Source: Cytophagales bacterium (GTDB lineage Bacteria > Bacteroidota > Bacteroidia > Cytophagales > Cyclobacteriaceae). From it: DNA of 64,000 nt. The position numbers and the translations under genes were made by a program. Location: contig JAFLBR010000006.1 in assembly GCA_017303795.1 (NCBI GenBank), positions 248,001 to 312,000 of the forward strand, given 5' to 3'. The notes beneath the pieces are model-generated. The model saw only the letters and a list, made by a program, of their open reading frames with translations. It made no database searches and was not told the DNA's origin. This document shows positions 1 to 64,000 of the stretch, piece after piece (position 1 is the first letter of the stretch; each line of letters starts with the position of its first letter).

Positions 1-2312
1 ACTTTTCTTTGAATCCGGGCTTAACGGTAGATACCTTACTCGTAAACGAAGCCCCCGTTCAATTTAAACAAGACGTACAAATCATATATGTCAACAAGGA
101 CATTAGTATTGCACCAGACCAGGAAATAAAAGTCCGCATAAAATATCACGGAGCCATTCTGCAGGCTGCTGCTCACCTGGAGGTGGATGGAAAAAGATAT
201 GAGGAATCAAATGATTTCATCATGTTCGCTTTAACAAAAAAGTACGCCTTTCTTGAAGAAGATTATGTGTTACTAACCAATGATGTGCTTTGGTATCCGG
301 ATACCGAAGTTGGTTATAACCGAGTGGCCGTTGCAAAGGAAAGACAAGCCTTTACCAATTTTGAATTACTTGTAAAAGTACCGGAAGGCAAAACAGCCAT
401 TTCACAAGGAGCAGTAACCGTAAGTGGCGATGTTCAGAAATTTAAACCCGAGTACCCACTGCCATGCATCTCACTTGTTATTGGTGATTATGTTAAAAAA
501 GAGATTATTGTAGATAACGTAGCCTATGCAGTATTTCATTATCCAAAGAACGATTACTTTCTGAAGCAACTCGATCAGCTTGCAGATACACTCAGCTACC
601 TGATTACAGATGTGGTGAGCGAATACGAAGATGCTCAAAAGCTCTCCTACCCTTTCAAGCGAATGCAGTTTGTAGAAGTACCGCTTCACTTCGCGGCTTA
701 CAATAAAATATACGAAAGCCATCAAGCCTTTCTACAACCCGAAACAGTTTTTTGGCCTGAAGAAGGTGCCGAAATAAGACAGTTTGATTTTGGCCGACAA
801 CTCCGAGACATGAACACACAGGCCAAAAAAACAAACCAGGTTTTAACTGACAAGCAAAAGCAGGCGAACATATTTAACGACCTGATTAGAAAAGTATTCA
901 CGAAACAAATTGGCTCAAAATGGGTGAACGATGGCCAGAATATGGACAATCCAGACTATTCGGTCTTTCCAAATTATTATGATTTCAATTCAGGAATTGT
1001 AAGCAGAGACTGGGCACTACTGAACCGGTGTATTGCCACTTACCTCAGAAACGACAAGCAAGTACAAAATGATTACTCCAGAGATATAAACGGAATCTCG
1101 TTTACAGAAGAATGTAATAATCTCATGCAAACTACTCCGCTCTCAAAAATTTTAACAGAAGCAGAGTTTAGTAAAATCAGCAAATCAGTTACCCTGAAAA
1201 GCCAATACCTCTTTTCTTATCTGGGCCAAACCCTGGGAGAAAGTAATTTCAAATCCTTTTTGTATGAATGGGTTAACACACATCAGCACCAGCTAAACAG
1301 CTATGAAGACTTCAGGCAAGCGATGGTTTCACGCTTTAAGGTTGATATTGATCCGATCATCCGCACGGTGTTTTCTGAAACATCACAACCGGCCTTTGAA
1401 ATTTTGGATGTACAGAAATATGAAGTAATGGACGGAGACCGTAAGCGCTACCAGGTTATTGTGAAAGCAAAAAACTCAGGCGACAGCGATGGTGTGCTTG
1501 AGGTAAAGTTCAACCACAAAGAAAATAATGATGAAGACTATTATGCAAAGATCAATGAAGAGGTTGCCGAGGAAGTCCAGGGCAGGCTGTCGGTAATCAA
1601 GCAAGGAGAAACCAAACTATTTGGCTATGTACTAGACGAAAAACCAAATGCCATCTCCATCAACACGATCATTTCCAGAAATATTCCTTCGGTGATTAAT
1701 ATGTCGTTGGGGACGTTGTCAAAGCGCGAAGGCGGAATACTTTTCGATGGTGAGCAGGTTGTTACTAACGAAATGAAATCCGCACAATATGAAGTGATTG
1801 TGGACAATGAAGACAAACAATTCACGCACTTCAGTCCGATCAAACCAACGATGTTGAAAGCATACTTAGACAGTCGCGATACAGTTGTTAAAAAATATCA
1901 TGGTTCTTGGAATTCTTCCTATTCCAGTTGGTTTGCCACAACCGGTTCCGATTTTTATGGAAGTATTATCCGCTCCGCTCATTTCACCCGATCAGGAGGT
2001 GGTGAAAAGATTGCCACCTGGACACCCGAATTCAGAGAAGAAGGTTTCTATGACATTTATGTTTACATGCAAGGCAAAAATCAAAACGAATTTATAGGTA
2101 ACGAGAGCGCCAGCAAACAGTTCGACTATCACTATATCATTAACAACGGAGATGGTACCGATAACATCAAATACAACATTACCAATGCTGAGCCGGGCTG
2201 GAATTATTTAGGATCTTATTATTTCAATAAAACCGGAGGCAGTGTTTCGCTAACGGATAAATGTGAACTCTGGCGAGTATATGCTGATGCAGTAAAGTGG
2301 GTAAAGCAATGA
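1..2312 (+). CDS. M1 aminopeptidase-like protein, probably catalytically dead, with C-terminal golvesin-type module (5' truncated by window)
   Basis: The frame is open to the left edge, so the N-terminus lies outside the window and the TTG at 9 is not a supported start. The first ~450 visible residues resemble the M1-peptidase half of Bacteroidota proteins in which an ABC-2 permease is fused to an M1 domain; that family link is from memory. I see no HExxH zinc motif, so peptidase activity is unlikely. The last ~130 residues (about 635-767) are rich in Trp, Tyr and Gly and resemble the golvesin/Xly-type binding module. The gene is followed at 52 bp by a TolC-like gene, and the operon ends with an ABC-2 permease, which supports membership of one export system. 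What this protein binds is unknown. Confidence 0.6.
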   Translation, partial: FSLNPGLTVDTLLVNEAPVQFKQDVQIIYVNKDISIAPDQEIKVRIKYHGAILQAAAHLEVDGKRYEESNDFIMFALTKKYAFLEEDYVLLTNDVLWYPDTEVGYNRVAVAKERQAFTNFELLVKVPEGKTAISQGAVTVSGDVQKFKPEYPLPCISLVIGDYVKKEIIVDNVAYAVFHYPKNDYFLKQLDQLADTLSYLITDVVSEYEDAQKLSYPFKRMQFVEVPLHFAAYNKIYESHQAFLQPETVFWPEEGAEIRQFDFGRQLRDMNTQAKKTNQVLTDKQKQANIFNDLIRKVFTKQIGSKWVNDGQNMDNPDYSVFPNYYDFNSGIVSRDWALLNRCIATYLRNDKQVQNDYSRDINGISFTEECNNLMQTTPLSKILTEAEFSKISKSVTLKSQYLFSYLGQTLGESNFKSFLYEWVNTHQHQLNSYEDFRQAMVSRFKVDIDPIIRTVFSETSQPAFEILDVQKYEVMDGDRKRYQVIVKAKNSGDSDGVLEVKFNHKENNDEDYYAKINEEVAEEVQGRLSVIKQGETKLFGYVLDEKPNAISINTIISRNIPSVINMSLGTLSKREGGILFDGEQVVTNEMKSAQYEVIVDNEDKQFTHFSPIKPTMLKAYLDSRDTVVKKYHGSWNSSYSSWFATTGSDFYGSIIRSAHFTRSGGGEKIATWTPEFREEGFYDIYVYMQGKNQNEFIGNESASKQFDYHYIINNGDGTDNIKYNITNAEPGWNYLGSYYFNKTGGSVSLTDKCELWRVYADAVKWVKQ

Positions 2313-2320
2313 AAAAGTTA

Positions 2321-2533
2321 AGAGCTACAAGCAATAAGCTTCTGGCTTCAGGCTGATAGATAAATGTTAAGGATAATCTTTAAACTTAATTCCATGAGTT
2401 TTATAAAAACATTGAAAGCGAAGTGCGTGAGTATGAAATTACTTAAAAGCATTGGCTTCATGCGTCAAGCTTCAGGCTTCACACCTTTAGAAATCTTATT
2501 CGCGCTTAGAGCTTGTGGCTTGAAGCCTGCATC
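2321..2533. repeat. Short interspersed repeat units (agcttcaggctt type)
   Basis: Three degenerate copies of a unit related to AGCTTCAGGCTTCA occur here: 2321-2355, 2465-2484, and in inverted sense 2508-2533 (GCTTGAAGCCTG). The first lies between the M1-like gene and the TolC-like gene. The other two fall inside the open frame at the 5' end of the TolC-like gene, where they encode an odd stretch ahead of the signal peptide. Whether the unit is dispersed through the genome cannot be judged from this window. Confidence 0.45.
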
Positions 2534-3998
2534 CCATACTATAAGATCATTTTTACTGATTCTGCTTACCACACTCGGTGTTGCTACTTCAGAAGCAATC
2601 GCTCAGCAAAAACTTACGCTCAGTGATGCCATTCAAATTGCGCAGCAAAGTAGCCGTAACATAAAAAAATCTCAACTAAACCTTTATGGAAGCCAACGCA
2701 GCCTGGATGCTCAACGTTTGTCTTTGAAATCTAAATTTGCGTTAGATGTAACGCCTTTCGATTACAACCGGAATCGAAGCTTCAATGATTTATTCTCTAC
2801 CTGGAACACCAATGAAGATTACAACTCATTCGCGAACTTATCTGTGAGCCAACCCATTTACGCAACGGATGGCCGGATTTCGTTAATCAATCGTCTTGGC
2901 TACCGGGATAACTATTCGGAATTTCAGGACATCCGAACCAAGACTTTTAGCAATAACTTATACTTACAATTAGACCAGCCAATCTTTACCTACAACCGAA
3001 CAAAGATACAGTTAAAGGAGTTGGAGTTGAATCTTGAAAATGCAACGATCAGCAACGCGTTGCAATTGTTAACCCTCGAACAAAATGTAACACAGTCATT
3101 TTATACGTTTTACCAGCGCCAGAACAGCTTGCAGATTTCAAAAGATGAATATGAAAATCAAAAGATCAGTTATGAAATCACGAAGAAAAAAGTAGAGGCA
3201 GACCTGCTTGCGCAGGAAGAACTTTATCAGGCTGAACTCAACTTAGCTACATCAAAGTCAACACTGGAAAACAACGAGGTACTGATGGTTAATGCTGCTG
3301 ATGACTTAAAGCTTTTACTGGGAATGGACCTCACTCAGGAAATTACGGTAGAAATCGACATCAATTATGTAACCAGAAAAGTAGATCTCAATCAGGCATT
3401 AGCCTATGCACTTGAGAACAGGATGGAACTACGGCAGCGCGCAATTGATATTGAACGTTCTCAGTTTGAATTGATTCGCACAAAAGCGTTAAATGAATTT
3501 AAGGGCGCTGTGGCCTTGTCTCTGGGTGTGTTTGGTGATAATGAACGCGCACCAAAGATTTACGATGTTCCCTCTGTGAATCCGAGAGTCGCCATTTCAT
3601 TTTCTATTCCCATTTTAGATTGGGGAGAAAACAGAGCCCGAATGGATGCAGCCAACACATCCCGAGAAATAAAAAAGATTGATCTTGAAATTGAGAAAAA
3701 CGACATCACGATCAACATTCGAAAAGTTTATAGAAACCTACAGAACCTTGAAAACCAAATTTCGATTGCTGAACAAAATGTAAAGAATGCAACGTTGACT
3801 TACGACCTCAATCTCGAACGATACAAGAACGGTGATTTAACCAGCATTGATCTCAACCGCTTTCAAAGCCAACTTTCAGAAAAGAAGAGCACACTCGCGG
3901 ATGCCCTGATAAACTATAAGATTGAGTTATTGAACTTAAAAATTCTTTCGCTTTACAATTTCGAAACGCAAGAGCCGGTAATCTCCCCTCAAAACTAA
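2364..3998 (+). CDS. TolC-family outer membrane efflux channel
   Basis: This is an outer membrane factor that would form the exit duct for the adaptor and RND/ABC pumps encoded downstream. Two TolC-type helical repeats follow the signal peptide, with long amphipathic coiled-coil stretches around residues 215-320 and 440-525. The hydrophobic signal core is at residues ~60-80 (RSFLLILLTTLGVATSEAIA), unusually far from the ATG at 2364. Two better-placed starts are the ATG at 2460 and a TTG at 2520; the latter would give a normal ~30-residue signal peptide. The extra 5' codons coincide with short repeat units, so a repeat may have been inserted near the original start. The coordinate given is the longest ATG frame; the real start is uncertain. 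The adaptor gene begins 27 bp after the stop. Confidence 0.85.
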   Translation: MLRIIFKLNSMSFIKTLKAKCVSMKLLKSIGFMRQASGFTPLEILFALRACGLKPASHTIRSFLLILLTTLGVATSEAIAQQKLTLSDAIQIAQQSSRNIKKSQLNLYGSQRSLDAQRLSLKSKFALDVTPFDYNRNRSFNDLFSTWNTNEDYNSFANLSVSQPIYATDGRISLINRLGYRDNYSEFQDIRTKTFSNNLYLQLDQPIFTYNRTKIQLKELELNLENATISNALQLLTLEQNVTQSFYTFYQRQNSLQISKDEYENQKISYEITKKKVEADLLAQEELYQAELNLATSKSTLENNEVLMVNAADDLKLLLGMDLTQEITVEIDINYVTRKVDLNQALAYALENRMELRQRAIDIERSQFELIRTKALNEFKGAVALSLGVFGDNERAPKIYDVPSVNPRVAISFSIPILDWGENRARMDAANTSREIKKIDLEIEKNDITINIRKVYRNLQNLENQISIAEQNVKNATLTYDLNLERYKNGDLTSIDLNRFQSQLSEKKSTLADALINYKIELLNLKILSLYNFETQEPVISPQN

Positions 3999-4025
3999 CT
4001 ATCCATCGAACTAAAAATTCTTATC

Positions 4026-5108
4026 ATGAAAAAGCTGATCATAGGCATCGTTCCTGCAAGCTATCAAGTATTACTTCCTTTGTTGACCATGCTGGTTATT
4101 TCCGCCTGCAATCCTGAGGACTCAAACATAAAAACGGAAATCAAAATACCCGTGTCCGTAGTAACGATCAAACCACAAAGCATCTCACGTTTCATCGAGA
4201 CCACAGGAACCGTCTATTCTTTTAAAGAAGGTTCACTAAAATCTGAGTTGAGTGGTATTTATACGCTGCAACGAAATCCGAAAACCGGAAAACCTTTTTC
4301 TTTGGGCGATCAGGTGAAAGCTGGTCAGGAGTTAATTCGGATTGAGGATAAAGAATTTCAGAACACACTTCAGATAGAAGGCAAGCGATTAAACCTGGAG
4401 TTGGCTGACAACAATCTTAAAAAACAACAGTCCTTATATGATAAAGGTGGTGTTACTCAAACAGAATTAAAAAATGCGGCCATCTCGTACGTCAATGCAA
4501 AGTATGCGTTCGAAAATGCTGAACTGCAACTGATGAAAATATCGGTACGCGCACCCTTCGATGGTGTGATTGTTGAATTGCCCTACCATACCGATGGTGT
4601 GAAGATTGATCAGGCGCAGCCACTTTTAAAAATTATGCAATACGATAAATTACTGATGGATGTAAAACTTCCTGAGAAACATTTATCGGAGATTACCATA
4701 AATCAAGTGGTACAAATCGCTAACTACAATGTGGCGAAGGATACGATCTATGGAAAGATTAGTCAGATATCTCCCGTCATCAATGCTGACACGCGAACAT
4801 TTCAAAGTGTTCTTCAAATAGATAATGAGAAGCGCTTGCTACGTCCGGGCATGTTTATCAAAGCATTCATCTTATCGGAAAAAAGAGCAGAGACTATTGT
4901 AATCCCTAAAGAAACAATTATCTCCCGACAGGATGGAAAAGTTGTTTTCACAGTAGAGAATGGCATTGCTACTGAGAAAAAAATAACAACTGGTCTTGAG
5001 AGTCTGGATGTAATAGAAGTAGTCAGCGGCTTAAAGGTTAATGACAGGCTTGTCATTTCAGGATTTGAAACCCTGAGGAACAAATCGAAAGTGAGCATCA
5101 TTCAATAA
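4026..5108 (+). CDS. Efflux RND transporter periplasmic adaptor (membrane fusion protein), lipoprotein
   Basis: HlyD/AcrA-type adaptor linking an inner membrane pump to the TolC-like channel. The signal peptide ends in a lipobox (VISAC) with Cys28, so the protein is probably lipid-anchored. A biotinyl-lipoyl-like/barrel-sandwich region covers about residues 60-190, interrupted by a short helical hairpin around 115-150, and is followed by beta-barrel and membrane-proximal domains to residue 360. Length is normal for the family. It sits 27 bp after the channel gene and 20 bp before the first RND gene, the usual order of a tripartite efflux operon. Confidence 0.9.
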   Translation: MKKLIIGIVPASYQVLLPLLTMLVISACNPEDSNIKTEIKIPVSVVTIKPQSISRFIETTGTVYSFKEGSLKSELSGIYTLQRNPKTGKPFSLGDQVKAGQELIRIEDKEFQNTLQIEGKRLNLELADNNLKKQQSLYDKGGVTQTELKNAAISYVNAKYAFENAELQLMKISVRAPFDGVIVELPYHTDGVKIDQAQPLLKIMQYDKLLMDVKLPEKHLSEITINQVVQIANYNVAKDTIYGKISQISPVINADTRTFQSVLQIDNEKRLLRPGMFIKAFILSEKRAETIVIPKETIISRQDGKVVFTVENGIATEKKITTGLESLDVIEVVSGLKVNDRLVISGFETLRNKSKVSIIQ

Positions 5109-5128
5109 TATTTTTAAACAACCGCTTT

Positions 5129-8100
5129 GTGAAAAAGATAGTCTCGCTGGCCGTACACTACCCTGTCTCAATCCTCATGATGGTGTTGGCTGTAATCTTA
5201 TTGGGATTTATTTCATTTGGGAAACTCGGTATTGAGTTAGTGCCTGAATTAAAGAATCCAACATTGTTCGTTGAATTAAAGGTAGGCATCAAACCTCCTT
5301 CAGAAGTTGAGAAACAGTTTATCGAATCGATTGAGTCTATTTCGATACGACAGAATGGTGCTGTTGAAGTTAGCTCTGTTAGCCAGACCGGTTATGGGCG
5401 TGTTACAGTTCAATACGACTGGAGCAAAGATATGGACGAGGCTTTTCTCGATCTTCAAAAATCACTCTCCTCCTTCTCACTCAACGATGAGATTGACGAG
5501 TTTGTCATCTCGCAATTTGATCCAAACGCAGCGCCAATTATGATCCTTGGGATTTACAACCCCGCGAGTGATGATACAGAAGCGTTGCGTCATATTGCTG
5601 AGAATAATTTCAGAAATGAATTCGTAAAGCTCCCCGGAATTGCTGAAGTGCGGCTTTCGGGTGAACAGGAAAAGGAAGTAGTGGTAGAAACTGATCCGGA
5701 TTTGTTGGCCTCGTTAGGGTTAACGGTAAATGATCTTGTCACAAAAATTCAAAATTACAATAGAAGTGTCTCGGGTGGATTTATTGAGGAGCTTGGTCGC
5801 AAGTATGTAATCAAAGGGTTAGGCATCATTGAAAAGCCCGAAGACCTTGGTGACCTTGTGGTGGGCTATACCAGTCGCAAGAATGCAGTGGCAAATCCAC
5901 AAGCTATTGTTACCACCACAGCCGCGAATAACAATTCATCTGATCAGGTGCCGGTATTGCTTCGCGAAGTAGCCACTATTCAAATTCTGAATAAAGAAGC
6001 GAGTAGTATCGTGCGGGTAAATCAGAAACGCAGCATTGGCATGTCCATCTACAAAGAGACAAATTACAATACCGTAAATGCAGTTAATGAATTGATGGCC
6101 TCACTCGAGGAGTTAAAGAAAACTGTTCCGGGTTATGAATTTGTCATTATTCAAAATCAAGGCCGATTTATTCAAGGTGCTATAGACGAAGTGAAAGAAT
6201 CCGGCCTCTTCGGTATTTTTTTCGCAGTAATCGTGTTGTTTCTTTTCCTGCGTAGAATTGGGTCAACACTCATTATCAGTATTGTTATTCCCATTTCCAT
6301 CATCGCTACGTTTAACCTCATGTACTTCAATGGTCTTACGCTGAATGTAATGACATTAGGAGGATTAGCCCTGAGCGCAGGAATGCTGGTGGACATTGCG
6401 ATTGTAGTGGTCGAAAATATTTTCCGCAAACGCGAAGAAGGACTGAGCGTGTTTGATGCCGCCATTGAAGGAACGGCCGAAGTAAGTGGTGCTATAACGG
6501 CTTCAACGCTTACGTGTATTGTGGTGTTCTTGCCCATCGTTTATTTGCAAGGACCCTCCGGAGAACTTTTTAAAGATCAGGCGTGGACAGTAGCTTTTTC
6601 GCAAATCGCATCGCTCTTTGTAGCGATTCTGGTTATACCCATGCTCTTCGCACAGTTTTTCCGTAAAGACAAAGTGTTCGCGAAAGAAAGAAAAGTTTTC
6701 TCTGATGAAAAGCACACCAGCTTTAAGAGGTATCGCTCAGTCTTGGAAAAAGTATTAAATCATAAGACGGCCTGGATTGTAACATCATTTGTGATGATAC
6801 TGGGTACAGCCTTGCTTCTACCCGTAATCGGCAGCGAATACATGCCGCAATCCGATACGCGAGCGATTTCAGTTGATGTAACGCTTACCAATGGAACACC
6901 CCTCGCACGAACTTCGGCAACCGTTAATCAGATTGAAAGTCAGTTGCAACAATTATTCGAAGGACAGCTTGATAAAATCTATTCACACATTGGCCCGCAA
7001 CAAAGTCAGTCGGGTATTAAAAATGAAAATGTCTACAACGAAAACAAGGCTACAGTCAAACTTATCTTTCGTGACGACATTGAATTGGACATCGTACCAG
7101 TCACTGCGAAACTGTCCGCTTACTTTGAAGCACTGCCCGGCATTGAAGCCACTTTCTCCAATGATGAGAGTGCACTCTATGCAGTGATGGGCGAAGATGA
7201 AATGCCTCTGGTAGTAGAAGTAAGCGGATCTGACTTTGAAAAGTTAAAGCCCCTCTCCGATTCGATTATGCTGGTAATGGAATCGAATCAACATGTTTAC
7301 GATCCTGTCTCCAACCTGGAAGAAGGCGTTCCGCAAATTCGTGTGGATGTTGACAAATACAGAGCGGGAATTTTCAATTTATCGATTGATGATGTCATTC
7401 TTCAGATCAAAGATCAGTTGGAAGGAAAAAATGCGGGTACGATTGAGCGTGGTGGTGAAATGCAGGATATAAAAATAAAAGTATCGAAAGTCACCTTGGC
7501 AGGACTTCAAAACATAAAAATAAAAAGTGGTCAGCAGGAATTTCCATTAAGCGAGATTGCCAATATTGATGTTGCCTATGCCAGCAACTCCATCCACCGA
7601 AGAAATCAAACCAGAACAGTTTCTGTTGGTGCGCGTGTAAATCCAAACGAACCGTATGATCAAGTAGTTAAGTCTATTCAAACTTCGCTTTCCAAACTTT
7701 CCGTACCGCCACAATATAAAATAAGAGTTGCTGGTCAGGAGCTCAGGCGCCAGGAATCAGTAGACAACCTAACGTTTGCGCTCATCTTGTCGATCGTACT
7801 AGTTTATATGGTGCTTGCTTCACAATTCGAATCGCTGCTACATCCCTTCACCATTTTGCTGACTATCCCCTTTGCAGTGGTTGGTGCCATTCTCGCCTTC
7901 TTTATTCTGGGCATGCCTTTGAACATGATGGGTTATATTGGTATCATCCTCTTGGGTGGTATTGCCGTCAACAATTCCATTATGATTGTTGACTGCATCA
8001 ATCAGAACAAAGAAAATGGAATGCCTCTGCGCGCTGCCATTCTTGACGCAGCCGAGCGAAGGCTTCGCCCCATCATGATGACGACCATGACTACCATTCT

Positions 8101-8299
8101 TGGATTGCTTCCATTGACTTTGGGATTTGGAGAGGGCGCTGCTTTAAGAGCACCTATCGCCATTGCTGTGATTGGTGGAATGGTAACCTCAACGCTCTTA
8201 ACACTCATTATCATTCCATGCTATTACGAAAGCATTGAAAATATTGTAAGTCGGATCAGTCGGAAGAAGGAAGTGAAAATTGAAGTTTCCAATGGGTAA
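5129..8299 (+). CDS. Efflux RND transporter permease subunit (AcrB-type)
   Basis: Proton-driven inner membrane exporter of the RND superfamily, 1056 residues. TM1 lies at ~10-30, followed by the porter domain, TM2-6 at ~355-510, a second periplasmic domain, and TM8-12 at ~860-1040. The TM4 motif GMLVDIAIVVVEN keeps one acidic residue (Asp422); the second position of the classical AcrB Asp pair is Ile. TM10 carries the GIAVNNSIMIVD type of motif without the AcrB lysine, as in many Bacteroidota pumps. The start is GTG at 5129. The stop overlaps the ATG of the next gene (8292-8299), suggesting translational coupling. Confidence 0.93.
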   Translation: MKKIVSLAVHYPVSILMMVLAVILLGFISFGKLGIELVPELKNPTLFVELKVGIKPPSEVEKQFIESIESISIRQNGAVEVSSVSQTGYGRVTVQYDWSKDMDEAFLDLQKSLSSFSLNDEIDEFVISQFDPNAAPIMILGIYNPASDDTEALRHIAENNFRNEFVKLPGIAEVRLSGEQEKEVVVETDPDLLASLGLTVNDLVTKIQNYNRSVSGGFIEELGRKYVIKGLGIIEKPEDLGDLVVGYTSRKNAVANPQAIVTTTAANNNSSDQVPVLLREVATIQILNKEASSIVRVNQKRSIGMSIYKETNYNTVNAVNELMASLEELKKTVPGYEFVIIQNQGRFIQGAIDEVKESGLFGIFFAVIVLFLFLRRIGSTLIISIVIPISIIATFNLMYFNGLTLNVMTLGGLALSAGMLVDIAIVVVENIFRKREEGLSVFDAAIEGTAEVSGAITASTLTCIVVFLPIVYLQGPSGELFKDQAWTVAFSQIASLFVAILVIPMLFAQFFRKDKVFAKERKVFSDEKHTSFKRYRSVLEKVLNHKTAWIVTSFVMILGTALLLPVIGSEYMPQSDTRAISVDVTLTNGTPLARTSATVNQIESQLQQLFEGQLDKIYSHIGPQQSQSGIKNENVYNENKATVKLIFRDDIELDIVPVTAKLSAYFEALPGIEATFSNDESALYAVMGEDEMPLVVEVSGSDFEKLKPLSDSIMLVMESNQHVYDPVSNLEEGVPQIRVDVDKYRAGIFNLSIDDVILQIKDQLEGKNAGTIERGGEMQDIKIKVSKVTLAGLQNIKIKSGQQEFPLSEIANIDVAYASNSIHRRNQTRTVSVGARVNPNEPYDQVVKSIQTSLSKLSVPPQYKIRVAGQELRRQESVDNLTFALILSIVLVYMVLASQFESLLHPFTILLTIPFAVVGAILAFFILGMPLNMMGYIGIILLGGIAVNNSIMIVDCINQNKENGMPLRAAILDAAERRLRPIMMTTMTTILGLLPLTLGFGEGAALRAPIAIAVIGGMVTSTLLTLIIIPCYYESIENIVSRISRKKEVKIEVSNG

Positions 8300-11200
8300 C
8301 AGCAGTCTGTTAAAAACAATCATCAGGAGGAAAGTCCTCATCTCGATGTTGTTCATCGGCTTCACGGTGATGGGTTATATCTCCTACACAAAACTTCCGG
8401 TTGAACTTTTTCCAAACGTTGAATTACCTATACTGATCGTGCATGTACAGTCGGCAACAGATGTTGATCCGAAGTATATGGAACGGCAAGCCATTGTTCC
8501 GCTCGAGAGTGCCATCAGTACACTGGAAGGTGTTGCTGAAATTACAGCCAACGCAGATAGCAGACAGGGCATGATTTTCATTTCCTTTCAACAAGGCGTT
8601 AATATCAAATACGCTTACCTGAAGCTTGAACAGAAAGTGGGTGCAATCAAAACGAGCCTTACACCCGAATTTTTTGTCAACATCATCAAGATCGATTCTA
8701 AAGATTTTTTAAATGGCTTCATGGATCTTCAGGTTCTGGGTAGCGGTGGTGTAGACCGCGTACGAAACATTGCAGACCAATATATTACGGAAAGACTGAA
8801 TGATGTGGATGGCGTGGGCGGTGTAGAAGTTTTTGGTGGACGACAAAAGACGGTAGAGATTATTATGCATTCCGCGATCTGCGAAGCAAATGGAATTACA
8901 CCTAATACGATCAGCAACGTACTTTCCCGCAACTCAAATAAAAGTGCCTTTGCCGGACAGGTGGAAATGGAAGGGCAGAAAGTTTTTGTGAATGTTACGG
9001 CTGAGTTAAAAGACATTAAGAATATACAAAGCCTTGTAGTTTCAGAGAAAGGCCCACTCCTGCTGAGCGATGTAGCCGATGTATTCTTCGGTGTGAAAGA
9101 GCAAACCTCACTGAGCCGTGTGAATGGTAAAGAAGCAGTTTCTATTCGCGTTTCGAAAGATCCTCAAGCTAATTTGATTGCATTGTCCGACAGAACACTG
9201 GAAGCCATCAACGCTATCAATAAAGATCTCGAGCCGATGGATGTACAAATCATTGTGGAGAGTAATCAGGCGGAGACGATGTCGAGGAACATTGATCAAA
9301 TCAAAGAGCTGGCCATTACGGGCGGACTGCTGGCGATATTTGTACTTTGGGTTTTTCTCCGAAGGATGAAATTCATTCTTAGTATTGCGTTGTCTATTCC
9401 TATCTCCATTTTCACGGCATTCAATTTCTTTTACGCTTACGATATTTCCATTAACAGTCTTACCCTTATCGGAATGGCGTTGGCCATTGGCATGCTGGTG
9501 GATAATAGTGTAGTGGTAATTGAAAATATTTACAGGCATGTTGTTAATAAAGTCCCGCGCGAAGAAGCCGTTGTGCGAGGAACAAGTGAAGTGATGCGTT
9601 CGGTGACAGCCGCCACACTCACTACGGTAACCGTTTTTTTACCGTTTATTTTTTCTACAAACTTTCTGGTTACACTTATTGGCACACATATCGGTGTGTC
9701 CATTATAGCTACGCTATTGGTTTCGCTCGTAGTTGCCTTGGTGCTGATTCCAATGCTTGCGGATACAGCCATTCGCAAAAAAGACCAGCACGAAGCACCG
9801 CTGATTAAGAATGCATCCATCCGTCAGCGAATCATTCAAATATATGTGGTGGTGTTGAAGTCTTGTTTCCGAAGGCCGATGTTTACCGTTGTGGGTGGAT
9901 TGGTTCTATTTTTTGTAACCATTGGAGTTAGCCTTATTGTAAGCATTGCCGGTTCCACGGAAGTGGAAACTCCCGAGATGAATCTGTTCGTTACGATGCC
10001 ACAAGGTAGTACACTTGAATCGACCGATCTTAAAATCAGAAAGATTGAAGAAAGAGTAATGGAAATTCCGGTGGTGGAAAAAGTGATCAGTCAGGTTTCG
10101 GAAGTAGAGGGCGTAATCACTATTAAACTTGTAGAAGGATTTAATGATCTCGATACAACTTCTGTAGGCGATATTCGAAACAAGCTTTCGGGCTTATCCA
10201 AAGATTTTAGTGATGTTACTATTGCGCTGGAAAAACCACCCAGTCAAAATAGCGGAAATGGTGGAGCTGGCAATTCTGCCGAACAAGATTTTCAACGTAT
10301 GTTGGGAATAGGAACTGCCTCCGAACGTATTATAATTAAAGGCCAGGACTTCGAGTTGATGCAGACCATTGGACAGGATATCAATACATTGATAAGCGGT
10401 TTGCAATCTGTTCAGCAGAGCTCGGTCAATTTGAGTCCGGAGCGACCCGAGGCGCATTTGGTGTTCGATCAAAAAAGAATGAGCGAGAATCAGGTAACAC
10501 TACAAAATGTAGCGGTAGCACTCAATGATTTTCAACCCTCCTTTACATCGGGATCTAACTTTATAAGTGGTGGTGAAGAATATGAAATAACCATCCGCAC
10601 GCAAAATCAGGTTATTACAAGAGCAAAAGAAATGCGCAACTTACGCGAGATGAAAGTAAGCAGCACAACCGGTGCGACCCACGGATTTTCTGACATCGGA
10701 ACGGCACTTTATTCATCGGGTGAAAGTACCATCACCAGAATGAATCAGGAAAAGCGTATTCAAATTACGTACAACTTCATTGATGAAGTTACAAAGTCAA
10801 AGGCCTTACAAGAATCTTCCCGATTGGAAATTGATCAGATTGTAGCCGGTGTAAACATTCCCTCAGGTATTGTGGTAGATGTTGTTCATGATGAAGGTTT
10901 ATTTAATGATTTCTTCTTTTTGATTTTTGCGGCCATTGTAATCATTTTTATGATTCTCGCAGGCGTATTCGAATCCTTATACTTGCCCATCGTCATCATG
11001 TTCTCTATTCCACTTGCCGGCATCGGAGCACTGATGGGCCTCACACTCACGGGCAACTCCATGCTAAGCGCAAACACGTTAATCGGATTCCTGATCTTGC
11101 TGGGCGTTGTAGTAAATAATGGTATCATCCTCATCGACTATTCCCGCATTTTAAGAAGAGAGGGTTATACAAAATACCGCGCACTAATCATGAGTGGTAT

Positions 11201-13025
11201 CTCACGACTGCGGCCCATTCTGATCACATCCATTACCACCATTATAGCCATGTTACCGCTGGCACTGGGCGAAGCGGAATATGTGTTGAGTATTGGTCAG
11301 CCTTTCGCAGTTACGGTTATGGGTGGACTAGCCTTCGCCACCCTGCTCACCTTGTTTTATATTCCAACCATGAGTGCAGGCTTAGAGAGTGTACTTGATT
11401 GGTTCAGAAATTTAAAGCCCGTGATAAAAGTCATACAGATTGTACTGATGGTTGTTACCGGAGCATTTATATCGTTGCAGATAGAAGGACTCATCTTGCA
11501 AATGATTACCTACATCGCGGCCATTATTTTAATTCCAGGTGGTACACACTTCATCATGTCATCCTTGCGCCAGGCCAATGCCGAAATGGTGGCACCCGGT
11601 GAAGCAATGCACATCAAAATTCAAAACCTTACCAAAGTGTATGGCCGCGATAAACGATGGATAAGAGAGTGGAAAGGAAATAAAAATCTGTTTAATACCA
11701 GAGGTGAAGAACCGATAACCAGGCGTATCGTATTGCAAGACCTTATCTGGCAGATCGCCTTGATTAGCTTCCTGGTTTATTTTGTATACTTCCATTTGGA
11801 TAAAGCATTCTGGCAACTGGTCTTTATGATTTCTTTGCATGCATTGTTGATATTCATGCTTAACCGGGCCGGACAATTGCTTGCTCATAAGCAAAAACTG
11901 TTAAGCATCAGCAATAGCTTACTCTACTGGGGCTTCCCGATGCTAAGCGCCATCTATCTTTACAGCGATGTACAGATCAAAGCCTTTGGAATAATACTCA
12001 TCATCTTGTGGTTTATCGGGCTCTTCCTGGTACGCGCTTCCAAAAACCTGAAGGAGAATCCTGTTGATGTAATGGATATCAAAGGACGATTCAGGAAGAT
12101 TCGAAAACTGTATTATAAATTGTTACTCGCCATTCCTTTTGTGAAACCAAAGAAAGGCGAGTTCAAAGCACTCAAGGGCGCCAACCTCACAATCGAACAA
12201 GGTATGTTTGGATTACTGGGCCCCAATGGTGCCGGTAAGACAACCTTGATGCGGATTCTTTGTGGTATTCTCGATCAGAGTTATGGCAAGATCTGGATTA
12301 ATGGTCATGACACTACGTTACGAAGAGAAGAACTGCAAGGGCTGATTGGTTATCTTCCTCAGGCCTTCGGTACTTATGAAAATATGACGCCTTATGAGTT
12401 CCTGGATTATCAAGCCATTCTGCGAAAAATTTCCAATCAAGTCGAAAGAGAAAAAAGAGTGCAATATGTGCTCAAGGCGGTGCATATGGATGAGCATCAG
12501 CACAAGAAGATCGGTTCCTTCTCTGGCGGAATGAAACAACGCATTGGGATTGCGCAGATTCTTCTTCACCTTCCAAAAATATTAGTAGTCGATGAACCAA
12601 CGGCTGGTCTCGATCCATTGGAGCGGATTCGGTTCCGAAACTTGCTGGTGGAACTCAGTCGTGAACGAATCGTGGTGTTCTCTACCCACATCATCGAAGA
12701 CATTGCGAGTAGCTGTAATAAGCTGGCGGTGCTCATCTCCGGAAACATAGAATACATTGGAAGTCCTACTACCATGGCCGAACTGGCTAACGAAAAGGTG
12801 TGGGAATTTCACCTGACACCCAATGAATTTGAACTAGAGAAAGAAAACTATATGATTGTACACCACATGCGCGAAGGTGACCTCATCCGCGTAAAGTGTT
12901 TATCAGACGAACGTCCACGCGTGGATGCCGTGCAGGTGCGTGCTAATCTGGAAGATGCTTATTTATGGTTGATGAAAAGTAAATCCAAAAAGAAAAATGA
13001 AAAGCTCTCTCCTGCTACTGTATAA
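8292..13025 (+). CDS. RND permease fused to an ABC transporter ATPase
   Basis: An unusual 1577-residue fusion. Residues 1-~1040 form a complete second RND pump (TM4 motif GMLVDNSVVVIEN with Asp404). Two extra hydrophobic segments follow at ~1045-1085. An ABC ATPase domain then starts at Met1106 (IKIQNLTKVYG), but after its first strand it is interrupted by ~190 residues with four likely membrane helices. It resumes near residue 1297 with Walker A GPNGAGKTT (1310-1318), signature SGGMKQR (1411-1417), Walker B LVVDEP (Asp1434, Glu1435) and H-loop His1466. All ATPase motifs are intact. I chose the ATG at 8292, which overlaps the upstream stop, over the TTG at 8280. The 3' end overlaps the small permease gene by 29 bp, so the ATPase and that permease are probably partners. 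Confidence 0.9.
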   Translation: MGNSSLLKTIIRRKVLISMLFIGFTVMGYISYTKLPVELFPNVELPILIVHVQSATDVDPKYMERQAIVPLESAISTLEGVAEITANADSRQGMIFISFQQGVNIKYAYLKLEQKVGAIKTSLTPEFFVNIIKIDSKDFLNGFMDLQVLGSGGVDRVRNIADQYITERLNDVDGVGGVEVFGGRQKTVEIIMHSAICEANGITPNTISNVLSRNSNKSAFAGQVEMEGQKVFVNVTAELKDIKNIQSLVVSEKGPLLLSDVADVFFGVKEQTSLSRVNGKEAVSIRVSKDPQANLIALSDRTLEAINAINKDLEPMDVQIIVESNQAETMSRNIDQIKELAITGGLLAIFVLWVFLRRMKFILSIALSIPISIFTAFNFFYAYDISINSLTLIGMALAIGMLVDNSVVVIENIYRHVVNKVPREEAVVRGTSEVMRSVTAATLTTVTVFLPFIFSTNFLVTLIGTHIGVSIIATLLVSLVVALVLIPMLADTAIRKKDQHEAPLIKNASIRQRIIQIYVVVLKSCFRRPMFTVVGGLVLFFVTIGVSLIVSIAGSTEVETPEMNLFVTMPQGSTLESTDLKIRKIEERVMEIPVVEKVISQVSEVEGVITIKLVEGFNDLDTTSVGDIRNKLSGLSKDFSDVTIALEKPPSQNSGNGGAGNSAEQDFQRMLGIGTASERIIIKGQDFELMQTIGQDINTLISGLQSVQQSSVNLSPERPEAHLVFDQKRMSENQVTLQNVAVALNDFQPSFTSGSNFISGGEEYEITIRTQNQVITRAKEMRNLREMKVSSTTGATHGFSDIGTALYSSGESTITRMNQEKRIQITYNFIDEVTKSKALQESSRLEIDQIVAGVNIPSGIVVDVVHDEGLFNDFFFLIFAAIVIIFMILAGVFESLYLPIVIMFSIPLAGIGALMGLTLTGNSMLSANTLIGFLILLGVVVNNGIILIDYSRILRREGYTKYRALIMSGISRLRPILITSITTIIAMLPLALGEAEYVLSIGQPFAVTVMGGLAFATLLTLFYIPTMSAGLESVLDWFRNLKPVIKVIQIVLMVVTGAFISLQIEGLILQMITYIAAIILIPGGTHFIMSSLRQANAEMVAPGEAMHIKIQNLTKVYGRDKRWIREWKGNKNLFNTRGEEPITRRIVLQDLIWQIALISFLVYFVYFHLDKAFWQLVFMISLHALLIFMLNRAGQLLAHKQKLLSISNSLLYWGFPMLSAIYLYSDVQIKAFGIILIILWFIGLFLVRASKNLKENPVDVMDIKGRFRKIRKLYYKLLLAIPFVKPKKGEFKALKGANLTIEQGMFGLLGPNGAGKTTLMRILCGILDQSYGKIWINGHDTTLRREELQGLIGYLPQAFGTYENMTPYEFLDYQAILRKISNQVEREKRVQYVLKAVHMDEHQHKKIGSFSGGMKQRIGIAQILLHLPKILVVDEPTAGLDPLERIRFRNLLVELSRERIVVFSTHIIEDIASSCNKLAVLISGNIEYIGSPTTMAELANEKVWEFHLTPNEFELEKENYMIVHHMREGDLIRVKCLSDERPRVDAVQVRANLEDAYLWLMKSKSKKKNEKLSPATV

Positions 13026-13698
13026 ACTGATCACCTACAACGTGAAAGTAATTTTTGGAAACAAGTTTGTTTACTTTGTTGTGGCGGCATTTTTATTCTT
13101 TGCCTTCATCATCACCATTACAATCTTTGATGATCCGCAATTTAATGAAGCTGTTATGTATGGCTTTCTGGTTTTCCCAGGGTTGTTGCTGATCTTTTAC
13201 CCGATGGCGTACGGCATACAGAATGATGATGATGCTAAAATGTTGGAAACCATTTTCGGAATTCCGAATTACCGATACAAAGTATGGCTGGTTCGATTTG
13301 TATTAACGATCGGCATTGCTGCCGTCATTTTGTTTGTACTGGGCAATCTGGCAAACCTGACCTTGTATCGATTCAATATCCTTCCGATGATTGGTCAGGT
13401 GCTTTTTCCCATTACATTTTTATCTTCGGTAGCGTTTATGCTTTCCACGCTGATTAAAAATGGAAACGGAACAGCGATCGTACTCGTAATTGTTTCATTC
13501 ATCTTTCTGATTTTTGCAGAGACTTTGGAGTATAGCGTTTACAATATCTTCTTAAATCCCTTCGAAGAACCACGCGACATGAGTGAGTTTATCTGGCTGA
13601 CCATCACGTATAAAAACAGGGTGTATCTCACCATCCTGAGTGCGCTGTGTCTCTTATTCGGGATGTTCAATTTGCAGTTTAGAGAGAAGTTTGTGTGA
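12997..13698 (+). CDS. ABC-2 type transporter permease subunit
   Basis: A 233-residue integral membrane protein with six predicted helices (about 22-45, 55-75, 100-125, 130-155, 160-180 and 205-225). It resembles half of an ABC-2 permease, with the usual hydrophilic loop after TM2 (YGIQNDDDAKMLETIFG). It overlaps the RND-ABC gene by 29 bp and ends the operon, so it is the obvious membrane partner of the fused ATPase. A second permease half may sit in the part of the first gene that lies outside the window; this is inferred from known permease/M1 fusions and cannot be seen here. Confidence 0.8.
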   Translation: MKSSLLLLYKLITYNVKVIFGNKFVYFVVAAFLFFAFIITITIFDDPQFNEAVMYGFLVFPGLLLIFYPMAYGIQNDDDAKMLETIFGIPNYRYKVWLVRFVLTIGIAAVILFVLGNLANLTLYRFNILPMIGQVLFPITFLSSVAFMLSTLIKNGNGTAIVLVIVSFIFLIFAETLEYSVYNIFLNPFEEPRDMSEFIWLTITYKNRVYLTILSALCLLFGMFNLQFREKFV

Positions 13699-13702
13699 GG
13701 GT

Positions 13703-13730
13703 GAGATGAATTGCTTTCATCTCGGGTTTT
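13703..13730 (+). terminator. Probable intrinsic terminator of the efflux operon
   Basis: GAGATGAA (13703-13710) pairs with TTCATCTC (13716-13723) across a 5-nt loop. It is followed by GGG and a short T run, and starts 5 bp after the permease stop. The stem is only moderately GC-rich. Confidence 0.5.
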
Positions 13731-13785
13731 CTGGATGTTGCTCTTGAGGACGATGTACCTAATTTTTAGTATTGAATGTTGGGAT

Positions 13786-14215
13786 CCTTCGCGCCCATGC
13801 GCAGGCCTTACCCTGCTCAGGATTGGTTTAGTGATTAGCGAGAGAATAATTCTGAGTGGCAAGCATTGCCGATTTTGTTAAACACTTGAAGCTAACAAGA
13901 CCGGATGAAAAAAAGTAAACAGCCAATGCGCGAACAAAGAATCTCCTTATATGAACACGCATTGACTTTTGCATGAGAGTATCCTTCGCGCTCACGCACA
14001 GGCATACCCTGCTCAGGATTGGTTTAGTGATGTGGGAGAAAATAATTCTGAGTGGCAAGCACTACTGATTTTTTAAAGACACTAAAGTCGATCAAGGTTT
14101 GATGAAGAGGTAAACAGCCAATGCGCGAACGAAGAATCTCCTGATGTGAACACGCAATGACTTTGTTCCTTCGCGGCCACGCGCTGGCCTACCCTACTCA
14201 GGATTGGTTTAGTAA
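13786..14215. repeat. Tandem repeat, ~190-bp unit, 2.3 copies
   Basis: The unit starts with CCTTCGCG at 13786, 13983 and 14168, giving periods of 197 and 185 bp. Each copy contains a conserved block TCAGGATTGGTTTAGT; the two full copies also share AATAATTCTGAGTGGCAAGCA and, further on, CAGCCAATGCGCGAAC. The third copy is cut off exactly at the 3' end of the minus-strand Asp-box gene. It fills the space between two convergent genes and encodes nothing convincing; short minus-strand frames here only repeat the unit. No transposase or terminal inverted repeat was seen. Confidence 0.85.
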
Positions 14216-15259
14216 TCAACAACCAGAATTTACAGCTACCGCATACACTACCGAACCCGATACATGAATCTTAAATACTTTCCGTTGATCGTTAAGCGGA
14301 TCGGTGTTTCCAATTTTCAAAAATTGAAACTGGTATTGATCCACACTACTATGAACGCGCGTCCAGCTTTTCCCCAGATCGGATGACCGGAAGATACCAT
14401 CGGGGTGACCACAAAGTAAATAGCGGCCTACTTGCTTGATGGAGGAAATAGTTGCCGAAGGCGGAAGCCCTTCAAGCGTCTGCCAGGTTTTTCCGTTGTC
14501 CTTTGAGATATGAATTCTTCTGGATTTAGTTTCTGTATTATAAGCAATGGCTGCAAACCCATCTTGTATTTGTTCAATGGCAATGCCCACTCCGCCTTCG
14601 CTAATCACCCATTCCCAATTATCACCACCATCGGTTGAACGCATAATCCCTTTTTGACCAGTTGCCAACAGAACGCCATTGGACTCTACGATATCTCCAA
14701 CCCAGACTTTTTGTACAACCTTCCAGCTTTTTGCATTGTCGGTAGATTTAGAAAGACTCTTACCTGTGCCCAAGAATAAAGCACCATCGGCCGCTTCAAA
14801 AATAGTGGCTACCGAATTCGATTTAAGATTAGGGTATGCCGGCAACCAGTCCTGTCCCGATAGCCATCGGGAGTTATCAGAATCAGTGGAGTTCTTTTTT
14901 TGATAAATTTTTCCATCATAACTATAGGCCAGCACTCCGGATTTGTTGAAAGCAATAGTACTTTTTTGATCAATAACATTCACTTTCTCCCAAACCGGAG
15001 TTTTAAGATTACTCTTACTGCGATACATTAAACCGTTAGTACGGACATAGATTTCTGATGCCCCTGAAAAAAAACCTTCAGGCTGTACGCTTTCAGGCAA
15101 ACTGTAGCTTACATCTTCCCACGTTTGCCCGCCATCTTTCGATTGATAGATGATGTTGGTGACGGTCGGAGCCTCAGACACTGCGATCGATTTTACAGGT
15201 GCATCAACAGCCGAAACGGTGAGCAGGCTATACAATAAAGTTAGTTGGAAGAAATACAT
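14216..15259 (-). CDS. Exported Asp-box (BNR/sialidase-like) repeat protein
   Basis: A 347-residue protein with an N-terminal signal sequence (MYFFQLTLLYSLLTVSAVDA). It has five Asp-box-type motifs of the form SxDxGxxW: SKDGGQTW, STDNAKSW, STDGGDNW, SKDNGKTW and SSDLGKSW. These mark beta-propeller blades as in BNR/VPS10/photosystem-stability-factor-like proteins, so a periplasmic or surface beta-propeller is likely. No sialidase catalytic residues were recognised and no enzymatic role should be assumed. It stands alone, with an operator-like palindrome about 57 bp upstream. Its 3' end abuts the tandem repeat. Confidence 0.8.
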   Translation of the reverse strand: MYFFQLTLLYSLLTVSAVDAPVKSIAVSEAPTVTNIIYQSKDGGQTWEDVSYSLPESVQPEGFFSGASEIYVRTNGLMYRSKSNLKTPVWEKVNVIDQKSTIAFNKSGVLAYSYDGKIYQKKNSTDSDNSRWLSGQDWLPAYPNLKSNSVATIFEAADGALFLGTGKSLSKSTDNAKSWKVVQKVWVGDIVESNGVLLATGQKGIMRSTDGGDNWEWVISEGGVGIAIEQIQDGFAAIAYNTETKSRRIHISKDNGKTWQTLEGLPPSATISSIKQVGRYLLCGHPDGIFRSSDLGKSWTRVHSSVDQYQFQFLKIGNTDPLNDQRKVFKIHVSGSVVYAVAVNSGC

Positions 15260-15315
15260 AAGCGTTGCATTTGATTTTATACCAAAATTACCGGCTTGCC
15301 CGATGCCCTACACCA

Positions 15316-15327
15316 TTACAAGTGTAA
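15316..15327 (-). promoter_or_regulatory. Operator-like palindrome TTACAAGTGTAA
   Basis: A perfect 12-bp dyad with core TACAnnTGTA lies 57 bp upstream of the Asp-box gene start. Partial repeats (TTGTAA, TTGTGTAA) follow within 30 bp. The core matches the consensus bound by BlaI/MecI/CopY-type repressors, but no such regulator is encoded here, so assignment is tentative. Confidence 0.3.
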
Positions 15328-15418
15328 ATGATTGTAAAAGTTGTGTAAAAAGGTTAGAACCATGTTTTCGTTGAGCAAAAGTCCACCTCTATACCGCTCA
15401 TTTCAATCCGAAGCCGAA

Positions 15419-18076
15419 CTATTCAACCCGCAAACTATTTACCGGGTTTTGCACCGCAGCTTTAATAGCCTGCACACTTACGGTTAATAGCGCAATAATC
15501 AGCGCAAGCACACTGGCCACAGCAAAAATCCACCACTCCAATTCGGTGTGGTATGCAAAAGATTGCAGCCATCGACTGGTAAAGTACCACGCTGCCGGAA
15601 TAGCAATAACCACGGCAATTACTACCAATTTTAAAAAGTCTTTCGAAAGCAATGTAGTAATACCCGACACCGAAGCACCCATTACTTTGCGAATGCCAAT
15701 CTCTTTGGTGCGTTGCTCAGCCATAAAGGTGGCAAGCCCGAATAAACCTAAACACGAGATAATAATCGACAGCGTAGCGAAATAAGTAATCAGGTTTCCA
15801 GACTGTCGCTCGCCTTTGTATAGCTGATCGAAATCGGCATCCAGAAAACTATATTCAAATGGCAAATCACTTGCTATCGACTTCCATTTGGTTTCAATAG
15901 CCGTTACGGCTTGTGTAAGATCTCCTGCCTGCAATCGCACCGTCATGCCGCCATCGTTTAAGCCGGTTATAAACGCGAGTGGCTTAACCTGCTCGCGTAG
16001 CGAACTGAAATTAAAATCTTTCACAATACCAATTACCCGATATTCCTTCAATTCTTTTGTCTGCTCATTCTCTAAGCGATAAAGTTTTTTCTCCAGTATC
16101 TGATCGGTACCCAGAAATTTTGCTGCGGACTCATTGAGGATAATTCCGGATGTATCGGCTGCAATGTCTCTGGAGAAATTACGACCTTCCAGCAATTGCA
16201 TGCCCATAGTTTGCACGTAATCGTCATCCACTGTCCACTTCTGCATGCTGATCATATCTTTTACCTCCAGCGAGGGCGATGTAAAAAACGATTCATTGCT
16301 GCGATAAAAATTTACGGGCAGATATCCGGTAACGGTTACTTTATCTACACCTGTAATCTGTAGTAAACTTGTCTTCATACTTTCAGTGCGATTACCAAGC
16401 TTATCAATGTTGTAAAGCGTTAGCAACTGCGAGCGGTTGTAGCCCACATCTTTCTGTTGAATAAATTGCAATTGCCGGAATACAATCAATGTACCGGTAA
16501 TCAATAATACCGAAGCCGCGAATTGAAATACCACCAGCACATTGCGAAACACCGATCGTTTGCCACCACTACTCTTTGATCCTTTCAATACCGATACCGG
16601 TTGAAAGGCGGACAAGTAAAAAGCCGGATAGCTTCCTGCCAATACACCTACCAGTAATGTAAGTACGAGCACAATCCCGCCTACTTGTGGTGTAAACAAT
16701 AAACTGATCTCAATAGGTTTTCCGATCAATTCGTTAAAGAAGGGAATGATGCCAATGGCTATTCCTACAGCAAGTAACATAGCCACCACACACGTTAATA
16801 CCGACTCGGTAATGAACTGCCCTACCAATGCGCTCTTCATCGATCCCATTACTTTACGCATACCTACTTCGCGCGCGCGGTTGGCCGAGCGAGCTGTGGC
16901 AAGATTCATAAAGTTGATGATGGCGATGATGAGAATACATGCCGCAATAGCGGAAAAGATATACACATATTGAATGTTTCCGGTACCAAACAATTCACCA
17001 ATCCGGCTTGACCGCAGATAAATATCGGGTAATGCCGTTAATGAAACTTTGAAAAAATTTCCTTCGCTGTTGAATTCATTGAGTGTCTTTCCAAGAATGG
17101 ATTTGAGTTCGGGCCCAAGATGATTGTCAACCATTTTATTTAACAAGGAAGTGGCTTCCACTTCGCTGGCACCGGGCTTCAATAGCAAGTAGGTGTTCCA
17201 GTTCTGACTTCCGGCCCAGGTGGGGTCCAATGCATCTTCACGTTCTACAACTGGAACAAAACTGGTAAACTGAAAATGCATGTTAGATGGAAGGTCTTTA
17301 ATAACTCCGGTAATTTTTCTTGACTCGGTATTGTTAATCGTTAGCGTTTCGCCCAACACATCGGCCCTATCAAAATATTTTCGGGCAACCGATTCTGTAA
17401 TAACAATAGAATTTGGTTCACGCAAGGCAGTAGCCGGATTACCCCAAAGCATGGGCAGCGTAAACACATCGAACAAAGTTGAATCGGCCCAGGCCACATT
17501 GCGTTCGCGGATATTATCATCGCCCTTTTTTATCAGAAGGCTTCCATACCATTGCAGGCGCGTAGTTTGTTCAACTTGTGGAATTTCAATTTTAGCTGTT
17601 TCCCCAAATAGTGGATTGGCAACAGCCAGATTGAGGTGGTTATCACCAAACTTCAGTTCCATATTTACCCGGTACACCCGATCGGCCTTTTCGTGAAAGC
17701 GATCATAACTCAACTCATGTTTTACATACAAGCCAATGAGCAAACAAGCCGATAAGCCCACGGCAAGGCCAACAATGTTGATGAATGAATACCCTTTGCT
17801 TTTGAGAAAAGTGCGCCAGGCAATGGTGAAATAATTTTTATACATATCGAATGTGTTTAAGGTAGGAGTTGATTTTCCTCGAATAGCAAAAGGTTGAACA
17901 AACTGAATAACATTGGCGACAAAGAGGGCATCGGCTTTCCATTTGGGCATGGACTTTCGTCTGCGTATATAGAGTTCCAGCATATCGCCCAGCACTGCCT
18001 CGGCCAGGTGTTGATTACAAAACCATTTGAAAAACCGGAGTGCCCAACGTGGTGGGCTTGTTTGATTCTGCTTCAT
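15419..18076 (-). CDS. FtsX/MacB-like ABC transporter permease with PadR-associated N-terminal prefix
   Basis: An 885-residue permease. Residues ~1-90 form the soluble prefix found in FtsX permeases encoded next to PadR regulators. A first TM (~100-125) is followed by a MacB-type periplasmic core, three TMs with an FtsX motif (~370-510), a second periplasmic core, and three final TMs (~760-875), ending in the family-typical NPVNSLRVE. The start at 18076 is chosen because ATGA overlaps the padR stop; an upstream in-frame ATG at 18118 lies inside padR. No ATPase gene is adjacent, so an ATPase encoded elsewhere would be needed. The role is probably export or envelope stress signalling; the substrate is unknown. 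Confidence 0.88.
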   Translation of the reverse strand: MKQNQTSPPRWALRFFKWFCNQHLAEAVLGDMLELYIRRRKSMPKWKADALFVANVIQFVQPFAIRGKSTPTLNTFDMYKNYFTIAWRTFLKSKGYSFINIVGLAVGLSACLLIGLYVKHELSYDRFHEKADRVYRVNMELKFGDNHLNLAVANPLFGETAKIEIPQVEQTTRLQWYGSLLIKKGDDNIRERNVAWADSTLFDVFTLPMLWGNPATALREPNSIVITESVARKYFDRADVLGETLTINNTESRKITGVIKDLPSNMHFQFTSFVPVVEREDALDPTWAGSQNWNTYLLLKPGASEVEATSLLNKMVDNHLGPELKSILGKTLNEFNSEGNFFKVSLTALPDIYLRSSRIGELFGTGNIQYVYIFSAIAACILIIAIINFMNLATARSANRAREVGMRKVMGSMKSALVGQFITESVLTCVVAMLLAVGIAIGIIPFFNELIGKPIEISLLFTPQVGGIVLVLTLLVGVLAGSYPAFYLSAFQPVSVLKGSKSSGGKRSVFRNVLVVFQFAASVLLITGTLIVFRQLQFIQQKDVGYNRSQLLTLYNIDKLGNRTESMKTSLLQITGVDKVTVTGYLPVNFYRSNESFFTSPSLEVKDMISMQKWTVDDDYVQTMGMQLLEGRNFSRDIAADTSGIILNESAAKFLGTDQILEKKLYRLENEQTKELKEYRVIGIVKDFNFSSLREQVKPLAFITGLNDGGMTVRLQAGDLTQAVTAIETKWKSIASDLPFEYSFLDADFDQLYKGERQSGNLITYFATLSIIISCLGLFGLATFMAEQRTKEIGIRKVMGASVSGITTLLSKDFLKLVVIAVVIAIPAAWYFTSRWLQSFAYHTELEWWIFAVASVLALIIALLTVSVQAIKAAVQNPVNSLRVE

Positions 18077-18420
18077 AGCTTGCCGCCCTCCCAAACAATT
18101 TTTGGAACTTGCTTCCACATTTCATTGCGTAGCTCGCGCGATTCTGCCAGCACTTTTTTGCCAGCCTGTGTAAGTTGATATAACCGTTTGTCGCGGCCAC
18201 CACGGGTTTCGGTTGAGCCGCCTAACTTTGATTTGAGATAGCCCTTCTCTTCCAGTCGCACCAATGCTTTGTGTGCCGAACTGATCATAATGGTTCTGCC
18301 CGTCTGCTTTTCCAGTTCATCTACAATGGCAAGTCCGTAGGCATCGTCAAACAGAATGCCCACCGACAAAAGAACCAGTTCTTCAAATTCACCCAGATAA
18401 GTACCTTTCATTTGTTTCAC
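18073..18420 (-). CDS. PadR-family transcriptional regulator
   Basis: A 115-residue winged-helix protein. The helix-turn-helix region (about 15-60) includes YGLAIVDELEKQTG, followed by the wing (GYLKSKLG) and the conserved RDKRLYQLTQAGKKVL segment. It overlaps the downstream permease by 4 bp (ATGA) and probably represses the operon in response to a signal handled by the permease, as is usual for PadR-FtsX pairs. Its leader and first codons are duplicated in front of the chimeric OmpA-like gene at 21792-21879. Confidence 0.9.
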   Translation of the reverse strand: MKQMKGTYLGEFEELVLLSVGILFDDAYGLAIVDELEKQTGRTIMISSAHKALVRLEEKGYLKSKLGGSTETRGGRDKRLYQLTQAGKKVLAESRELRNEMWKQVPKIVWEGGKL

Positions 18421-18485
18421 CTTTGCCTACCAAGATAGACGCAAGGTTTGAGAAAGGGTTGCATGCGGGGAGATTTATTTTTGGC
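18397..18485. repeat. Leader repeat, copy 1 (native padR promoter region and first codons)
   Basis: About 88 bp nearly identical to 21792-21879, in the same orientation. It covers the first ~8 codons of padR and its upstream region. On the minus strand TATCTTGG, one mismatch from the Bacteroidota -7 consensus TAnnTTTG, is a possible promoter element and is kept in both copies. Confidence 0.85.
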
Positions 18486-18502
18486 AGATATTTAGAAGTT
18501 CT

Positions 18503-20917
18503 TTACTCCTGCTTCAGAGAATTTACCGGATTGCGGCCAGCAGTCTTAATGGTTTGAAAACTCACTGTAATCATAGCCAAAAGCATGATTGCGAAAACAG
18601 ATACGATATAAATCCAAACATTCGAGCCAATGCGTATGGCATAGTTTGATAGCCACTCCTCCATTGCAAAATAGGCAACTGGTAGTGCTATCAAGGCCGC
18701 AACGAAAACAGTCTTTGCAAATTCCAAGGAGAGTAACTTAACAATTCCAATAACAGAGGCTCCAAGTACTTTGCGAATGCCTATCTCTTTTGTGCGTTGG
18801 ATGATGGTATAGGATGAAAGTCCAAATAATCCCAAACAGGCAATCACAATTATCAGAATTGAAAAAGCAGCCATTATTTTGCCGAACTGGGTGTCCGCGC
18901 GGTATTGCTGATCATACTTTTCATCCAGAAAAAAATAATTGAAAACCGTGTTAGGGTAAACCTGATTCCAGGTAGTCTGTATAGATGAAAGTGTCTGCTG
19001 CATATCGGCTGAAGAAACCTGAAGAGCTATATAATCGTTGGGCTGTGCATAATAAAAAAGCATTGGTAAGTGTCCTTCCTTGGGAGAGCGAAAATGGAAG
19101 TCCTTGAGTACTCCAATAATGGTAGATGATTCAGCTCCACCCCGGGTTTGAAAAGTAATCTTAGAACCTACCGCTTCCGCAGCATTTGTAAACCCCAGCA
19201 TTTTTACGGCTTCTTCATTCACAATAACCTGATCCTGATTAGGCATATCGTTCTCAAAATTTCTTCCGGCCGCCAGTGTCATATTCAATGTGCTCACAAA
19301 GCCGTCATCTACAGCAATAAAGTAGTACACATAACCTTTACCGTTTTCACGGGTTTCGCCAAATCTAAGTATTGAGGTGGTACTTAGTTCTTGAATATCC
19401 ACTCCGGGTAGTGATTCGGCTTGTGCCACAGACTGAATTTCAGGATTTTTGAGTAGCTCACTCTTAAGCGATTGGCTTGTCAATCTTTTTAAAGAGTCTG
19501 GAACATTCACCTGATTTCCCGTGAGCACAACAGTTTGATCGATGTTCATACCAAGGTTATAACTGCGCAAATAATTTACTTGCAAATAAACCGTGCACAT
19601 ACTGATGATGAGTACCACTGTGGCGCTGAACTGAAAAATAACTAACGATCTCCGGAGAAACTGACCGTGAGAGGAAGACCGGAATTTTCCTTTTAATACG
19701 GCCACAGGATTAAAAGATGACAATACAAAAGCCGGATAGATGCCTGAAAGCAACGAACCGGTTACAAGTAGCCCCACGAACAAAATCCAGAAAGATTTAT
19801 CTTCAAGCAGATTAAGTTGCATCGGTTGCCCCGAAAGTTCACGTAAAATTGGAAATGAGAGTTGAAAGAACACCAGTGCCATTGCACCTGCTATGATATT
19901 GATGATAACTGACTCTATCAAAAATTGCCAAATGAGTTGAGTCTTTAACGAGCCCATTACTTTGCGAATGCCTACTTCGCGCGCACGCTCTACTGCTCGT
20001 GCCGTGGACAGGTTAACATAGTTTATCCAGGCAATAGCGATAATGAACAACCCAATAAGTGCTATATAGTTAACCGTGCTGGCGCTACCATTAGGTTCGG
20101 GTTCGTATGATTTAGTTGAGTAAAGGTGAATGTCTTTTATAGGTTCAGCGATAAAACGCTCATCAACAATTTCATCCTTAAGACTGGCAGATAACGTTGC
20201 AAGTTTTTTATTGAAAGCTGTAAGGTCTGTTCCAGGAACCGTGAGCACGTAAGTATACTCGTTGTTGTTATTCCAGGTTTCCTTGTTGTACTGAGGTTTT
20301 ACGGTGGCGAAGGAAAGTCGCGAAAGCAGAAAAGAAAATTTCAGATGTGTGTTGGGCGGAACATCACCAATAACAGCTTTGATAGCGTATACCCGCTTAT
20401 CGATTTCAATAGATTCACCAGTAACTTCTACCCGACCGAAATACTTTTTAGCCATTGATTCGGTGAGTACAACTTCAAAGGGAGCGATCAGTGCCTTTGT
20501 TACATCACCATGCACGGCAGTATATGTAAATACATTGAATACTGAGTGATCGGCCCAGTACATACCCGTCTCCAGAAAATTTAGTTCTCCGGCTTTTACG
20601 CTGGTGAGTCCATCAATCCCATATAGTCTTGCGAAGTCAATGACTTCGGGCATTCTTTCTTTGAGCAGTGGTCCAAGCGGTGCGTACGTTTCGCAATCTG
20701 TTGTTACATACTCTGCTCCGTTGTAGTATTCGGTTGTTATCCTAAGCACTTGATCTGAGTTTGTATGAAAGTCTTCGTAGCTATGTTCATACCGAACATA
20801 CTGAGTTATAAAAAGAAAAGCGGTGATGCCAACTGCCAGACCAAAAATATTAATGAATGAGAAAATCTGGTTTTTGAGAAGACTGCGAAACGCAATGAGA
20901 AAGTAGTTTCTGAGCAT
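18503..20917 (-). CDS. FtsX/MacB-like ABC transporter permease
   Basis: An 804-residue permease of the same family as the neighbouring gene but without the PadR-associated prefix. TM1 is at ~20-42, followed by a MacB-like periplasmic core, a triple-TM FtsX block (~280-420) with the conserved ERAREVGIRKVMGSLK motif, a second core, and a last block with RTKEIGIRKVLGAS (about residue 700). It ends in NPVNSLKQE. It lies 82 bp upstream of padR on the same strand and may share regulation with it. No ATPase is encoded nearby. Confidence 0.88.
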   Translation of the reverse strand: MLRNYFLIAFRSLLKNQIFSFINIFGLAVGITAFLFITQYVRYEHSYEDFHTNSDQVLRITTEYYNGAEYVTTDCETYAPLGPLLKERMPEVIDFARLYGIDGLTSVKAGELNFLETGMYWADHSVFNVFTYTAVHGDVTKALIAPFEVVLTESMAKKYFGRVEVTGESIEIDKRVYAIKAVIGDVPPNTHLKFSFLLSRLSFATVKPQYNKETWNNNNEYTYVLTVPGTDLTAFNKKLATLSASLKDEIVDERFIAEPIKDIHLYSTKSYEPEPNGSASTVNYIALIGLFIIAIAWINYVNLSTARAVERAREVGIRKVMGSLKTQLIWQFLIESVIINIIAGAMALVFFQLSFPILRELSGQPMQLNLLEDKSFWILFVGLLVTGSLLSGIYPAFVLSSFNPVAVLKGKFRSSSHGQFLRRSLVIFQFSATVVLIISMCTVYLQVNYLRSYNLGMNIDQTVVLTGNQVNVPDSLKRLTSQSLKSELLKNPEIQSVAQAESLPGVDIQELSTTSILRFGETRENGKGYVYYFIAVDDGFVSTLNMTLAAGRNFENDMPNQDQVIVNEEAVKMLGFTNAAEAVGSKITFQTRGGAESSTIIGVLKDFHFRSPKEGHLPMLFYYAQPNDYIALQVSSADMQQTLSSIQTTWNQVYPNTVFNYFFLDEKYDQQYRADTQFGKIMAAFSILIIVIACLGLFGLSSYTIIQRTKEIGIRKVLGASVIGIVKLLSLEFAKTVFVAALIALPVAYFAMEEWLSNYAIRIGSNVWIYIVSVFAIMLLAMITVSFQTIKTAGRNPVNSLKQE

Positions 20918-21098
20918 AGCATTCTGGATTTATTTCTGGAGGGTGCTAAAACGGTGCCAACAGGCATTGACGCTGAATTTGCTCGAAAATCGCATGTGGA
21001 ATGTCCGCGAATGAAGGATAATGTCCGGAATCGGTCGGCATTATACGTGGGCGAAAATTGAGGTTTCGATATGATATTAAAATTTACTAATGAAGGAA

Positions 21099-21791
21099 AA
21101 CTTACCTTCCATCAGAAATCAACAACTCCACCCGTCTGTTTTTCTTACGACCATCCTCCGTTGTATTCTCTGCCATAGGTCTTGAACTACCCTCACCGGA
21201 AGTTTCAATGCTTTTAAGGTTAACACCATTGCCCACCAGGTATTCGGCCACTACATCGGCTCGTTGTTTCGATAATGTCAGGTTATGTGCTTCTCTTCCG
21301 GTGTTGTCGGTATGGCCTGAGATTTTAACCGAACGTTCCGGATGCGCAAGCAGGTAGTCAACAATTGGATTGAGTGTAGGAAAATGTTCGCTACGCAATG
21401 TTGATTTGTTGGTTTCAAATAAAAGCTCAGCCCCTAATACAATCAATGTATCGGACATAACTTTTGCAACTTCCATTGCTATTGGCTGTGTAACGGTAGT
21501 ATCCACAGCAATAGGTATTACTTTTTTAACTGGTGGCTTACGCGTGATGGTTGTATCTACCCGGATGTTTTGATAAGCACCGCGTTTCGCATTGCGGGCA
21601 ATCTTCTTTTTGAATTTTTCATAACTGATGGCCTGCAAGGGCGCAGTATGCCCCGACTGAATGCGGCACAGTCTGCGGAAGCAGAGTACTTTGCCAAACA
21701 CAGAATGCCTCGAATTTTTGTTTACGCGCTTCAGTCGCTCCTTATTGGCGCCACTCAGATGAGACACCATCATCGGCATTTTCGCGTTGCC
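21099..21791. repeat. ompA direct repeat, copy 1
   Basis: Matches 30351-31043 over 693 bp in the same orientation, with no indels in the 229 shared codons and roughly 90% identity by eye. The right edge is sharp at 21791/21792, where the sequence switches to the padR leader. Confidence 0.9.
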
Positions 21792-21815
21792 ATAAGTACC
21801 TTTAATTTGTTTCAC
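21102..21815 (-). CDS. Chimeric OmpA-like protein lacking a signal peptide
   Basis: A 237-residue protein. Residues 9-237 are almost identical to the OmpA-like protein encoded at 30354-31142, including the peptidoglycan-binding OmpA domain (~125-237; SGHTDNTGREAHNL, RKKNRRVELL). Residues 1-8 (MKQIKGTY) are instead the start of the PadR protein (MKQMKGTY), and the upstream DNA is the padR leader. The native export signal is therefore missing, so the product is predicted to stay in the cytoplasm or be non-functional. It is probably a young fusion product of a duplication. The frame has stayed open and differences from the intact copy are modest, so decay is recent or some function is retained. 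Confidence 0.8.
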   Translation of the reverse strand: MKQIKGTYGNAKMPMMVSHLSGANKERLKRVNKNSRHSVFGKVLCFRRLCRIQSGHTAPLQAISYEKFKKKIARNAKRGAYQNIRVDTTITRKPPVKKVIPIAVDTTVTQPIAMEVAKVMSDTLIVLGAELLFETNKSTLRSEHFPTLNPIVDYLLAHPERSVKISGHTDNTGREAHNLTLSKQRADVVAEYLVGNGVNLKSIETSGEGSSRPMAENTTEDGRKKNRRVELLISDGR

Positions 21816-21879
21816 CTTTGCCTACCAAGATAGACGCAGAGTTTGGAAAGGGTTGCATGTGAGGAGATTTATTTGTGGG
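21792..21879. repeat. Leader repeat, copy 2 (padR promoter joined to ompA)
   Basis: Near-identical copy of 18397-18485 placed directly in front of the truncated ompA copy. It provides the start codon and the first eight codons of the chimeric gene. Confidence 0.85.
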
Positions 21880-21969
21880 AACATAAAAACTAATCGCAAA
21901 AAAAACTTATCGAAATTTTATGGAATTCCGGCTACAGCGGCATCTAACCGTTGTACCTAATACAATTCT

Positions 21970-24837
21970 ATGAAGCTGAATTTTACTGCTCTTCTGTTTC
22001 TCATCGCGCTCCTAGCGCAAGCTCAGGAACGAATAATCTCAGGCAGGCTTACATCAACAGATGATGGAAGTCCCCTACCCGGTATCAACATCACCATTAA
22101 AGGAAGCTCCACTGGTACCGTTACCGATGCAAATGGATACTACTCAATACGGGTACCTATTGGAGCCACGCTGGTGTATTCATTTATCGGTATGCAAACC
22201 CGTGAGGTTGTAGTAACAGAAAATAATCTAAAATCGGGTAGCTCAGGTAATCAACGTATCAAAGAAACCAAGAACAAGTCTGTTCCGGTACCGCGATCCT
22301 TTTATGATACTGTTCATTTAAATCAAACCGGGCTGGCCACATTTACTGACGATATGCCTGCCTATCGCAGCACAAGCAAGATTAATCCGGCAACGATTAG
22401 AGCAATAAAAATTAAAGGTAAAACCTATTACATTAAATCAGATACTGATCCCACATTGCCAAAAGGTTTTGCCATCCAGTATGCAAACACATTTGGGTTG
22501 GAACAGATAAACAAACTGCCGGCTCTGCAGCGTGCATACGCGCAAGGCCGAACCAATGGAAGTTCATTACAATGGGTGGGTGCAGATCAACAGGAAATTT
22601 TTTCATGGGGCCCGCTAACCCGAATGCTGGAGTTTGACGGAAGCCCTAATGACTTTGATAAAAATGGAAGCTTGGTACCAGTCGGAACAGGAATCGGCAA
22701 CGCTGCCAAAATCTATAATCCAATGTCGTTATTCAGAACTGGTTTTGTGCAAGCCAATGAGTTAACGTTTAATCGCACGTTAGCACGAAACGGCAGCTTT
22801 AATTTTGATGCTGAGCACAGAACTCGAAGTGGTGTAATTCCAAATTCGCGATACCAGAAAGTTAACCTGGCCGCTACACTTAAAAATTTTTACCTGAAAG
22901 AAAATCTACACCTCAACGGTTCAGTGTCATTTAATCGCTCTACCGGTAATCTGCTTAACCGCGGGGCTAATCTCACTTCTATTATAGGAGCTGTTTACCG
23001 CACCCCGGTTACATTCGATAATACCAATGCGCTTGCAAAAAGAGCAGCGATCAATGGTACTGAGTCATATCGTTTGCCAGATGGCACATTACGATCTCAC
23101 GCTGCGGGATTGGTCGATAATCCATACGGACTAATTAGCCAATTACCTGATACCGAAACACTGAATCGTTTGCTTGCTACCACCAATTTGCGCTATCAAC
23201 CCAAAGGCAAATTTGATTTTGTATTTAACGGCAATCTCGATCAGCAGTGGAACACAAGCAGGTTTGGAATTCCACCGGGTTATTCAGGTACAACCGCTGG
23301 TAGGTTAACAAGGCGTAACGATAATCAGGCCTATGCCACCTCAATTTTTGCAGCAAATTATTTACAGAGTCAGGACAATAATGAATTCAAACTCGCGCTC
23401 ACTTACCAAACTGAATATCTTAATCGCGAATTGAATCGCTTGGATGGATTCGGATTTCAGTCCCAAGAAAACTTCAGCAATCCGCAACAGGCTGATTCTG
23501 TTGCATCGCTAAACAGAGATCAATATCGCACTACCCATCAACTTACTCTAAAGGCTCACTACGAATGGCAATGGCTCAATGCTTTTATCTTAAACAGAAA
23601 TTATTTTTCAAATACTGTTAACTACCAACACTATGTAAATTTATTTCCCACGGCCAGTATAAGTGTTGATATTAAGCAGTTATTGGATTTATGGTCTATT
23701 AATCAACTAAAACTTTATTCAACTACAAGCCGCAGTATTCGCGAGGCACCGTTACTCTATTCAAATTGGTCATACCAATCATTGGCTTTGCAAGCCCAAC
23801 ACTATTCACAGTTTTATGAGTCAGATGAAATTCTCTTCAACCGGTTGGTGGCCCCAGAAACAGAATGGAAATCGGAGCTTGGATTAAAGTTTGATGCGAA
23901 CAGGCTAAGTGCCGAGGTATCGTGGTTTGGCAACACCACAGCTAACTTCATTGCACCCGTAAATTCTCCACAAGGGTTCAGGCTTAGTAATACCGCCACT
24001 ATTCAAAACCGTGGCTGGCTTATTTCGGGTCGGTACATCACCTACATACCGCAAGGCAATTGGTCAATTGATCTGAAGTGGAGTAAATACAACAGCGTGG
24101 TAAAAGAACTTTATTCCCCAGCCGATTGGATTGCGTTAGCCGGCTTTAGTGAAGTACAACAGGTATTGGCAACGGACAAACCGGTAGGCGCTATTTATGG
24201 AACCTCCTATCTAAAAAACGATGCTGATCAAATTATTATCGGTGCCGATGGCTTTCCAATAAAAGACAGTAACCTGAAAATGATCGGCAATCCAATTCCG
24301 GATTGGACACTGAGTCTGGCTTCTTATACCAACTGGAAACAATTCAAACTCTCAATCCTTTTTGATTTTAAAAAAGGTGGCGAGATGTGGAATGGTACCA
24401 GCAGCGCGCTGGATTACCTCGGTAGATCGCAACATTCAGGTGAGTACCGAAACTTATCGATTTTTCTGTTTGAAGGTGTTAATGACAGTGGTAACCCAAA
24501 TCTGGTTCCGGTAAGTTTTTACAATCCTGCTAATCCGTTAGCGGATAACCGGTGGGTACGATATGGCTGGGATGGTGTAGGCGAAGACTACATAGAAGAT
24601 ACTTCGTGGATCAGGTTAACAGAGTTGGCACTCTCCTACACTACCCGATATAAAGTTATACATGGCATTAAAAGCATCCGGCTCTCACTGATTGGTCGAA
24701 ATCTTTTTGTGATTACACCTTATACCGGAGTTGATCCGGCTGCATCGCTGTTTGGCTACAGCACCACACAAGGATTAGATCTTTTCAATACACCATCGGT
24801 ACGCAGTTACACCGCACAAATCACTTTAACATTTTAG
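21970..24837 (+). CDS. SusC/RagA-type TonB-linked outer membrane barrel without a plug domain
   Basis: A 955-residue protein with a signal peptide (1-18) and a carboxypeptidase-regulatory-like domain (~20-85; SGRLTSTDDGSPLPGINITI). After ~85 further residues comes the SusC post-plug region (GLEQINKLPALQRAYAQG at ~176-193, FSWGP at ~211) and a barrel that ends in an outer-membrane C-terminus with terminal Phe (ITLTF). SusC features such as RTGFVQANELTFN and SLIGRNLFVITPYTGVDP are clear. The ~115-residue plug expected between the regulatory domain and the barrel is absent: there is no VVVxGYG motif, no ALQGRVAGV-type segment and no IRG motif. The next gene, 3 bp away, contains exactly that domain. 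No SusD-like gene is present. The simplest reading is a two-piece receptor. Confidence 0.85.
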   Translation: MKLNFTALLFLIALLAQAQERIISGRLTSTDDGSPLPGINITIKGSSTGTVTDANGYYSIRVPIGATLVYSFIGMQTREVVVTENNLKSGSSGNQRIKETKNKSVPVPRSFYDTVHLNQTGLATFTDDMPAYRSTSKINPATIRAIKIKGKTYYIKSDTDPTLPKGFAIQYANTFGLEQINKLPALQRAYAQGRTNGSSLQWVGADQQEIFSWGPLTRMLEFDGSPNDFDKNGSLVPVGTGIGNAAKIYNPMSLFRTGFVQANELTFNRTLARNGSFNFDAEHRTRSGVIPNSRYQKVNLAATLKNFYLKENLHLNGSVSFNRSTGNLLNRGANLTSIIGAVYRTPVTFDNTNALAKRAAINGTESYRLPDGTLRSHAAGLVDNPYGLISQLPDTETLNRLLATTNLRYQPKGKFDFVFNGNLDQQWNTSRFGIPPGYSGTTAGRLTRRNDNQAYATSIFAANYLQSQDNNEFKLALTYQTEYLNRELNRLDGFGFQSQENFSNPQQADSVASLNRDQYRTTHQLTLKAHYEWQWLNAFILNRNYFSNTVNYQHYVNLFPTASISVDIKQLLDLWSINQLKLYSTTSRSIREAPLLYSNWSYQSLALQAQHYSQFYESDEILFNRLVAPETEWKSELGLKFDANRLSAEVSWFGNTTANFIAPVNSPQGFRLSNTATIQNRGWLISGRYITYIPQGNWSIDLKWSKYNSVVKELYSPADWIALAGFSEVQQVLATDKPVGAIYGTSYLKNDADQIIIGADGFPIKDSNLKMIGNPIPDWTLSLASYTNWKQFKLSILFDFKKGGEMWNGTSSALDYLGRSQHSGEYRNLSIFLFEGVNDSGNPNLVPVSFYNPANPLADNRWVRYGWDGVGEDYIEDTSWIRLTELALSYTTRYKVIHGIKSIRLSLIGRNLFVITPYTGVDPAASLFGYSTTQGLDLFNTPSVRSYTAQITLTF

Positions 24838-24840
24838 CTT

Positions 24841-27800
24841 ATGAAAAACAAACATTACATAAATCTGGCTATCAGTTCACTTCTGATTATCGTTTGTGCC
24901 TTTCAAGCCATAGAAGAACCTGAATTTATTAGCAGGTTAAAAACCAGTCTTAGAACGTACAACCAAAACTTAACCGAAGAAAAGGTGTATGTGCAATTGG
25001 ATAAGCCATTCTATAAACCAGGCGAAGACATCTGGTTTAATGCCTTTGTAGTTAACAGCAATTCCAACCGGCCAACCCACATCAGCGATGTACTCTACGT
25101 AGAGTTGATTGATCCGAAAGGAAATGTGGCGACCAAACTTGATCTGGTGATACGCGAAGGAACCGCCCATGGCGATTTTATGATTTCTGACTCAGCCCCT
25201 GGTGGCTTATATCAAATACGGGCATACACCCAATGGATGAAGAACTTTGGAAAAGAGAGTGGATTTAAAAGGGAAATTCAGGTGCAACGAATCATAACAC
25301 CACGCCTGTTATTAAAGTTAGATTTTGAAAAAGAAGCTTATGGGGCCGGTGAGCCAGTAAGCGCCAAGTTAACCATCAGCAATTTGAAAAATGAAAAAGT
25401 AGAAAATGCTTTGATTGACCTCACAATTAAGATTGATGGTATTACCAAACTCACAAAACAAATAAAATCTAATGCCGATGGAATAGCGACCCTTAACTTT
25501 CAATTATCCGATACCTTAACCACTACAGATGGAATTTTACAGGCTGTAGTAAATACAACTGATATTCAGGAATCAATTACACGTGCTATCCCGATTGTAT
25601 TGAACAAAATCTCAGTTCAGTTTTTACCCGAAGGTGGAAATTGGGTGCAACATGTAAACTGCCGCATAGCTTTTAAAGCGTTGAACGAATTTGGCAAAGG
25701 TGCCGATGTAGCGGGAGTTATTCTGGATGAAGAGCAAAATGTAGTAACCAGCTTCAAAAGCTTTCACATGGGAATGGGTGCATTTGAACTGAATGGTGCT
25801 GGTAATAAAAAATATTATGCAAGGATTGATAGTCCACCTGGTAATCAGACGCTCATTCCTCTTCCGGAGCCAGCAAAAACCGGATTGGTATTAAACCTGA
25901 TAAACCGGGATGACAAAAATCTTTACTGGAATCTTTATGCACCGGCAGAGACCGAAGTTTATCTGGTAGCACAAACCAATGGCGAAATACATTTTGGCGA
26001 ATATTTTAAACTAAAAGCCGGAGTAAATTCAATTACCGTTGCCACCACAAATTTTCCGGCTGGCATTACCGTATTTACCGTATTTGATCGTGAACAAACA
26101 GAACAATGCGAACGCCTTGTGTTTGTGAATAGACAAAAAGGTTTGCAAATCAAACTTACTCCCGATAAATCACGCTACCTGCCACGCGAGCAACTTAATC
26201 TTGATATTCTTACTACAGACAGCAATGGTAAGCCAATGCCGTCAAAGCTTTCGGTAAGCGTAGTGGATGACAAACTGATTTCGTTTGCCGATGATAAGCA
26301 AGACAATATTTTATCAGCCTTGCTATTGAGTTCAGAATTAAAGGGTGAAATTCAGGAACCTGCTTTTTATTTCGATGCTACAGAACCAAAAGCCATTGCC
26401 GCTTTGGATTACCTGTTGATGACACAAGGTTGGCGCAGGTTTAGTTGGAAGGAAGTAATTGCAAATAATAAACCTATTGTATTTGCAGCCGAGAAGAATA
26501 AAAACATCTCAGGTGTGTTGACTAATGATGCCGGAGCCGGAATTGCCGGGGAAGTTACCTTGCTTGAACTTGGTGGCAAGAACAGAGCCATACAGGTTAA
26601 AACCACCCGCGAAGGTCACTTCCTTTTTAGAAATACGGATCCCTCCATTCCACTATTGTTGCTTACAAAGAAGCCCGGAAAAATTTCGTTGCGTAAAGAA
26701 AGTACTTTTTCAATTTCGCTAAACGATAAGGAAGGAACAGTGTTGTTGCCGGATAATCCACAGCAAACAACTGCATTAGCCATAAAACGAATGGAGGTTT
26801 CAGAAGAAACTGATTCAGACCTGAATATGGATATGGGAATGACTGCCGATGTAACACAACTTAGTGAGGTAGTAGTTACCGGCTACGGTGTGATTGAAAG
26901 GCGCGACATGGCTGGCAGCGTTGTAACTATACAATCAGATAATCTGAACGAGCGCTTAAATGCTTCAAGTATTGAAAGCGCATTGCAGGGACGAGTTGCT
27001 GGTGTAATGATTACGCCACAAAGCGGAAATCCGGGTGCGCAGGCTAACCTTATAATTCGCGGATTTAGTTCTCTTGCCGGAGGCCGGCACGAACCTTTGT
27101 ATGTAATTGATGGCCACCCTATCGGCACCAGTCTTAACCAAAATTTTTCTAATGGTAGCATGATTGGCCCCAACGAGATTCTTTCCATACAGGTAATCAA
27201 CTCCCCCGAAGCCAGTGCTTTATATGGAAGTGCAGCCGCCAATGGTGTGATTGCTATAACTACCCGCAACCATTTAGGCTATTACAATCCGGTAAGAAAA
27301 AATAAACTCAATTATAACAGTCATGCCATTACACCACGAAAATTTTCGCGTACCCGTCAGTTTTATGTTCCGGCTATTTCAACTGATATAGAAGAGCGTA
27401 CCGACTTCAGAAGCACCATCTACTGGAATCATACCGTAGTGACAGACGCGCGCGGAAAAGCCAGTGTAACGTTTAACAACAATGATGATGTTAGCGCGTT
27501 CCGCATTACAGCCGAAGGATTTACTGGAGATGGATTAATTGGCCGAGCGGAAGAAGTTTACTATACCACGTTACCACTTGCGTTAGATGTAAAGCTTCCT
27601 GAATTTCTGGGTTATGAAGACGTATTAAAACTTCCTGTAAGAATTAAGAATGAAACGATAAACCCGGTAGAAGCAATCGTCATATTGGATTTACCCCATG
27701 GCCTTCGGGTAAAAGAATCCACACTTCAGAATATTACCATCTCAGCAGCATCTACACAAACAGTTTGGTTTACACTTTCGCCAACCGGTGTGGCTGGTAA

Positions 27801-29454
27801 CTTTCCGATTTCAATAAAACTTAAATCGAAAGCTTACACTGATGTTATAAACCATACGATCAACGTAAAGCCAATTGGGTTTCCCATGCAGCAAAGTTTT
27901 TCATCAAAGGCACAAGATCAAACATTCCGGTTTACATTAGAGGATATTGAACAACATTCGCTACAAGCAACCTTTACAGCCTATACCGATATACTGGACG
28001 ATTTGTTTACCGGTGTGGATGCTATTCTGTGCGAACCCTATGGATGCTTTGAGCAAGTTTCTTCCAGCAATTATCCAAACATTCAGGCCTTGCAGTACCT
28101 GAAGCAATCCGGCATGCCAAACAATACGGCAGAAAAACGCGCTATTAATTATCTGCAAAGCGGATACAAAAAGTTAACTGCCTACGAAATAAAAGGTGGT
28201 GGCTTCGAATGGTTTGGTCATCCGCCCGCACACGAAGGCTTAACCGCCTATGGCTTAATTCAATTTCATGAAATGCAAAAAGTATTTGACGGAGTAGATG
28301 CGAACATGATGAACCGCACGCGCAACTGGTTGCTGAGCCGCAAAGATGGCAAGGGCGGTTTCACTCAGGTATCAGGTAAATATGGATTTTCCGGTGCATC
28401 TAAAGAAGTTACCAATGCTTACATCACCTATGCACTATCCGAAACCGGAACGAAAGAACTTTTATCAGAATATCTAAATGCTTCAACAGCAGCCACACGT
28501 AGTAACGATATGTATCAGTTGGCACTTGTTGCCAATACAGCATTTAACCTGGGCCGAAATAACGAATATGCTACCCTGATAAAACTTTTCAAAGATTACA
28601 TACTTGCAAACGGATATGAAGATTTACAAGCACAGCATTCCATTGTTTGGAGCAGTGGCCATTCTTTACAAACCGAAATGTATGCGTTATGGACGCTTGC
28701 CTTACTAAAGGCACAAGCACCAGACCTTGGCCTTATTAATGGTTGCATCCGTAAGTTAATTGCGGGCAGACAGCACGGGCAGTTTGGTTCTACACAAGCT
28801 ACTGCACTATCGCTGCAAGCACTTACACAGTATGCAACCTTGGTACGCAGAATACGAACCGATGGCGATATTCAGATTTATCTCAACAACACGCTGGCTG
28901 AGAAAATTAGTTATAAAAAAGAAAGTCGGGAGAAATTAGTACTGCAGAATTTTGTAAAAGAAACTGCATCTGAACAACTATTAAGAATAAAGTTTGACAA
29001 TACTACTGAGCCACTTCCCTACTCGGTTGACTTAAAATGGTACACCAAAAAACCGCAATCAAGCGACCAGTGCAAAGTGGTTCTCAATACTTCATTAAGT
29101 ACCAAAACCATTCGCTTAAATGAAACGGTTAGGCTTGCAATTTCGCTACGCAACAAAACAAATACTGGTTTGCCAATGACGGTAGCCGTAATTGGAATTC
29201 CTGCCGGACTAAGTACGCAACCCTGGCAGTTAAAAGAGCTACAGGAAAAAGGTGTTTTTGATTTTTACGAAATTATGGGTGGCAACCTGGTGTTATACTA
29301 CAGAGAGCTTGCGCCAAAAGGAAACCAGAATATTAATCTCGATTTAAAAGCAGAGATTCCGGGTTCGTTTGTGGGTGGTACCAGTTCGGCTTATTTATAT
29401 TATACCAACGAGTTTAAGCATTGGGTTGGTGGAAATACGATTGAAATTCAGTAA
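24841..29454 (+). CDS. Alpha-2-macroglobulin-family protein with embedded TonB-receptor plug domain and thioester motif
   Basis: A 1537-residue exported protein (signal ~1-22). In order: MG2 (~45-150; VYVQLDKPFYKPGEDIWF), further MG-type domains (~150-560), a carboxypeptidase-regulatory-like fold (~565-640), a complete SusC-type plug (~674-810; EVVVTGYG, ALQGRVAGV, LIIRGFSSLAGG, LYVIDGHPI, ANGVIAITTRN), the A2M core domain (~835-950), a thioester/terpenoid-cyclase-like domain with GCFEQ (Cys1069 to Gln1072), and a C-terminal receptor-binding-like domain. The plug occupies the place where a protease bait region would precede the A2M domain. The gene starts 3 bp after the stop of a SusC-type barrel that lacks a plug. 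Known members trap proteases or act in surface transport; here I infer that the plug docks in the neighbour's barrel. Confidence 0.88.
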   Translation: MKNKHYINLAISSLLIIVCAFQAIEEPEFISRLKTSLRTYNQNLTEEKVYVQLDKPFYKPGEDIWFNAFVVNSNSNRPTHISDVLYVELIDPKGNVATKLDLVIREGTAHGDFMISDSAPGGLYQIRAYTQWMKNFGKESGFKREIQVQRIITPRLLLKLDFEKEAYGAGEPVSAKLTISNLKNEKVENALIDLTIKIDGITKLTKQIKSNADGIATLNFQLSDTLTTTDGILQAVVNTTDIQESITRAIPIVLNKISVQFLPEGGNWVQHVNCRIAFKALNEFGKGADVAGVILDEEQNVVTSFKSFHMGMGAFELNGAGNKKYYARIDSPPGNQTLIPLPEPAKTGLVLNLINRDDKNLYWNLYAPAETEVYLVAQTNGEIHFGEYFKLKAGVNSITVATTNFPAGITVFTVFDREQTEQCERLVFVNRQKGLQIKLTPDKSRYLPREQLNLDILTTDSNGKPMPSKLSVSVVDDKLISFADDKQDNILSALLLSSELKGEIQEPAFYFDATEPKAIAALDYLLMTQGWRRFSWKEVIANNKPIVFAAEKNKNISGVLTNDAGAGIAGEVTLLELGGKNRAIQVKTTREGHFLFRNTDPSIPLLLLTKKPGKISLRKESTFSISLNDKEGTVLLPDNPQQTTALAIKRMEVSEETDSDLNMDMGMTADVTQLSEVVVTGYGVIERRDMAGSVVTIQSDNLNERLNASSIESALQGRVAGVMITPQSGNPGAQANLIIRGFSSLAGGRHEPLYVIDGHPIGTSLNQNFSNGSMIGPNEILSIQVINSPEASALYGSAAANGVIAITTRNHLGYYNPVRKNKLNYNSHAITPRKFSRTRQFYVPAISTDIEERTDFRSTIYWNHTVVTDARGKASVTFNNNDDVSAFRITAEGFTGDGLIGRAEEVYYTTLPLALDVKLPEFLGYEDVLKLPVRIKNETINPVEAIVILDLPHGLRVKESTLQNITISAASTQTVWFTLSPTGVAGNFPISIKLKSKAYTDVINHTINVKPIGFPMQQSFSSKAQDQTFRFTLEDIEQHSLQATFTAYTDILDDLFTGVDAILCEPYGCFEQVSSSNYPNIQALQYLKQSGMPNNTAEKRAINYLQSGYKKLTAYEIKGGGFEWFGHPPAHEGLTAYGLIQFHEMQKVFDGVDANMMNRTRNWLLSRKDGKGGFTQVSGKYGFSGASKEVTNAYITYALSETGTKELLSEYLNASTAATRSNDMYQLALVANTAFNLGRNNEYATLIKLFKDYILANGYEDLQAQHSIVWSSGHSLQTEMYALWTLALLKAQAPDLGLINGCIRKLIAGRQHGQFGSTQATALSLQALTQYATLVRRIRTDGDIQIYLNNTLAEKISYKKESREKLVLQNFVKETASEQLLRIKFDNTTEPLPYSVDLKWYTKKPQSSDQCKVVLNTSLSTKTIRLNETVRLAISLRNKTNTGLPMTVAVIGIPAGLSTQPWQLKELQEKGVFDFYEIMGGNLVLYYRELAPKGNQNINLDLKAEIPGSFVGGTSSAYLYYTNEFKHWVGGNTIEIQ

Positions 29455-29471
29455 AGAGGAAGTGCAATAGT

Positions 29472-29479
29472 TAATTTTG
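29472..29479 (+). promoter_or_regulatory. Possible Bacteroidota -7 box TAATTTTG
   Basis: An exact TAnnTTTG match 38 bp upstream of the dioxygenase start. No clear -33 TTTG at the usual spacing was found, so support is weak. Confidence 0.3.
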
Positions 29480-29517
29480 TGGGCTTTGTTTATCTTTAAC
29501 AACCCAACATTTGCACC

Positions 29518-30333
29518 ATGCTACCGGAATCTATCTTGCAATTTCTCAATCAACCTTACGCGCTTACGCCAGATCAAATTCAGTTTTACGATAAAAACCG
29601 ATACATCAAACTCAGGCAGGTATTGGATGCCGACACCACTGCGTATTTTAATAACGTGATTGGAAATAAGGTAGCTGAAATGAATACGGTTACTACCAAT
29701 GTAACGGAACGTAACACGTATGGCAAAGCGTTCTTACAATTGTTTAATCTTTGGCGCGAGGATGACCACATCAAAGCACTGGTGTTTAGTAAAAGACTAG
29801 CAAAACTGGCTGCTGATCTGATGCAAACCGAAGGTGTTCGGCTGTATCATGATCAGGCTTTGTTTAAGGAAGCCGGTGGTGGCATAACACCGTGGCATGC
29901 CGACCAGTACTACTGGCCTTTACAAACCGATAAAACCATTACGGCCTGGATACCCTTGCAGGCAGTTCCCCTATCAATGGGGCCATTAGAGTTCAGTGCT
30001 GGTAGTCATACCATTGTGGAAGGAAGAGAACTGGCCATTGGTGACGAAAGTGAAGTTGCGATACAACAACGTTTACGAGTAACTGATTTTAAACACGTAA
30101 TTGAACAGTTCGATCTGGGCGAGATCAGTTTTCATTCGGGTTGGGTGTTTCATCGCGCAGGCGCCAACACCACCAACAACATGCGCAAAGTGATGACGGT
30201 TATCTATATGGAGCGTCACATGAAACTAAAAAATCCCGATAACGAAAATCAAGTAAAAGATTGGGAAACATGGTGCCCTGGTGCTGTTGTTGGACAAGAA
30301 ATTGATTCGCCTTTGAATCCAGTACTCTACTGA
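29518..30333 (+). CDS. Phytanoyl-CoA dioxygenase (PhyH) family protein
   Basis: A 271-residue Fe(II)/2-oxoglutarate-dependent oxygenase-like protein. The iron triad is visible: WHADQYYW gives His127 and Asp129, and FHRAGANTTNNMRK gives His212, with Arg223 placed to bind 2-oxoglutarate. Length fits the bacterial family. The substrate cannot be told from sequence. It lies 63 bp after the macroglobulin gene with its own possible promoter box, so it may or may not belong to that operon. It is the last plus-strand gene before the second ompA repeat. Confidence 0.88.
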   Translation: MLPESILQFLNQPYALTPDQIQFYDKNRYIKLRQVLDADTTAYFNNVIGNKVAEMNTVTTNVTERNTYGKAFLQLFNLWREDDHIKALVFSKRLAKLAADLMQTEGVRLYHDQALFKEAGGGITPWHADQYYWPLQTDKTITAWIPLQAVPLSMGPLEFSAGSHTIVEGRELAIGDESEVAIQQRLRVTDFKHVIEQFDLGEISFHSGWVFHRAGANTTNNMRKVMTVIYMERHMKLKNPDNENQVKDWETWCPGAVVGQEIDSPLNPVLY

Positions 30334-30350
30334 TTCTCATCGACCAATCG

Positions 30351-31043
30351 AACTTACCTTCCATCAGAAATCAACAACTCCACCCGTCTGTTTTTCTTAC
30401 GCCCTTCCTCAGTTGTATTATCCGCAATAGGTTTTGAACTACCCTTGCCGGAAGTTTCAATACTTTTAAGATTAACACCATTGCCCACAAGATACTCAGC
30501 CACTACATCGGCTCGTTGTTTCGATAATGCCAGGTTATGTGCTTCTCTTCCGGTGTTGTCGGTATGGCCTGAGATTTTAACCGAACGTTCCGGATGCGCA
30601 AGCAGGTAGTCAACAATTGGATTTAGTGTAGGAAAATGTTCGCTGCGCAATGTTGATTTATTGGTTTCAAATAAAAGCTCAGCCCCTAATACAATCAGCG
30701 TGTCGGCTTTTACTTTTGCAATTTCCATTGCTATTGGCTGTGTAACGGTAGTATCCACAGCAATGGGTATTACTTTTTTAACTGGTGGCTTACGCGTGCT
30801 GGTTGTATCTACCCGGATGTTTTGATAAGCACCGCGTTTCGCATTGCGGGCAATCTTCTTTTTGAATTTTTCATAACTGATGCGCTTCATGGGCGCATCG
30901 TGGCCGGCCTGAATGCGGCACAATCTGCGGAAGCAAAGCACTTTGCCAAATACAGAATGTTTAGAGTTTTTGTTTACCCGCTTAAGACGCTCTTTGTTTT
31001 CACCGCTCAGGTGGGAAACCATCCACGGCATTTTGGGATTACC
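30351..31043. repeat. ompA direct repeat, copy 2
   Basis: Partner of 21099-21791. The two copies flank the barrel/macroglobulin/dioxygenase block in direct orientation about 8.6 kb apart, so homologous recombination between them would delete that block. Confidence 0.9.
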
Positions 31044-31142
31044 GTATTCGCGCCCAATCTGGTTAGGAGGCCCCACATATTTTTTTTGAGCCGAGGCACA
31101 GCATGCTCCTAGTAGAAAAAAAACTAACAGACCTATTTTCAT
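30354..31142 (-). CDS. OmpA-family protein (intact copy)
   Basis: A 262-residue protein starting at the ATG at 31142, which gives a proper signal sequence (MKIGLLVFFLLGACCASAQ). LGAC could be a lipobox, or cleavage may follow ASA. An upstream ATG at 31196 would add 18 residues before the signal and is less likely. A basic middle region (KFKKKIARNAKRG) and a Pro/Thr linker precede the OmpA peptidoglycan-binding domain in the last ~115 residues (FETNKSTL, SGHTDNTGREAHNLALSKQR, RKKNRRVELL). It is monocistronic on the minus strand and is the apparent parent of the chimeric copy at 21102-21815. Confidence 0.88.
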   Translation of the reverse strand: MKIGLLVFFLLGACCASAQKKYVGPPNQIGREYGNPKMPWMVSHLSGENKERLKRVNKNSKHSVFGKVLCFRRLCRIQAGHDAPMKRISYEKFKKKIARNAKRGAYQNIRVDTTSTRKPPVKKVIPIAVDTTVTQPIAMEIAKVKADTLIVLGAELLFETNKSTLRSEHFPTLNPIVDYLLAHPERSVKISGHTDNTGREAHNLALSKQRADVVAEYLVGNGVNLKSIETSGKGSSKPIADNTTEEGRKKNRRVELLISDGR

Positions 31143-31435
31143 GTGCAGGTTGGTAAGGGCAAGTACGGCTTCGCATCCACATCTACCAACAAGCACCGCT
31201 ACTTTACGAAGTTCTGAACGGAAGGTAGGTAACTATTATTGTATTGCTACAGAGGAAATCTTCCTCGCCCCGACAGGGTTGATACCCAGACTAAGGAATC
31301 TCTCGATAAAAGCACAGTAATTGTATCTTGTTATACTAGGAACTTCTCTTGAGATTTTAAGGTCGATCGTAAGGGTATATAAACTTTTTAAAGTACGTAA
31401 TATGCTAACATAACACTGTCATGATATAACAAAAT

Positions 31436-33469
31436 TTATCTAATTATTAGCTTGATACGTGTTTCACTCTCTTTAGTTAACAACTGAAGAAAAAAAACTC
31501 CAGGTGAAATGTGGTTGAGGTCGATGTGGTTTATGTTATAGTAACATTCTCCCTTACCAACAATTTGTCCCATTTGATTGTAGATTGAAAAATATACTGA
31601 ATCATGAATAGGTTCCTGCATCTCAATAAATAACTCGCCTTCTGTTGGATTCGGAAATACCCTAAAATATTCGTTAAAACTCAAATCTTCAACATTAAGA
31701 ATAGTAGATACTCGCAACGTTCTGCTAGCAGAAGCCTCTTTTGTAAATTGATCTCCAAGCTGTGACACAGTCAGCACAGTTTCGCCAGCCGTTAGAATTT
31801 GTACTTTTCCTGTTTGATCAATAGTTGCAACCGAAGGAATATTGCTATGAAAAGTGAGAGGCATCCCTGTACTTGAGGATGCAATCACAACGAAATCATC
31901 GTCAGTTACTAACTTCTCGGGAATTTCATCAAATATTATCTGTTGACTAGACTTCCCAACAACTAATGTACGCCTTGCCGTTGCCGGTTCGTAAATTTGA
32001 TTACCTGGCTGATGAGCACCAATTGTAACTACTCCAGGAGTTATTGGCGTTACCATGTTTCCATTGACCGCTGCGATACTCGGGTTACTTGTAGAAAACA
32101 CTATTGCTAGTGATGAGGTTGTACTAGCACTAAGTTTGAATGCTGAGCTATTGTAAATCACTTCATCTAATTCTTCAAATGTTATTGTCTGATCCAGTAA
32201 GTCTATTTTTTCAAAAAAATATAAATTACGATTTGTTATGTCCATCGCAGCAATACTATTGCCATCAACCGCAACACCAACACCCAAACCCCTGTTTGCC
32301 GAGCGATCAGAAGCACATATTTTTTTGTGTTCCATCCAACTACCTGTTTCGTCTCTTGTAAATAAATACAATGCACCAGCACTATTAAGATTATTTTGCC
32401 CAATTTCATCGTGATTTTCTGAATGCGCACCGATAACAATAACATCAGATCCGATCGCAACCTTTCCTCCAAAATACTCCCAATATCCTAAGTCAGACGC
32501 AACAAGTCTTTGAGCTTCCTGCCAGATTCCATTATTATCTTTAGTGAATACGTAAGCAGCACCACCTCCCGTAACTCCAAAGGGATCTTCATGGGTACCT
32601 ACAACAATCGAAGTTTCATAAACGGAAACACTTTCACCAAAAGTAGCATCTTTGGTACGAACGGAAGCCGTAATCTTTTGCTTAAAAATCCAATTCCCAC
32701 TGTTATCTTTCTCAAAGATGTATACAGATCCCGAATTAGAAACAATGTCGGCACCAACAGAATTTGTGTCATTCTTGTGAGCACCAATAACCATTGTACG
32801 GTCATGAATACTTATTGAATATCCAAAAAAATCACCATCTGTTTTATCAGGAGCTTTTAAAATTTGTTTCTTTTGCCATATTCCACTTCCATCTCGTTCA
32901 AAGACATAAACCGATCCATCGTTATACTGATCTCCATTGGGTAAATATTCAGACCAGTTAGCACCAGCAGCAATTGTTTGATCATAAATTGCAACACTCA
33001 CACCTAAAAATTCATAATCTGTTCTGTATCCAGCGTTCGCAGATATTAATTTTTGTTTTTGAACCCAATTACCATTTTGGTCTTTCTCAAAAACAAACAA
33101 CGCACCGGTATCGGCTCCAAACCAACTTGTACCTTGACCATAATCATTACCAGGACTTCCAATAACTGCTATGCCATTGTAAATTGCAGAGGAATATCCA
33201 AAGTTTGGTGGGCCCCAATGGCTTGGTGGATTGACCTCCTGAATAACAGTTGAACCCCATTCACCTAAGATATTTTTCTCAAGTATTGTTACATTTTCGT
33301 CCATGAAGTGTCCTCCAATTGCTATCCCTTGGCTAAAGGCAAGATTATATTGACTATGCCCAATTCTTGAAGCTATAGTCACATGTGCAGATTCCGTCCA
33401 TGTTTGAGCATAACCTAAAGAAATGCCAAGCAGTGAAACAAATAGCGAAGCAAGCCCTGCTAATTTCAT
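31436..33469 (-). CDS. FG-GAP-repeat surface protein with Ig-like domains and T9SS sorting signal
   Basis: A 677-residue secreted protein. A signal peptide (1-21) is followed by about seven FG-GAP-like blades (~25-415) of the pattern 'VAIxxxxIVIGAH...GSAYVFxKD', suggesting a beta-propeller. Then come one or two BIG2-like Ig segments (~420-590; ITPGVVTIGAHQPGNQIYEP) and a type A T9SS C-terminal domain (~600-677; FRVFPNPTEGELFIEM ... ISPGVFFLQLLTK). It should be exported by the type IX system and anchored at or released from the surface. It is flanked by gene-free stretches of 239 bp and 342 bp, so it is probably its own transcript. Confidence 0.88.
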   Translation of the reverse strand: MKLAGLASLFVSLLGISLGYAQTWTESAHVTIASRIGHSQYNLAFSQGIAIGGHFMDENVTILEKNILGEWGSTVIQEVNPPSHWGPPNFGYSSAIYNGIAVIGSPGNDYGQGTSWFGADTGALFVFEKDQNGNWVQKQKLISANAGYRTDYEFLGVSVAIYDQTIAAGANWSEYLPNGDQYNDGSVYVFERDGSGIWQKKQILKAPDKTDGDFFGYSISIHDRTMVIGAHKNDTNSVGADIVSNSGSVYIFEKDNSGNWIFKQKITASVRTKDATFGESVSVYETSIVVGTHEDPFGVTGGGAAYVFTKDNNGIWQEAQRLVASDLGYWEYFGGKVAIGSDVIVIGAHSENHDEIGQNNLNSAGALYLFTRDETGSWMEHKKICASDRSANRGLGVGVAVDGNSIAAMDITNRNLYFFEKIDLLDQTITFEELDEVIYNSSAFKLSASTTSSLAIVFSTSNPSIAAVNGNMVTPITPGVVTIGAHQPGNQIYEPATARRTLVVGKSSQQIIFDEIPEKLVTDDDFVVIASSSTGMPLTFHSNIPSVATIDQTGKVQILTAGETVLTVSQLGDQFTKEASASRTLRVSTILNVEDLSFNEYFRVFPNPTEGELFIEMQEPIHDSVYFSIYNQMGQIVGKGECYYNINHIDLNHISPGVFFLQLLTKESETRIKLIIR

Positions 33470-33811
33470 AAAGCAATTTTAATGTTACCTCTGCAAGGTA
33501 AAAGATTTATTAATTATATAGAAGTTAGGCATAAATGGAAATATAAGCTTATTACAAATTTCCAAATACAAGCATCAAGATACTTCACACAAATTACTCA
33601 TTAACTTAACCAAAGCTTTTTGGCACTAAAACAGTTAGTGGTTTTTTTTTGCAGGTTGATATGGGCGAATATGCCTTTTCGATCTACCAACAGGCATCTC
33701 TTGTACCTGCTACCCGCTGCGGTACTTTCTATTTAATACACCAGGCTACGAGTAGCAATACAGCGCTCTGGCGTAATAAAAGTTAACCGAGGTAGCCTGA
33801 ACATATTTTTA
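33470..33811. other. Gene-free interval with inverted repeat CAGGCTAC/GTAGCCTG
   Basis: This AT-rich 342-bp gap lies downstream of the jetD/mksG-like gene and upstream of the FG-GAP gene. The only structure I see is an 8-bp inverted repeat, 33742-33749 with 33792-33799, just past the jetD-like stop, plus a small CTAC-GA-GTAG hairpin at 33746. It is not a convincing intrinsic terminator. No ORF or RNA gene was recognised. Confidence 0.4.
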
Positions 33812-34693
33812 TTATTCCGGTATCTCAATAAGTACCTCTTGCTCTAGTCCTTTTTTGCACTTCAGAATCAGATGGAATAAGAAAGTTAATTCATCCGTGT
33901 GTTGTGCTTCTATGGTATTGACCAAATGCTTCTGCTTTTCAAAAAGCTCATCTTTACCATACTGGTTAAGCAGGTGCTCCAGGTTTTCGGGTAATAAAAA
34001 GCGTCCGCGGTTACCGTTAATCTTGTTTTTAAATTCCGACAGATAGATGTGAATTCCTTTCAGATCAAAATCGCCAAAATGAACATACGGGTTGGGAATA
34101 GCATTTAACCAACTGGCAATCGCATTACTGTTCTGGTATCGCCAAACAAACAATGGCTTTAAGGTCTTGAACAAATACTGTTGCCGTTGTATCTCTCTAA
34201 AATTTTCGTGCCCTTCCACCACTACTACCGTTACATCGGCTGGTATTGAAAACGTAGCCCACGAAACAATAAATGGAAATACTCCGGCTATGGGCTGCAC
34301 AGTGTAAGGCACACTATCAAGCGTACACGCAAGCGGTTCATAACTGTTAACAAGAAAACCGGAAAAGACGTTAGTCTTTTTAAACTTCGAATCGGAAGCC
34401 GCGATCACAGCATCGGCACGCGTTGTTTCTTCCTGTTCTAAAAAGTGCACGTAATTTTCCAGCGAAGGAATTTCAAATTTATGATGCAGGTACAACCGTA
34501 AGTTATCCGCTTGCTGACAATAAACTTTTTTCTGTTGCCTGCCTACCAATCGGTAATCCAGTGCATGATCCGCAATTAATTGATCAACTAATTTTCTGTT
34601 GGCTCCTGAACCAAACTGCGAATAATTCAATTCCTCTCCCAACATCATCTGTTGAAGCAGCCGGGCAAGCGAATAGGAAATTCTGCTCTTCAT
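33812..34693 (-). CDS. Toprim-domain protein, JetD/MksG-like (DUF2220-type) nuclease subunit
   Basis: A 293-residue protein. A likely DNA-binding N-terminal half (~1-130) is followed by a Toprim-like core: VVVVEGHENF places Glu160 at the first metal-binding motif and VHFGDFDLKGI supplies the DxD pair (Asp208, Asp210). This matches the arrangement in JetD/MksG proteins, which cleave DNA engaged by an SMC complex. It lies 3 bp after the end of the SMC C-terminal fragment and is the last gene of the mksF-mksE-mksB operon. It is shorter than classical JetD (~390 residues). I infer a plasmid- or phage-restricting role from the family; a chromosome-maintenance role is the alternative. Confidence 0.75.
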   Translation of the reverse strand: MKSRISYSLARLLQQMMLGEELNYSQFGSGANRKLVDQLIADHALDYRLVGRQQKKVYCQQADNLRLYLHHKFEIPSLENYVHFLEQEETTRADAVIAASDSKFKKTNVFSGFLVNSYEPLACTLDSVPYTVQPIAGVFPFIVSWATFSIPADVTVVVVEGHENFREIQRQQYLFKTLKPLFVWRYQNSNAIASWLNAIPNPYVHFGDFDLKGIHIYLSEFKNKINGNRGRFLLPENLEHLLNQYGKDELFEKQKHLVNTIEAQHTDELTFLFHLILKCKKGLEQEVLIEIPE

Positions 34694-34696
34694 GCT

Positions 34697-35248
34697 TTAT
34701 GGTTCTACACTCATGGTGAGCAACGGAATCACCTTGACATACCCGTGATTATCTTTTCTGAACTTGTAGGTATAGTTGTAATGCGTTTCGAGTTTACTCT
34801 CGTTGGGCAAACCGTTGATCAGGCAGATGTTGCGCTCTTCGGCAAAGGCAATCAGCTCCTTCAGGTACGGAGCGGAGATCTGCCCTACTTCATCAATAAT
34901 GCAATGCACCTTAAAGTTGCGCGAAGTCTTTTCGGTAGATTCTTTAATGAACACGTTGAGCAACGTAATGTAGATCACCGCCTTCACCAGCATATCGGTA
35001 CCGGTAGAACCCACCTTATCAATCTTCTCGATCCAGCCGGTGTCGTTCTTCCCTTCCTTGATACGGAAGCGCAGTTCAAACAAATCCTTCACGTTGATTT
35101 CTTCGTACCGCTCTTCGGCAATGGCTTTTTGTAAATCGCCCAACAAATCAACCGAACGTCTGTCGATTTCACCTTTGCCTTTTATACCGGGTGTTAAACA
35201 GGTTGGCTTCGCCATACAAGAACGGATTTTGTTCGCGGAAGTCGGCAA
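34697..35248 (-). CDS. C-terminal part of the SMC-like ATPase MksB/JetC, separated by a frameshift
   Basis: This frame holds the missing C-terminal ATPase half: the GSTGTDMLVKA signature-like segment and the Walker B VHCIIDEVGQ. The real coding part starts near residue 21 (GIKGKGEIDRRSVDLL, about 35186); the ATG at 35248 lies inside the upstream frame and is not a natural start. A +1 shift at the CCC or AAAA run around 35182-35195 joins it to the upstream frame and gives a protein of about 1228 residues. As the sequence stands, Walker A and Walker B are on separate frames, so the ATPase would be inactive unless the shift is a sequence error or is bypassed during translation. Confidence 0.75.
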   Translation of the reverse strand: MPTSANKIRSCMAKPTCLTPGIKGKGEIDRRSVDLLGDLQKAIAEERYEEINVKDLFELRFRIKEGKNDTGWIEKIDKVGSTGTDMLVKAVIYITLLNVFIKESTEKTSRNFKVHCIIDEVGQISAPYLKELIAFAEERNICLINGLPNESKLETHYNYTYKFRKDNHGYVKVIPLLTMSVEP

Positions 35249-38200
35249 TGCGCTGCAGCTTGCGCAGCACTTTGTTCTCGCTGTCTTCCGATTTCAGTTT
35301 TATGTATTCAATCAGGCGCGAGCCTTCAAAAGACGCTTTGCTGAAGTCGCCCTCCATTTTGCTGATCATACGACTGATGCGTCCTTTAAACTCGGTAAGC
35401 GCCCGCATCTTACTGGCAATGGCATCAATCAACATGCCGTGGCTTTTGGCTACTTCGGCAATTGAAATTTTGATTTTGTCTTCAGCATAAAACTCTTCGA
35501 GGTACGAAGCAAAACGTTCGAACTCCGCCTCGCCACCTGCAGTATTAATTCGAAAGTTAAAATGGTTATCGGTACGAAACCGCCCCGCAAACTCACTCAC
35601 GTTCTCTCTAAACTTACCAAACTGCGCATGAAACTCGTTATCATTAGCCTGAAGCTGCGAACACAAGGCGGTTATGCTAAGCTCAGTGCGACCCGCAGGT
35701 TCCTGATCGATAAGGTGCCGCAGACGGTCATAAAGTATCCGATCTCGAAAATGATTGTCAAAATGATGCAATCCATCCGCAAATTCTTTCAACTGGCTAT
35801 GCAATTGTTTCAGTTCATCATCATAAAGCTTACGTGTTTTAGCATAGACTTCCCGTGCTGCCTGAAAGGAAGTATCGGCCGACTTCAAACTATCTTCTAA
35901 CTTCTGTTTTTGCTGGGTAAACTCACCCACCCGATCAAATAACTCGCGCTTGTCTTTTCGGTAATCGTTAAGTAGCGTAGCCTGCTGATCAATGGCTGCA
36001 AGGGCTTGCTTCAGCGATTCAATCTCCTGCTTTAGTTTTTTAAGGCGCGTATCATCAATTCCTTTCTTCTTTAATACAGTGGTCCTCTCTTTTTGCAGTT
36101 TGCTTTTTCGCTCCTCCATATCGGCCAGCTTATCTTCGCGCTGCTCTTTAACTTTCGCTGTTTCCCGATCAAAAGCGCGTTTAAGTTTCACCAGTTTTTC
36201 CTGATAACTTTCTTCCAGTGCCCGTAAGTTGTTTTTCAATTTCTCTTCCTGCAGCTTTAATTTCTCCTGCACCGAGGCAATTTCTTTTTTCAGTTTCTCC
36301 TGTTGCTCGTAAAGGGCAACACTTTCCTGCTCGCGTTGCTGCTCACCTTTTCGTTTTAATTCATGCAGGTCGAGATTAAATTGCTGTGCTTTCTTTTCAT
36401 CCTGCTCCAGATCATATTGCACCTGTGCAATCTCCTTCTTCAGGCTGGCAATCTTCTTACTGATAGTCGCTTGCTTTGTTTGCTCTGCACGCACCTGCTC
36501 CTCGCGAAACTGCAGGAAGTTAGTGTGCAGTTCAGAAATTTTCTCACGCAGTTCACTTCGCACCTGTTCGTATTGCTCCAGCGACTTAGCCTGCACCGGC
36601 AGGTTGCTTAAGTCAAGCCGAATACCATACAATGCATCCACATTTTTTTTGATAACCTGCGGATTAAGTTCCGGGTTGAACAACAAATCCTCATGACATA
36701 CTTTGCCAATGGTTTCATACCAGGCAGGATAATGCTCCTGCAAATAACCAAACAAGGCATGCTGGTGCACCGAAAGCTTGTCATCTATCCTCTTAATCTC
36801 CGCTTCACAATTTGAAATTTCAAGTTGATTCTTTTCGGTGTACTGATCGGTTTCAATTTTGTTGCGCTCGGTGATGTGCTCACTTTCTTTTTTCAGCGCA
36901 TCAATAGCCGTGCTCTTTACTTTTAGCGAAGCTGTTAGTTCCGGTTTGCGTTTTTCGATGGCCAGTAACTTTTCTTTCAATTCGTTTACCTCACCGGCAA
37001 AGTAGTGGTGTTGCCGCAGTTGCTGTTCTTTGTGCTGCGCATCTTTTAAAGTAAACTCCAGCGTTTGCTTTTGCTCACGCAGTTGCTCGGTACTTGCAGC
37101 ATGTTCGCCTTGTTGTATGTCTTTATCTTTCAGAAACAGGTCGCGCAATTGGTTCTTTTCTTCCTGATGATTTTTATCCAACTGCAGCCCTTGCGATTGT
37201 AATACGTACTCAAACTCCCTGCGTTCATTCTCCAGCGCATCAAACAGTGTTTTAAATTGTTGTTCTACATCGCTGAAGCCGGCCGTGAGTGTAACGTATT
37301 CGTTTTCGCGCGCCTGCACATCCAACTGAAGCCGGGGTTTATCTTCCGCTTCGCGAAGCAGATCGGCTATACCCTGATCTTCATATTCTGTCTGTTTCTT
37401 TTCTGCTTCCCGCAGCTTCGATCGTAACGCACCAATCTCTTGATTGGTTTCCTTGTGGCTGTCACGATGCAGTTCTTCTTTCGCACGAAAATCCTGTTCA
37501 TGAACTTCCAGGTGCTGGCGCTTAGCTTCTACCTTTCCGCTGATCTCATCTTTTTGAACAATGGCATACTTTAGTGCTGCACCCAAATCAGCAGCCAGTT
37601 TGCGCTGCTGTATTTTTAGTCGCTGGATCGTTGAAAAATTATCGCGAATCAAATCGCTGCGCTGACTGCTGTCTTTTCGGAAAAACGTTTCGATATCCTG
37701 ATACCGTTCCGAAAACTGACGCAACTGCCGCTCAATGGTTTTCAGTTCGATAGTGGTATGCTTGGAGCCGATGGCGTTGGCAATACACTCTTTTACAAAC
37801 TCCGCCCGGATGACCGATTCGGAACTGAGGAAGATGGAAGTAATAGCCAGCGGAATGTTGTGGTAGTTGGCATTGCCTTTCATCAACGCATACTTCTTGT
37901 AACGCTTATCGGGGTCGGCACCATAAACAATGTTGCGATACCGTTCAAAGGTTTCGATCTGATCGCTGTAGTCGATCTTGTTCTCGTTAAGCCGCGCCAG
38001 CACAGCTTTGGGCAGCAAGGCTTCTTTCTCGTTGATGTAATGCTCCGGATCGAAGGCGCCATCCACAAACCGATAAAACAACTTGGTGTTGCGATACACC
38101 ATCACATGAAAAAATCCTTCTTCGGTAGCCAGTTCATACACGATGTACGAATTGGGATACTGAAAATAATAATCTTCAAAAGTTTTTTGCGAAGTAGAGA

Positions 38201-38384
38201 TACCCAGTTGGCGCGTGTTGGCACTATAGAAAAATAAAATGGCCCGCTGCAACGTAGTTTTACCCATGTTGTTGGTACCTACAAAGCAGGTGTTACCGGC
38301 TATCTCTACATTGGAATAGTCCGTATTGGCAATATTGATAAATACAATCCTGTTAAGAATTCTTTTGCTCTCCGTCATCGTCAA
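35169..38384 (-). CDS. mksB: SMC-like ATPase of the MksB/JetC type (N-terminal part, frameshifted)
   Basis: A 1071-residue frame with an N-terminal ABC-type ATPase lobe and Walker A GTNNMGKTT (36-44). Extended coiled coils (~260-560 and ~620-900) flank a hinge-like region, and the start of the C-terminal lobe follows. It ends in a short out-of-frame tail (RYKRQR); the natural continuation is in the next frame at 34697. By family knowledge it would load with the MksF kleisin-like and MksE subunits to reel in DNA. The start overlaps mksE by 32 bp; Met3 (38378) is an alternative start. The N-terminal lobe, coiled coils, partners and gene order identify it as MukB-like rather than a classical chromosomal SMC. 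Confidence 0.78.
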   Translation of the reverse strand: MTMTESKRILNRIVFINIANTDYSNVEIAGNTCFVGTNNMGKTTLQRAILFFYSANTRQLGISTSQKTFEDYYFQYPNSYIVYELATEEGFFHVMVYRNTKLFYRFVDGAFDPEHYINEKEALLPKAVLARLNENKIDYSDQIETFERYRNIVYGADPDKRYKKYALMKGNANYHNIPLAITSIFLSSESVIRAEFVKECIANAIGSKHTTIELKTIERQLRQFSERYQDIETFFRKDSSQRSDLIRDNFSTIQRLKIQQRKLAADLGAALKYAIVQKDEISGKVEAKRQHLEVHEQDFRAKEELHRDSHKETNQEIGALRSKLREAEKKQTEYEDQGIADLLREAEDKPRLQLDVQARENEYVTLTAGFSDVEQQFKTLFDALENERREFEYVLQSQGLQLDKNHQEEKNQLRDLFLKDKDIQQGEHAASTEQLREQKQTLEFTLKDAQHKEQQLRQHHYFAGEVNELKEKLLAIEKRKPELTASLKVKSTAIDALKKESEHITERNKIETDQYTEKNQLEISNCEAEIKRIDDKLSVHQHALFGYLQEHYPAWYETIGKVCHEDLLFNPELNPQVIKKNVDALYGIRLDLSNLPVQAKSLEQYEQVRSELREKISELHTNFLQFREEQVRAEQTKQATISKKIASLKKEIAQVQYDLEQDEKKAQQFNLDLHELKRKGEQQREQESVALYEQQEKLKKEIASVQEKLKLQEEKLKNNLRALEESYQEKLVKLKRAFDRETAKVKEQREDKLADMEERKSKLQKERTTVLKKKGIDDTRLKKLKQEIESLKQALAAIDQQATLLNDYRKDKRELFDRVGEFTQQKQKLEDSLKSADTSFQAAREVYAKTRKLYDDELKQLHSQLKEFADGLHHFDNHFRDRILYDRLRHLIDQEPAGRTELSITALCSQLQANDNEFHAQFGKFRENVSEFAGRFRTDNHFNFRINTAGGEAEFERFASYLEEFYAEDKIKISIAEVAKSHGMLIDAIASKMRALTEFKGRISRMISKMEGDFSKASFEGSRLIEYIKLKSEDSENKVLRKLQRIADFREQNPFLYGEANLFNTRYKRQR

Positions 38385-38904
38385 TCGTTATAAGGGTAAT
38401 CACCTGTTCCAGATAATGAATGGCATCCATTACTTTATATGTGTCTTCATCTTCCTGTTCAAAAAAACCAGATAGTGCCAGGTCACCAGCAATCTCGGCT
38501 ACTTTATCCACCATCTTCTCTCTTCGCGAAAGCGCCAGCAGTTTTTGTTTTAATCGTTCATTCGAAAAACATTCTTCTGCAATTTGCGTAACGCGGTAGC
38601 GTGTACCCGCAGTGGGCTTCTGGTCCATCGATGAAAAAAAATCCATCACATCAATGTAATAGGCAAACTGCTCAATCTTCTTTTCGATGGAAAGATTCGG
38701 CTCATCGGACTGGCTGAAGTAATAGTAGTTATGCCCGTGCTCCAGTGAATAACCGGTGTGCGCAAAAAGTTCGCGAAGCTGATTGAAGTTATCTTCAAAA
38801 CTGATGACATCATACAATTTTCCGCGGCTGCCGTTAGCACTGATAAACTGCCCGCGACTGAGGATACCGAAAATTTCAGGTGCTTGTTTAGGAATGGCGT
38901 TCAT
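38353..38904 (-). CDS. mksE: MksE/JetB-like condensin subunit
   Basis: A 183-residue acidic protein composed of winged-helix-like segments, the size expected of MksE/JetB (MukE-like), which binds the kleisin and the SMC neck. Assignment rests mainly on gene order (kleisin-MksE-SMC-Toprim), size and overall resemblance to Bacteroidota MksE. The start overlaps the mksF-like stop by 4 bp (ATGA) and the 3' end overlaps the SMC gene by 32 bp, showing a tightly coupled operon. Confidence 0.75.
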   Translation of the reverse strand: MNAIPKQAPEIFGILSRGQFISANGSRGKLYDVISFEDNFNQLRELFAHTGYSLEHGHNYYYFSQSDEPNLSIEKKIEQFAYYIDVMDFFSSMDQKPTAGTRYRVTQIAEECFSNERLKQKLLALSRREKMVDKVAEIAGDLALSGFFEQEDEDTYKVMDAIHYLEQVITLITIDDDGEQKNS

Positions 38905-40121
38905 GAAACTGGTTTGCGGGCCGGCTTGATGATGGCATAGCCCAGTTTAAGTTTTTGTTTTTTCTCGTTTACATAATCCATCTTTCCGAGCTTCCCGGAG
39001 ATAGACAGTTTATGGTCGTAATCAATAGTGATACCTACATATAGAGAGATGCGTTTTTCCAACGACAACGTACCTACCTTATCCGGAAATTTGTAGTTGA
39101 TCACAAACTGAAAAAGATCACTACGACTGTCCATGAATTTTTCTACCAGGCTATCAATGTTTAAGCTGGTAGATTCTTCCAGCATGTTCGCATCGAAACC
39201 ATCTTCCATACGTCCGGCAGGTTTTTGCTGATGGTTGCGCAACAGGTTTAACTTACCGGCCAGCTTACGGGTAATGGTATAGCCACGATCGGAATACAAC
39301 AGATCCAACGACACCCTTGCCTTCAACGGATTTCTCCGCTGAAACATCAACGCCCGTGTGCCGGTTACCACATCAATAAAATTGGTTTTGTATTTAAGCT
39401 CTTCGTAATCCTTTAATTCCTTCAGGCGTTGGATCTTCTTATAGATGGCTGCCTGATATTGAATGCGGTTGATGTAATCGATAATCTGCGATTGTATTTC
39501 GCTCAGGTAATCGCGGTTACGCACCAGCACATAACGCAAATCGCTTACAATGGAATTTAATTCTGCATCAATAACCGTATTAAAAAATCCCTGGGCCTCG
39601 GATATAATCTGTTCCGATTCTTTAATCAGATTGATGATGTCGTCACGCTTGGCTTTATACTTATCGAGTTCCTGAAGTTTGATCAGGTAGTTGTCCTGAT
39701 TTTTATACGTGTCGTCTATGTTCTTGTGAAGCTTCATCACCTCACGGGAAGTAGTGGAGCTTATCTTCTTCAACGACCGCTTGATGTTGCGCAAAAAACG
39801 GGTGTTGCTGTCAATGCGGTAGTATTTCAGGTTTTCGTTTAACGATTGAATGTTATCGTTAATAAAGCTGGTGGTAACTTCCCCGATCTCCAGAAACTCT
39901 TCAATGAACGTAACGATGCGATCGTCCAGCCCGATGGTTTGATTATTCTCATGAATGATTTCATAGCTCACCAGTTTCTCGAGCTTCTCGTCCGACATGT
40001 CATCGCGAGCCAGAATTTCGGCTTTGTTCACCGAGTCTTTACTGCCAAAAAGCAGCTCGATGACATCCCGGCTTTGGTACAGCAGGTTTACGAGATCGCG
40101 GATAGAAAGCGGGTGCTTCAA
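38901..40121 (-). CDS. MksF/JetA-like kleisin subunit
   Basis: A 406-residue protein, first gene of the SMC operon. The N-terminal part looks like winged-helix segments (~1-85). The middle is helical and coiled-coil (~110-250; SLKKISSTTSREVMKLHKNI, DKYKAKRDDIINLIKESEQI), and a mixed C-terminal domain follows. This matches MukF/MksF/JetA-type kleisins in layout; I recognise no catalytic motif. Upstream 40122-40287 is free of genes and should hold the operon promoter, though I could not identify one. Confidence 0.68.
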   Translation of the reverse strand: MKHPLSIRDLVNLLYQSRDVIELLFGSKDSVNKAEILARDDMSDEKLEKLVSYEIIHENNQTIGLDDRIVTFIEEFLEIGEVTTSFINDNIQSLNENLKYYRIDSNTRFLRNIKRSLKKISSTTSREVMKLHKNIDDTYKNQDNYLIKLQELDKYKAKRDDIINLIKESEQIISEAQGFFNTVIDAELNSIVSDLRYVLVRNRDYLSEIQSQIIDYINRIQYQAAIYKKIQRLKELKDYEELKYKTNFIDVVTGTRALMFQRRNPLKARVSLDLLYSDRGYTITRKLAGKLNLLRNHQQKPAGRMEDGFDANMLEESTSLNIDSLVEKFMDSRSDLFQFVINYKFPDKVGTLSLEKRISLYVGITIDYDHKLSISGKLGKMDYVNEKKQKLKLGYAIIKPARKPVS

Positions 40122-40287
40122 AATGCAGAAAGTAGAACCTTAAAATTACCAAGAAAAATGGTTCTGTAGCAGAAAGCCTATCGGCATCACCAATCTGTTT
40201 ATTTCAGATAATCAAGCAGATAGAATTTAATGCTGTACCAGTAATTGCCATCAGCCTAAAACTCAGGCATTCAAACAAGTTTAAAGC

Positions 40288-40587
40288 TTATAGAGGCACG
40301 CCAGCCGTACAGGAAAGACATTGATTAGCGAACGCATCGTACTCGTCATAAGCAGCGCCAATTTTGCCAAACAGGGTAATAATTCTGTCTATGCGAACCC
40401 TGACACCAGAGTCTAACAAGATGAATATGCCTTGCCCCGATATTTCATCGAGCTTGATAACTCTGCCCGTTACTTCATCAACTTGGTAACCTGACCAGAA
40501 GAATACTTTACCAAAAGTTTGCAGCGCCATTTGTTCTGCAATTGTCTCTCTGAATTCGTAAGCAACTGGTGTAAAGGAGTTGTCCAT
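40288..40587 (-). CDS. Small conserved-looking hypothetical protein
   Basis: A 99-residue frame with balanced composition and no overlap with any other gene. Residues ~25-70 look like a small beta-barrel (VFFWSGYQVDEVTGRVIKLD, GIFILLDSGVRVRIDRI), and a CxxC (CLSC) sits near the C-terminus. No signal peptide or membrane segment. It lies between the mksF-like gene and an outer membrane protein gene with gaps on both sides. I do not recognise a family. It may be a gene or chance; the regular alternation of hydrophobic and polar residues favours a gene. Confidence 0.5.
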   Translation of the reverse strand: MDNSFTPVAYEFRETIAEQMALQTFGKVFFWSGYQVDEVTGRVIKLDEISGQGIFILLDSGVRVRIDRIITLFGKIGAAYDEYDAFANQCLSCTAGVPL

Positions 40588-40668
40588 GCGGTATTAAATT
40601 AGCAGTACTTTTTTAAAACCAACTTTGTCGTAAATAGATTCATTTCCGATTCTTAAAATCTTGGCAAC

Positions 40669-41799
40669 TCAAAATGCTTCACCTACAGAAAAGTAGAAGT
40701 AGCCACCTTCTTTGCCAACCGCATAATCAAAACGGATATTTAATCGTTCGGCTGGATTAACCAACAAACGCAAACCAGAGCCTACTGAATATTTAAGTGT
40801 TGATAACCGGATATCGTTAGGTGATCTAAACACATCGCCCACACCAGCAAAGCCTACAACGCCTAAACGCCAGAACAAATGTGCGCGGTATTCAACTTGT
40901 GTACCGATAAAGTGATTATCGCGATAACGGTAGCGGGGATAACCTCGTAGCATATCATCGCCACCAGCAACAGAAAGATCGAGAAAAGGAACATCGCCAT
41001 AGCTAAGGCGCAGTTTGGTTTGCAGGTTAAGCGATTGCTTTTTCTTAACGAGCCAATGTTGTTGATAAATGGCATTAATACCAACAAAGGAAAAAGTACT
41101 ACCAAAAGCTGGTGTATAAACATACGTAGATAACTCGGCAAGCTTACCCGTCTGTGCATTAATTGCATTGTCCCGGCTATCATAAACAGCAACGGCACCC
41201 AATGCAGACCCAATGCCGCCTTTATAACCGGTAATGGTACCTTGCTCCAGTACACCACCTGACGTGTAACCAAAATTAAATTCGTATTCAAAATGATAAT
41301 CGAATCCTACAAATAAAGAAGGCCTGATCTTTTTTAGCATCAGGTTTTTAATACTGACTAAACTATATTCATACCGCTCTTCCTGTGCTGATATTGTATT
41401 ATTGCCAATGCCAAAAAAGCGATCAGGGAAATTGCGGTAACGTACTTCTCCCTTTAACAGATAATTTTCATTACGTGTAAAAACATTCCAGACGCCCCAC
41501 ATATCTAATTGCCGGTTTTGGGTGTAGTCGGCCAAAAACTGGATATATGAAATCCGGGTAAGAACTTCGTCTTCAGTTTTAGGCGGCACCTTAAAGTAAT
41601 ATACACCTGCGCCACCATAAGCCCAACGCGTATCGGGTGTATAGTATAACAAGGGCAAAACAAAGAAACCTTTCTTTTCAATGCTCAGTGTGTCATCCAG
41701 CGGAGCAAAGCCTAAAAACTTTTTTTGCTTTTGTGCAAATGCTGTTTGTGCAAACAACAGTATGGCCATTAAATACAACACACGCAGCTTCAGGATCAT
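40669..41799 (-). CDS. BamA/TamA (Omp85)-family outer membrane barrel protein
   Basis: A 376-residue protein with signal peptide (MILKLRVLYLMAILLFAQTAFA) and a 16-strand-type barrel. The LRGYPRYRYRD segment (~295) is the Omp85 lid-lock motif (VRGF/Y type), and the barrel ends with a C-terminal Phe (VGEAF). There are no POTRA domains: only ~30 residues separate the signal from the barrel, so it is a stand-alone surface-antigen-type barrel rather than BamA itself. It is followed 25 bp upstream in coordinates by nucleoside hydrolase on the same strand, with which it may be co-transcribed. Confidence 0.85.
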   Translation of the reverse strand: MILKLRVLYLMAILLFAQTAFAQKQKKFLGFAPLDDTLSIEKKGFFVLPLLYYTPDTRWAYGGAGVYYFKVPPKTEDEVLTRISYIQFLADYTQNRQLDMWGVWNVFTRNENYLLKGEVRYRNFPDRFFGIGNNTISAQEERYEYSLVSIKNLMLKKIRPSLFVGFDYHFEYEFNFGYTSGGVLEQGTITGYKGGIGSALGAVAVYDSRDNAINAQTGKLAELSTYVYTPAFGSTFSFVGINAIYQQHWLVKKKQSLNLQTKLRLSYGDVPFLDLSVAGGDDMLRGYPRYRYRDNHFIGTQVEYRAHLFWRLGVVGFAGVGDVFRSPNDIRLSTLKYSVGSGLRLLVNPAERLNIRFDYAVGKEGGYFYFSVGEAF

Positions 41800-41824
41800 G
41801 CTCTAGAAAACTCTAAAATAATCT

Positions 41825-42802
41825 TTAATATTTCTTAAGCGACTCAATAAAATCCTGCACAATCGCATCGCGGTTAAAGTTCTCCCAGATTTTGATTTGC
41901 CGAACGTTATCAGGTCGCTCGATCCACTCACCATTTACAAACAATGGTGCAGGATGTGCAGTAACCTGCGCCCATTCCTGATTCTTCACGATAGCAACAG
42001 CAGCCATATCAAACAACGATCGTGCAGGCGGATCGCCATGATAATCGATGTGTTCAAAGAGATTCACAGCGTAATCACCAAAACAATAAAACTCACCACC
42101 GTGCCGACCGATAACAGATTTTGAAATACTAGGACCTAATCCAGGCATCACCTCGCCTACTTCACGTTTGGTAATGGTTACTACCGATGTACCGGTAGTC
42201 TTACCATAACGAACTGTAACCATTTCGAAATCTATTTTCTTATTGAGCAGGTAATTCATGGCTGTAGTGTCGTTATTCTGGTTGTGCTCACCAGGTTCTG
42301 GATAATTAGAGCCTAACCACACCAACCGGATGCGATCTGCTATCGTAGAATCTTTTGCCACTGCAAATGCCACATTGGTTAACTTCCCTACTGCCAGCAC
42401 CACTAATTTATCGGTAGCGCGTTTATGTGTTTCTTCAATAATTCGGGCCACCGCTTCGTGGCCATCATAAACAGCCGAATCTATCGTAGAAACAATTTGC
42501 TGAAACGATTGATCGGCTCCTTTTAATACTGGCAATGTATCGGCATTACAAAGTTGAAGTACCCGAATAGCTTCGGCATATTGCATTTCAATGTTACCAC
42601 CACTTGATGTGGTGTTAATAGTAATGGCTTCAATTTTAAATACATCCTGATTAAACAAGAGGTAAGCTAATGCGTGCTGATCATCCAATTCGTTATTGGT
42701 GTCGGTATCAAACACTACTCTGATTTTCGGAGTCAATTTCTTTTTTGATGCATCACAACCTGCTAAAAGAATGACCAGAAGAAGAATAAGATATGATTTC
42801 AT
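41825..42802 (-). CDS. Nucleoside hydrolase, lipoprotein
   Basis: A 325-residue inosine-uridine-preferring-type hydrolase that would cleave the N-glycosidic bond of nucleosides. The signal peptide ends in lipobox LLAGC (Cys16), so it is lipid-anchored and periplasmic or surface-exposed. The calcium-binding cluster FDTDTNNELDDQHALA (Asp32, Asp34, Asp40, Asp41) is intact. It lies 29 bp from the bestrophin stop and 25 bp before the Omp85-type gene, all on the minus strand, suggesting one transcript. Substrate preference cannot be deduced. Confidence 0.88.
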   Translation of the reverse strand: MKSYLILLLVILLAGCDASKKKLTPKIRVVFDTDTNNELDDQHALAYLLFNQDVFKIEAITINTTSSGGNIEMQYAEAIRVLQLCNADTLPVLKGADQSFQQIVSTIDSAVYDGHEAVARIIEETHKRATDKLVVLAVGKLTNVAFAVAKDSTIADRIRLVWLGSNYPEPGEHNQNNDTTAMNYLLNKKIDFEMVTVRYGKTTGTSVVTITKREVGEVMPGLGPSISKSVIGRHGGEFYCFGDYAVNLFEHIDYHGDPPARSLFDMAAVAIVKNQEWAQVTAHPAPLFVNGEWIERPDNVRQIKIWENFNRDAIVQDFIESLKKY

Positions 42803-42831
42803 TGGATAATGATTGTTTCAAATTTAATCTG

Positions 42832-43839
42832 CTACAACACAATATTATTTTGAGGCATAATCGGATCGGGCAACGAAACTTCATCCAGCATATCGCGCAT
42901 ATCAATCTCAATGGTGCGACTAATCTGTGTGATGGGCACATCGTTCGCACTACCTTCAAATGGATTTACTGAACTTTCGCCCACCGTATCCAATGTAAGC
43001 AACGCCCAGGTAACTATTGCCGAAAAAGGAATGTTAAACCAGATGGAATAACCTTCCACTAAAGTACCCGTACCGAGTTTTTCAAATTCGTGTAGTAACC
43101 CAAATGGAAAGAAAATCACAAAAATCAACAACAAGTAAGTGGCTATGGACGCGAAATTTCGGGGATACGGAAAATTTTTAATTCGCTCTGCTTTACCTTG
43201 TTCATCTGTAAGGCGCATGAGTGCTTGCTGCAATTGAGTCCACTGAAAGTCGTTTATTGTACCTGCTTTTCTAAGTGTTGCTAATACTTCCGATTGCTTT
43301 GCTGTAAGTTGTGTAGCCCGGTTTTTCTTGGAAAGAATATAGGCAAGTTCTTCTGGTGTTAAGTAATTTTTTAACTCATCTTCCACTTTACCCACTCTTT
43401 CCGGAATGCGGTAATGCGATTCCTGAAATTCTTTATTGCGCCACTCCTGCATGTTTTCCCAGGCCCGTGGTTCCCGCAGTTGAAATCGTAAAGCAGTAAG
43501 CCAGGCAAAATGGCGGTAGAAAATTTGTTTTGTTGTTTCTGCATTTGATTCACCTAATGCATCGCGTAGGGTGTAAGCAAAACTGCGGCTGTTGTTAATG
43601 ATTGCACCATAAATCTGGCGTGCCTCCCAAATGCGGTTGTAGCTTGCATTGTTCTTAAATCCTACAATAAAAGCTACTACAGTACCCATTATAGCAATGG
43701 GTTGCCATGGCAATGCAATAAACGTAAGCCCGAAGGCATACAATACTGTGGGAATTGTGGCCAACAAAAGCATCCAATAAGTATCTCTGCGGGTCCATCT
43801 AAAAAAATCTAAGGGTGAGTAACGTCTTCCGGTGTGCAT
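42832..43839 (-). CDS. Bestrophin-family ion channel-like protein
   Basis: A 335-residue membrane protein of the bestrophin/UPF0187 family (anion or cation channels in bacteria). Features are the N-terminal FFRWTRRDTYWML segment, TM helices at ~20-40, 45-62, 225-250 and 265-290, and the pore-neck region FKNNASYNRIWEARQIYGAI. The C-terminus has the family-typical EGSANDVPITQISRTIEID. It heads a possible minus-strand operon with nucleoside hydrolase and the Omp85-type protein. Confidence 0.88.
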   Translation of the reverse strand: MHTGRRYSPLDFFRWTRRDTYWMLLLATIPTVLYAFGLTFIALPWQPIAIMGTVVAFIVGFKNNASYNRIWEARQIYGAIINNSRSFAYTLRDALGESNAETTKQIFYRHFAWLTALRFQLREPRAWENMQEWRNKEFQESHYRIPERVGKVEDELKNYLTPEELAYILSKKNRATQLTAKQSEVLATLRKAGTINDFQWTQLQQALMRLTDEQGKAERIKNFPYPRNFASIATYLLLIFVIFFPFGLLHEFEKLGTGTLVEGYSIWFNIPFSAIVTWALLTLDTVGESSVNPFEGSANDVPITQISRTIEIDMRDMLDEVSLPDPIMPQNNIVL

Positions 43840-43927
43840 GGTTTAGAAAAAAATATACCTGATGCAAGCTAATCAAATAGTTTGATCAACCACCTGCTGG
43901 AATCATTCGTATCCATAAAGAAGCAAC

Positions 43928-44632
43928 CTACCTTTTAGATCTCAAAACTTTATCGACCGTAAGGTTAGTAAGAGTCAAGTGCCATTTTTTATCCAAAGGA
44001 AAATGATTTTTTTCAAAAATCTGAGGATCAGTTAAAAAGTACTGATCGTTAAATCGACTAACAAATTGTTTACTCTCACTATCAATCTTTCCGCTCGCCC
44101 AGGTGGCATCGCACAAATACCATTTGCCGTTTAGCTTAACGGCATTCCAGTTATGGTTGGGCAAATTTTTGTTCAGCTTTGCACCCGGTGTGCGACCGTA
44201 GCCATCTACAATTACACATTCAAGTCCGGAAGCCAAAGCCAGCTCGCGAATAAGGTAGGCGTAGCCGGTACAAATTGTTTTATGATTATTCAAGAGTTCA
44301 TAATACAAGGTCTTGCTAAATTCTTTATACCACGCTTTTAATTCTGCTTCTGTTTTACACTGCTCACGGTGTTGTTTATTTTTCAGATACAATTCGTAGT
44401 CGTTTCTGATGTTTAAACAAACCCATGTAAATACTGCGCGGAATTTCTCTGCTTCATTTGTAAATGGTCGCGTTAACTTACCAGCAAGGTCAGGTAAATT
44501 AGTTAAAGGGTAATTAGGATATAATCGTGCGACACTATCTGCCCTACCAAAATTTACCTCTTTAAAATCACTTACCTGAGCCCTTGCCGATAATACTGCC
44601 AGCCATACCACTATGCATGCAAGCAATCGCAT
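43928..44632 (-). CDS. Transglutaminase-like exported protein
   Basis: A 234-residue protein with signal peptide (1-19) and a transglutaminase-like cysteine protease core. The triad is visible: Cys121 (KTICTGYAYL), His160 (PNHNWNAVKL) and Asp175 (LCDATWAS). Proteins of this type often act as periplasmic peptidases. It begins 4 bp after the stop of the carboxypeptidase-regulatory-like gene, so the two are likely co-transcribed. Confidence 0.85.
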   Translation of the reverse strand: MRLLACIVVWLAVLSARAQVSDFKEVNFGRADSVARLYPNYPLTNLPDLAGKLTRPFTNEAEKFRAVFTWVCLNIRNDYELYLKNKQHREQCKTEAELKAWYKEFSKTLYYELLNNHKTICTGYAYLIRELALASGLECVIVDGYGRTPGAKLNKNLPNHNWNAVKLNGKWYLCDATWASGKIDSESKQFVSRFNDQYFLTDPQIFEKNHFPLDKKWHLTLTNLTVDKVLRSKR

Positions 44633-44636
44633 TTGC

Positions 44637-45101
44637 TTAGTGGTTTAAACTTCTGCGTTTCTGTTTTGATTTCGCAGGTGCATCCATCCAAACTTCACCC
44701 AACACATTCAACGGATCTTCTTCCATGCGAATCTCAATAAACTCAGGCATGTTGGCCGTAACCGTATATTCCTGTTTCTTCAAGCCGATAAAACTGAAAA
44801 CCAAAGTCTCACCCGCTTTAAGTTTTCGAGGAAAGGTAAACTTGCCATTTACATCAGAGAAGGTACCTACATTGGTATCTTTCAGGTAAATGTTTACGCC
44901 CGTAAGCGCGGTGTTTTCCTCGACTGAAAGCACCACTCCCTTCACTTCATAAGAAGTTTCAGAGGGCTGAGCACTGGTCTGTGCGAAGGCTACCACGCCT
45001 AAAAGCATGAGTACAATTGTTAGTGCATGGCGTAATCCTGAAAAGGTAAACGCTTGTCCGGAAACCGAACCATTGGAAATAGAATTTGTTTTCATAAGCA
45101 T
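44637..45101 (-). CDS. Carboxypeptidase-regulatory-like domain protein, exported
   Basis: A 154-residue protein: signal/TM segment (~25-42), one CarboxypepD_reg-like beta-sandwich (~50-125; VKGVVLSVEENTALTGVNI, GTFSDVNGKFTFP, LVFSFIGLKKQEYTV), and a basic tail (KSKQKRRS). The domain usually precedes a TonB-dependent receptor; here it stands alone with no plug or barrel. ATGs at 45101 and 45095 are both possible starts. It forms a pair with the transglutaminase-like gene 4 bp downstream. Confidence 0.8.
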   Translation of the reverse strand: MLMKTNSISNGSVSGQAFTFSGLRHALTIVLMLLGVVAFAQTSAQPSETSYEVKGVVLSVEENTALTGVNIYLKDTNVGTFSDVNGKFTFPRKLKAGETLVFSFIGLKKQEYTVTANMPEFIEIRMEEDPLNVLGEVWMDAPAKSKQKRRSLNH

Positions 45102-45172
45102 TAGGTTTTTTTAAACCAGATGCAGCGGAAAGGGGGATTCCATAAAAAAATATGAAATATTTCTGCTTGGAC

Positions 45173-47617
45173 TTACTGACCCTTATCCTTCCCCAACGCT
45201 ATCTTATAATTATCAGGAGTTCCTGACAATTTCAAATTGATAAACCGAGTGCGTTTTGCATCATCCCGATACTGAATCTGGTCCTCCTTTAGAGAATCTG
45301 GTTCAACATTTTTGCCAAATAATTTTTGGGCAGCCACCTGCGTTACAAGTTTTAAGGGAATCCGTACAAAGTATTCCATATTCATATTCAAATCTTGCTT
45401 ACCTGAAATTTCAATAAAGCCCAAAGTTGAATTGATATTCATGGCTGGTACGGTAAGTACACCATTTACAAGATCAAATTTGTTTTGCAGGGTATCGAAT
45501 CGTACCCGGTTCAGATTTTTATCTTTAAAGAAATCAGACATAGCATCCAGCGCACTATATCGCTCCAGCCTACCTTTCAAAACCTGTATATCTAAATGAA
45601 GTTCTGAATCATCAATGATAGGAACCATGTCGGCATGCATGTGAACTTTACCGGTTAACTTACCACTCAACTTGCCATGCAGGTTTTCAGAAATAAGATG
45701 GTCTTGCCCAAAGTTTTCAAACTTGAATAACAATTTATCCAGATCAACTTGTTGCACAATCATATTCGGGCTGAAATAAATCTTATTTCGATCAGAACCA
45801 TTAAAGTAGCCACTCACTCCTATCTGCCCACCTGCGGCAGCAAGGCTTAATGTATCCACATAGATAAAATGATTAGTGGTTGTTCGGGCTTTTACTTTAA
45901 AATTGTCGATGAGATAGCGATGATAATTCAAATGACCAATATCAAAATCAAATGTCATATTGGTGAACGGTACATCGTAAATATTAAAACCAGCTTCATG
46001 GTCTTGTGGTGTTGATTTGCCTGCAGGCGGTGGATTATAGTTGAAGAGTTCGTCAAAATCCAGGTGCGAAGCTTTGAGGGAGAAATGATTATCGCGCTTG
46101 CGGATTATGGAATCCGGACCTAGGTAATAATTCAAATCGGCAGTGAACTGCGACTTACCCAACTTACCACTAAAATTCTGAATCATGAGATGCTGATCTT
46201 CGTAATGAAGCCGGCCTTTGAAATTCTCAAATCGCATCGGATGCACCTTCATACTTGCTTCAACCTTATCCAGATTTACATCGGCTGACTTTAGTCCTCT
46301 ATTAAAATGAAGATCGGCAAAACCATGAAGTTTTAAGTTTTTAAATTCTTCATGACGGTAATCTTCCGGCACATAATTTTCACCACCATAAGCAAATACA
46401 TCTTCAAGTTGCAATAGCGCAGAGGTAAGGTTAAATTCAATACGGGTATCACCTTCTGGTTCTGTCAAAAACCAAAGATCATAATTCTGCAACCTACCAT
46501 TAAAATGAAAATCACTTTTATCAATCATGCCGGTAAAATCCACTACTCTAAAATCCTGATCATCGACAAACACATCGGCATGAAAATCGTGTAGCGTGTG
46601 TGGGTAGTGCGTAAGTTTAGCGTACAAGTCTTCAATAAAAAACTCACCCACCGGTAAGTTGGGCGACTCGGTAAAAGCACGAGCCGAACTATTGAACTTA
46701 AGTTTCATGCTTAAGTTTTTGATCTGTTCGTCAATCGGTTTTTTCAGAAGCGTATCACCACTCGTTAATTCTTTTACATTCAGCAGTGCTGATTTAATAG
46801 TTAGATGTGCCGTTATCGGATTTTTGGTATGATGTAGAATTGCCGGAAGATCGCTGATGTCGGCTGAAATAGAAAGATCAGAGTTACCCACTTTTAAATC
46901 GAAGCGCTCAATCTTTGCTTCGTGGCCATCCATAGTGGCACGAATATTTACATTACGTACAGGCAAATGAAAACCGGGAGCCCTGAAAGTAAGGTTCTTT
47001 ACATCCAGTTCGGTAAAGTACGATTCGTTCAACTTCTCAATACTCTTTTCAGGATTATCCAGATCAACGATGTCGTGGAAATTCATGGTAAGCGAAACGT
47101 TACCCGACAAATCCTGCAGGTCTTTTATGTTGAGAAACTTGGCCAGAAAGTCGAGATCAAATTCAGAACGAACTTTCATTTCAATCTCTGGCGATTCAAA
47201 ATTTTTAACTGTTAGGTTACCACTAAATATTCCGGCTTCGGGCCGGGCCGAAAAATCAGACAATGAAAATTCAGAAGTGGATGCATTCCCCTTTTCTCCG
47301 GTAGTAAATTTTCCTTTAAAGAAAAGCTGGTCTAATTTTTTTTGTGATTCTTTATTGTTGAAAAATGCATCCTCACAACCAAACTCTGCCAGTACAACTG
47401 GGTTATGTCCGTTGGCGGCTTTACCAATTATGGATGCCTCGAAGAAAATTTTACCCGCATTATCGTACCGTTGCAATGCGGGCGTAAGTTCTTCAGGAGC
47501 AAAGGCAAGAAAAAGATCAAAGTTGGGTTTGTTGCCATGAAACCGGATGTCCATATTCATGTCGTCATCAAAATCAACAGCCCCATCCATCTTAAACAAG
47601 GCCCGCTCCAATTGCAA
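45173..47617 (-). CDS. AsmA-family protein, C-terminal part (separated by a dinucleotide frameshift)
   Basis: An 814-residue frame of repeated beta-strand-rich segments typical of AsmA/TamB-like proteins that span the periplasm and help lipid or envelope homeostasis. The AsmA C-terminal domain is near ~560-800 (GKLSGKLTGKVHMHADMVP, FIEISGKQDLNMNMEYFVRIPL). It has no signal or membrane anchor of its own; these lie in the upstream fragment 47662-48336. The frame is actually open up to the (AC)5 tract at 47667-47677, and removing one AC unit would fuse both into a ~1054-residue protein. The ATG at 47617 is therefore an internal codon. Confidence 0.8.
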   Translation of the reverse strand: MQLERALFKMDGAVDFDDDMNMDIRFHGNKPNFDLFLAFAPEELTPALQRYDNAGKIFFEASIIGKAANGHNPVVLAEFGCEDAFFNNKESQKKLDQLFFKGKFTTGEKGNASTSEFSLSDFSARPEAGIFSGNLTVKNFESPEIEMKVRSEFDLDFLAKFLNIKDLQDLSGNVSLTMNFHDIVDLDNPEKSIEKLNESYFTELDVKNLTFRAPGFHLPVRNVNIRATMDGHEAKIERFDLKVGNSDLSISADISDLPAILHHTKNPITAHLTIKSALLNVKELTSGDTLLKKPIDEQIKNLSMKLKFNSSARAFTESPNLPVGEFFIEDLYAKLTHYPHTLHDFHADVFVDDQDFRVVDFTGMIDKSDFHFNGRLQNYDLWFLTEPEGDTRIEFNLTSALLQLEDVFAYGGENYVPEDYRHEEFKNLKLHGFADLHFNRGLKSADVNLDKVEASMKVHPMRFENFKGRLHYEDQHLMIQNFSGKLGKSQFTADLNYYLGPDSIIRKRDNHFSLKASHLDFDELFNYNPPPAGKSTPQDHEAGFNIYDVPFTNMTFDFDIGHLNYHRYLIDNFKVKARTTTNHFIYVDTLSLAAAGGQIGVSGYFNGSDRNKIYFSPNMIVQQVDLDKLLFKFENFGQDHLISENLHGKLSGKLTGKVHMHADMVPIIDDSELHLDIQVLKGRLERYSALDAMSDFFKDKNLNRVRFDTLQNKFDLVNGVLTVPAMNINSTLGFIEISGKQDLNMNMEYFVRIPLKLVTQVAAQKLFGKNVEPDSLKEDQIQYRDDAKRTRFINLKLSGTPDNYKIALGKDKGQ

Positions 47618-47661
47618 CTCTGAAGGTTGAATGGTTAGTATTTGTGTTTGCTGATCAAAAT

Positions 47662-48336
47662 CTAACTGTGTGTGTGTAAATCAAAATGTTTGTGTTTGGC
47701 AAATGTAGTATCCCCATTCAGCAGGACATTCATTTCAAAGCGGGTATCAAGTTTCACCAATACATGATTCTGGTCGGCTTTAAAACGTGATTGTGCGTCC
47801 TGTATAAAAGCGTCAATCAACAGGCTATCACTCTCGTTGATTTTTAATACATGAACATTGTTAAGTTCGATCGCTTTTATATCGAGGTGGAACTCGGCTG
47901 CTGGATCAGAAACTTCTTCCTTTCCTGATAAGGCATTCGTGATGTTAAAACTTCCATCCGCATGTTGTACCAGTTTAATGGCCCCATCTTTTACCCGAAT
48001 AACTTTTATATCCATCTTACCTTGAATAATGGTAAGCAGATCGAACCCCAGGTACACATCGGCTACTTCAAGCAGCGCGGCCCCGGTCTTGTTCTTGTTT
48101 TCATAAATTTTTACGTGATCCAGATCGATGGAAACGTAAGGAAAGTTAGTGAAGGGTGAGATGTGACTATCCTGAATTTCGAGTTCGCCTGCAAAATCAC
48201 GATTAGCAGTATCAATCAATTGTTGTACAATGGTGTCTTGCTTCCAGTATAGCACGGCTACCAAAACTCCAAATAGAATTACCGGAATCAGAACTACAGA
48301 GAGCAGAATCCTTTTCCAGATTTTTTTACGTTTCAT
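47662..48336 (-). CDS. AsmA-family protein, N-terminal part (truncated by frameshift)
   Basis: A 224-residue frame with the AsmA N-terminus: basic n-region (MKRKKIWKRI), one TM (~10-32) and the start of the AsmA domain (VSIDLDHVKIYE, TIIQGKMDIKVIRVKDGAI). The stop TAG arises only because the (AC)5 tract shifts the frame: HFDLHTHS-stop instead of HFDLHTQLDFDQ. On its own it would be a membrane-anchored stub. It starts 2 bp after the DoxX stop within a string of minus-strand genes with 2-8 bp gaps, so it is transcribed with them. Confidence 0.8.
   Translation of the reverse strand: MKRKKIWKRILLSVVLIPVILFGVLVAVLYWKQDTIVQQLIDTANRDFAGELEIQDSHISPFTNFPYVSIDLDHVKIYENKNKTGAALLEVADVYLGFDLLTIIQGKMDIKVIRVKDGAIKLVQHADGSFNITNALSGKEEVSDPAAEFHLDIKAIELNNVHVLKINESDSLLIDAFIQDAQSRFKADQNHVLVKLDTRFEMNVLLNGDTTFAKHKHFDLHTHS
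47667..47677. repeat. (AC)5 dinucleotide tract at frameshift
   Basis: Plus strand reads TGTGTGTGTGT, minus strand ACACACACACA, inside the AsmA-like gene. With four units instead of five, the minus frame reads through into the downstream 814-residue frame. Slipped-strand mispairing at such a tract is a standard route to on/off switching or simple mutation. Confidence 0.85.
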
Positions 48337-48338
48337 TA

Positions 48339-48752
48339 TTACTGTTGATTGCGTTTGAATAAACCATCAACACTCCAGGCACCGGGACCGGTAAAGAAAA
48401 ACAACACCCCAAATAACACAAACATAAACGGATGCTGGTCTTCATACCAGAAGCGGCCATGACCAACAAAAAAAGTAATGTAGGCTAATGTGCCCGCGGC
48501 TATCAATCCACCCAACCGTGTAAAAAGACCCAATGTTAACAGTACACCCGAAATAAATTCCGATGCCTTGCCGAGGTAAACCAAAAACTCTCCTGCGCCT
48601 CCATTAAAATTTTCCCATGTTAAATAACTCTGCATGGTTTCTCTATCAAAAACTTCCAGCCCATGGTAAGCCATCAACAAACCCACTGCTATGCGAATAA
48701 TGGCAATTGCCTTATCGGGATAAATTGGCGTGGATGAAAAGAGTTTTTTCAT
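48339..48752 (-). CDS. DoxX-family membrane protein
   Basis: A 137-residue protein with four predicted TM helices (~15-35, 55-75, 80-100, 105-125) and the DoxX family pattern (AIIRIAVGLLMAYHGLEVF; FLVYLGKASEFISGVLLTLGLFTRLGG). Function in this family is poorly defined; links to redox or quinone biology exist for some members. It sits 8 bp after the lipoprotein gene and 2 bp before the AsmA-like gene. Confidence 0.85.
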   Translation of the reverse strand: MKKLFSSTPIYPDKAIAIIRIAVGLLMAYHGLEVFDRETMQSYLTWENFNGGAGEFLVYLGKASEFISGVLLTLGLFTRLGGLIAAGTLAYITFFVGHGRFWYEDQHPFMFVLFGVLFFFTGPGAWSVDGLFKRNQQ

Positions 48753-48760
48753 TGATTATT

Positions 48761-49393
48761 TTAATAAAATTCAAAAAACACCACATCCGACCTACCATAA
48801 ATCTGTTTTACTTCACCTAAGTCGTTTGCTAAAGAACATTTGAACTCAAGTTCTCCCTTGATATAAAAAGTATTGAATCCTAAAAACTTACTATACTCTT
48901 CGATTACATTTAGATTAGTAATATTAAGTTCAGCGTTTATCTGCTCTTTATAACTTGACGTCCAAACTTCCTTATTTGACAGATCGCTCATATTCTCCAT
49001 ATAAATTATTGAATAGGTTGGGCTAACAATTTGATGGAAGCAGGTAAAACATTCATATTGATCTCGATCAACTATTGATACTGCTTGACCGTATGTTGGC
49101 ATAAGGTGTTGCATTATTTCTATAGCTTTTTCTGCTTTCAGTTTTGGAGTTGTTTGAATGTTGATGAGATTTCTCAGCGAATCTGAGCTTAGTATATGAT
49201 TACCAAAAAAGATTGAATTATCTTCTTCGCCTTCCAGAGAAAAATAATCACCTACTGCATAACCATCAATATTAACAAATAGCATATTAACTCCATCAAT
49301 TGTTACGCTTGCCTTCGATTTTGGTTTAACTTCCTCATCATTACAGGAAATAGCAAGGGCAAATATGAAAATTAAGCTCCTTGAGAAACTCAT
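48761..49393 (-). CDS. Hypothetical lipoprotein
   Basis: A 210-residue protein with a short signal peptide ending in lipobox LAISC (Cys17). The rest is mixed alpha/beta with no recognised domain. It includes a YECFTC segment (~116-121) and ends with hydrophobic residues (VVFFEFY). Codon use and composition (more AT-rich, Ile/Asn-rich) differ slightly from neighbours. It lies 2 bp after the cyclophilin gene and 8 bp before DoxX, so it shares their transcript. Function unknown. Confidence 0.7.
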   Translation of the reverse strand: MSFSRSLIFIFALAISCNDEEVKPKSKASVTIDGVNMLFVNIDGYAVGDYFSLEGEEDNSIFFGNHILSSDSLRNLINIQTTPKLKAEKAIEIMQHLMPTYGQAVSIVDRDQYECFTCFHQIVSPTYSIIYMENMSDLSNKEVWTSSYKEQINAELNITNLNVIEEYSKFLGFNTFYIKGELEFKCSLANDLGEVKQIYGRSDVVFFEFY

Positions 49394-49395
49394 AA

Positions 49396-50139
49396 TTATT
49401 TTGATTTAGACTTACGTGGTACTTTTAAAACAAACATTTTCATGCGCACATCCTCCAAAGGTCTGTCTGCAGGATTGGTTTTGCTTGTCGCGATTTTATC
49501 TAACACATCAAAGCCTGTAATCAATTCACCAAAAACTGTATAGCCACCATCCAGGTGTGGTGTTCCGCCCTCTGTTGTATAAAGTTTTTTCTGCGTGTCG
49601 TTGAGGGTAAGATTTCGCTGAACTATTGTACTATCTAATTGCGTTGTGCGCCAGGCTGGGCGTTGCACAATGTAAAACTGACAATTGCTACTGGCCTTTT
49701 CAGGATTGTTATCGCGGGCTGCAGCCAATGCACCACGTCTATGGTAAATACCTTGCTCCGTTCTAAACTCAGCGGCAATTCTTTCGCCTGGTGCCGAGCC
49801 ACCGCCCAACCTATCGCTATCGGTAGCTTTCTTACTGGTCGGGTCGCCCCCCTGAATCATAAAATTATTGATAACCCGATGAAACAAAAGACTATCGTAA
49901 AAACCAGCTTTAACTTTTGCCGCAAAGTTATCGCGATGAAGGGGTGTTTCGTTAAACAATTTAACCACCAGATTACCATAGTTGGTTAAAATCAATATCC
50001 GGTACGTGTCATCTTGTTTAAACTGCTTTTGATACTTTTTGATTTCCGCTACTTCATCTTTCGATAACGACCTGAAATACTTTGGCTTACTGCAAGAACT
50101 TACCAGCAGTAGAATTAAGGCTAAACCAATTAAACGCAT
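49396..50139 (-). CDS. Cyclophilin-type peptidyl-prolyl isomerase, lipoprotein
   Basis: A 247-residue PPIase. Lipobox VSSC (Cys16) predicts a lipid-anchored periplasmic or outer membrane protein. The cyclophilin core (~48-245) contains the catalytic segment FHRVINNFMIQGGDP, then SSNCQFYIVQ and LDGGYTVFGELITGFDVLDKI. A ~30-residue insertion (RPAWRTTQLDSTIVQRNL...) lies before the last strands, as in many Bacteroidota cyclophilins. It assists folding of exported proteins. It is the first gene of the minus-strand run ppiase-lipoprotein-DoxX-AsmA. Confidence 0.9.
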   Translation of the reverse strand: MRLIGLALILLLVSSCSKPKYFRSLSKDEVAEIKKYQKQFKQDDTYRILILTNYGNLVVKLFNETPLHRDNFAAKVKAGFYDSLLFHRVINNFMIQGGDPTSKKATDSDRLGGGSAPGERIAAEFRTEQGIYHRRGALAAARDNNPEKASSNCQFYIVQRPAWRTTQLDSTIVQRNLTLNDTQKKLYTTEGGTPHLDGGYTVFGELITGFDVLDKIATSKTNPADRPLEDVRMKMFVLKVPRKSKSK

Positions 50140-50270
50140 ACGAATTTTTAGTCAATAAAATCAAACTAAAAGTAATCAAAAAAACATGTCGGGTACAAAA
50201 ATATTAAGCTTATGCCAACTACCTTTTAGGTATGGTACGTATAGACGTGCAACTTTAATCTAACACCCTT

Positions 50271-51224
50271 ATGGAAGTATTCGAAGTTCTGCTGGTACTG
50301 GTTTTTGGACTAGGCCTTCTCCTCATGTTTACCATGTTCGTTACCGTGAAACAAGGTACCATTGCCGTGGTAACCATTTTTGGAAAGTACAGACGCATTA
50401 TGCGGCCGGGTTTAAATATGCGCATCCCGGTAATCGAGAAAATTCTCACCCGTATTTCCATTCAAAATCAATCTGTTGAACTTGAGTTTCAGGCCACCAC
50501 CATCGACCAGGCCAACGTAAACTTCAAAGCCATGCTCTTGTTTTCGGTTTTGAATCAACATGAAGAAACCATTAAAAATGTGGCCTTTAAATTTATGGAT
50601 GAGCAAAGTTTTATGACAGCCCTCATCCGTACCATCGAAGGCTCTATCCGTAGTTTTGTAGCTACCAAAAAACAATCTGAAATTCTTTCCCTTCGTACCG
50701 AGATTGTACTGGAAGTAAAGAGTCAACTCGATCATACCTTGGAAGATTGGGGTTATCATTTGCACGATCTTCAACTTAATGATATTGCATTCGATGAAAC
50801 CATTATGAAATCAATGGCGAAAGTAGTGGCTTCCAATAACCTGCGGGCGGCTGCCGAAAATGAAGGCCATGCTTTGCTGATTACCAAAACCAAAGCAGCT
50901 GAAGCCGATGGTAACGCGATTAAGATTGCTGCCGAAGCCGAAAAAATTGCAGCGCAGTTGCGCGGTCAGGGTGTGGCGTTATTCCGCGAAGAAGTATCAA
51001 AAGGTATGGCGCAGGCGGCAAAAGAAATGCAAAGCGCGCATCTCGATTCATCTTTTATCTTATTCTCGATGTGGACAGAAGCCATCCGTCACTTTGCTGA
51101 ACACGGAAAAGGAAATACCATTTTTCTGGATGGTTCCAGCGACAGCATGAAGCGAACCATGCAGGAACTGATGTCGATAAGCAAGGGTGGTTTACCTATT
51201 GAAGAAAAACAAAAGCCGGCTTAA
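50271..51224 (+). CDS. Slipin/SPFH (band 7) membrane protein
   Basis: A 317-residue stomatin/slipin-type protein. One N-terminal TM (~5-28) is followed by the SPFH domain (~25-190; VKQGTIAVVTIFGKYRRIMRPGLNMRIP) and an Ala/Glu-rich coiled coil (~185-250; AENEGHALLITKTKAAEADG) that usually drives oligomerisation at membrane microdomains. There is no NfeD partner next to it. Its stop codon lies in the loop of a terminator hairpin shared with the convergent CBS gene. Confidence 0.88.
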   Translation: MEVFEVLLVLVFGLGLLLMFTMFVTVKQGTIAVVTIFGKYRRIMRPGLNMRIPVIEKILTRISIQNQSVELEFQATTIDQANVNFKAMLLFSVLNQHEETIKNVAFKFMDEQSFMTALIRTIEGSIRSFVATKKQSEILSLRTEIVLEVKSQLDHTLEDWGYHLHDLQLNDIAFDETIMKSMAKVVASNNLRAAAENEGHALLITKTKAAEADGNAIKIAAEAEKIAAQLRGQGVALFREEVSKGMAQAAKEMQSAHLDSSFILFSMWTEAIRHFAEHGKGNTIFLDGSSDSMKRTMQELMSISKGGLPIEEKQKPA

Positions 51225-51240
51225 ACCGGCTTTTTCTTTT
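51211..51240. terminator. Bidirectional intrinsic terminator between slipin and CBS genes
   Basis: AAAAGCCGG (51211-51219) pairs with CCGGCTTTT (51226-51234) around a 6-nt loop CTTAAA that holds the slipin stop TAA. A T run follows on the plus strand, and the A run before the stem serves the minus strand. The convergent CBS gene ends at 51239. Confidence 0.85.
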
Positions 51241-51712
51241 AACCACCCCAGGTTGTGGGGCTTATTGATTTAGCGGCTCGCAGAATATCAATCCTGCTCA
51301 CCTGCCCTATTAACACACCGTTTTCTACAACCGGCATTCTTCGTATAGGTGAGTTTAAGAACTCCGTTGCTGCTTCTACTACATTGTTTTCGGGCGACAT
51401 GGTTTTAACATCGCGGGTCATATAATCCGAAACCTTGGGTTCGCTATGCGGTTGATTATGATAAGCCTGATCCACAATAATGCGCAGGCAATCGCGCTCA
51501 GAAATAATGCCCACAAGTTTTCGGTTTTCATCTAACACGGGCGCCCCTGAAATTCGTTTTTCAATAAAGATGTTAATCACTTCATTAATAGATTGATCGG
51601 GCCGCACCGTTACCAGGTTGTGCTGTTGCACCATGTACTTTACAATGGATTCGTACTTGGGCAAGCCACCATTGAGCTGCTCCTTCGACTTGATTTCTGG
51701 TTTAAAATTCAT
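51239..51712 (-). CDS. Protein with paired CBS domains
   Basis: A 157-residue protein consisting almost entirely of two CBS motifs: ~33-85 (VTVRPDQSINEVINIFIEKR ... GAPVLDENRKLVGIISERD) and ~98-150 (MTRDVKTMSPENNVVEAA ... RRMPVVENGVLIGQVSRID). Such Bateman modules bind adenine nucleotides and sense energy status; the regulated target is not evident. Single gene with its own upstream region (51713-51874, shared with the divergent acyl-CoA oxidase-like gene). Confidence 0.88.
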   Translation of the reverse strand: MNFKPEIKSKEQLNGGLPKYESIVKYMVQQHNLVTVRPDQSINEVINIFIEKRISGAPVLDENRKLVGIISERDCLRIIVDQAYHNQPHSEPKVSDYMTRDVKTMSPENNVVEAATEFLNSPIRRMPVVENGVLIGQVSRIDILRAAKSISPTTWGG

Positions 51713-51874
51713 GGGAGGTAGATTTTAGGTTAAAGAAATGTAAGTATTTAACCTGTAACTTGAAAGCCTTACCCGTTTGGCTTCCCGAAAAGGGCTTTTA
51801 ATGCTGTATTAATCGCGCTTCGGTACACGTTAAAAATTGATTATTTTTAAAAACCAAGGTTAACACTACACACT

Positions 51875-54178
51875 ATGATCGACTCACCCATTGTAAAAAA
51901 CAACCCCAAACTTCTGGTATTCGTACCCTTGTTCTATACGGTATGGTCCGATTCCATCCTTACACCCAGCGAAATCTCCGTATTGGAAGGTTTGCTTACT
52001 TCGCAAGACTGGCTGAGCGAACAAGAGCGCAAATTTCTATTATCTAAAATAGATCCCAAGCAACCGCCATCTGTGGATGAACTGAATACATGGAAAACAG
52101 CCATAGCTCAGGTAACCCAACAATCACAAACAAAAGAAACCTTAGTTAACCTTGGCATTCGGTTGGCAAGCCTGCAAGGTAATGGCACTGTAAGCGAAAC
52201 ATTGGATAAAGCGCGACCCGCTCTTGCCAGGATTGAAGGCATACTCGGATTCATCAGCCATGAAGCCATCTTTAATTTTCAAGCCGGGCATAAAACCATT
52301 ACATCCGAACAATCTACGCAACGTAATTTTGATGTAGCTGAAATGACCCGCATTCTGGATGGCCATCAGGCAGCGATTATCAATAAAGTAAAAACATTAC
52401 TAAGCGATCCGGAATTTACATACGTAGGCCCTGGTGATCTTGATCTCTATCGCAAGCAGGTATTGCAGTGGTGTAAGTTTCTTGCCGATCAGGGTTATGG
52501 TGCAATGGCTTATCCCAAAGAACATGGCGGGCAAGGCGATATGGCTGCATATTTCGCCATTATGGAAACCTTAAGCTATCACGACCTGAGCATGGTGATA
52601 AAGTTTGGCGTTCAGTTTGGACTATGGGGCATGAGTGTTTATTTCCTGGGCACAGAAAAGCATCATGCCAAATACCTGAAGGATATAGGAACATTGGAAC
52701 TACCCGGCTGCTTCGCCATGACGGAAACTAATCATGGTTCGAATGTAAAAGGAATTGAAACAACAGCTACTTACGATCACGCTACCAAAACGTTTAACAT
52801 CCACACTCCTTTCGAACTTGCCCGCAAAGAATACATTGGCAACGCAGCGTGCCATGGTCAAATGGCTACCGTGTTTGCCAAGTTGATTATTGATGGTCAG
52901 GATTATGGGGTGAGTGCATTTGTAGTTCCCTTACGGGACAAGAAAGGAAAACTACACCCCGGTGTAAAGATTAAAGACTGCGGCCGTAAGATGGGATTAA
53001 ACGGAGTTGATAATGGTGTAATCTATTTCGATCATGTGGTTATTCCAAAAGAGAATATGCTTGATCGGTTTTCATCAGTAAGTGAAGCTGGAAAGTTTGA
53101 AAGTCCGATCTCAAGCGATAACCGAAGATTCTTTACCATGTTAGGTACGTTGGTGGGTGGTCGCATTGGTATTCCGCGTTCGGGTAACAGTGCCTCTAAA
53201 TCAGGTTTAACCATTGCCATTCGCTATGGCGATCAGCGTAGGCAGTTTGGCCCTGAAGGCGGTACTGAAGTTCCGATTTTAAATTACAGAACACATCAAC
53301 GTAGGTTAATGCCTTTGTTGGCCAATACGTATGCCTTGCATTTTGCCTTACAACATTTAACAGAGCGTTTCCTTAATCGCACCGAAGAAGAAATGCAGGA
53401 GATTGAAGCGTTGGCTGCTGGGCTTAAATCATTCGCTACATGGAATACAACCGCTACATTACAGGAATGCCGCGAAGCCTGCGGTGGTAAAGGTTATCTA
53501 TCAGAAAACAGAATTGAAGTATTAAAGAACGATACCGATGTTTATACCACTTTTGAAGGCGACAACACCGTGTTGATGCAATTAGTAGCCAAAAGCAGGC
53601 TCACCGAATTCCGACAGGAGTTTGCCAACATGAATGTGTTTACCATTTTGAATTATGTAGCTGAAAAAGCAAAGACAGGCATTACCGAAATGAACCCGAT
53701 TACGGTGCGCAATACCGATGAAGCCCATCTACTCGATCCTGAATTTCAACTCAACGCATTTAAATATCGCGAGCGCGACATCTTAACTTCTGCAGCCAAA
53801 AGATTGAAGCGCCATATAGACAGTGGCATGGATAGTTTTGATGCCTTCAATGTAAGCCAACATCATTTGGTGCAAGTTGGTTTTGCCTACATCGAACGGA
53901 TTATTCTGGAACAGTTTATTGAACAGATTAATAAAACCAGCAATGCAGGTTGCAAGGCAACACTCAAGAAACTATGCGATCTCTTTGCGCTTTCGCAAAT
54001 AGATAAAAACAAAGGTTGGTACCTGGAGCAAGGCTATATGGAAGGCGTTAAGACCAAAGCCATTCGTAAAATGGTAAACCAACTCTGTTGGGAAATCCGA
54101 CAAGACGCGGTTCCGCTTACCGATGCATTCAATATTCCTGAAAGTTGCCTCGCAGCACCTATTGCAGTTAGAAGTTAA
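51875..54178 (+). CDS. Acyl-CoA oxidase/dehydrogenase-family flavoenzyme
   Basis: A 767-residue flavoprotein closer in size and architecture to peroxisomal acyl-CoA oxidases than to the ~380-residue short dehydrogenases. An N-terminal helical domain (~1-260) is followed by the FAD-binding beta domain with CFAMTETNHGSNVKGIETTA (~279-298), and then a helical domain with ACGGKGYLSENRI and the catalytic-base segment TTFEGDNTVLMQ (Glu561). A C-terminal helical extension completes the oxidase-type fold. It would carry out the first step of fatty acyl-CoA beta-oxidation; whether it reduces oxygen or an electron carrier cannot be told. Its stop overlaps the convergent T9SS gene by 4 bp. Confidence 0.88.
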   Translation: MIDSPIVKNNPKLLVFVPLFYTVWSDSILTPSEISVLEGLLTSQDWLSEQERKFLLSKIDPKQPPSVDELNTWKTAIAQVTQQSQTKETLVNLGIRLASLQGNGTVSETLDKARPALARIEGILGFISHEAIFNFQAGHKTITSEQSTQRNFDVAEMTRILDGHQAAIINKVKTLLSDPEFTYVGPGDLDLYRKQVLQWCKFLADQGYGAMAYPKEHGGQGDMAAYFAIMETLSYHDLSMVIKFGVQFGLWGMSVYFLGTEKHHAKYLKDIGTLELPGCFAMTETNHGSNVKGIETTATYDHATKTFNIHTPFELARKEYIGNAACHGQMATVFAKLIIDGQDYGVSAFVVPLRDKKGKLHPGVKIKDCGRKMGLNGVDNGVIYFDHVVIPKENMLDRFSSVSEAGKFESPISSDNRRFFTMLGTLVGGRIGIPRSGNSASKSGLTIAIRYGDQRRQFGPEGGTEVPILNYRTHQRRLMPLLANTYALHFALQHLTERFLNRTEEEMQEIEALAAGLKSFATWNTTATLQECREACGGKGYLSENRIEVLKNDTDVYTTFEGDNTVLMQLVAKSRLTEFRQEFANMNVFTILNYVAEKAKTGITEMNPITVRNTDEAHLLDPEFQLNAFKYRERDILTSAAKRLKRHIDSGMDSFDAFNVSQHHLVQVGFAYIERIILEQFIEQINKTSNAGCKATLKKLCDLFALSQIDKNKGWYLEQGYMEGVKTKAIRKMVNQLCWEIRQDAVPLTDAFNIPESCLAAPIAVRS

Positions 54179-57100
54179 TCGAGGACAACTCGCAGCGATT
54201 GTTGCCAGAAACCTTTGCGCACCTGCAGGATGTAAATACCTGCAGGTACATTTTTAATCTCTATCTCCGCTTCGTTGCCGACTTGATGAAACTGAAGGGG
54301 TACCGGCTGACCAATTGTATTGAGTAGGCGGATATCTCCCTGCTCAAGACTAAACCCAGTGGTTACTATAAGTTTTCCTGTTGTAGGATTTGGATATGCT
54401 TTTAATTGATAGCCCGGAGCAAACTCTATCCGCCTGATGGTGGAGAGTGTAAATGTTCCATCGGTATCGGTTTGTTTTAATCTGTAATACGAAACTCCGC
54501 GCAGCGGATTAGTGTCCACTAATTCATAGTCATTTCGCTCTACACTGGTGCCCGCACCTTCTTTCCTACCAATATCTTCCCAGGCTTCGCCAGTTGATGA
54601 ACGCAAAATATTAAAGTAGTGATTGTTGGTTTCGGAAGCGGTTGACCATTTCAGCACCACATCGTTTTGTACTACCGAAGCTGTAAATGAAAGTAATTCA
54701 ATGGGCAGTGGTGTTGCCAGATCAGTATTACCCAAGGTAAAACGATCGCCATTCTGAAAATTAACACCAGAAAAAGTTATGATGTTACTTGCCAGCGATC
54801 CTGCACTGATGGGTGTAACATCGTTATCGGCAAAACCATCACCATCGCGATCAATCAGCAAGCGCAGGTTGCCACCTAAAGCCGCGCCAGCAAATCCACT
54901 TATGTCGAATGAAATAGAAACTGTTCCTACATCTCCGACTTCGCTTATCCGCCAGACACGATTAATACGTTGTCTGATTGTGGTACCATCTACCCCAGAA
55001 GTAGTTCCGGCCAGATTGCCAGAATCATTACCCCATATCAGGTATTCATTGTTGGCTAAGTTATTGGGATTTCGCATGCGCACAATGCCAGCACCTTGCG
55101 CATCAATATGACGACTGCCGTCACCAGCCTGCCCAATACCAGCCACATTGAAATCGAAATTACCATTGCCCACATCGTCTTGTGTGTATACATCGTTGGC
55201 GGTAAGTGCTATTGCATACTTTGCCGATAAATAATTTTGAATCAGAATTCGTTGAGCCTGATTGATCCTTGCATTGAAGATTATTACTTCTGTTACATCG
55301 CCCTCAAAACCTGCCGATCCGGTTGTATTACCGCCTATATTAAAGCGATGTGTGGCATGGCTTGAATATGCAAGCACATTTGCCCTGTCTTGCAGGAGTG
55401 TACCATTTCTATATAATTGTTTTCCTGCCGCTGAGTTTGCATCGTACGACCAAATGGAATAACCTGTTAGGCCTGTCAATGCTCCAACCTCAATTCGTGC
55501 ATCAGTCCCACAACAATTACCAAAATCATAATAAACGGTTCCCGCCCACGGAATATGGTTGGAAAATCTGTTAACCTCCAAAGGATCGGTAAGGTAAACA
55601 CTACTACTCTGTGTAGTATTATCGGCACGATTAACTACAAACGATGATGCCTGAGTAGTAATAAAATTTGACGTGGTTAATGTTAAGCCCGTGCGTAAGC
55701 GATTAGACCCGTTAAAGCTTACTTCAGAAAAACCGTTGATAGCACCTGCGACCAAGGTGGGTCGCTGTGATCCAGCCTCACTTAAATCTAACGCTGCAAC
55801 ACCAGCTGAATTTGCCCAACTGTTTATGGTGGCTCCTGTTGTATTCAAACCGTTATCTACCTTAAACCATAGTTTAAGAAATGAAGTACCTGCATTGCTA
55901 CCAACACCGCCTGGGCCAGTAACACCCGTAACCACCACAGTCGTACCAACAACAGGAAATCCGATACAACCGCCACCGGTACAGTTAATCGTAAATGATG
56001 TACAAATCTGGTTAACGGTTCCTAAGTTTGTATAGGTTACCTGACTACCCATACCATTCTGCAAGGTAGCCGTACCACTTCCACAAAGTGTGGCGTTGGT
56101 ATGGTCTATAATCAAATCATCGGTAGAGGTTGAATTGGTATTGATGATGGTTACACTGTTACCAGTTAATACAAGATCATCCAAACTGCTGAATATAGAT
56201 CCTGCATCTACTTCCAGATACCCAACCTGAACAAGATTAGAGCCCAAACTGAATGTTCCACCACTAAGCACATGCGTGTATCCGGCCGTCATCATCTCTA
56301 TTCCTGTTACATTCAGCGTACCCGATACAGTTATATCTCCGGTGTGATAAAACATGGCGAGATTACTGGAAACAAATGGACCAATATTCGCCTGCGCTAA
56401 TCCATCAGGTGAAACTCCACAACTCCGGTTATCGCTGGTTGAATTAACCGTAATGGTATGACCACTTCTGATCACAACATTGTCATGCCTTCTTGGCCAA
56501 ACGCCTGTAGCCAATGGGCCACCGGTTCCATCTGAACTCGTTGTCCAGGCTGTGTTACTATCCCACTGCCCGCCAAAGGTGGCATTACGGGAATAATACG
56601 TTACTGTTCCAAAGGCCGCTCCATAAAAATTACACGGCACGCTGCTGGGAAAATTTGGTGCAGTACCAATAGAATCATCGCCTGCTGTATTCTGAGTACT
56701 CCAATTTGCTGCAGTAGCTATTGCGGTTGCACAGGTTGTTATTGTCCCCGTACAGTCTATGCTTCCCGTATAAACCATTATATCTTCATCACCAGTTATG
56801 GATGTGGCTGTAGAGCCTGCCGTTAAACCTGTATTGGTGAGAGTTCCGTTTGCCCCAAAACCATCGTTACCAATTGCCGTAATAAAAGTTGTTGGTGTAG
56901 ATGCATTTGTACCAATGAACATATAAATAACTTCATTGTCATTTCCAAGTGTCATAGTCCCGCCTGCCATTGCACCGATTGAAGCGACAGGAGCGGTATT
57001 AAGATTAGTTATCGTAATTACGGTACCTGCAAATATGGTACCCCCAGTATTATTCGTCCAGCTAATAGCAGATTCTCCAGCATTAAATGCACCACCGCTA

Positions 57101-57306
57101 CCAATTGCTAAACCATTCCATTCATTATCGTTAAAGCGAACCGTGGTAGTATTAGGCACATCCACAAACGTGACAAATGCAAACCCATGGTTGCCATCTG
57201 AATTATAGGCCACAAACATGCCGTTACCGGGAGCCTGAGCAAAAACAGCAGCGGGAACTGCGACCAAAATCCCTAACAAGAAACGTTTTAGGTGTAAAAA
57301 GGCCAT
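54175..57306 (-). CDS. Large T9SS-exported surface protein with LamG-like domain
   Basis: A 1043-residue protein. Signal peptide (1-23), an N-terminal domain (~28-240; GNGMFVAYNSDGNHGFAFVT) like lamin-tail/extracellular modules, and a Gly/Thr/Ser-rich beta-strand block (~245-455) nearly identical to the one in the neighbouring paralogue. A LamG/concanavalin-like domain (~475-700) follows, then a conserved module with LRLLIDRDGDGFADND (~810), and a type A T9SS sorting domain (~965-1043; LKAYPNPTTGKLIV ... VPAGIYILQVRKG). It is predicted to be carried across the outer membrane by the type IX system and attached to the surface. The function may be adhesion or glycan binding; no catalytic residues were seen. 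Confidence 0.88.
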   Translation of the reverse strand: MAFLHLKRFLLGILVAVPAAVFAQAPGNGMFVAYNSDGNHGFAFVTFVDVPNTTTVRFNDNEWNGLAIGSGGAFNAGESAISWTNNTGGTIFAGTVITITNLNTAPVASIGAMAGGTMTLGNDNEVIYMFIGTNASTPTTFITAIGNDGFGANGTLTNTGLTAGSTATSITGDEDIMVYTGSIDCTGTITTCATAIATAANWSTQNTAGDDSIGTAPNFPSSVPCNFYGAAFGTVTYYSRNATFGGQWDSNTAWTTSSDGTGGPLATGVWPRRHDNVVIRSGHTITVNSTSDNRSCGVSPDGLAQANIGPFVSSNLAMFYHTGDITVSGTLNVTGIEMMTAGYTHVLSGGTFSLGSNLVQVGYLEVDAGSIFSSLDDLVLTGNSVTIINTNSTSTDDLIIDHTNATLCGSGTATLQNGMGSQVTYTNLGTVNQICTSFTINCTGGGCIGFPVVGTTVVVTGVTGPGGVGSNAGTSFLKLWFKVDNGLNTTGATINSWANSAGVAALDLSEAGSQRPTLVAGAINGFSEVSFNGSNRLRTGLTLTTSNFITTQASSFVVNRADNTTQSSSVYLTDPLEVNRFSNHIPWAGTVYYDFGNCCGTDARIEVGALTGLTGYSIWSYDANSAAGKQLYRNGTLLQDRANVLAYSSHATHRFNIGGNTTGSAGFEGDVTEVIIFNARINQAQRILIQNYLSAKYAIALTANDVYTQDDVGNGNFDFNVAGIGQAGDGSRHIDAQGAGIVRMRNPNNLANNEYLIWGNDSGNLAGTTSGVDGTTIRQRINRVWRISEVGDVGTVSISFDISGFAGAALGGNLRLLIDRDGDGFADNDVTPISAGSLASNIITFSGVNFQNGDRFTLGNTDLATPLPIELLSFTASVVQNDVVLKWSTASETNNHYFNILRSSTGEAWEDIGRKEGAGTSVERNDYELVDTNPLRGVSYYRLKQTDTDGTFTLSTIRRIEFAPGYQLKAYPNPTTGKLIVTTGFSLEQGDIRLLNTIGQPVPLQFHQVGNEAEIEIKNVPAGIYILQVRKGFWQQSLRVVLD
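55934..56605. repeat. Shared block of T9SS paralogues, copy 1
   Basis: About 670 bp matching 59181-59850 at roughly 90% identity by eye, in the same orientation. It encodes the Thr/Ser-rich beta-strand block. Flanking LamG-like regions are much more divergent, so the block looks like recent duplication or gene conversion. Confidence 0.8.
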
Positions 57307-57392
57307 AATCTGCGTAATTTACGTGGTTGGGAAAATCCAAACACAAAATAAGCAAATGCCCGAAAAGAAGAAGGCAGTTTTGGCAACCTTAT

Positions 57393-60300
57393 TTATTCCA
57401 CAATAAGCCGCACCGACTGGCTCCAGAATCCTTTCTTAACCTGAAGGATGTAAACACCGGGTACATGTAAGGTTGGTGTAGCCATGTATTCTGTTCCAGA
57501 TCGCTCTAATGTAATTGGCACTTCCTGACCAAGCAGATTCATCAATTTTACATTGCTCTTGTCCAACTCAAAACCAGTGGTAAGCGTAAACTTACCTTCC
57601 GTTGGATTAGGAAAAGCTTTTAATTGATATACCGGAACTACGTCTACACGCCTAACAGAAGAGTAACTGAACTGACCATCTTCATCGGTTTGTTTTAGAC
57701 GATAATACGAAACGCCCGCGTGCGGCATACCATCGGATGTTTGATAGTGACGGGTTTCTGTGGTAGTACCAGCACCTTTAATTTTGTCACCAACAGTCTC
57801 CCACTCCTCGCCTGATTTAGATCGTTGAATGGTGAAATAATCATTATTCAATTCTGATGCGGTTGTCCATTTCAACATTACTTCATTTTGAATTACTTCA
57901 GCATTAAACGACACCAACTCGATAGGAAGCGGAAGCGCTATGTTGGTATTACCAATTGTAAACCGATCGCCACCTTGTAGATTTATTCCAGAGAAGGTGA
58001 TAGTAGTGCCACTAAATGAACCTGCTATTGGAGTTACATCGTTATCGGCAAACCCATCACCATCACGATCTATCAACAAGCGCAGATTACTACCCAGAGC
58101 CGAGCCCATTGTTCCGGCCAGATCAACAGAAATAGAAACATTACCAACATCACCAGTTTCGCCAACTCTCCAAATACGGTTTAAACGTTCCTGAATCACT
58201 ACGCCATCTACACTTGTATTGCCTCCTGAAAAATCTGATCCATTATGACCCCAGATCAGAAATTCCCCATTCGATAAGTTAGATGGATTCCACATGCGCA
58301 CGGCTCCACTGCCTTTTGCATCAATGTGCCTGCTGCCATCACTGGCTTGCCCTATACCGGCAACTTCAAAATCAAAATTACCATTGGCCGGATTATCCAT
58401 GGTATATAAATCGTTGGTACCTAATGAATACCCATACTGCGCAGAAATATTATTGTTTAACAAAATGCGTTGAGCTTCATTTAGCGCAGCCGAGTAGATA
58501 ATGAATTCATAGATAAAGCCACGCAAACCACCATTGGTTGTGTTGGTATGTCTTCCAATACGGGGTTGAGGCGGTGTGGTATCACCATCGCCATCCGCAA
58601 CTGAACCTTCTTGCACTCCATTGAAATAAAATCTATAATTAACCCCCCGGTTACGCACCATTTCAACCCACTTACTAGTGCCGGTGGTAATAGTTGTGGT
58701 AGAAGTTGGGCCACCTAAACCACCGCCTCCGTTATCGCGCTTTTGGTAGTAATAAACATTGCCCGATAAGTGTTTAAAGGAATACAACTCATTGGTAGGA
58801 GTAGTTCTATCTAAAATGTAGTGACCCGCTCCGTCATTAGCTCCACCAGTTCCAATTTGCGTATCGCGGAAAACTATAAAATAGGTGGCACTGTTATTAC
58901 CGGCAATACCCAGTGCCGAGGAGGCATCTATAAATGTATCCCCCGTAAACTCAAGTGCTGGTCGGCCATTATCCTGACCGGTTCTGTAGATGGGTCTGTT
59001 ACCCGCTGTGTTTTGAATGGCATGATTGTTATTGCCCGAAAAATCATTCCATTGCCTGATTGTACCGGCATTAACTGCATTTGTTACTCCCAGATCAGAG
59101 AATGTTCCAGAACCTGATCGTAACCATAACTTATTGTTAGTAGCATTTCCAACACCAGCCGGACCAACATTGCCACTTAACACAACGGTCGTTCCAACAA
59201 CAGGAAATCCAGAACAACCGCCACCAGTACAGTTAATTGTGAACGATGTACAAATCTGATTCACTGTTCCTAAGTTTGTATAGGTTATCTGACTACCCAC
59301 ACCATTCTGTAAGGTGGCCGTACCACTTCCACAAAGTGTGGCGTTGGTGTGGTCTATAATCAAATCATCGGTAGAGGTTGAGTTGGTATTGATGATGGTT
59401 ACGCTGTTACCTGTTAGTACAAGATCATCCAGACTGCTGAATGTAGAACCTGCATCCACTTCCAGATACCCAACCTGAACGAGGTTAGAACCCAAACTAA
59501 ATGTTGCACCACTTAGTACATGTGTATATCCAGCTGTCATCATTTCAATACCAGTTACTGTGAGCGTACCCGAAATGGTAATGTCGCCTGTTTGATAAAA
59601 CATAGTTAGGTTTGATGATCCAAATGATCCAATGTTGGGTTGACCCAGACCATCAGGAGAAACACCGCATTGTTTGTTATCATCGGTGGCGTTTACGGTA
59701 ATGGTATGACCGGCCCTTATCACAATGTTATCGGTGCGGGTCGGCCAAACACCGGCTGCCAACGGACCACCAGTACCATCTGAATTTAACGTCCATGAAT
59801 TTGGATCGTCCCATTGCCCACCAGATGTTGCATTGCGGGAATAATAGGTAATTACATCGGTAGCCGTTACACCATTAAAGCCAACCCCAACACTAATTAA
59901 CCGCGAGTCTGGAGCTGTCCAAGTAGCTGTGGGATTTTCATTTCCTGCAACTGTAATAGCGCGGGTTGCAGTTGCCATGCTTGTTCCGCCTGCGCCTCCA
60001 ATAATTTGATCGGTGCGTTCAGTATAAGTTCCAGGAGGGCTATGTGTTCTGCTATTATCTGAAGATGATGCATAAACCATAATGTCATTTACACCAACCG
60101 CCACATTTCCTGTATTTCGGGTTTGTGCTGCTCCAGACTGCGCACTGTTTACGGCAGCCACTGGCGTAGTTTGATCTATATCTTTTAATGTAAATGCAGC
60201 GAAGACCTCATTGGTTGGGGCTGAAGACCATGTAACTACAAAATTAAAATTGCATGCACTTCTGGCTGCCGAAATTCCGGCCTCATTTAAATACCAGATT

Positions 60301-60563
60301 TCAGTTCGAATTGTCGCACCACTTTGTTGCGCTCGCGCTAAAGTTAGAGCCTGTCCACCCCAGGTAACACCAGTTATGGTTACTCCACCCCCTACTTCGG
60401 CTGTAATTGCGGCAACAATTAGTCTATTCTTACCAGTGCCTGCGGTATAGGCTGTCTTGGAGGTAGTAATTGAACCTGTAACTACGCTTGCCTGAGCCTG
60501 AACATCATTGTGCCACATCAGAGCTACCAAAACAAGTAAAAATGTAACTATTTGCTTAACCAT
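57393..60563 (-). CDS. Large T9SS-exported surface protein with LamG-like domain (paralogue)
   Basis: A 1056-residue protein from the ATG at 60563, which gives a standard signal peptide (MVKQIVTFLLVLVALMWHNDVQAQ). Longer frames back to 60815 overlap the next gene and are rejected. Order: a novel-looking N-terminal beta domain (~25-240; SVVTGSITTSKTAYTAGTGK), the block shared with the neighbouring protein (~245-455), a LamG-like domain (~490-690; NKLWLRSGSGTFSDLGV), the LRLLIDRDGDGFADND module, and a type A T9SS sorting domain (~975-1056; LKAFPNPTEGKFTL ... VPGVYILQVKKG). It lies 86 bp upstream of its paralogue on the same strand. Confidence 0.88.
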   Translation of the reverse strand: MVKQIVTFLLVLVALMWHNDVQAQASVVTGSITTSKTAYTAGTGKNRLIVAAITAEVGGGVTITGVTWGGQALTLARAQQSGATIRTEIWYLNEAGISAARSACNFNFVVTWSSAPTNEVFAAFTLKDIDQTTPVAAVNSAQSGAAQTRNTGNVAVGVNDIMVYASSSDNSRTHSPPGTYTERTDQIIGGAGGTSMATATRAITVAGNENPTATWTAPDSRLISVGVGFNGVTATDVITYYSRNATSGGQWDDPNSWTLNSDGTGGPLAAGVWPTRTDNIVIRAGHTITVNATDDNKQCGVSPDGLGQPNIGSFGSSNLTMFYQTGDITISGTLTVTGIEMMTAGYTHVLSGATFSLGSNLVQVGYLEVDAGSTFSSLDDLVLTGNSVTIINTNSTSTDDLIIDHTNATLCGSGTATLQNGVGSQITYTNLGTVNQICTSFTINCTGGGCSGFPVVGTTVVLSGNVGPAGVGNATNNKLWLRSGSGTFSDLGVTNAVNAGTIRQWNDFSGNNNHAIQNTAGNRPIYRTGQDNGRPALEFTGDTFIDASSALGIAGNNSATYFIVFRDTQIGTGGANDGAGHYILDRTTPTNELYSFKHLSGNVYYYQKRDNGGGGLGGPTSTTTITTGTSKWVEMVRNRGVNYRFYFNGVQEGSVADGDGDTTPPQPRIGRHTNTTNGGLRGFIYEFIIYSAALNEAQRILLNNNISAQYGYSLGTNDLYTMDNPANGNFDFEVAGIGQASDGSRHIDAKGSGAVRMWNPSNLSNGEFLIWGHNGSDFSGGNTSVDGVVIQERLNRIWRVGETGDVGNVSISVDLAGTMGSALGSNLRLLIDRDGDGFADNDVTPIAGSFSGTTITFSGINLQGGDRFTIGNTNIALPLPIELVSFNAEVIQNEVMLKWTTASELNNDYFTIQRSKSGEEWETVGDKIKGAGTTTETRHYQTSDGMPHAGVSYYRLKQTDEDGQFSYSSVRRVDVVPVYQLKAFPNPTEGKFTLTTGFELDKSNVKLMNLLGQEVPITLERSGTEYMATPTLHVPGVYILQVKKGFWSQSVRLIVE
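59181..59850. repeat. Shared block of T9SS paralogues, copy 2
   Basis: Partner of 55934-56605, about 3.2 kb away in direct orientation. Recombination between the two would fuse the genes into one hybrid surface protein. Confidence 0.8.
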
Positions 60564-60624
60564 AGCATTCTCAGAATAGCCAAAATTAGCAAAATTAATC
60601 GGCTCCAAACAATACGCCTGAGTA

Positions 60625-61443
60625 CTAATAATCCGTCTTAATCGACTTATCGAATGGAATCCGAAACTGAAAACCAATGTTTTCATCTTTAGATCCATCC
60701 AACACATCCAATCCATATTTAATTTTTTTCGGATCGTCATATACAAATGTGCCAAACAACCGATCCCAGATAGAAAACATATTACCAAAATTACTGTCAG
60801 TCCATGGCCGCTCAAAGTGATGATGAAACTTGTGCATGTTGGGTGTTATAAACACATAGCTTAAGGGCTTATCTAACCAATAGGGAATAGAAATATTGGC
60901 ATGTGTGAAATAGGTAAAGAATACTGTACAGATTCTATAAAAGAAGTAAAACGAAACCGGAGCTCCGGTAATTACTACCGCGAGCAACGCAAACAACTCG
61001 CGCATAATAAAATCACCCGGATGATGGCGCGTGCCACTGGTTGCATCCAAATGGGTATCGCTGTGGTGAATCATGTGAAACTTCCACATCCACTTTACAC
61101 GATGCAAAATATAATGAATGGTGTATTGTGCCAGCAATTCAAAAATCAATAAGCAAATCAGCAACTCAACCCAAATCGGCCAATCAACCAGAAATATTAA
61201 TCCAAATTGATTTTTACCAATCCATTCAAAAACACTAACCGTAACAATTCCAAAAGCCACGTTAATAATCATGGTGGTGAGTAAAAAAGTAAAGTTCACC
61301 CTGGCATGTTTCCACTTTTTGTAATTGAACTTAAACAGTGGAAAACTACCTTCCAGTATCCAGCAAAAGGTTAAACAGATAATAATCCAAACGGCACGTT
61401 GCCACGTAGGCATGGTTTCGAAAAAGTTGAGGAAAGATTCCAT
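60625..61443 (-). CDS. Fatty acid hydroxylase/sterol desaturase-family membrane protein
   Basis: A 272-residue integral membrane di-iron protein. TM helices at ~15-32, 48-70, 85-110 and 150-175 surround the histidine clusters: HYILHRVKWMWKFHMIHHSDTHLD supplies HxxxH and HxxHH, then TRHHPGD, and ITPNMHKFHHHFE a later cluster. Length and motif order fit the family, which hydroxylates or desaturates lipids. The substrate is unknown. It stands 62 bp upstream of the T9SS paralogue on the same strand. Confidence 0.9.
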   Translation of the reverse strand: MESFLNFFETMPTWQRAVWIIICLTFCWILEGSFPLFKFNYKKWKHARVNFTFLLTTMIINVAFGIVTVSVFEWIGKNQFGLIFLVDWPIWVELLICLLIFELLAQYTIHYILHRVKWMWKFHMIHHSDTHLDATSGTRHHPGDFIMRELFALLAVVITGAPVSFYFFYRICTVFFTYFTHANISIPYWLDKPLSYVFITPNMHKFHHHFERPWTDSNFGNMFSIWDRLFGTFVYDDPKKIKYGLDVLDGSKDENIGFQFRIPFDKSIKTDY

Positions 61444-61508
61444 AGAAACAACTTAAAGTTAAAAGCTCATAAGTTTAAACCGACTCAAAGTTAAATGGAT
61501 AACCTGAA

Positions 61509-62387
61509 TCACAAGATACGTTCCAAAGGCCTTGTCAGGCAAGTGGGGCCACCACCACCCTTCACACTTATCTCGTTACCTTCATAGTAATGAACTATAC
61601 ACCCGGCTGCTGTTAAGCGTTGTGCCGTTACCGGATTACCTTTCACAACAATTACTTCGCGGGGTGCAATAGCCAATACATTACAACCCATCGAATCCCA
61701 TTCGGCATCAGGTACTTCAATCAGGTTATAGCCTCTATCGAGTAATCCATTACGAAATGAAATCGGCATAAGTGGTGAATACACTACGGCCAGATTTTTA
61801 TCTACCGGACTAAACACCGACATCAAATGAAAAACATCAGCCGGGCCTTTGTAGTGCGGCAATTCGGCAACCCAAATAGTAATGCCGTGCGGTTGCAGCA
61901 AAGCCTTAAGTTGCGCAATACCTTCTTGATTGGTGCGATACGTGTGACCAACGGCCAGCGCGTGTTCATCTACCCAGGCTACATCACCACCTTCAACGGT
62001 ACCTGGTAATTTAATTGCGCCTAAAATTTTTATGTTGACATTTTCAAGTGCTTTCGCGGATGCAGCCGGCTCTGGAATGCGGGCCGCCTTACCCATGTTG
62101 CACAATATCATTCCAAAATCGGTAGCAATAGAAGCATCGCGACAATAAACTGAATCGAGTGTTGTTGTTTCGTCTGTGGGCAAGTAATCTACTTGCGTGC
62201 CTGAAGCAAGTAAAAGTCTTTCGAGTTGATTGAACTCAAGAATGGATTGTGCTAAATCTGGTTTCGATAGAAAATTAAGTTGCTGCCATTCACGTGAAAT
62301 TTTGGCATCGTTTATAAACGCAGCTTCTGGTCGTTTTATAAAAACACGTTTTAGTTTTCCGTAGTCCGAGTGACAAGTAATTTTCAC
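61509..62387 (-). CDS. Dimethylarginine dimethylaminohydrolase/amidinotransferase-family hydrolase
   Basis: A 292-residue guanidino-group-modifying enzyme with the pentein fold. Catalytic features visible are TVEGGDVAW (Glu132, Asp135), His187 in ADVFHLMS and the nucleophile Cys283 in GGGGPTCLTRP. The SVYCRDA segment (Asp78, Arg83 region) also matches the substrate-binding loop. The family includes DDAH (methylarginine to citrulline) and arginine deiminase; length and the C-terminal GGGGPTCLTRP fit DDAH-like enzymes best. It begins 3 bp after the APC permease stop, so uptake and breakdown of an arginine-type compound is likely. Confidence 0.85.
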   Translation of the reverse strand: MKITCHSDYGKLKRVFIKRPEAAFINDAKISREWQQLNFLSKPDLAQSILEFNQLERLLLASGTQVDYLPTDETTTLDSVYCRDASIATDFGMILCNMGKAARIPEPAASAKALENVNIKILGAIKLPGTVEGGDVAWVDEHALAVGHTYRTNQEGIAQLKALLQPHGITIWVAELPHYKGPADVFHLMSVFSPVDKNLAVVYSPLMPISFRNGLLDRGYNLIEVPDAEWDSMGCNVLAIAPREVIVVKGNPVTAQRLTAAGCIVHYYEGNEISVKGGGGPTCLTRPLERIL

Positions 62388-62390
62388 AAC

Positions 62391-63680
62391 CTAATCCTGA
62401 TTAATCCGAATGAAAGCATAAAACGGAAGCCCCGCCATCAGCAAAATAAATCCCCAAAAAACAATCTCTTCGCCAGAACCAATAATGGCCCACATCGAAA
62501 ACAAAAAAGCAAGTGTGGCTACGATGTATTTAACCGGGCTTAACTTTTTCTGTTTTGAACCGATCATCACAAATGAAACAATAGAAAATAAATACGGCAG
62601 CAAAACAGTTAATGTAGAAAGTAGAATGATAAACGTGTACGTATCGGCTAAACTTTTAGAAAAGTTCATGCTCATTAAAACCGAGACCAACACACTCGAC
62701 ATTACAATGCCAAACACCGGTATGCCCTTCTTGCTTTCGCGGGCAAAAATTCGTGGAAACAATTTATCGCGTGCAGCGGCATACGGCATCTGCCCTTGCA
62801 CCATTATCCAACCATTTAATGCACCGAAAGTTGAGATAACCGCACCACCTGCTACCAGATACCGTGCATTCTCGCCCCAGATGGAAGCTGCAGCATCGGC
62901 AAACGGAGCTTTTGATTGACTTAACACATCGGGCGGAATTAAACCCATCACGGCAACGGTACTGGCAATGTAGAGTACAGTTGTAATCAGCGTTCCGATT
63001 ATGGTAGCTTTTGCTACAGTCTTTTCCGGATTAATTACCTGCCCTGATGGAATAGTAGCGCACTCCAATCCCAGAAAAGCAAAAAGTGTTAGTGTGGTAG
63101 TGCTGGTAACGGCCGATAAGGTTGACTGCGAACTTAAATTGAATGGTGTAAAGTGATCGCTGTTCAGATAGAATAATCCGCCAAGGGTAATAACAACTAG
63201 TGGAACAATTTTAAGAATGGTTGTAATTACCTGAACAACCCCAGCCTCTTTAACACCTTGCGTATTGATCCATGTCAAAAACCAGATGGCGGCCAGTCCG
63301 GTGCCAACCGATAAAAATGCGTTATCGCCAAGAGCGGGAATAAATGCCGTGAGGTAACTTACAAACGCAACTGCAATTGCCGCATTGGTACACCACACCG
63401 AAATCCAATAACCCCATGCCACTAAGTAAGAAGCAAAATCGCCCATGCCAGCATGAGTATAAGCATAAGGCCCACCGGTTGCTTCGGGTTTTAATTTACT
63501 GAGCCACGCAAACACAAGTGCCAGGCACATGGCACCCATTCCTGAAATAATCCAACCGATAAGACTAATGCCACCGTAAGCGCCCAGCGTTGCCGGAAGC
63601 ATAAATAAACCGGAAGCAATCATGTTTCCGATTACCAGCGAAGTGGCTGTCCAAATACCGATCTGTTTGGGTTGACTCAT
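62391..63680 (-). CDS. APC-family amino acid permease
   Basis: A 429-residue transporter with 12 predicted TM helices. TM1 has the unwound glycine-rich motif GNMIASGLFMLPATLG, TM2-3 the KPEATGGPYAYTHAGMGDF segment, and TM6 LFAFLGLECATIPSG. It resembles the AdiC/CadB-like basic amino acid antiporter branch. It is the first gene of a two-gene operon with the DDAH-like hydrolase (3-bp gap), which suggests the transport of arginine or methylated arginine; the direction (uptake or exchange) is not determined. Confidence 0.88.
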   Translation of the reverse strand: MSQPKQIGIWTATSLVIGNMIASGLFMLPATLGAYGGISLIGWIISGMGAMCLALVFAWLSKLKPEATGGPYAYTHAGMGDFASYLVAWGYWISVWCTNAAIAVAFVSYLTAFIPALGDNAFLSVGTGLAAIWFLTWINTQGVKEAGVVQVITTILKIVPLVVITLGGLFYLNSDHFTPFNLSSQSTLSAVTSTTTLTLFAFLGLECATIPSGQVINPEKTVAKATIIGTLITTVLYIASTVAVMGLIPPDVLSQSKAPFADAAASIWGENARYLVAGGAVISTFGALNGWIMVQGQMPYAAARDKLFPRIFARESKKGIPVFGIVMSSVLVSVLMSMNFSKSLADTYTFIILLSTLTVLLPYLFSIVSFVMIGSKQKKLSPVKYIVATLAFLFSMWAIIGSGEEIVFWGFILLMAGLPFYAFIRINQD

Positions 63681-63756
63681 ACCGGATGTTAATTACAACT
63701 AATTATTTGAATTAACATAATGAGTCTGATGCTTAAACCAATTTATGCAAACGGAG

Positions 63757-64000
63757 TTATAACTTATCTATATCCAGTATTGCCGACTTTATCATTTTAG
63801 TTTCATCATCGGTCCACGCAAAAAATAATTGATTGTTCAGTCTCGTCATTTGAGGAAAGCCGCTGGAACGAGCTTCAGAAGTGGTAGCAATCTGCTTTAC
63901 ATTACTCCGAATTCCATCTTTGTTAATTCGCATTACATTAATAGAACCGGTTTCCATCCAACTCACCACGGCATCATCATTCACCAACACCACATCTACA
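63757..64000 (-). CDS. C-terminal part of a BNR/sialidase-like protein (5' truncated by window)
   Basis: The frame is open through the right window edge, so only the last ~81 residues are seen. Residues such as DDAVVSWME, INKDGI, GFPQMTRLNNQLFFAWTDDE and IKSAILDIDKL have the rhythm of beta-propeller blades found in exo-sialidase-like or BNR proteins of Bacteroidota. There is no sorting domain, and the protein ends directly after the last blade. Assignment is tentative because so little is present. Confidence 0.5.
   Translation of the reverse strand, partial: VDVVLVNDDAVVSWMETGSINVMRINKDGIRSNVKQIATTSEARSSGFPQMTRLNNQLFFAWTDDETKMIKSAILDIDKL

Follow-up and report, generated by a model that had tools for sequence, protein, structure and literature searches.

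How can a single SusC-type receptor be divided between two genes, one encoding the barrel and the other an alpha-2-macroglobulin that carries the plug? In all TonB-dependent transporters known to us, plug and barrel belong to one chain, and the movement of the plug during transport is a long-standing question. The locus lies in a window of 64,000 nucleotides from a Cytophagales bacterium (family Cyclobacteriaceae; contig JAFLBR010000006.1, positions 248,001 to 312,000), in which a preliminary description, made from the sequence alone, had recognized the two adjoining genes and had taken their products for a candidate two-component receptor. Both reading frames are open on the same strand, at coordinates that agree with that description (Table 1), and the TAG stop of the barrel gene (24835-24837) is followed, after three bases, by the macroglobulin ATG at 24841. 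Scans of the window with Rfam (at the gathering cut-off) and for tRNAs gave no matches, and promoter and terminator patterns showed no excess there over shuffled sequences.

Table 1. Positions of the two genes in the window and of the parts of their products
Feature	Residues	Coordinates	Strand	Basis
Plug-less SusC-type barrel gene, 955 aa		21970..24837	+	ORF, Pfam, TIGR04056, structure comparison
CarboxypepD_reg-like domain	23-86	22036..22227	+	Pfam
Apparent degenerate remnant of the C-terminal part of the plug	about 118-157	22321..22440	+	alignment with plug-bearing relatives
Post-plug region and beta-barrel	167-955	22468..24834	+	TIGR04056 211-981, model
Thioester alpha-2-macroglobulin gene with plug, 1537 aa		24841..29454	+	ORF, Pfam, model, structure comparison
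Probable signal peptide without lipobox	about 1-23	24841..24909	+	by eye and motif scan
Macroglobulin domains (MG2 and following)	45-605	24973..26655	+	Pfam
Variable linker before plug	606-671	26656..26853	+	mostly low model confidence
SusC-type plug	672-810	26854..27270	+	Pfam, TIGR04056, profile alignment
Ton-box-like LSEVVVTGYG	674-683	26860..26889	+	sequence and conservation
Variable linker after plug	811-852	27271..27396	+	mostly low model confidence, poor conservation
A2M domain (PF00207)	859-947	27415..27681	+	Pfam
Thioester domain (TED, PF07678)	1046-1331	27976..28833	+	Pfam
CFEQ thioester motif	1069-1072	28045..28056	+	sequence, conservation

The two products together tile one SusC. 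The SusC/RagA model TIGR04056 is shared out between them without overlap: macroglobulin residues 661-810, the sole part of that protein to be matched, correspond to positions 65-205, and barrel residues 167-955 correspond to positions 211-981, i.e. the post-plug part alone. On the BT_2264 chain of a solved SusC (5fq6), the macroglobulin profile covers residues 5-171 and the barrel profile 159-984. As had been claimed from inspection of the sequence, the barrel protein contains no Plug match by Pfam or TIGR04056, Pfam recognizing only a CarboxypepD_reg domain and a TonB barrel, and the protein encoded 3 bp downstream carries a SusC-type plug (Pfam Plug, residues 687-803, E value 1.1e-16). This plug scores 148 bits on TIGR04056, as compared to 147-208 bits for nine ordinary SusC plugs.

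The barrel protein begins with an apparent signal peptide. Its identification as a SusC-type barrel is based on the TIGR04056 match and on a model that is closest to SusC structures, not on a count of strands; the score of 203 bits falls under the whole-protein cut-off of 368, and the best structural fits were to SusC structures, the closest being SusCD BT2261-2264. The CarboxypepD_reg-like domain was undetected in 33 of 80 homologous barrels, a few of which are truncated. When aligned with relatives that have a plug, the Cytophagales barrels seem to have retained a degenerate vestige of its final part, from which the Ton box and the plug core are missing and whose residues were modelled mostly with low confidence. 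Such an apparent remnant could be read as the trace of a degraded or misassembled SusC gene that happens to lie beside an unrelated macroglobulin, but we give this reading virtually no credence, as the barrel frames are uninterrupted in family members that share 31-53% identity, invariant residues are present in both the barrel and the macroglobulin in family alignments, and plug-less barrels from across the phylum fall into a single clade. Chance, or a one-off deletion or pseudogene, is ruled out by the recurrence of the pair and by this single clade.

The second protein has the domains expected of an alpha-2-macroglobulin, namely macroglobulin (MG) domains, an A2M domain and a TED with a CxEQ motif; Pfam matched MG2, Plug, A2M and TED, together with a weak receptor-binding-domain match. 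CFEQ is invariant in 13 of 13 aligned family members and in every macroglobulin of a 90-locus set, the larger locus set having been partly selected for CFEQ by one of the two scan patterns used to assemble it. The plug of the system, with the Ton-box-like motif LSEVVVTGYG, resides in this protein. The profile regains its match to human A2M at position 853, which corresponds to human residue 729, and the human bait region comprises residues 690-728; the plug and its linkers therefore sit at about the bait-region position. A SusC plug thus placed is flanked by linkers that are variable and mostly modelled with low confidence (identity to the window protein is 15% and 24% in the linkers and 42% in the plug). 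A model of macroglobulin residues 338-1537 gave TM-scores by query of 0.41-0.44 against native A2ML1, CD109 and Salmonella A2M, and of 0.21-0.26 against cleaved or induced A2M forms. A loose match to a lipobox was seen in 7 of 74 macroglobulin signal regions (the start of one row was not visible), and no sorting tail was found in the macroglobulin by Pfam. Because the lipobox is mostly missing and there is no such tail, the sequence fits a soluble periplasmic protein.

The division of SusC recurs in other genomes. Of 196 genomes of the family, 15 have full-length macroglobulin homologues (E values up to 1e-60), and the barrel homologues that score strongly (at least 449 bits, E values up to 1e-70) occur in the same 15; four further genomes of the genus that belong to this sample lack the pair. 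A genome collection (84,980 species) scanned with two thioester-domain patterns yielded no fewer than 546 relatives; the 80 top-ranking ones by likeness to the window macroglobulin come, by their record titles, from Cytophagales, Bacteroidales, Flavobacteriales, Chitinophagales and other groups. A draw of 395 genomes from the phylum gave 7 matches, 5 of them full length and 1 of these 5 without a plug; a draw of 395 from the class gave 60, of which 4 align through the plug and 56 only on either side of it. The plug-bearing form is widespread across Bacteroidota but sporadic, and it is a minority form.

We examined 112 different loci (90, 19 and 3 from three sets), six duplicate loci having been dropped along with L206, which has the lengths and scores of L096, and L214, which encodes the same protein as L152. 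A SusC-type plug was detected by our own profile in 88 of the macroglobulins, and a SusC barrel adjoins 84 of these 88, upstream in 82 cases and downstream in two (L104 and L156); 80 of these barrels belong to the 90-locus set and three to the three-locus set, and the remaining one (L142) is a pair that rests on 54 residues at a contig edge. None of the 81 barrels long enough to judge carries a plug, those of L100, L129 and L142 being too short for a plug call; this goes against the possibility, raised in the preliminary description, that homologous barrels normally carry a plug and only this copy has lost it. The 90-locus set includes 78 loci with an upstream barrel; in 45 of them 2 to 5 bases separate the two genes, and in six the gap exceeds 100 bases, in two of these (L061 and L064) because the macroglobulin frame is interrupted. 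In L061, an in-frame stop at about 8604 parts the macroglobulin section from the plug-thioester section, the frame of the same-genus L059 being uninterrupted.

The 24 macroglobulins without a SusC plug, which are the same protein except at the plug position, serve as a control. No SusC barrel was found beside any of the 23 with visible flanks, L063 having been left out of this count because its contig begins inside the gene. Fisher's exact test on 81/85 versus 0/23 gives 1e-19, a value that is not corrected for kinship and is based on HMMs trained on part of the same loci that were counted. The association predicted in the preliminary description is thus present: the plug tracks a plug-less neighbouring barrel, in 84 of 88 cases versus 0 of 23. 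Four plug-bearing macroglobulins have no barrel found beside them (L107, whose plug is degenerate, L150, L152 and L155), as might be expected if the plug served to compete with the plugs of ordinary SusC barrels and the neighbouring barrel were incidental; against this tracking, and with both genes in identical family genomes at the thresholds used, such competition is very improbable. The division of one SusC between neighbouring genes, and the conservation of that division, are matters of direct observation, and this part of the proposed two-component receptor is well supported. By blastp clustering, no third gene recurs in more than 8 of 90 loci.

The relatives of the barrel point to its ancestry. 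The next seven barrel matches in family genomes (242-346 bits), chosen by their barrels, are SusCs with their own plug, and all seven have a SusD-like gene beside them by Pfam. A profile of these seven SusD neighbours, which distant SusD types may escape, found no SusD-like gene beside the pair, so the partner characteristic of SusC/RagA systems is lacking by this measure; a single SusD-like gene was seen among the pair loci, in L110, where it lies on the opposite strand at a distance of about 4 kb. A quick tree of 102 barrels, which leaves out L100 and L154, unites 78 plug-less barrels, whose labels span nine or more Bacteroidota families, with support of 100 and apart from 24 ordinary SusCs; as the latter (15 from the window genome) are all of one family, the tree establishes one group and not its exact sister. 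The 15 SusCs of the window genome carry plugs, having been picked by their plug match, and are therefore no independent test. Besides the window gene, a barrel search of that genome found barrel-part matches at eight places: six are among these 15 SusCs, one, at about 240-243 kb of contig C12, adjoins a plug ORF and is apparently an interrupted SusC, and one is a 416-aa frame at C12:986.

Does the plug in the macroglobulin act as a plug? It could instead be a docking or TonB-binding module only, lying outside the lumen of a barrel that is open or otherwise closed. Plug domains do occur without barrels, the plug is of low confidence when modelled alone, and coevolution over 74 pairs (L061, L064, L121, L147 and barrels under 350 bits being left out) did not single it out among the macroglobulin domains: in raw coevolution the plug, with 9% of columns, contributed 0 of the top 1000 pairs, and its within-clade excess (z of 3.2) was similar to that of the MG domains (3.3), with the receptor-binding domain at 4.5, A2M at 2.7 and TED at 0.8. 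Nevertheless, the window plug scores like an ordinary SusC plug, and a permanently open barrel of SusC size would presumably harm the cell. Furthermore, in a plug tree of 151 columns (quick and mostly unresolved, hence weak on this point, and leaving out plugs of short MG proteins of 60 bits or less), the pair plugs are interspersed among those of SusCs, whereas a separate clade unites 13 of the 15 plugs from short MG2-plug proteins. We therefore consider a docking role alone to be rather improbable, and favour the reading of a plug supplied from a second chain.

Plugs apart from barrels are found in these short MG2-plug proteins, which in 19 loci are 652-946 aa in length, with a plug detected in 17, no thioester domain and no plug-less barrel adjoining. 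The window genome encodes three short MG2 proteins (L080, L082 and L083), with a plug detectable in two; beside them lie a gene of roughly 370 aa, which in L080, where it was tested, encodes DUF4249, and a plug-containing receptor of about 900-920 aa. A SusC-like plug is also present in a VWA protein (L213, 391-2706), which is encoded directly upstream of a plug-less barrel. In view of these proteins, lodging in a barrel is not obligatory for a plug. In L211 (2123-2593), a 156-aa protein with two half-plug repeats is likewise encoded directly upstream of a plug-less barrel, its gene adjoining genes that by eye resemble those for sigma and anti-sigma factors. In L112 the macroglobulin has a decayed plug, and all that was found at the place of the upstream barrel gene (5577-5966) is a regulatory domain of 129 aa.

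The plug position itself is occupied by other modules in some of the 24 macroglobulins without a SusC plug, nine of which were run against Pfam. The TonB C-terminal domain PF03544 stands there in L063 (732-809), L202 (846-922) and L203 (907-981), and a regulatory domain followed by another plug type in L161 (39 bits) and L204 (24 bits to PF07715), beside neither of which a SusC-type barrel was found; the other 19 have no full plug by our own profiles. These arrangements invite the tentative idea, which we hold as a possibility somewhat short of even, that the bait position is a socket for modules of the TonB system and that the plug of the pair doubles as bait, so that the stopper of a TonB-driven gate would be the trigger of a thioester trap. 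If true, the macroglobulins with a SusC plug, another plug type or a TonB C-terminal domain at this socket would constitute a family of TonB-wired traps.

Elsewhere in the window, two copies of an OmpA-family gene (21102-21815 and 30354-31196) flank the barrel, macroglobulin and PhyH genes; their proteins are 89% identical over 238 residues, and a 300-base stretch recurs with 94% identity 9252 bases apart. These copies may mark how the module arrived. One of the four same-genus genomes without the pair has a single strong OmpA-family match, and an empty-site comparison with one same-genus genome (G017) matched the OmpA gene alone, near a contig end. One ORF (8280-13025) encodes an AcrB-type pump (residues 11-1031) joined to an ABC ATPase domain (1298-1442). 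A cluster at 33812-40121 includes DUF7281 and DUF3584 proteins that are weakly similar to Wadjet JetD and JetC (23 bits each); three other proteins that were tested gave no match.

We propose that the pair is probably a two-protein TonB-dependent outer-membrane gate, with a periplasmic thioester trap providing the plug in trans. In known TonB receptors the plug lies in the barrel, with both plug ends on the periplasmic side; the macroglobulin would therefore sit under the barrel and insert its plug into the lumen from below. Periplasmic attachment is likelier than the outside cap that had also been considered, because the lipobox is mostly missing and because of this orientation of the plug ends in known receptors. 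The LSEVVVTGYG motif would be offered to TonB, and, if TonB pulls the plug, energy and gating would reach the barrel through the second protein. Membrane assembly, gating and TonB contact, which the preliminary description had included in its receptor, thus enter here as parts of a model. Two flexible tethers would hold the plug at the place of the bait region, within a thioester trap that appears intact, and, with a plug in place of the bait segment, either pore opening or proteolysis could spring the trap. Once the plug is withdrawn, an entering polypeptide or protease would meet the trap, which would be sprung when a tether is cut, or perhaps by the pull on the plug, and would bind the intruder covalently. 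The putative trap function of the macroglobulin is read from motif and fold only, and plug insertion, TonB contact and triggering are inferred. The most likely purpose is that the pore is guarded against incoming proteases, or that imported polypeptides are captured.

The same gate might serve nutrition, with the macroglobulin as periplasmic receptor or chaperone of a peptide or protein importer and the thioester tagging cargo with no part in defence; as this alternative shares the gate with our preferred model, its odds overlap with those of the latter. The closest structural match of the barrel, SusCD BT2261-2264, is a structure that we take to hold peptides. Nevertheless, a covalent trap seems wasteful for nutrition and the pair lacks the SusD neighbour that SusC importers usually have, which makes an importer of this kind unlikely, albeit one to be kept in view. 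In addition, bacterial alpha-2-macroglobulins have been proposed to function as protease traps (PMC4498604).

Should a trans-plugged gate be confirmed, the presence of a natural plug on a separate, tethered protein would make plug movement directly testable, would tie complement-related thioester proteins to a defined outer-membrane pore, and would offer bacterial alpha-2-macroglobulins a role different from the one suggested for the E. coli type. We found no earlier description of a two-protein gate of this kind; none appeared in PMC titles or the starts of abstracts among the matches listed, a search with bioRxiv and most subscription papers outside its scope. The Bacteroidota BAM complex was considered as a precedent and set aside, the word macroglobulin occurring 0 times in its paper (PMC12611786).

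Among known systems, thioester macroglobulins without the SusC plug are like the pair macroglobulin on both flanks of the plug; they differ at the plug position itself and have no adjacent SusC barrel (0/23). E. coli YfhM/ECAM and Salmonella A2M share with it the MG domains, a TED with the CxEQ motif and a native-type fold, whereas the pair macroglobulin has a SusC plug between variable linkers at the bait position and mostly no lipobox. The short MG2-plug proteins of Bacteroidota resemble it in the succession of MG domains, plug and A2M-like stretch, but lack the thioester domain and the adjoining plug-less barrel. SusC/RagA transporters (BT_2264 of 5fq6, RagA) are like the pair in barrel fold and sequence, in a plug with a Ton-box-like motif and in the frequent presence of a CarboxypepD_reg domain. 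They differ from a pair that has no SusD-like gene found beside it, and in which plug and barrel are carried by two chains, the barrel keeping at most a remnant of a plug.
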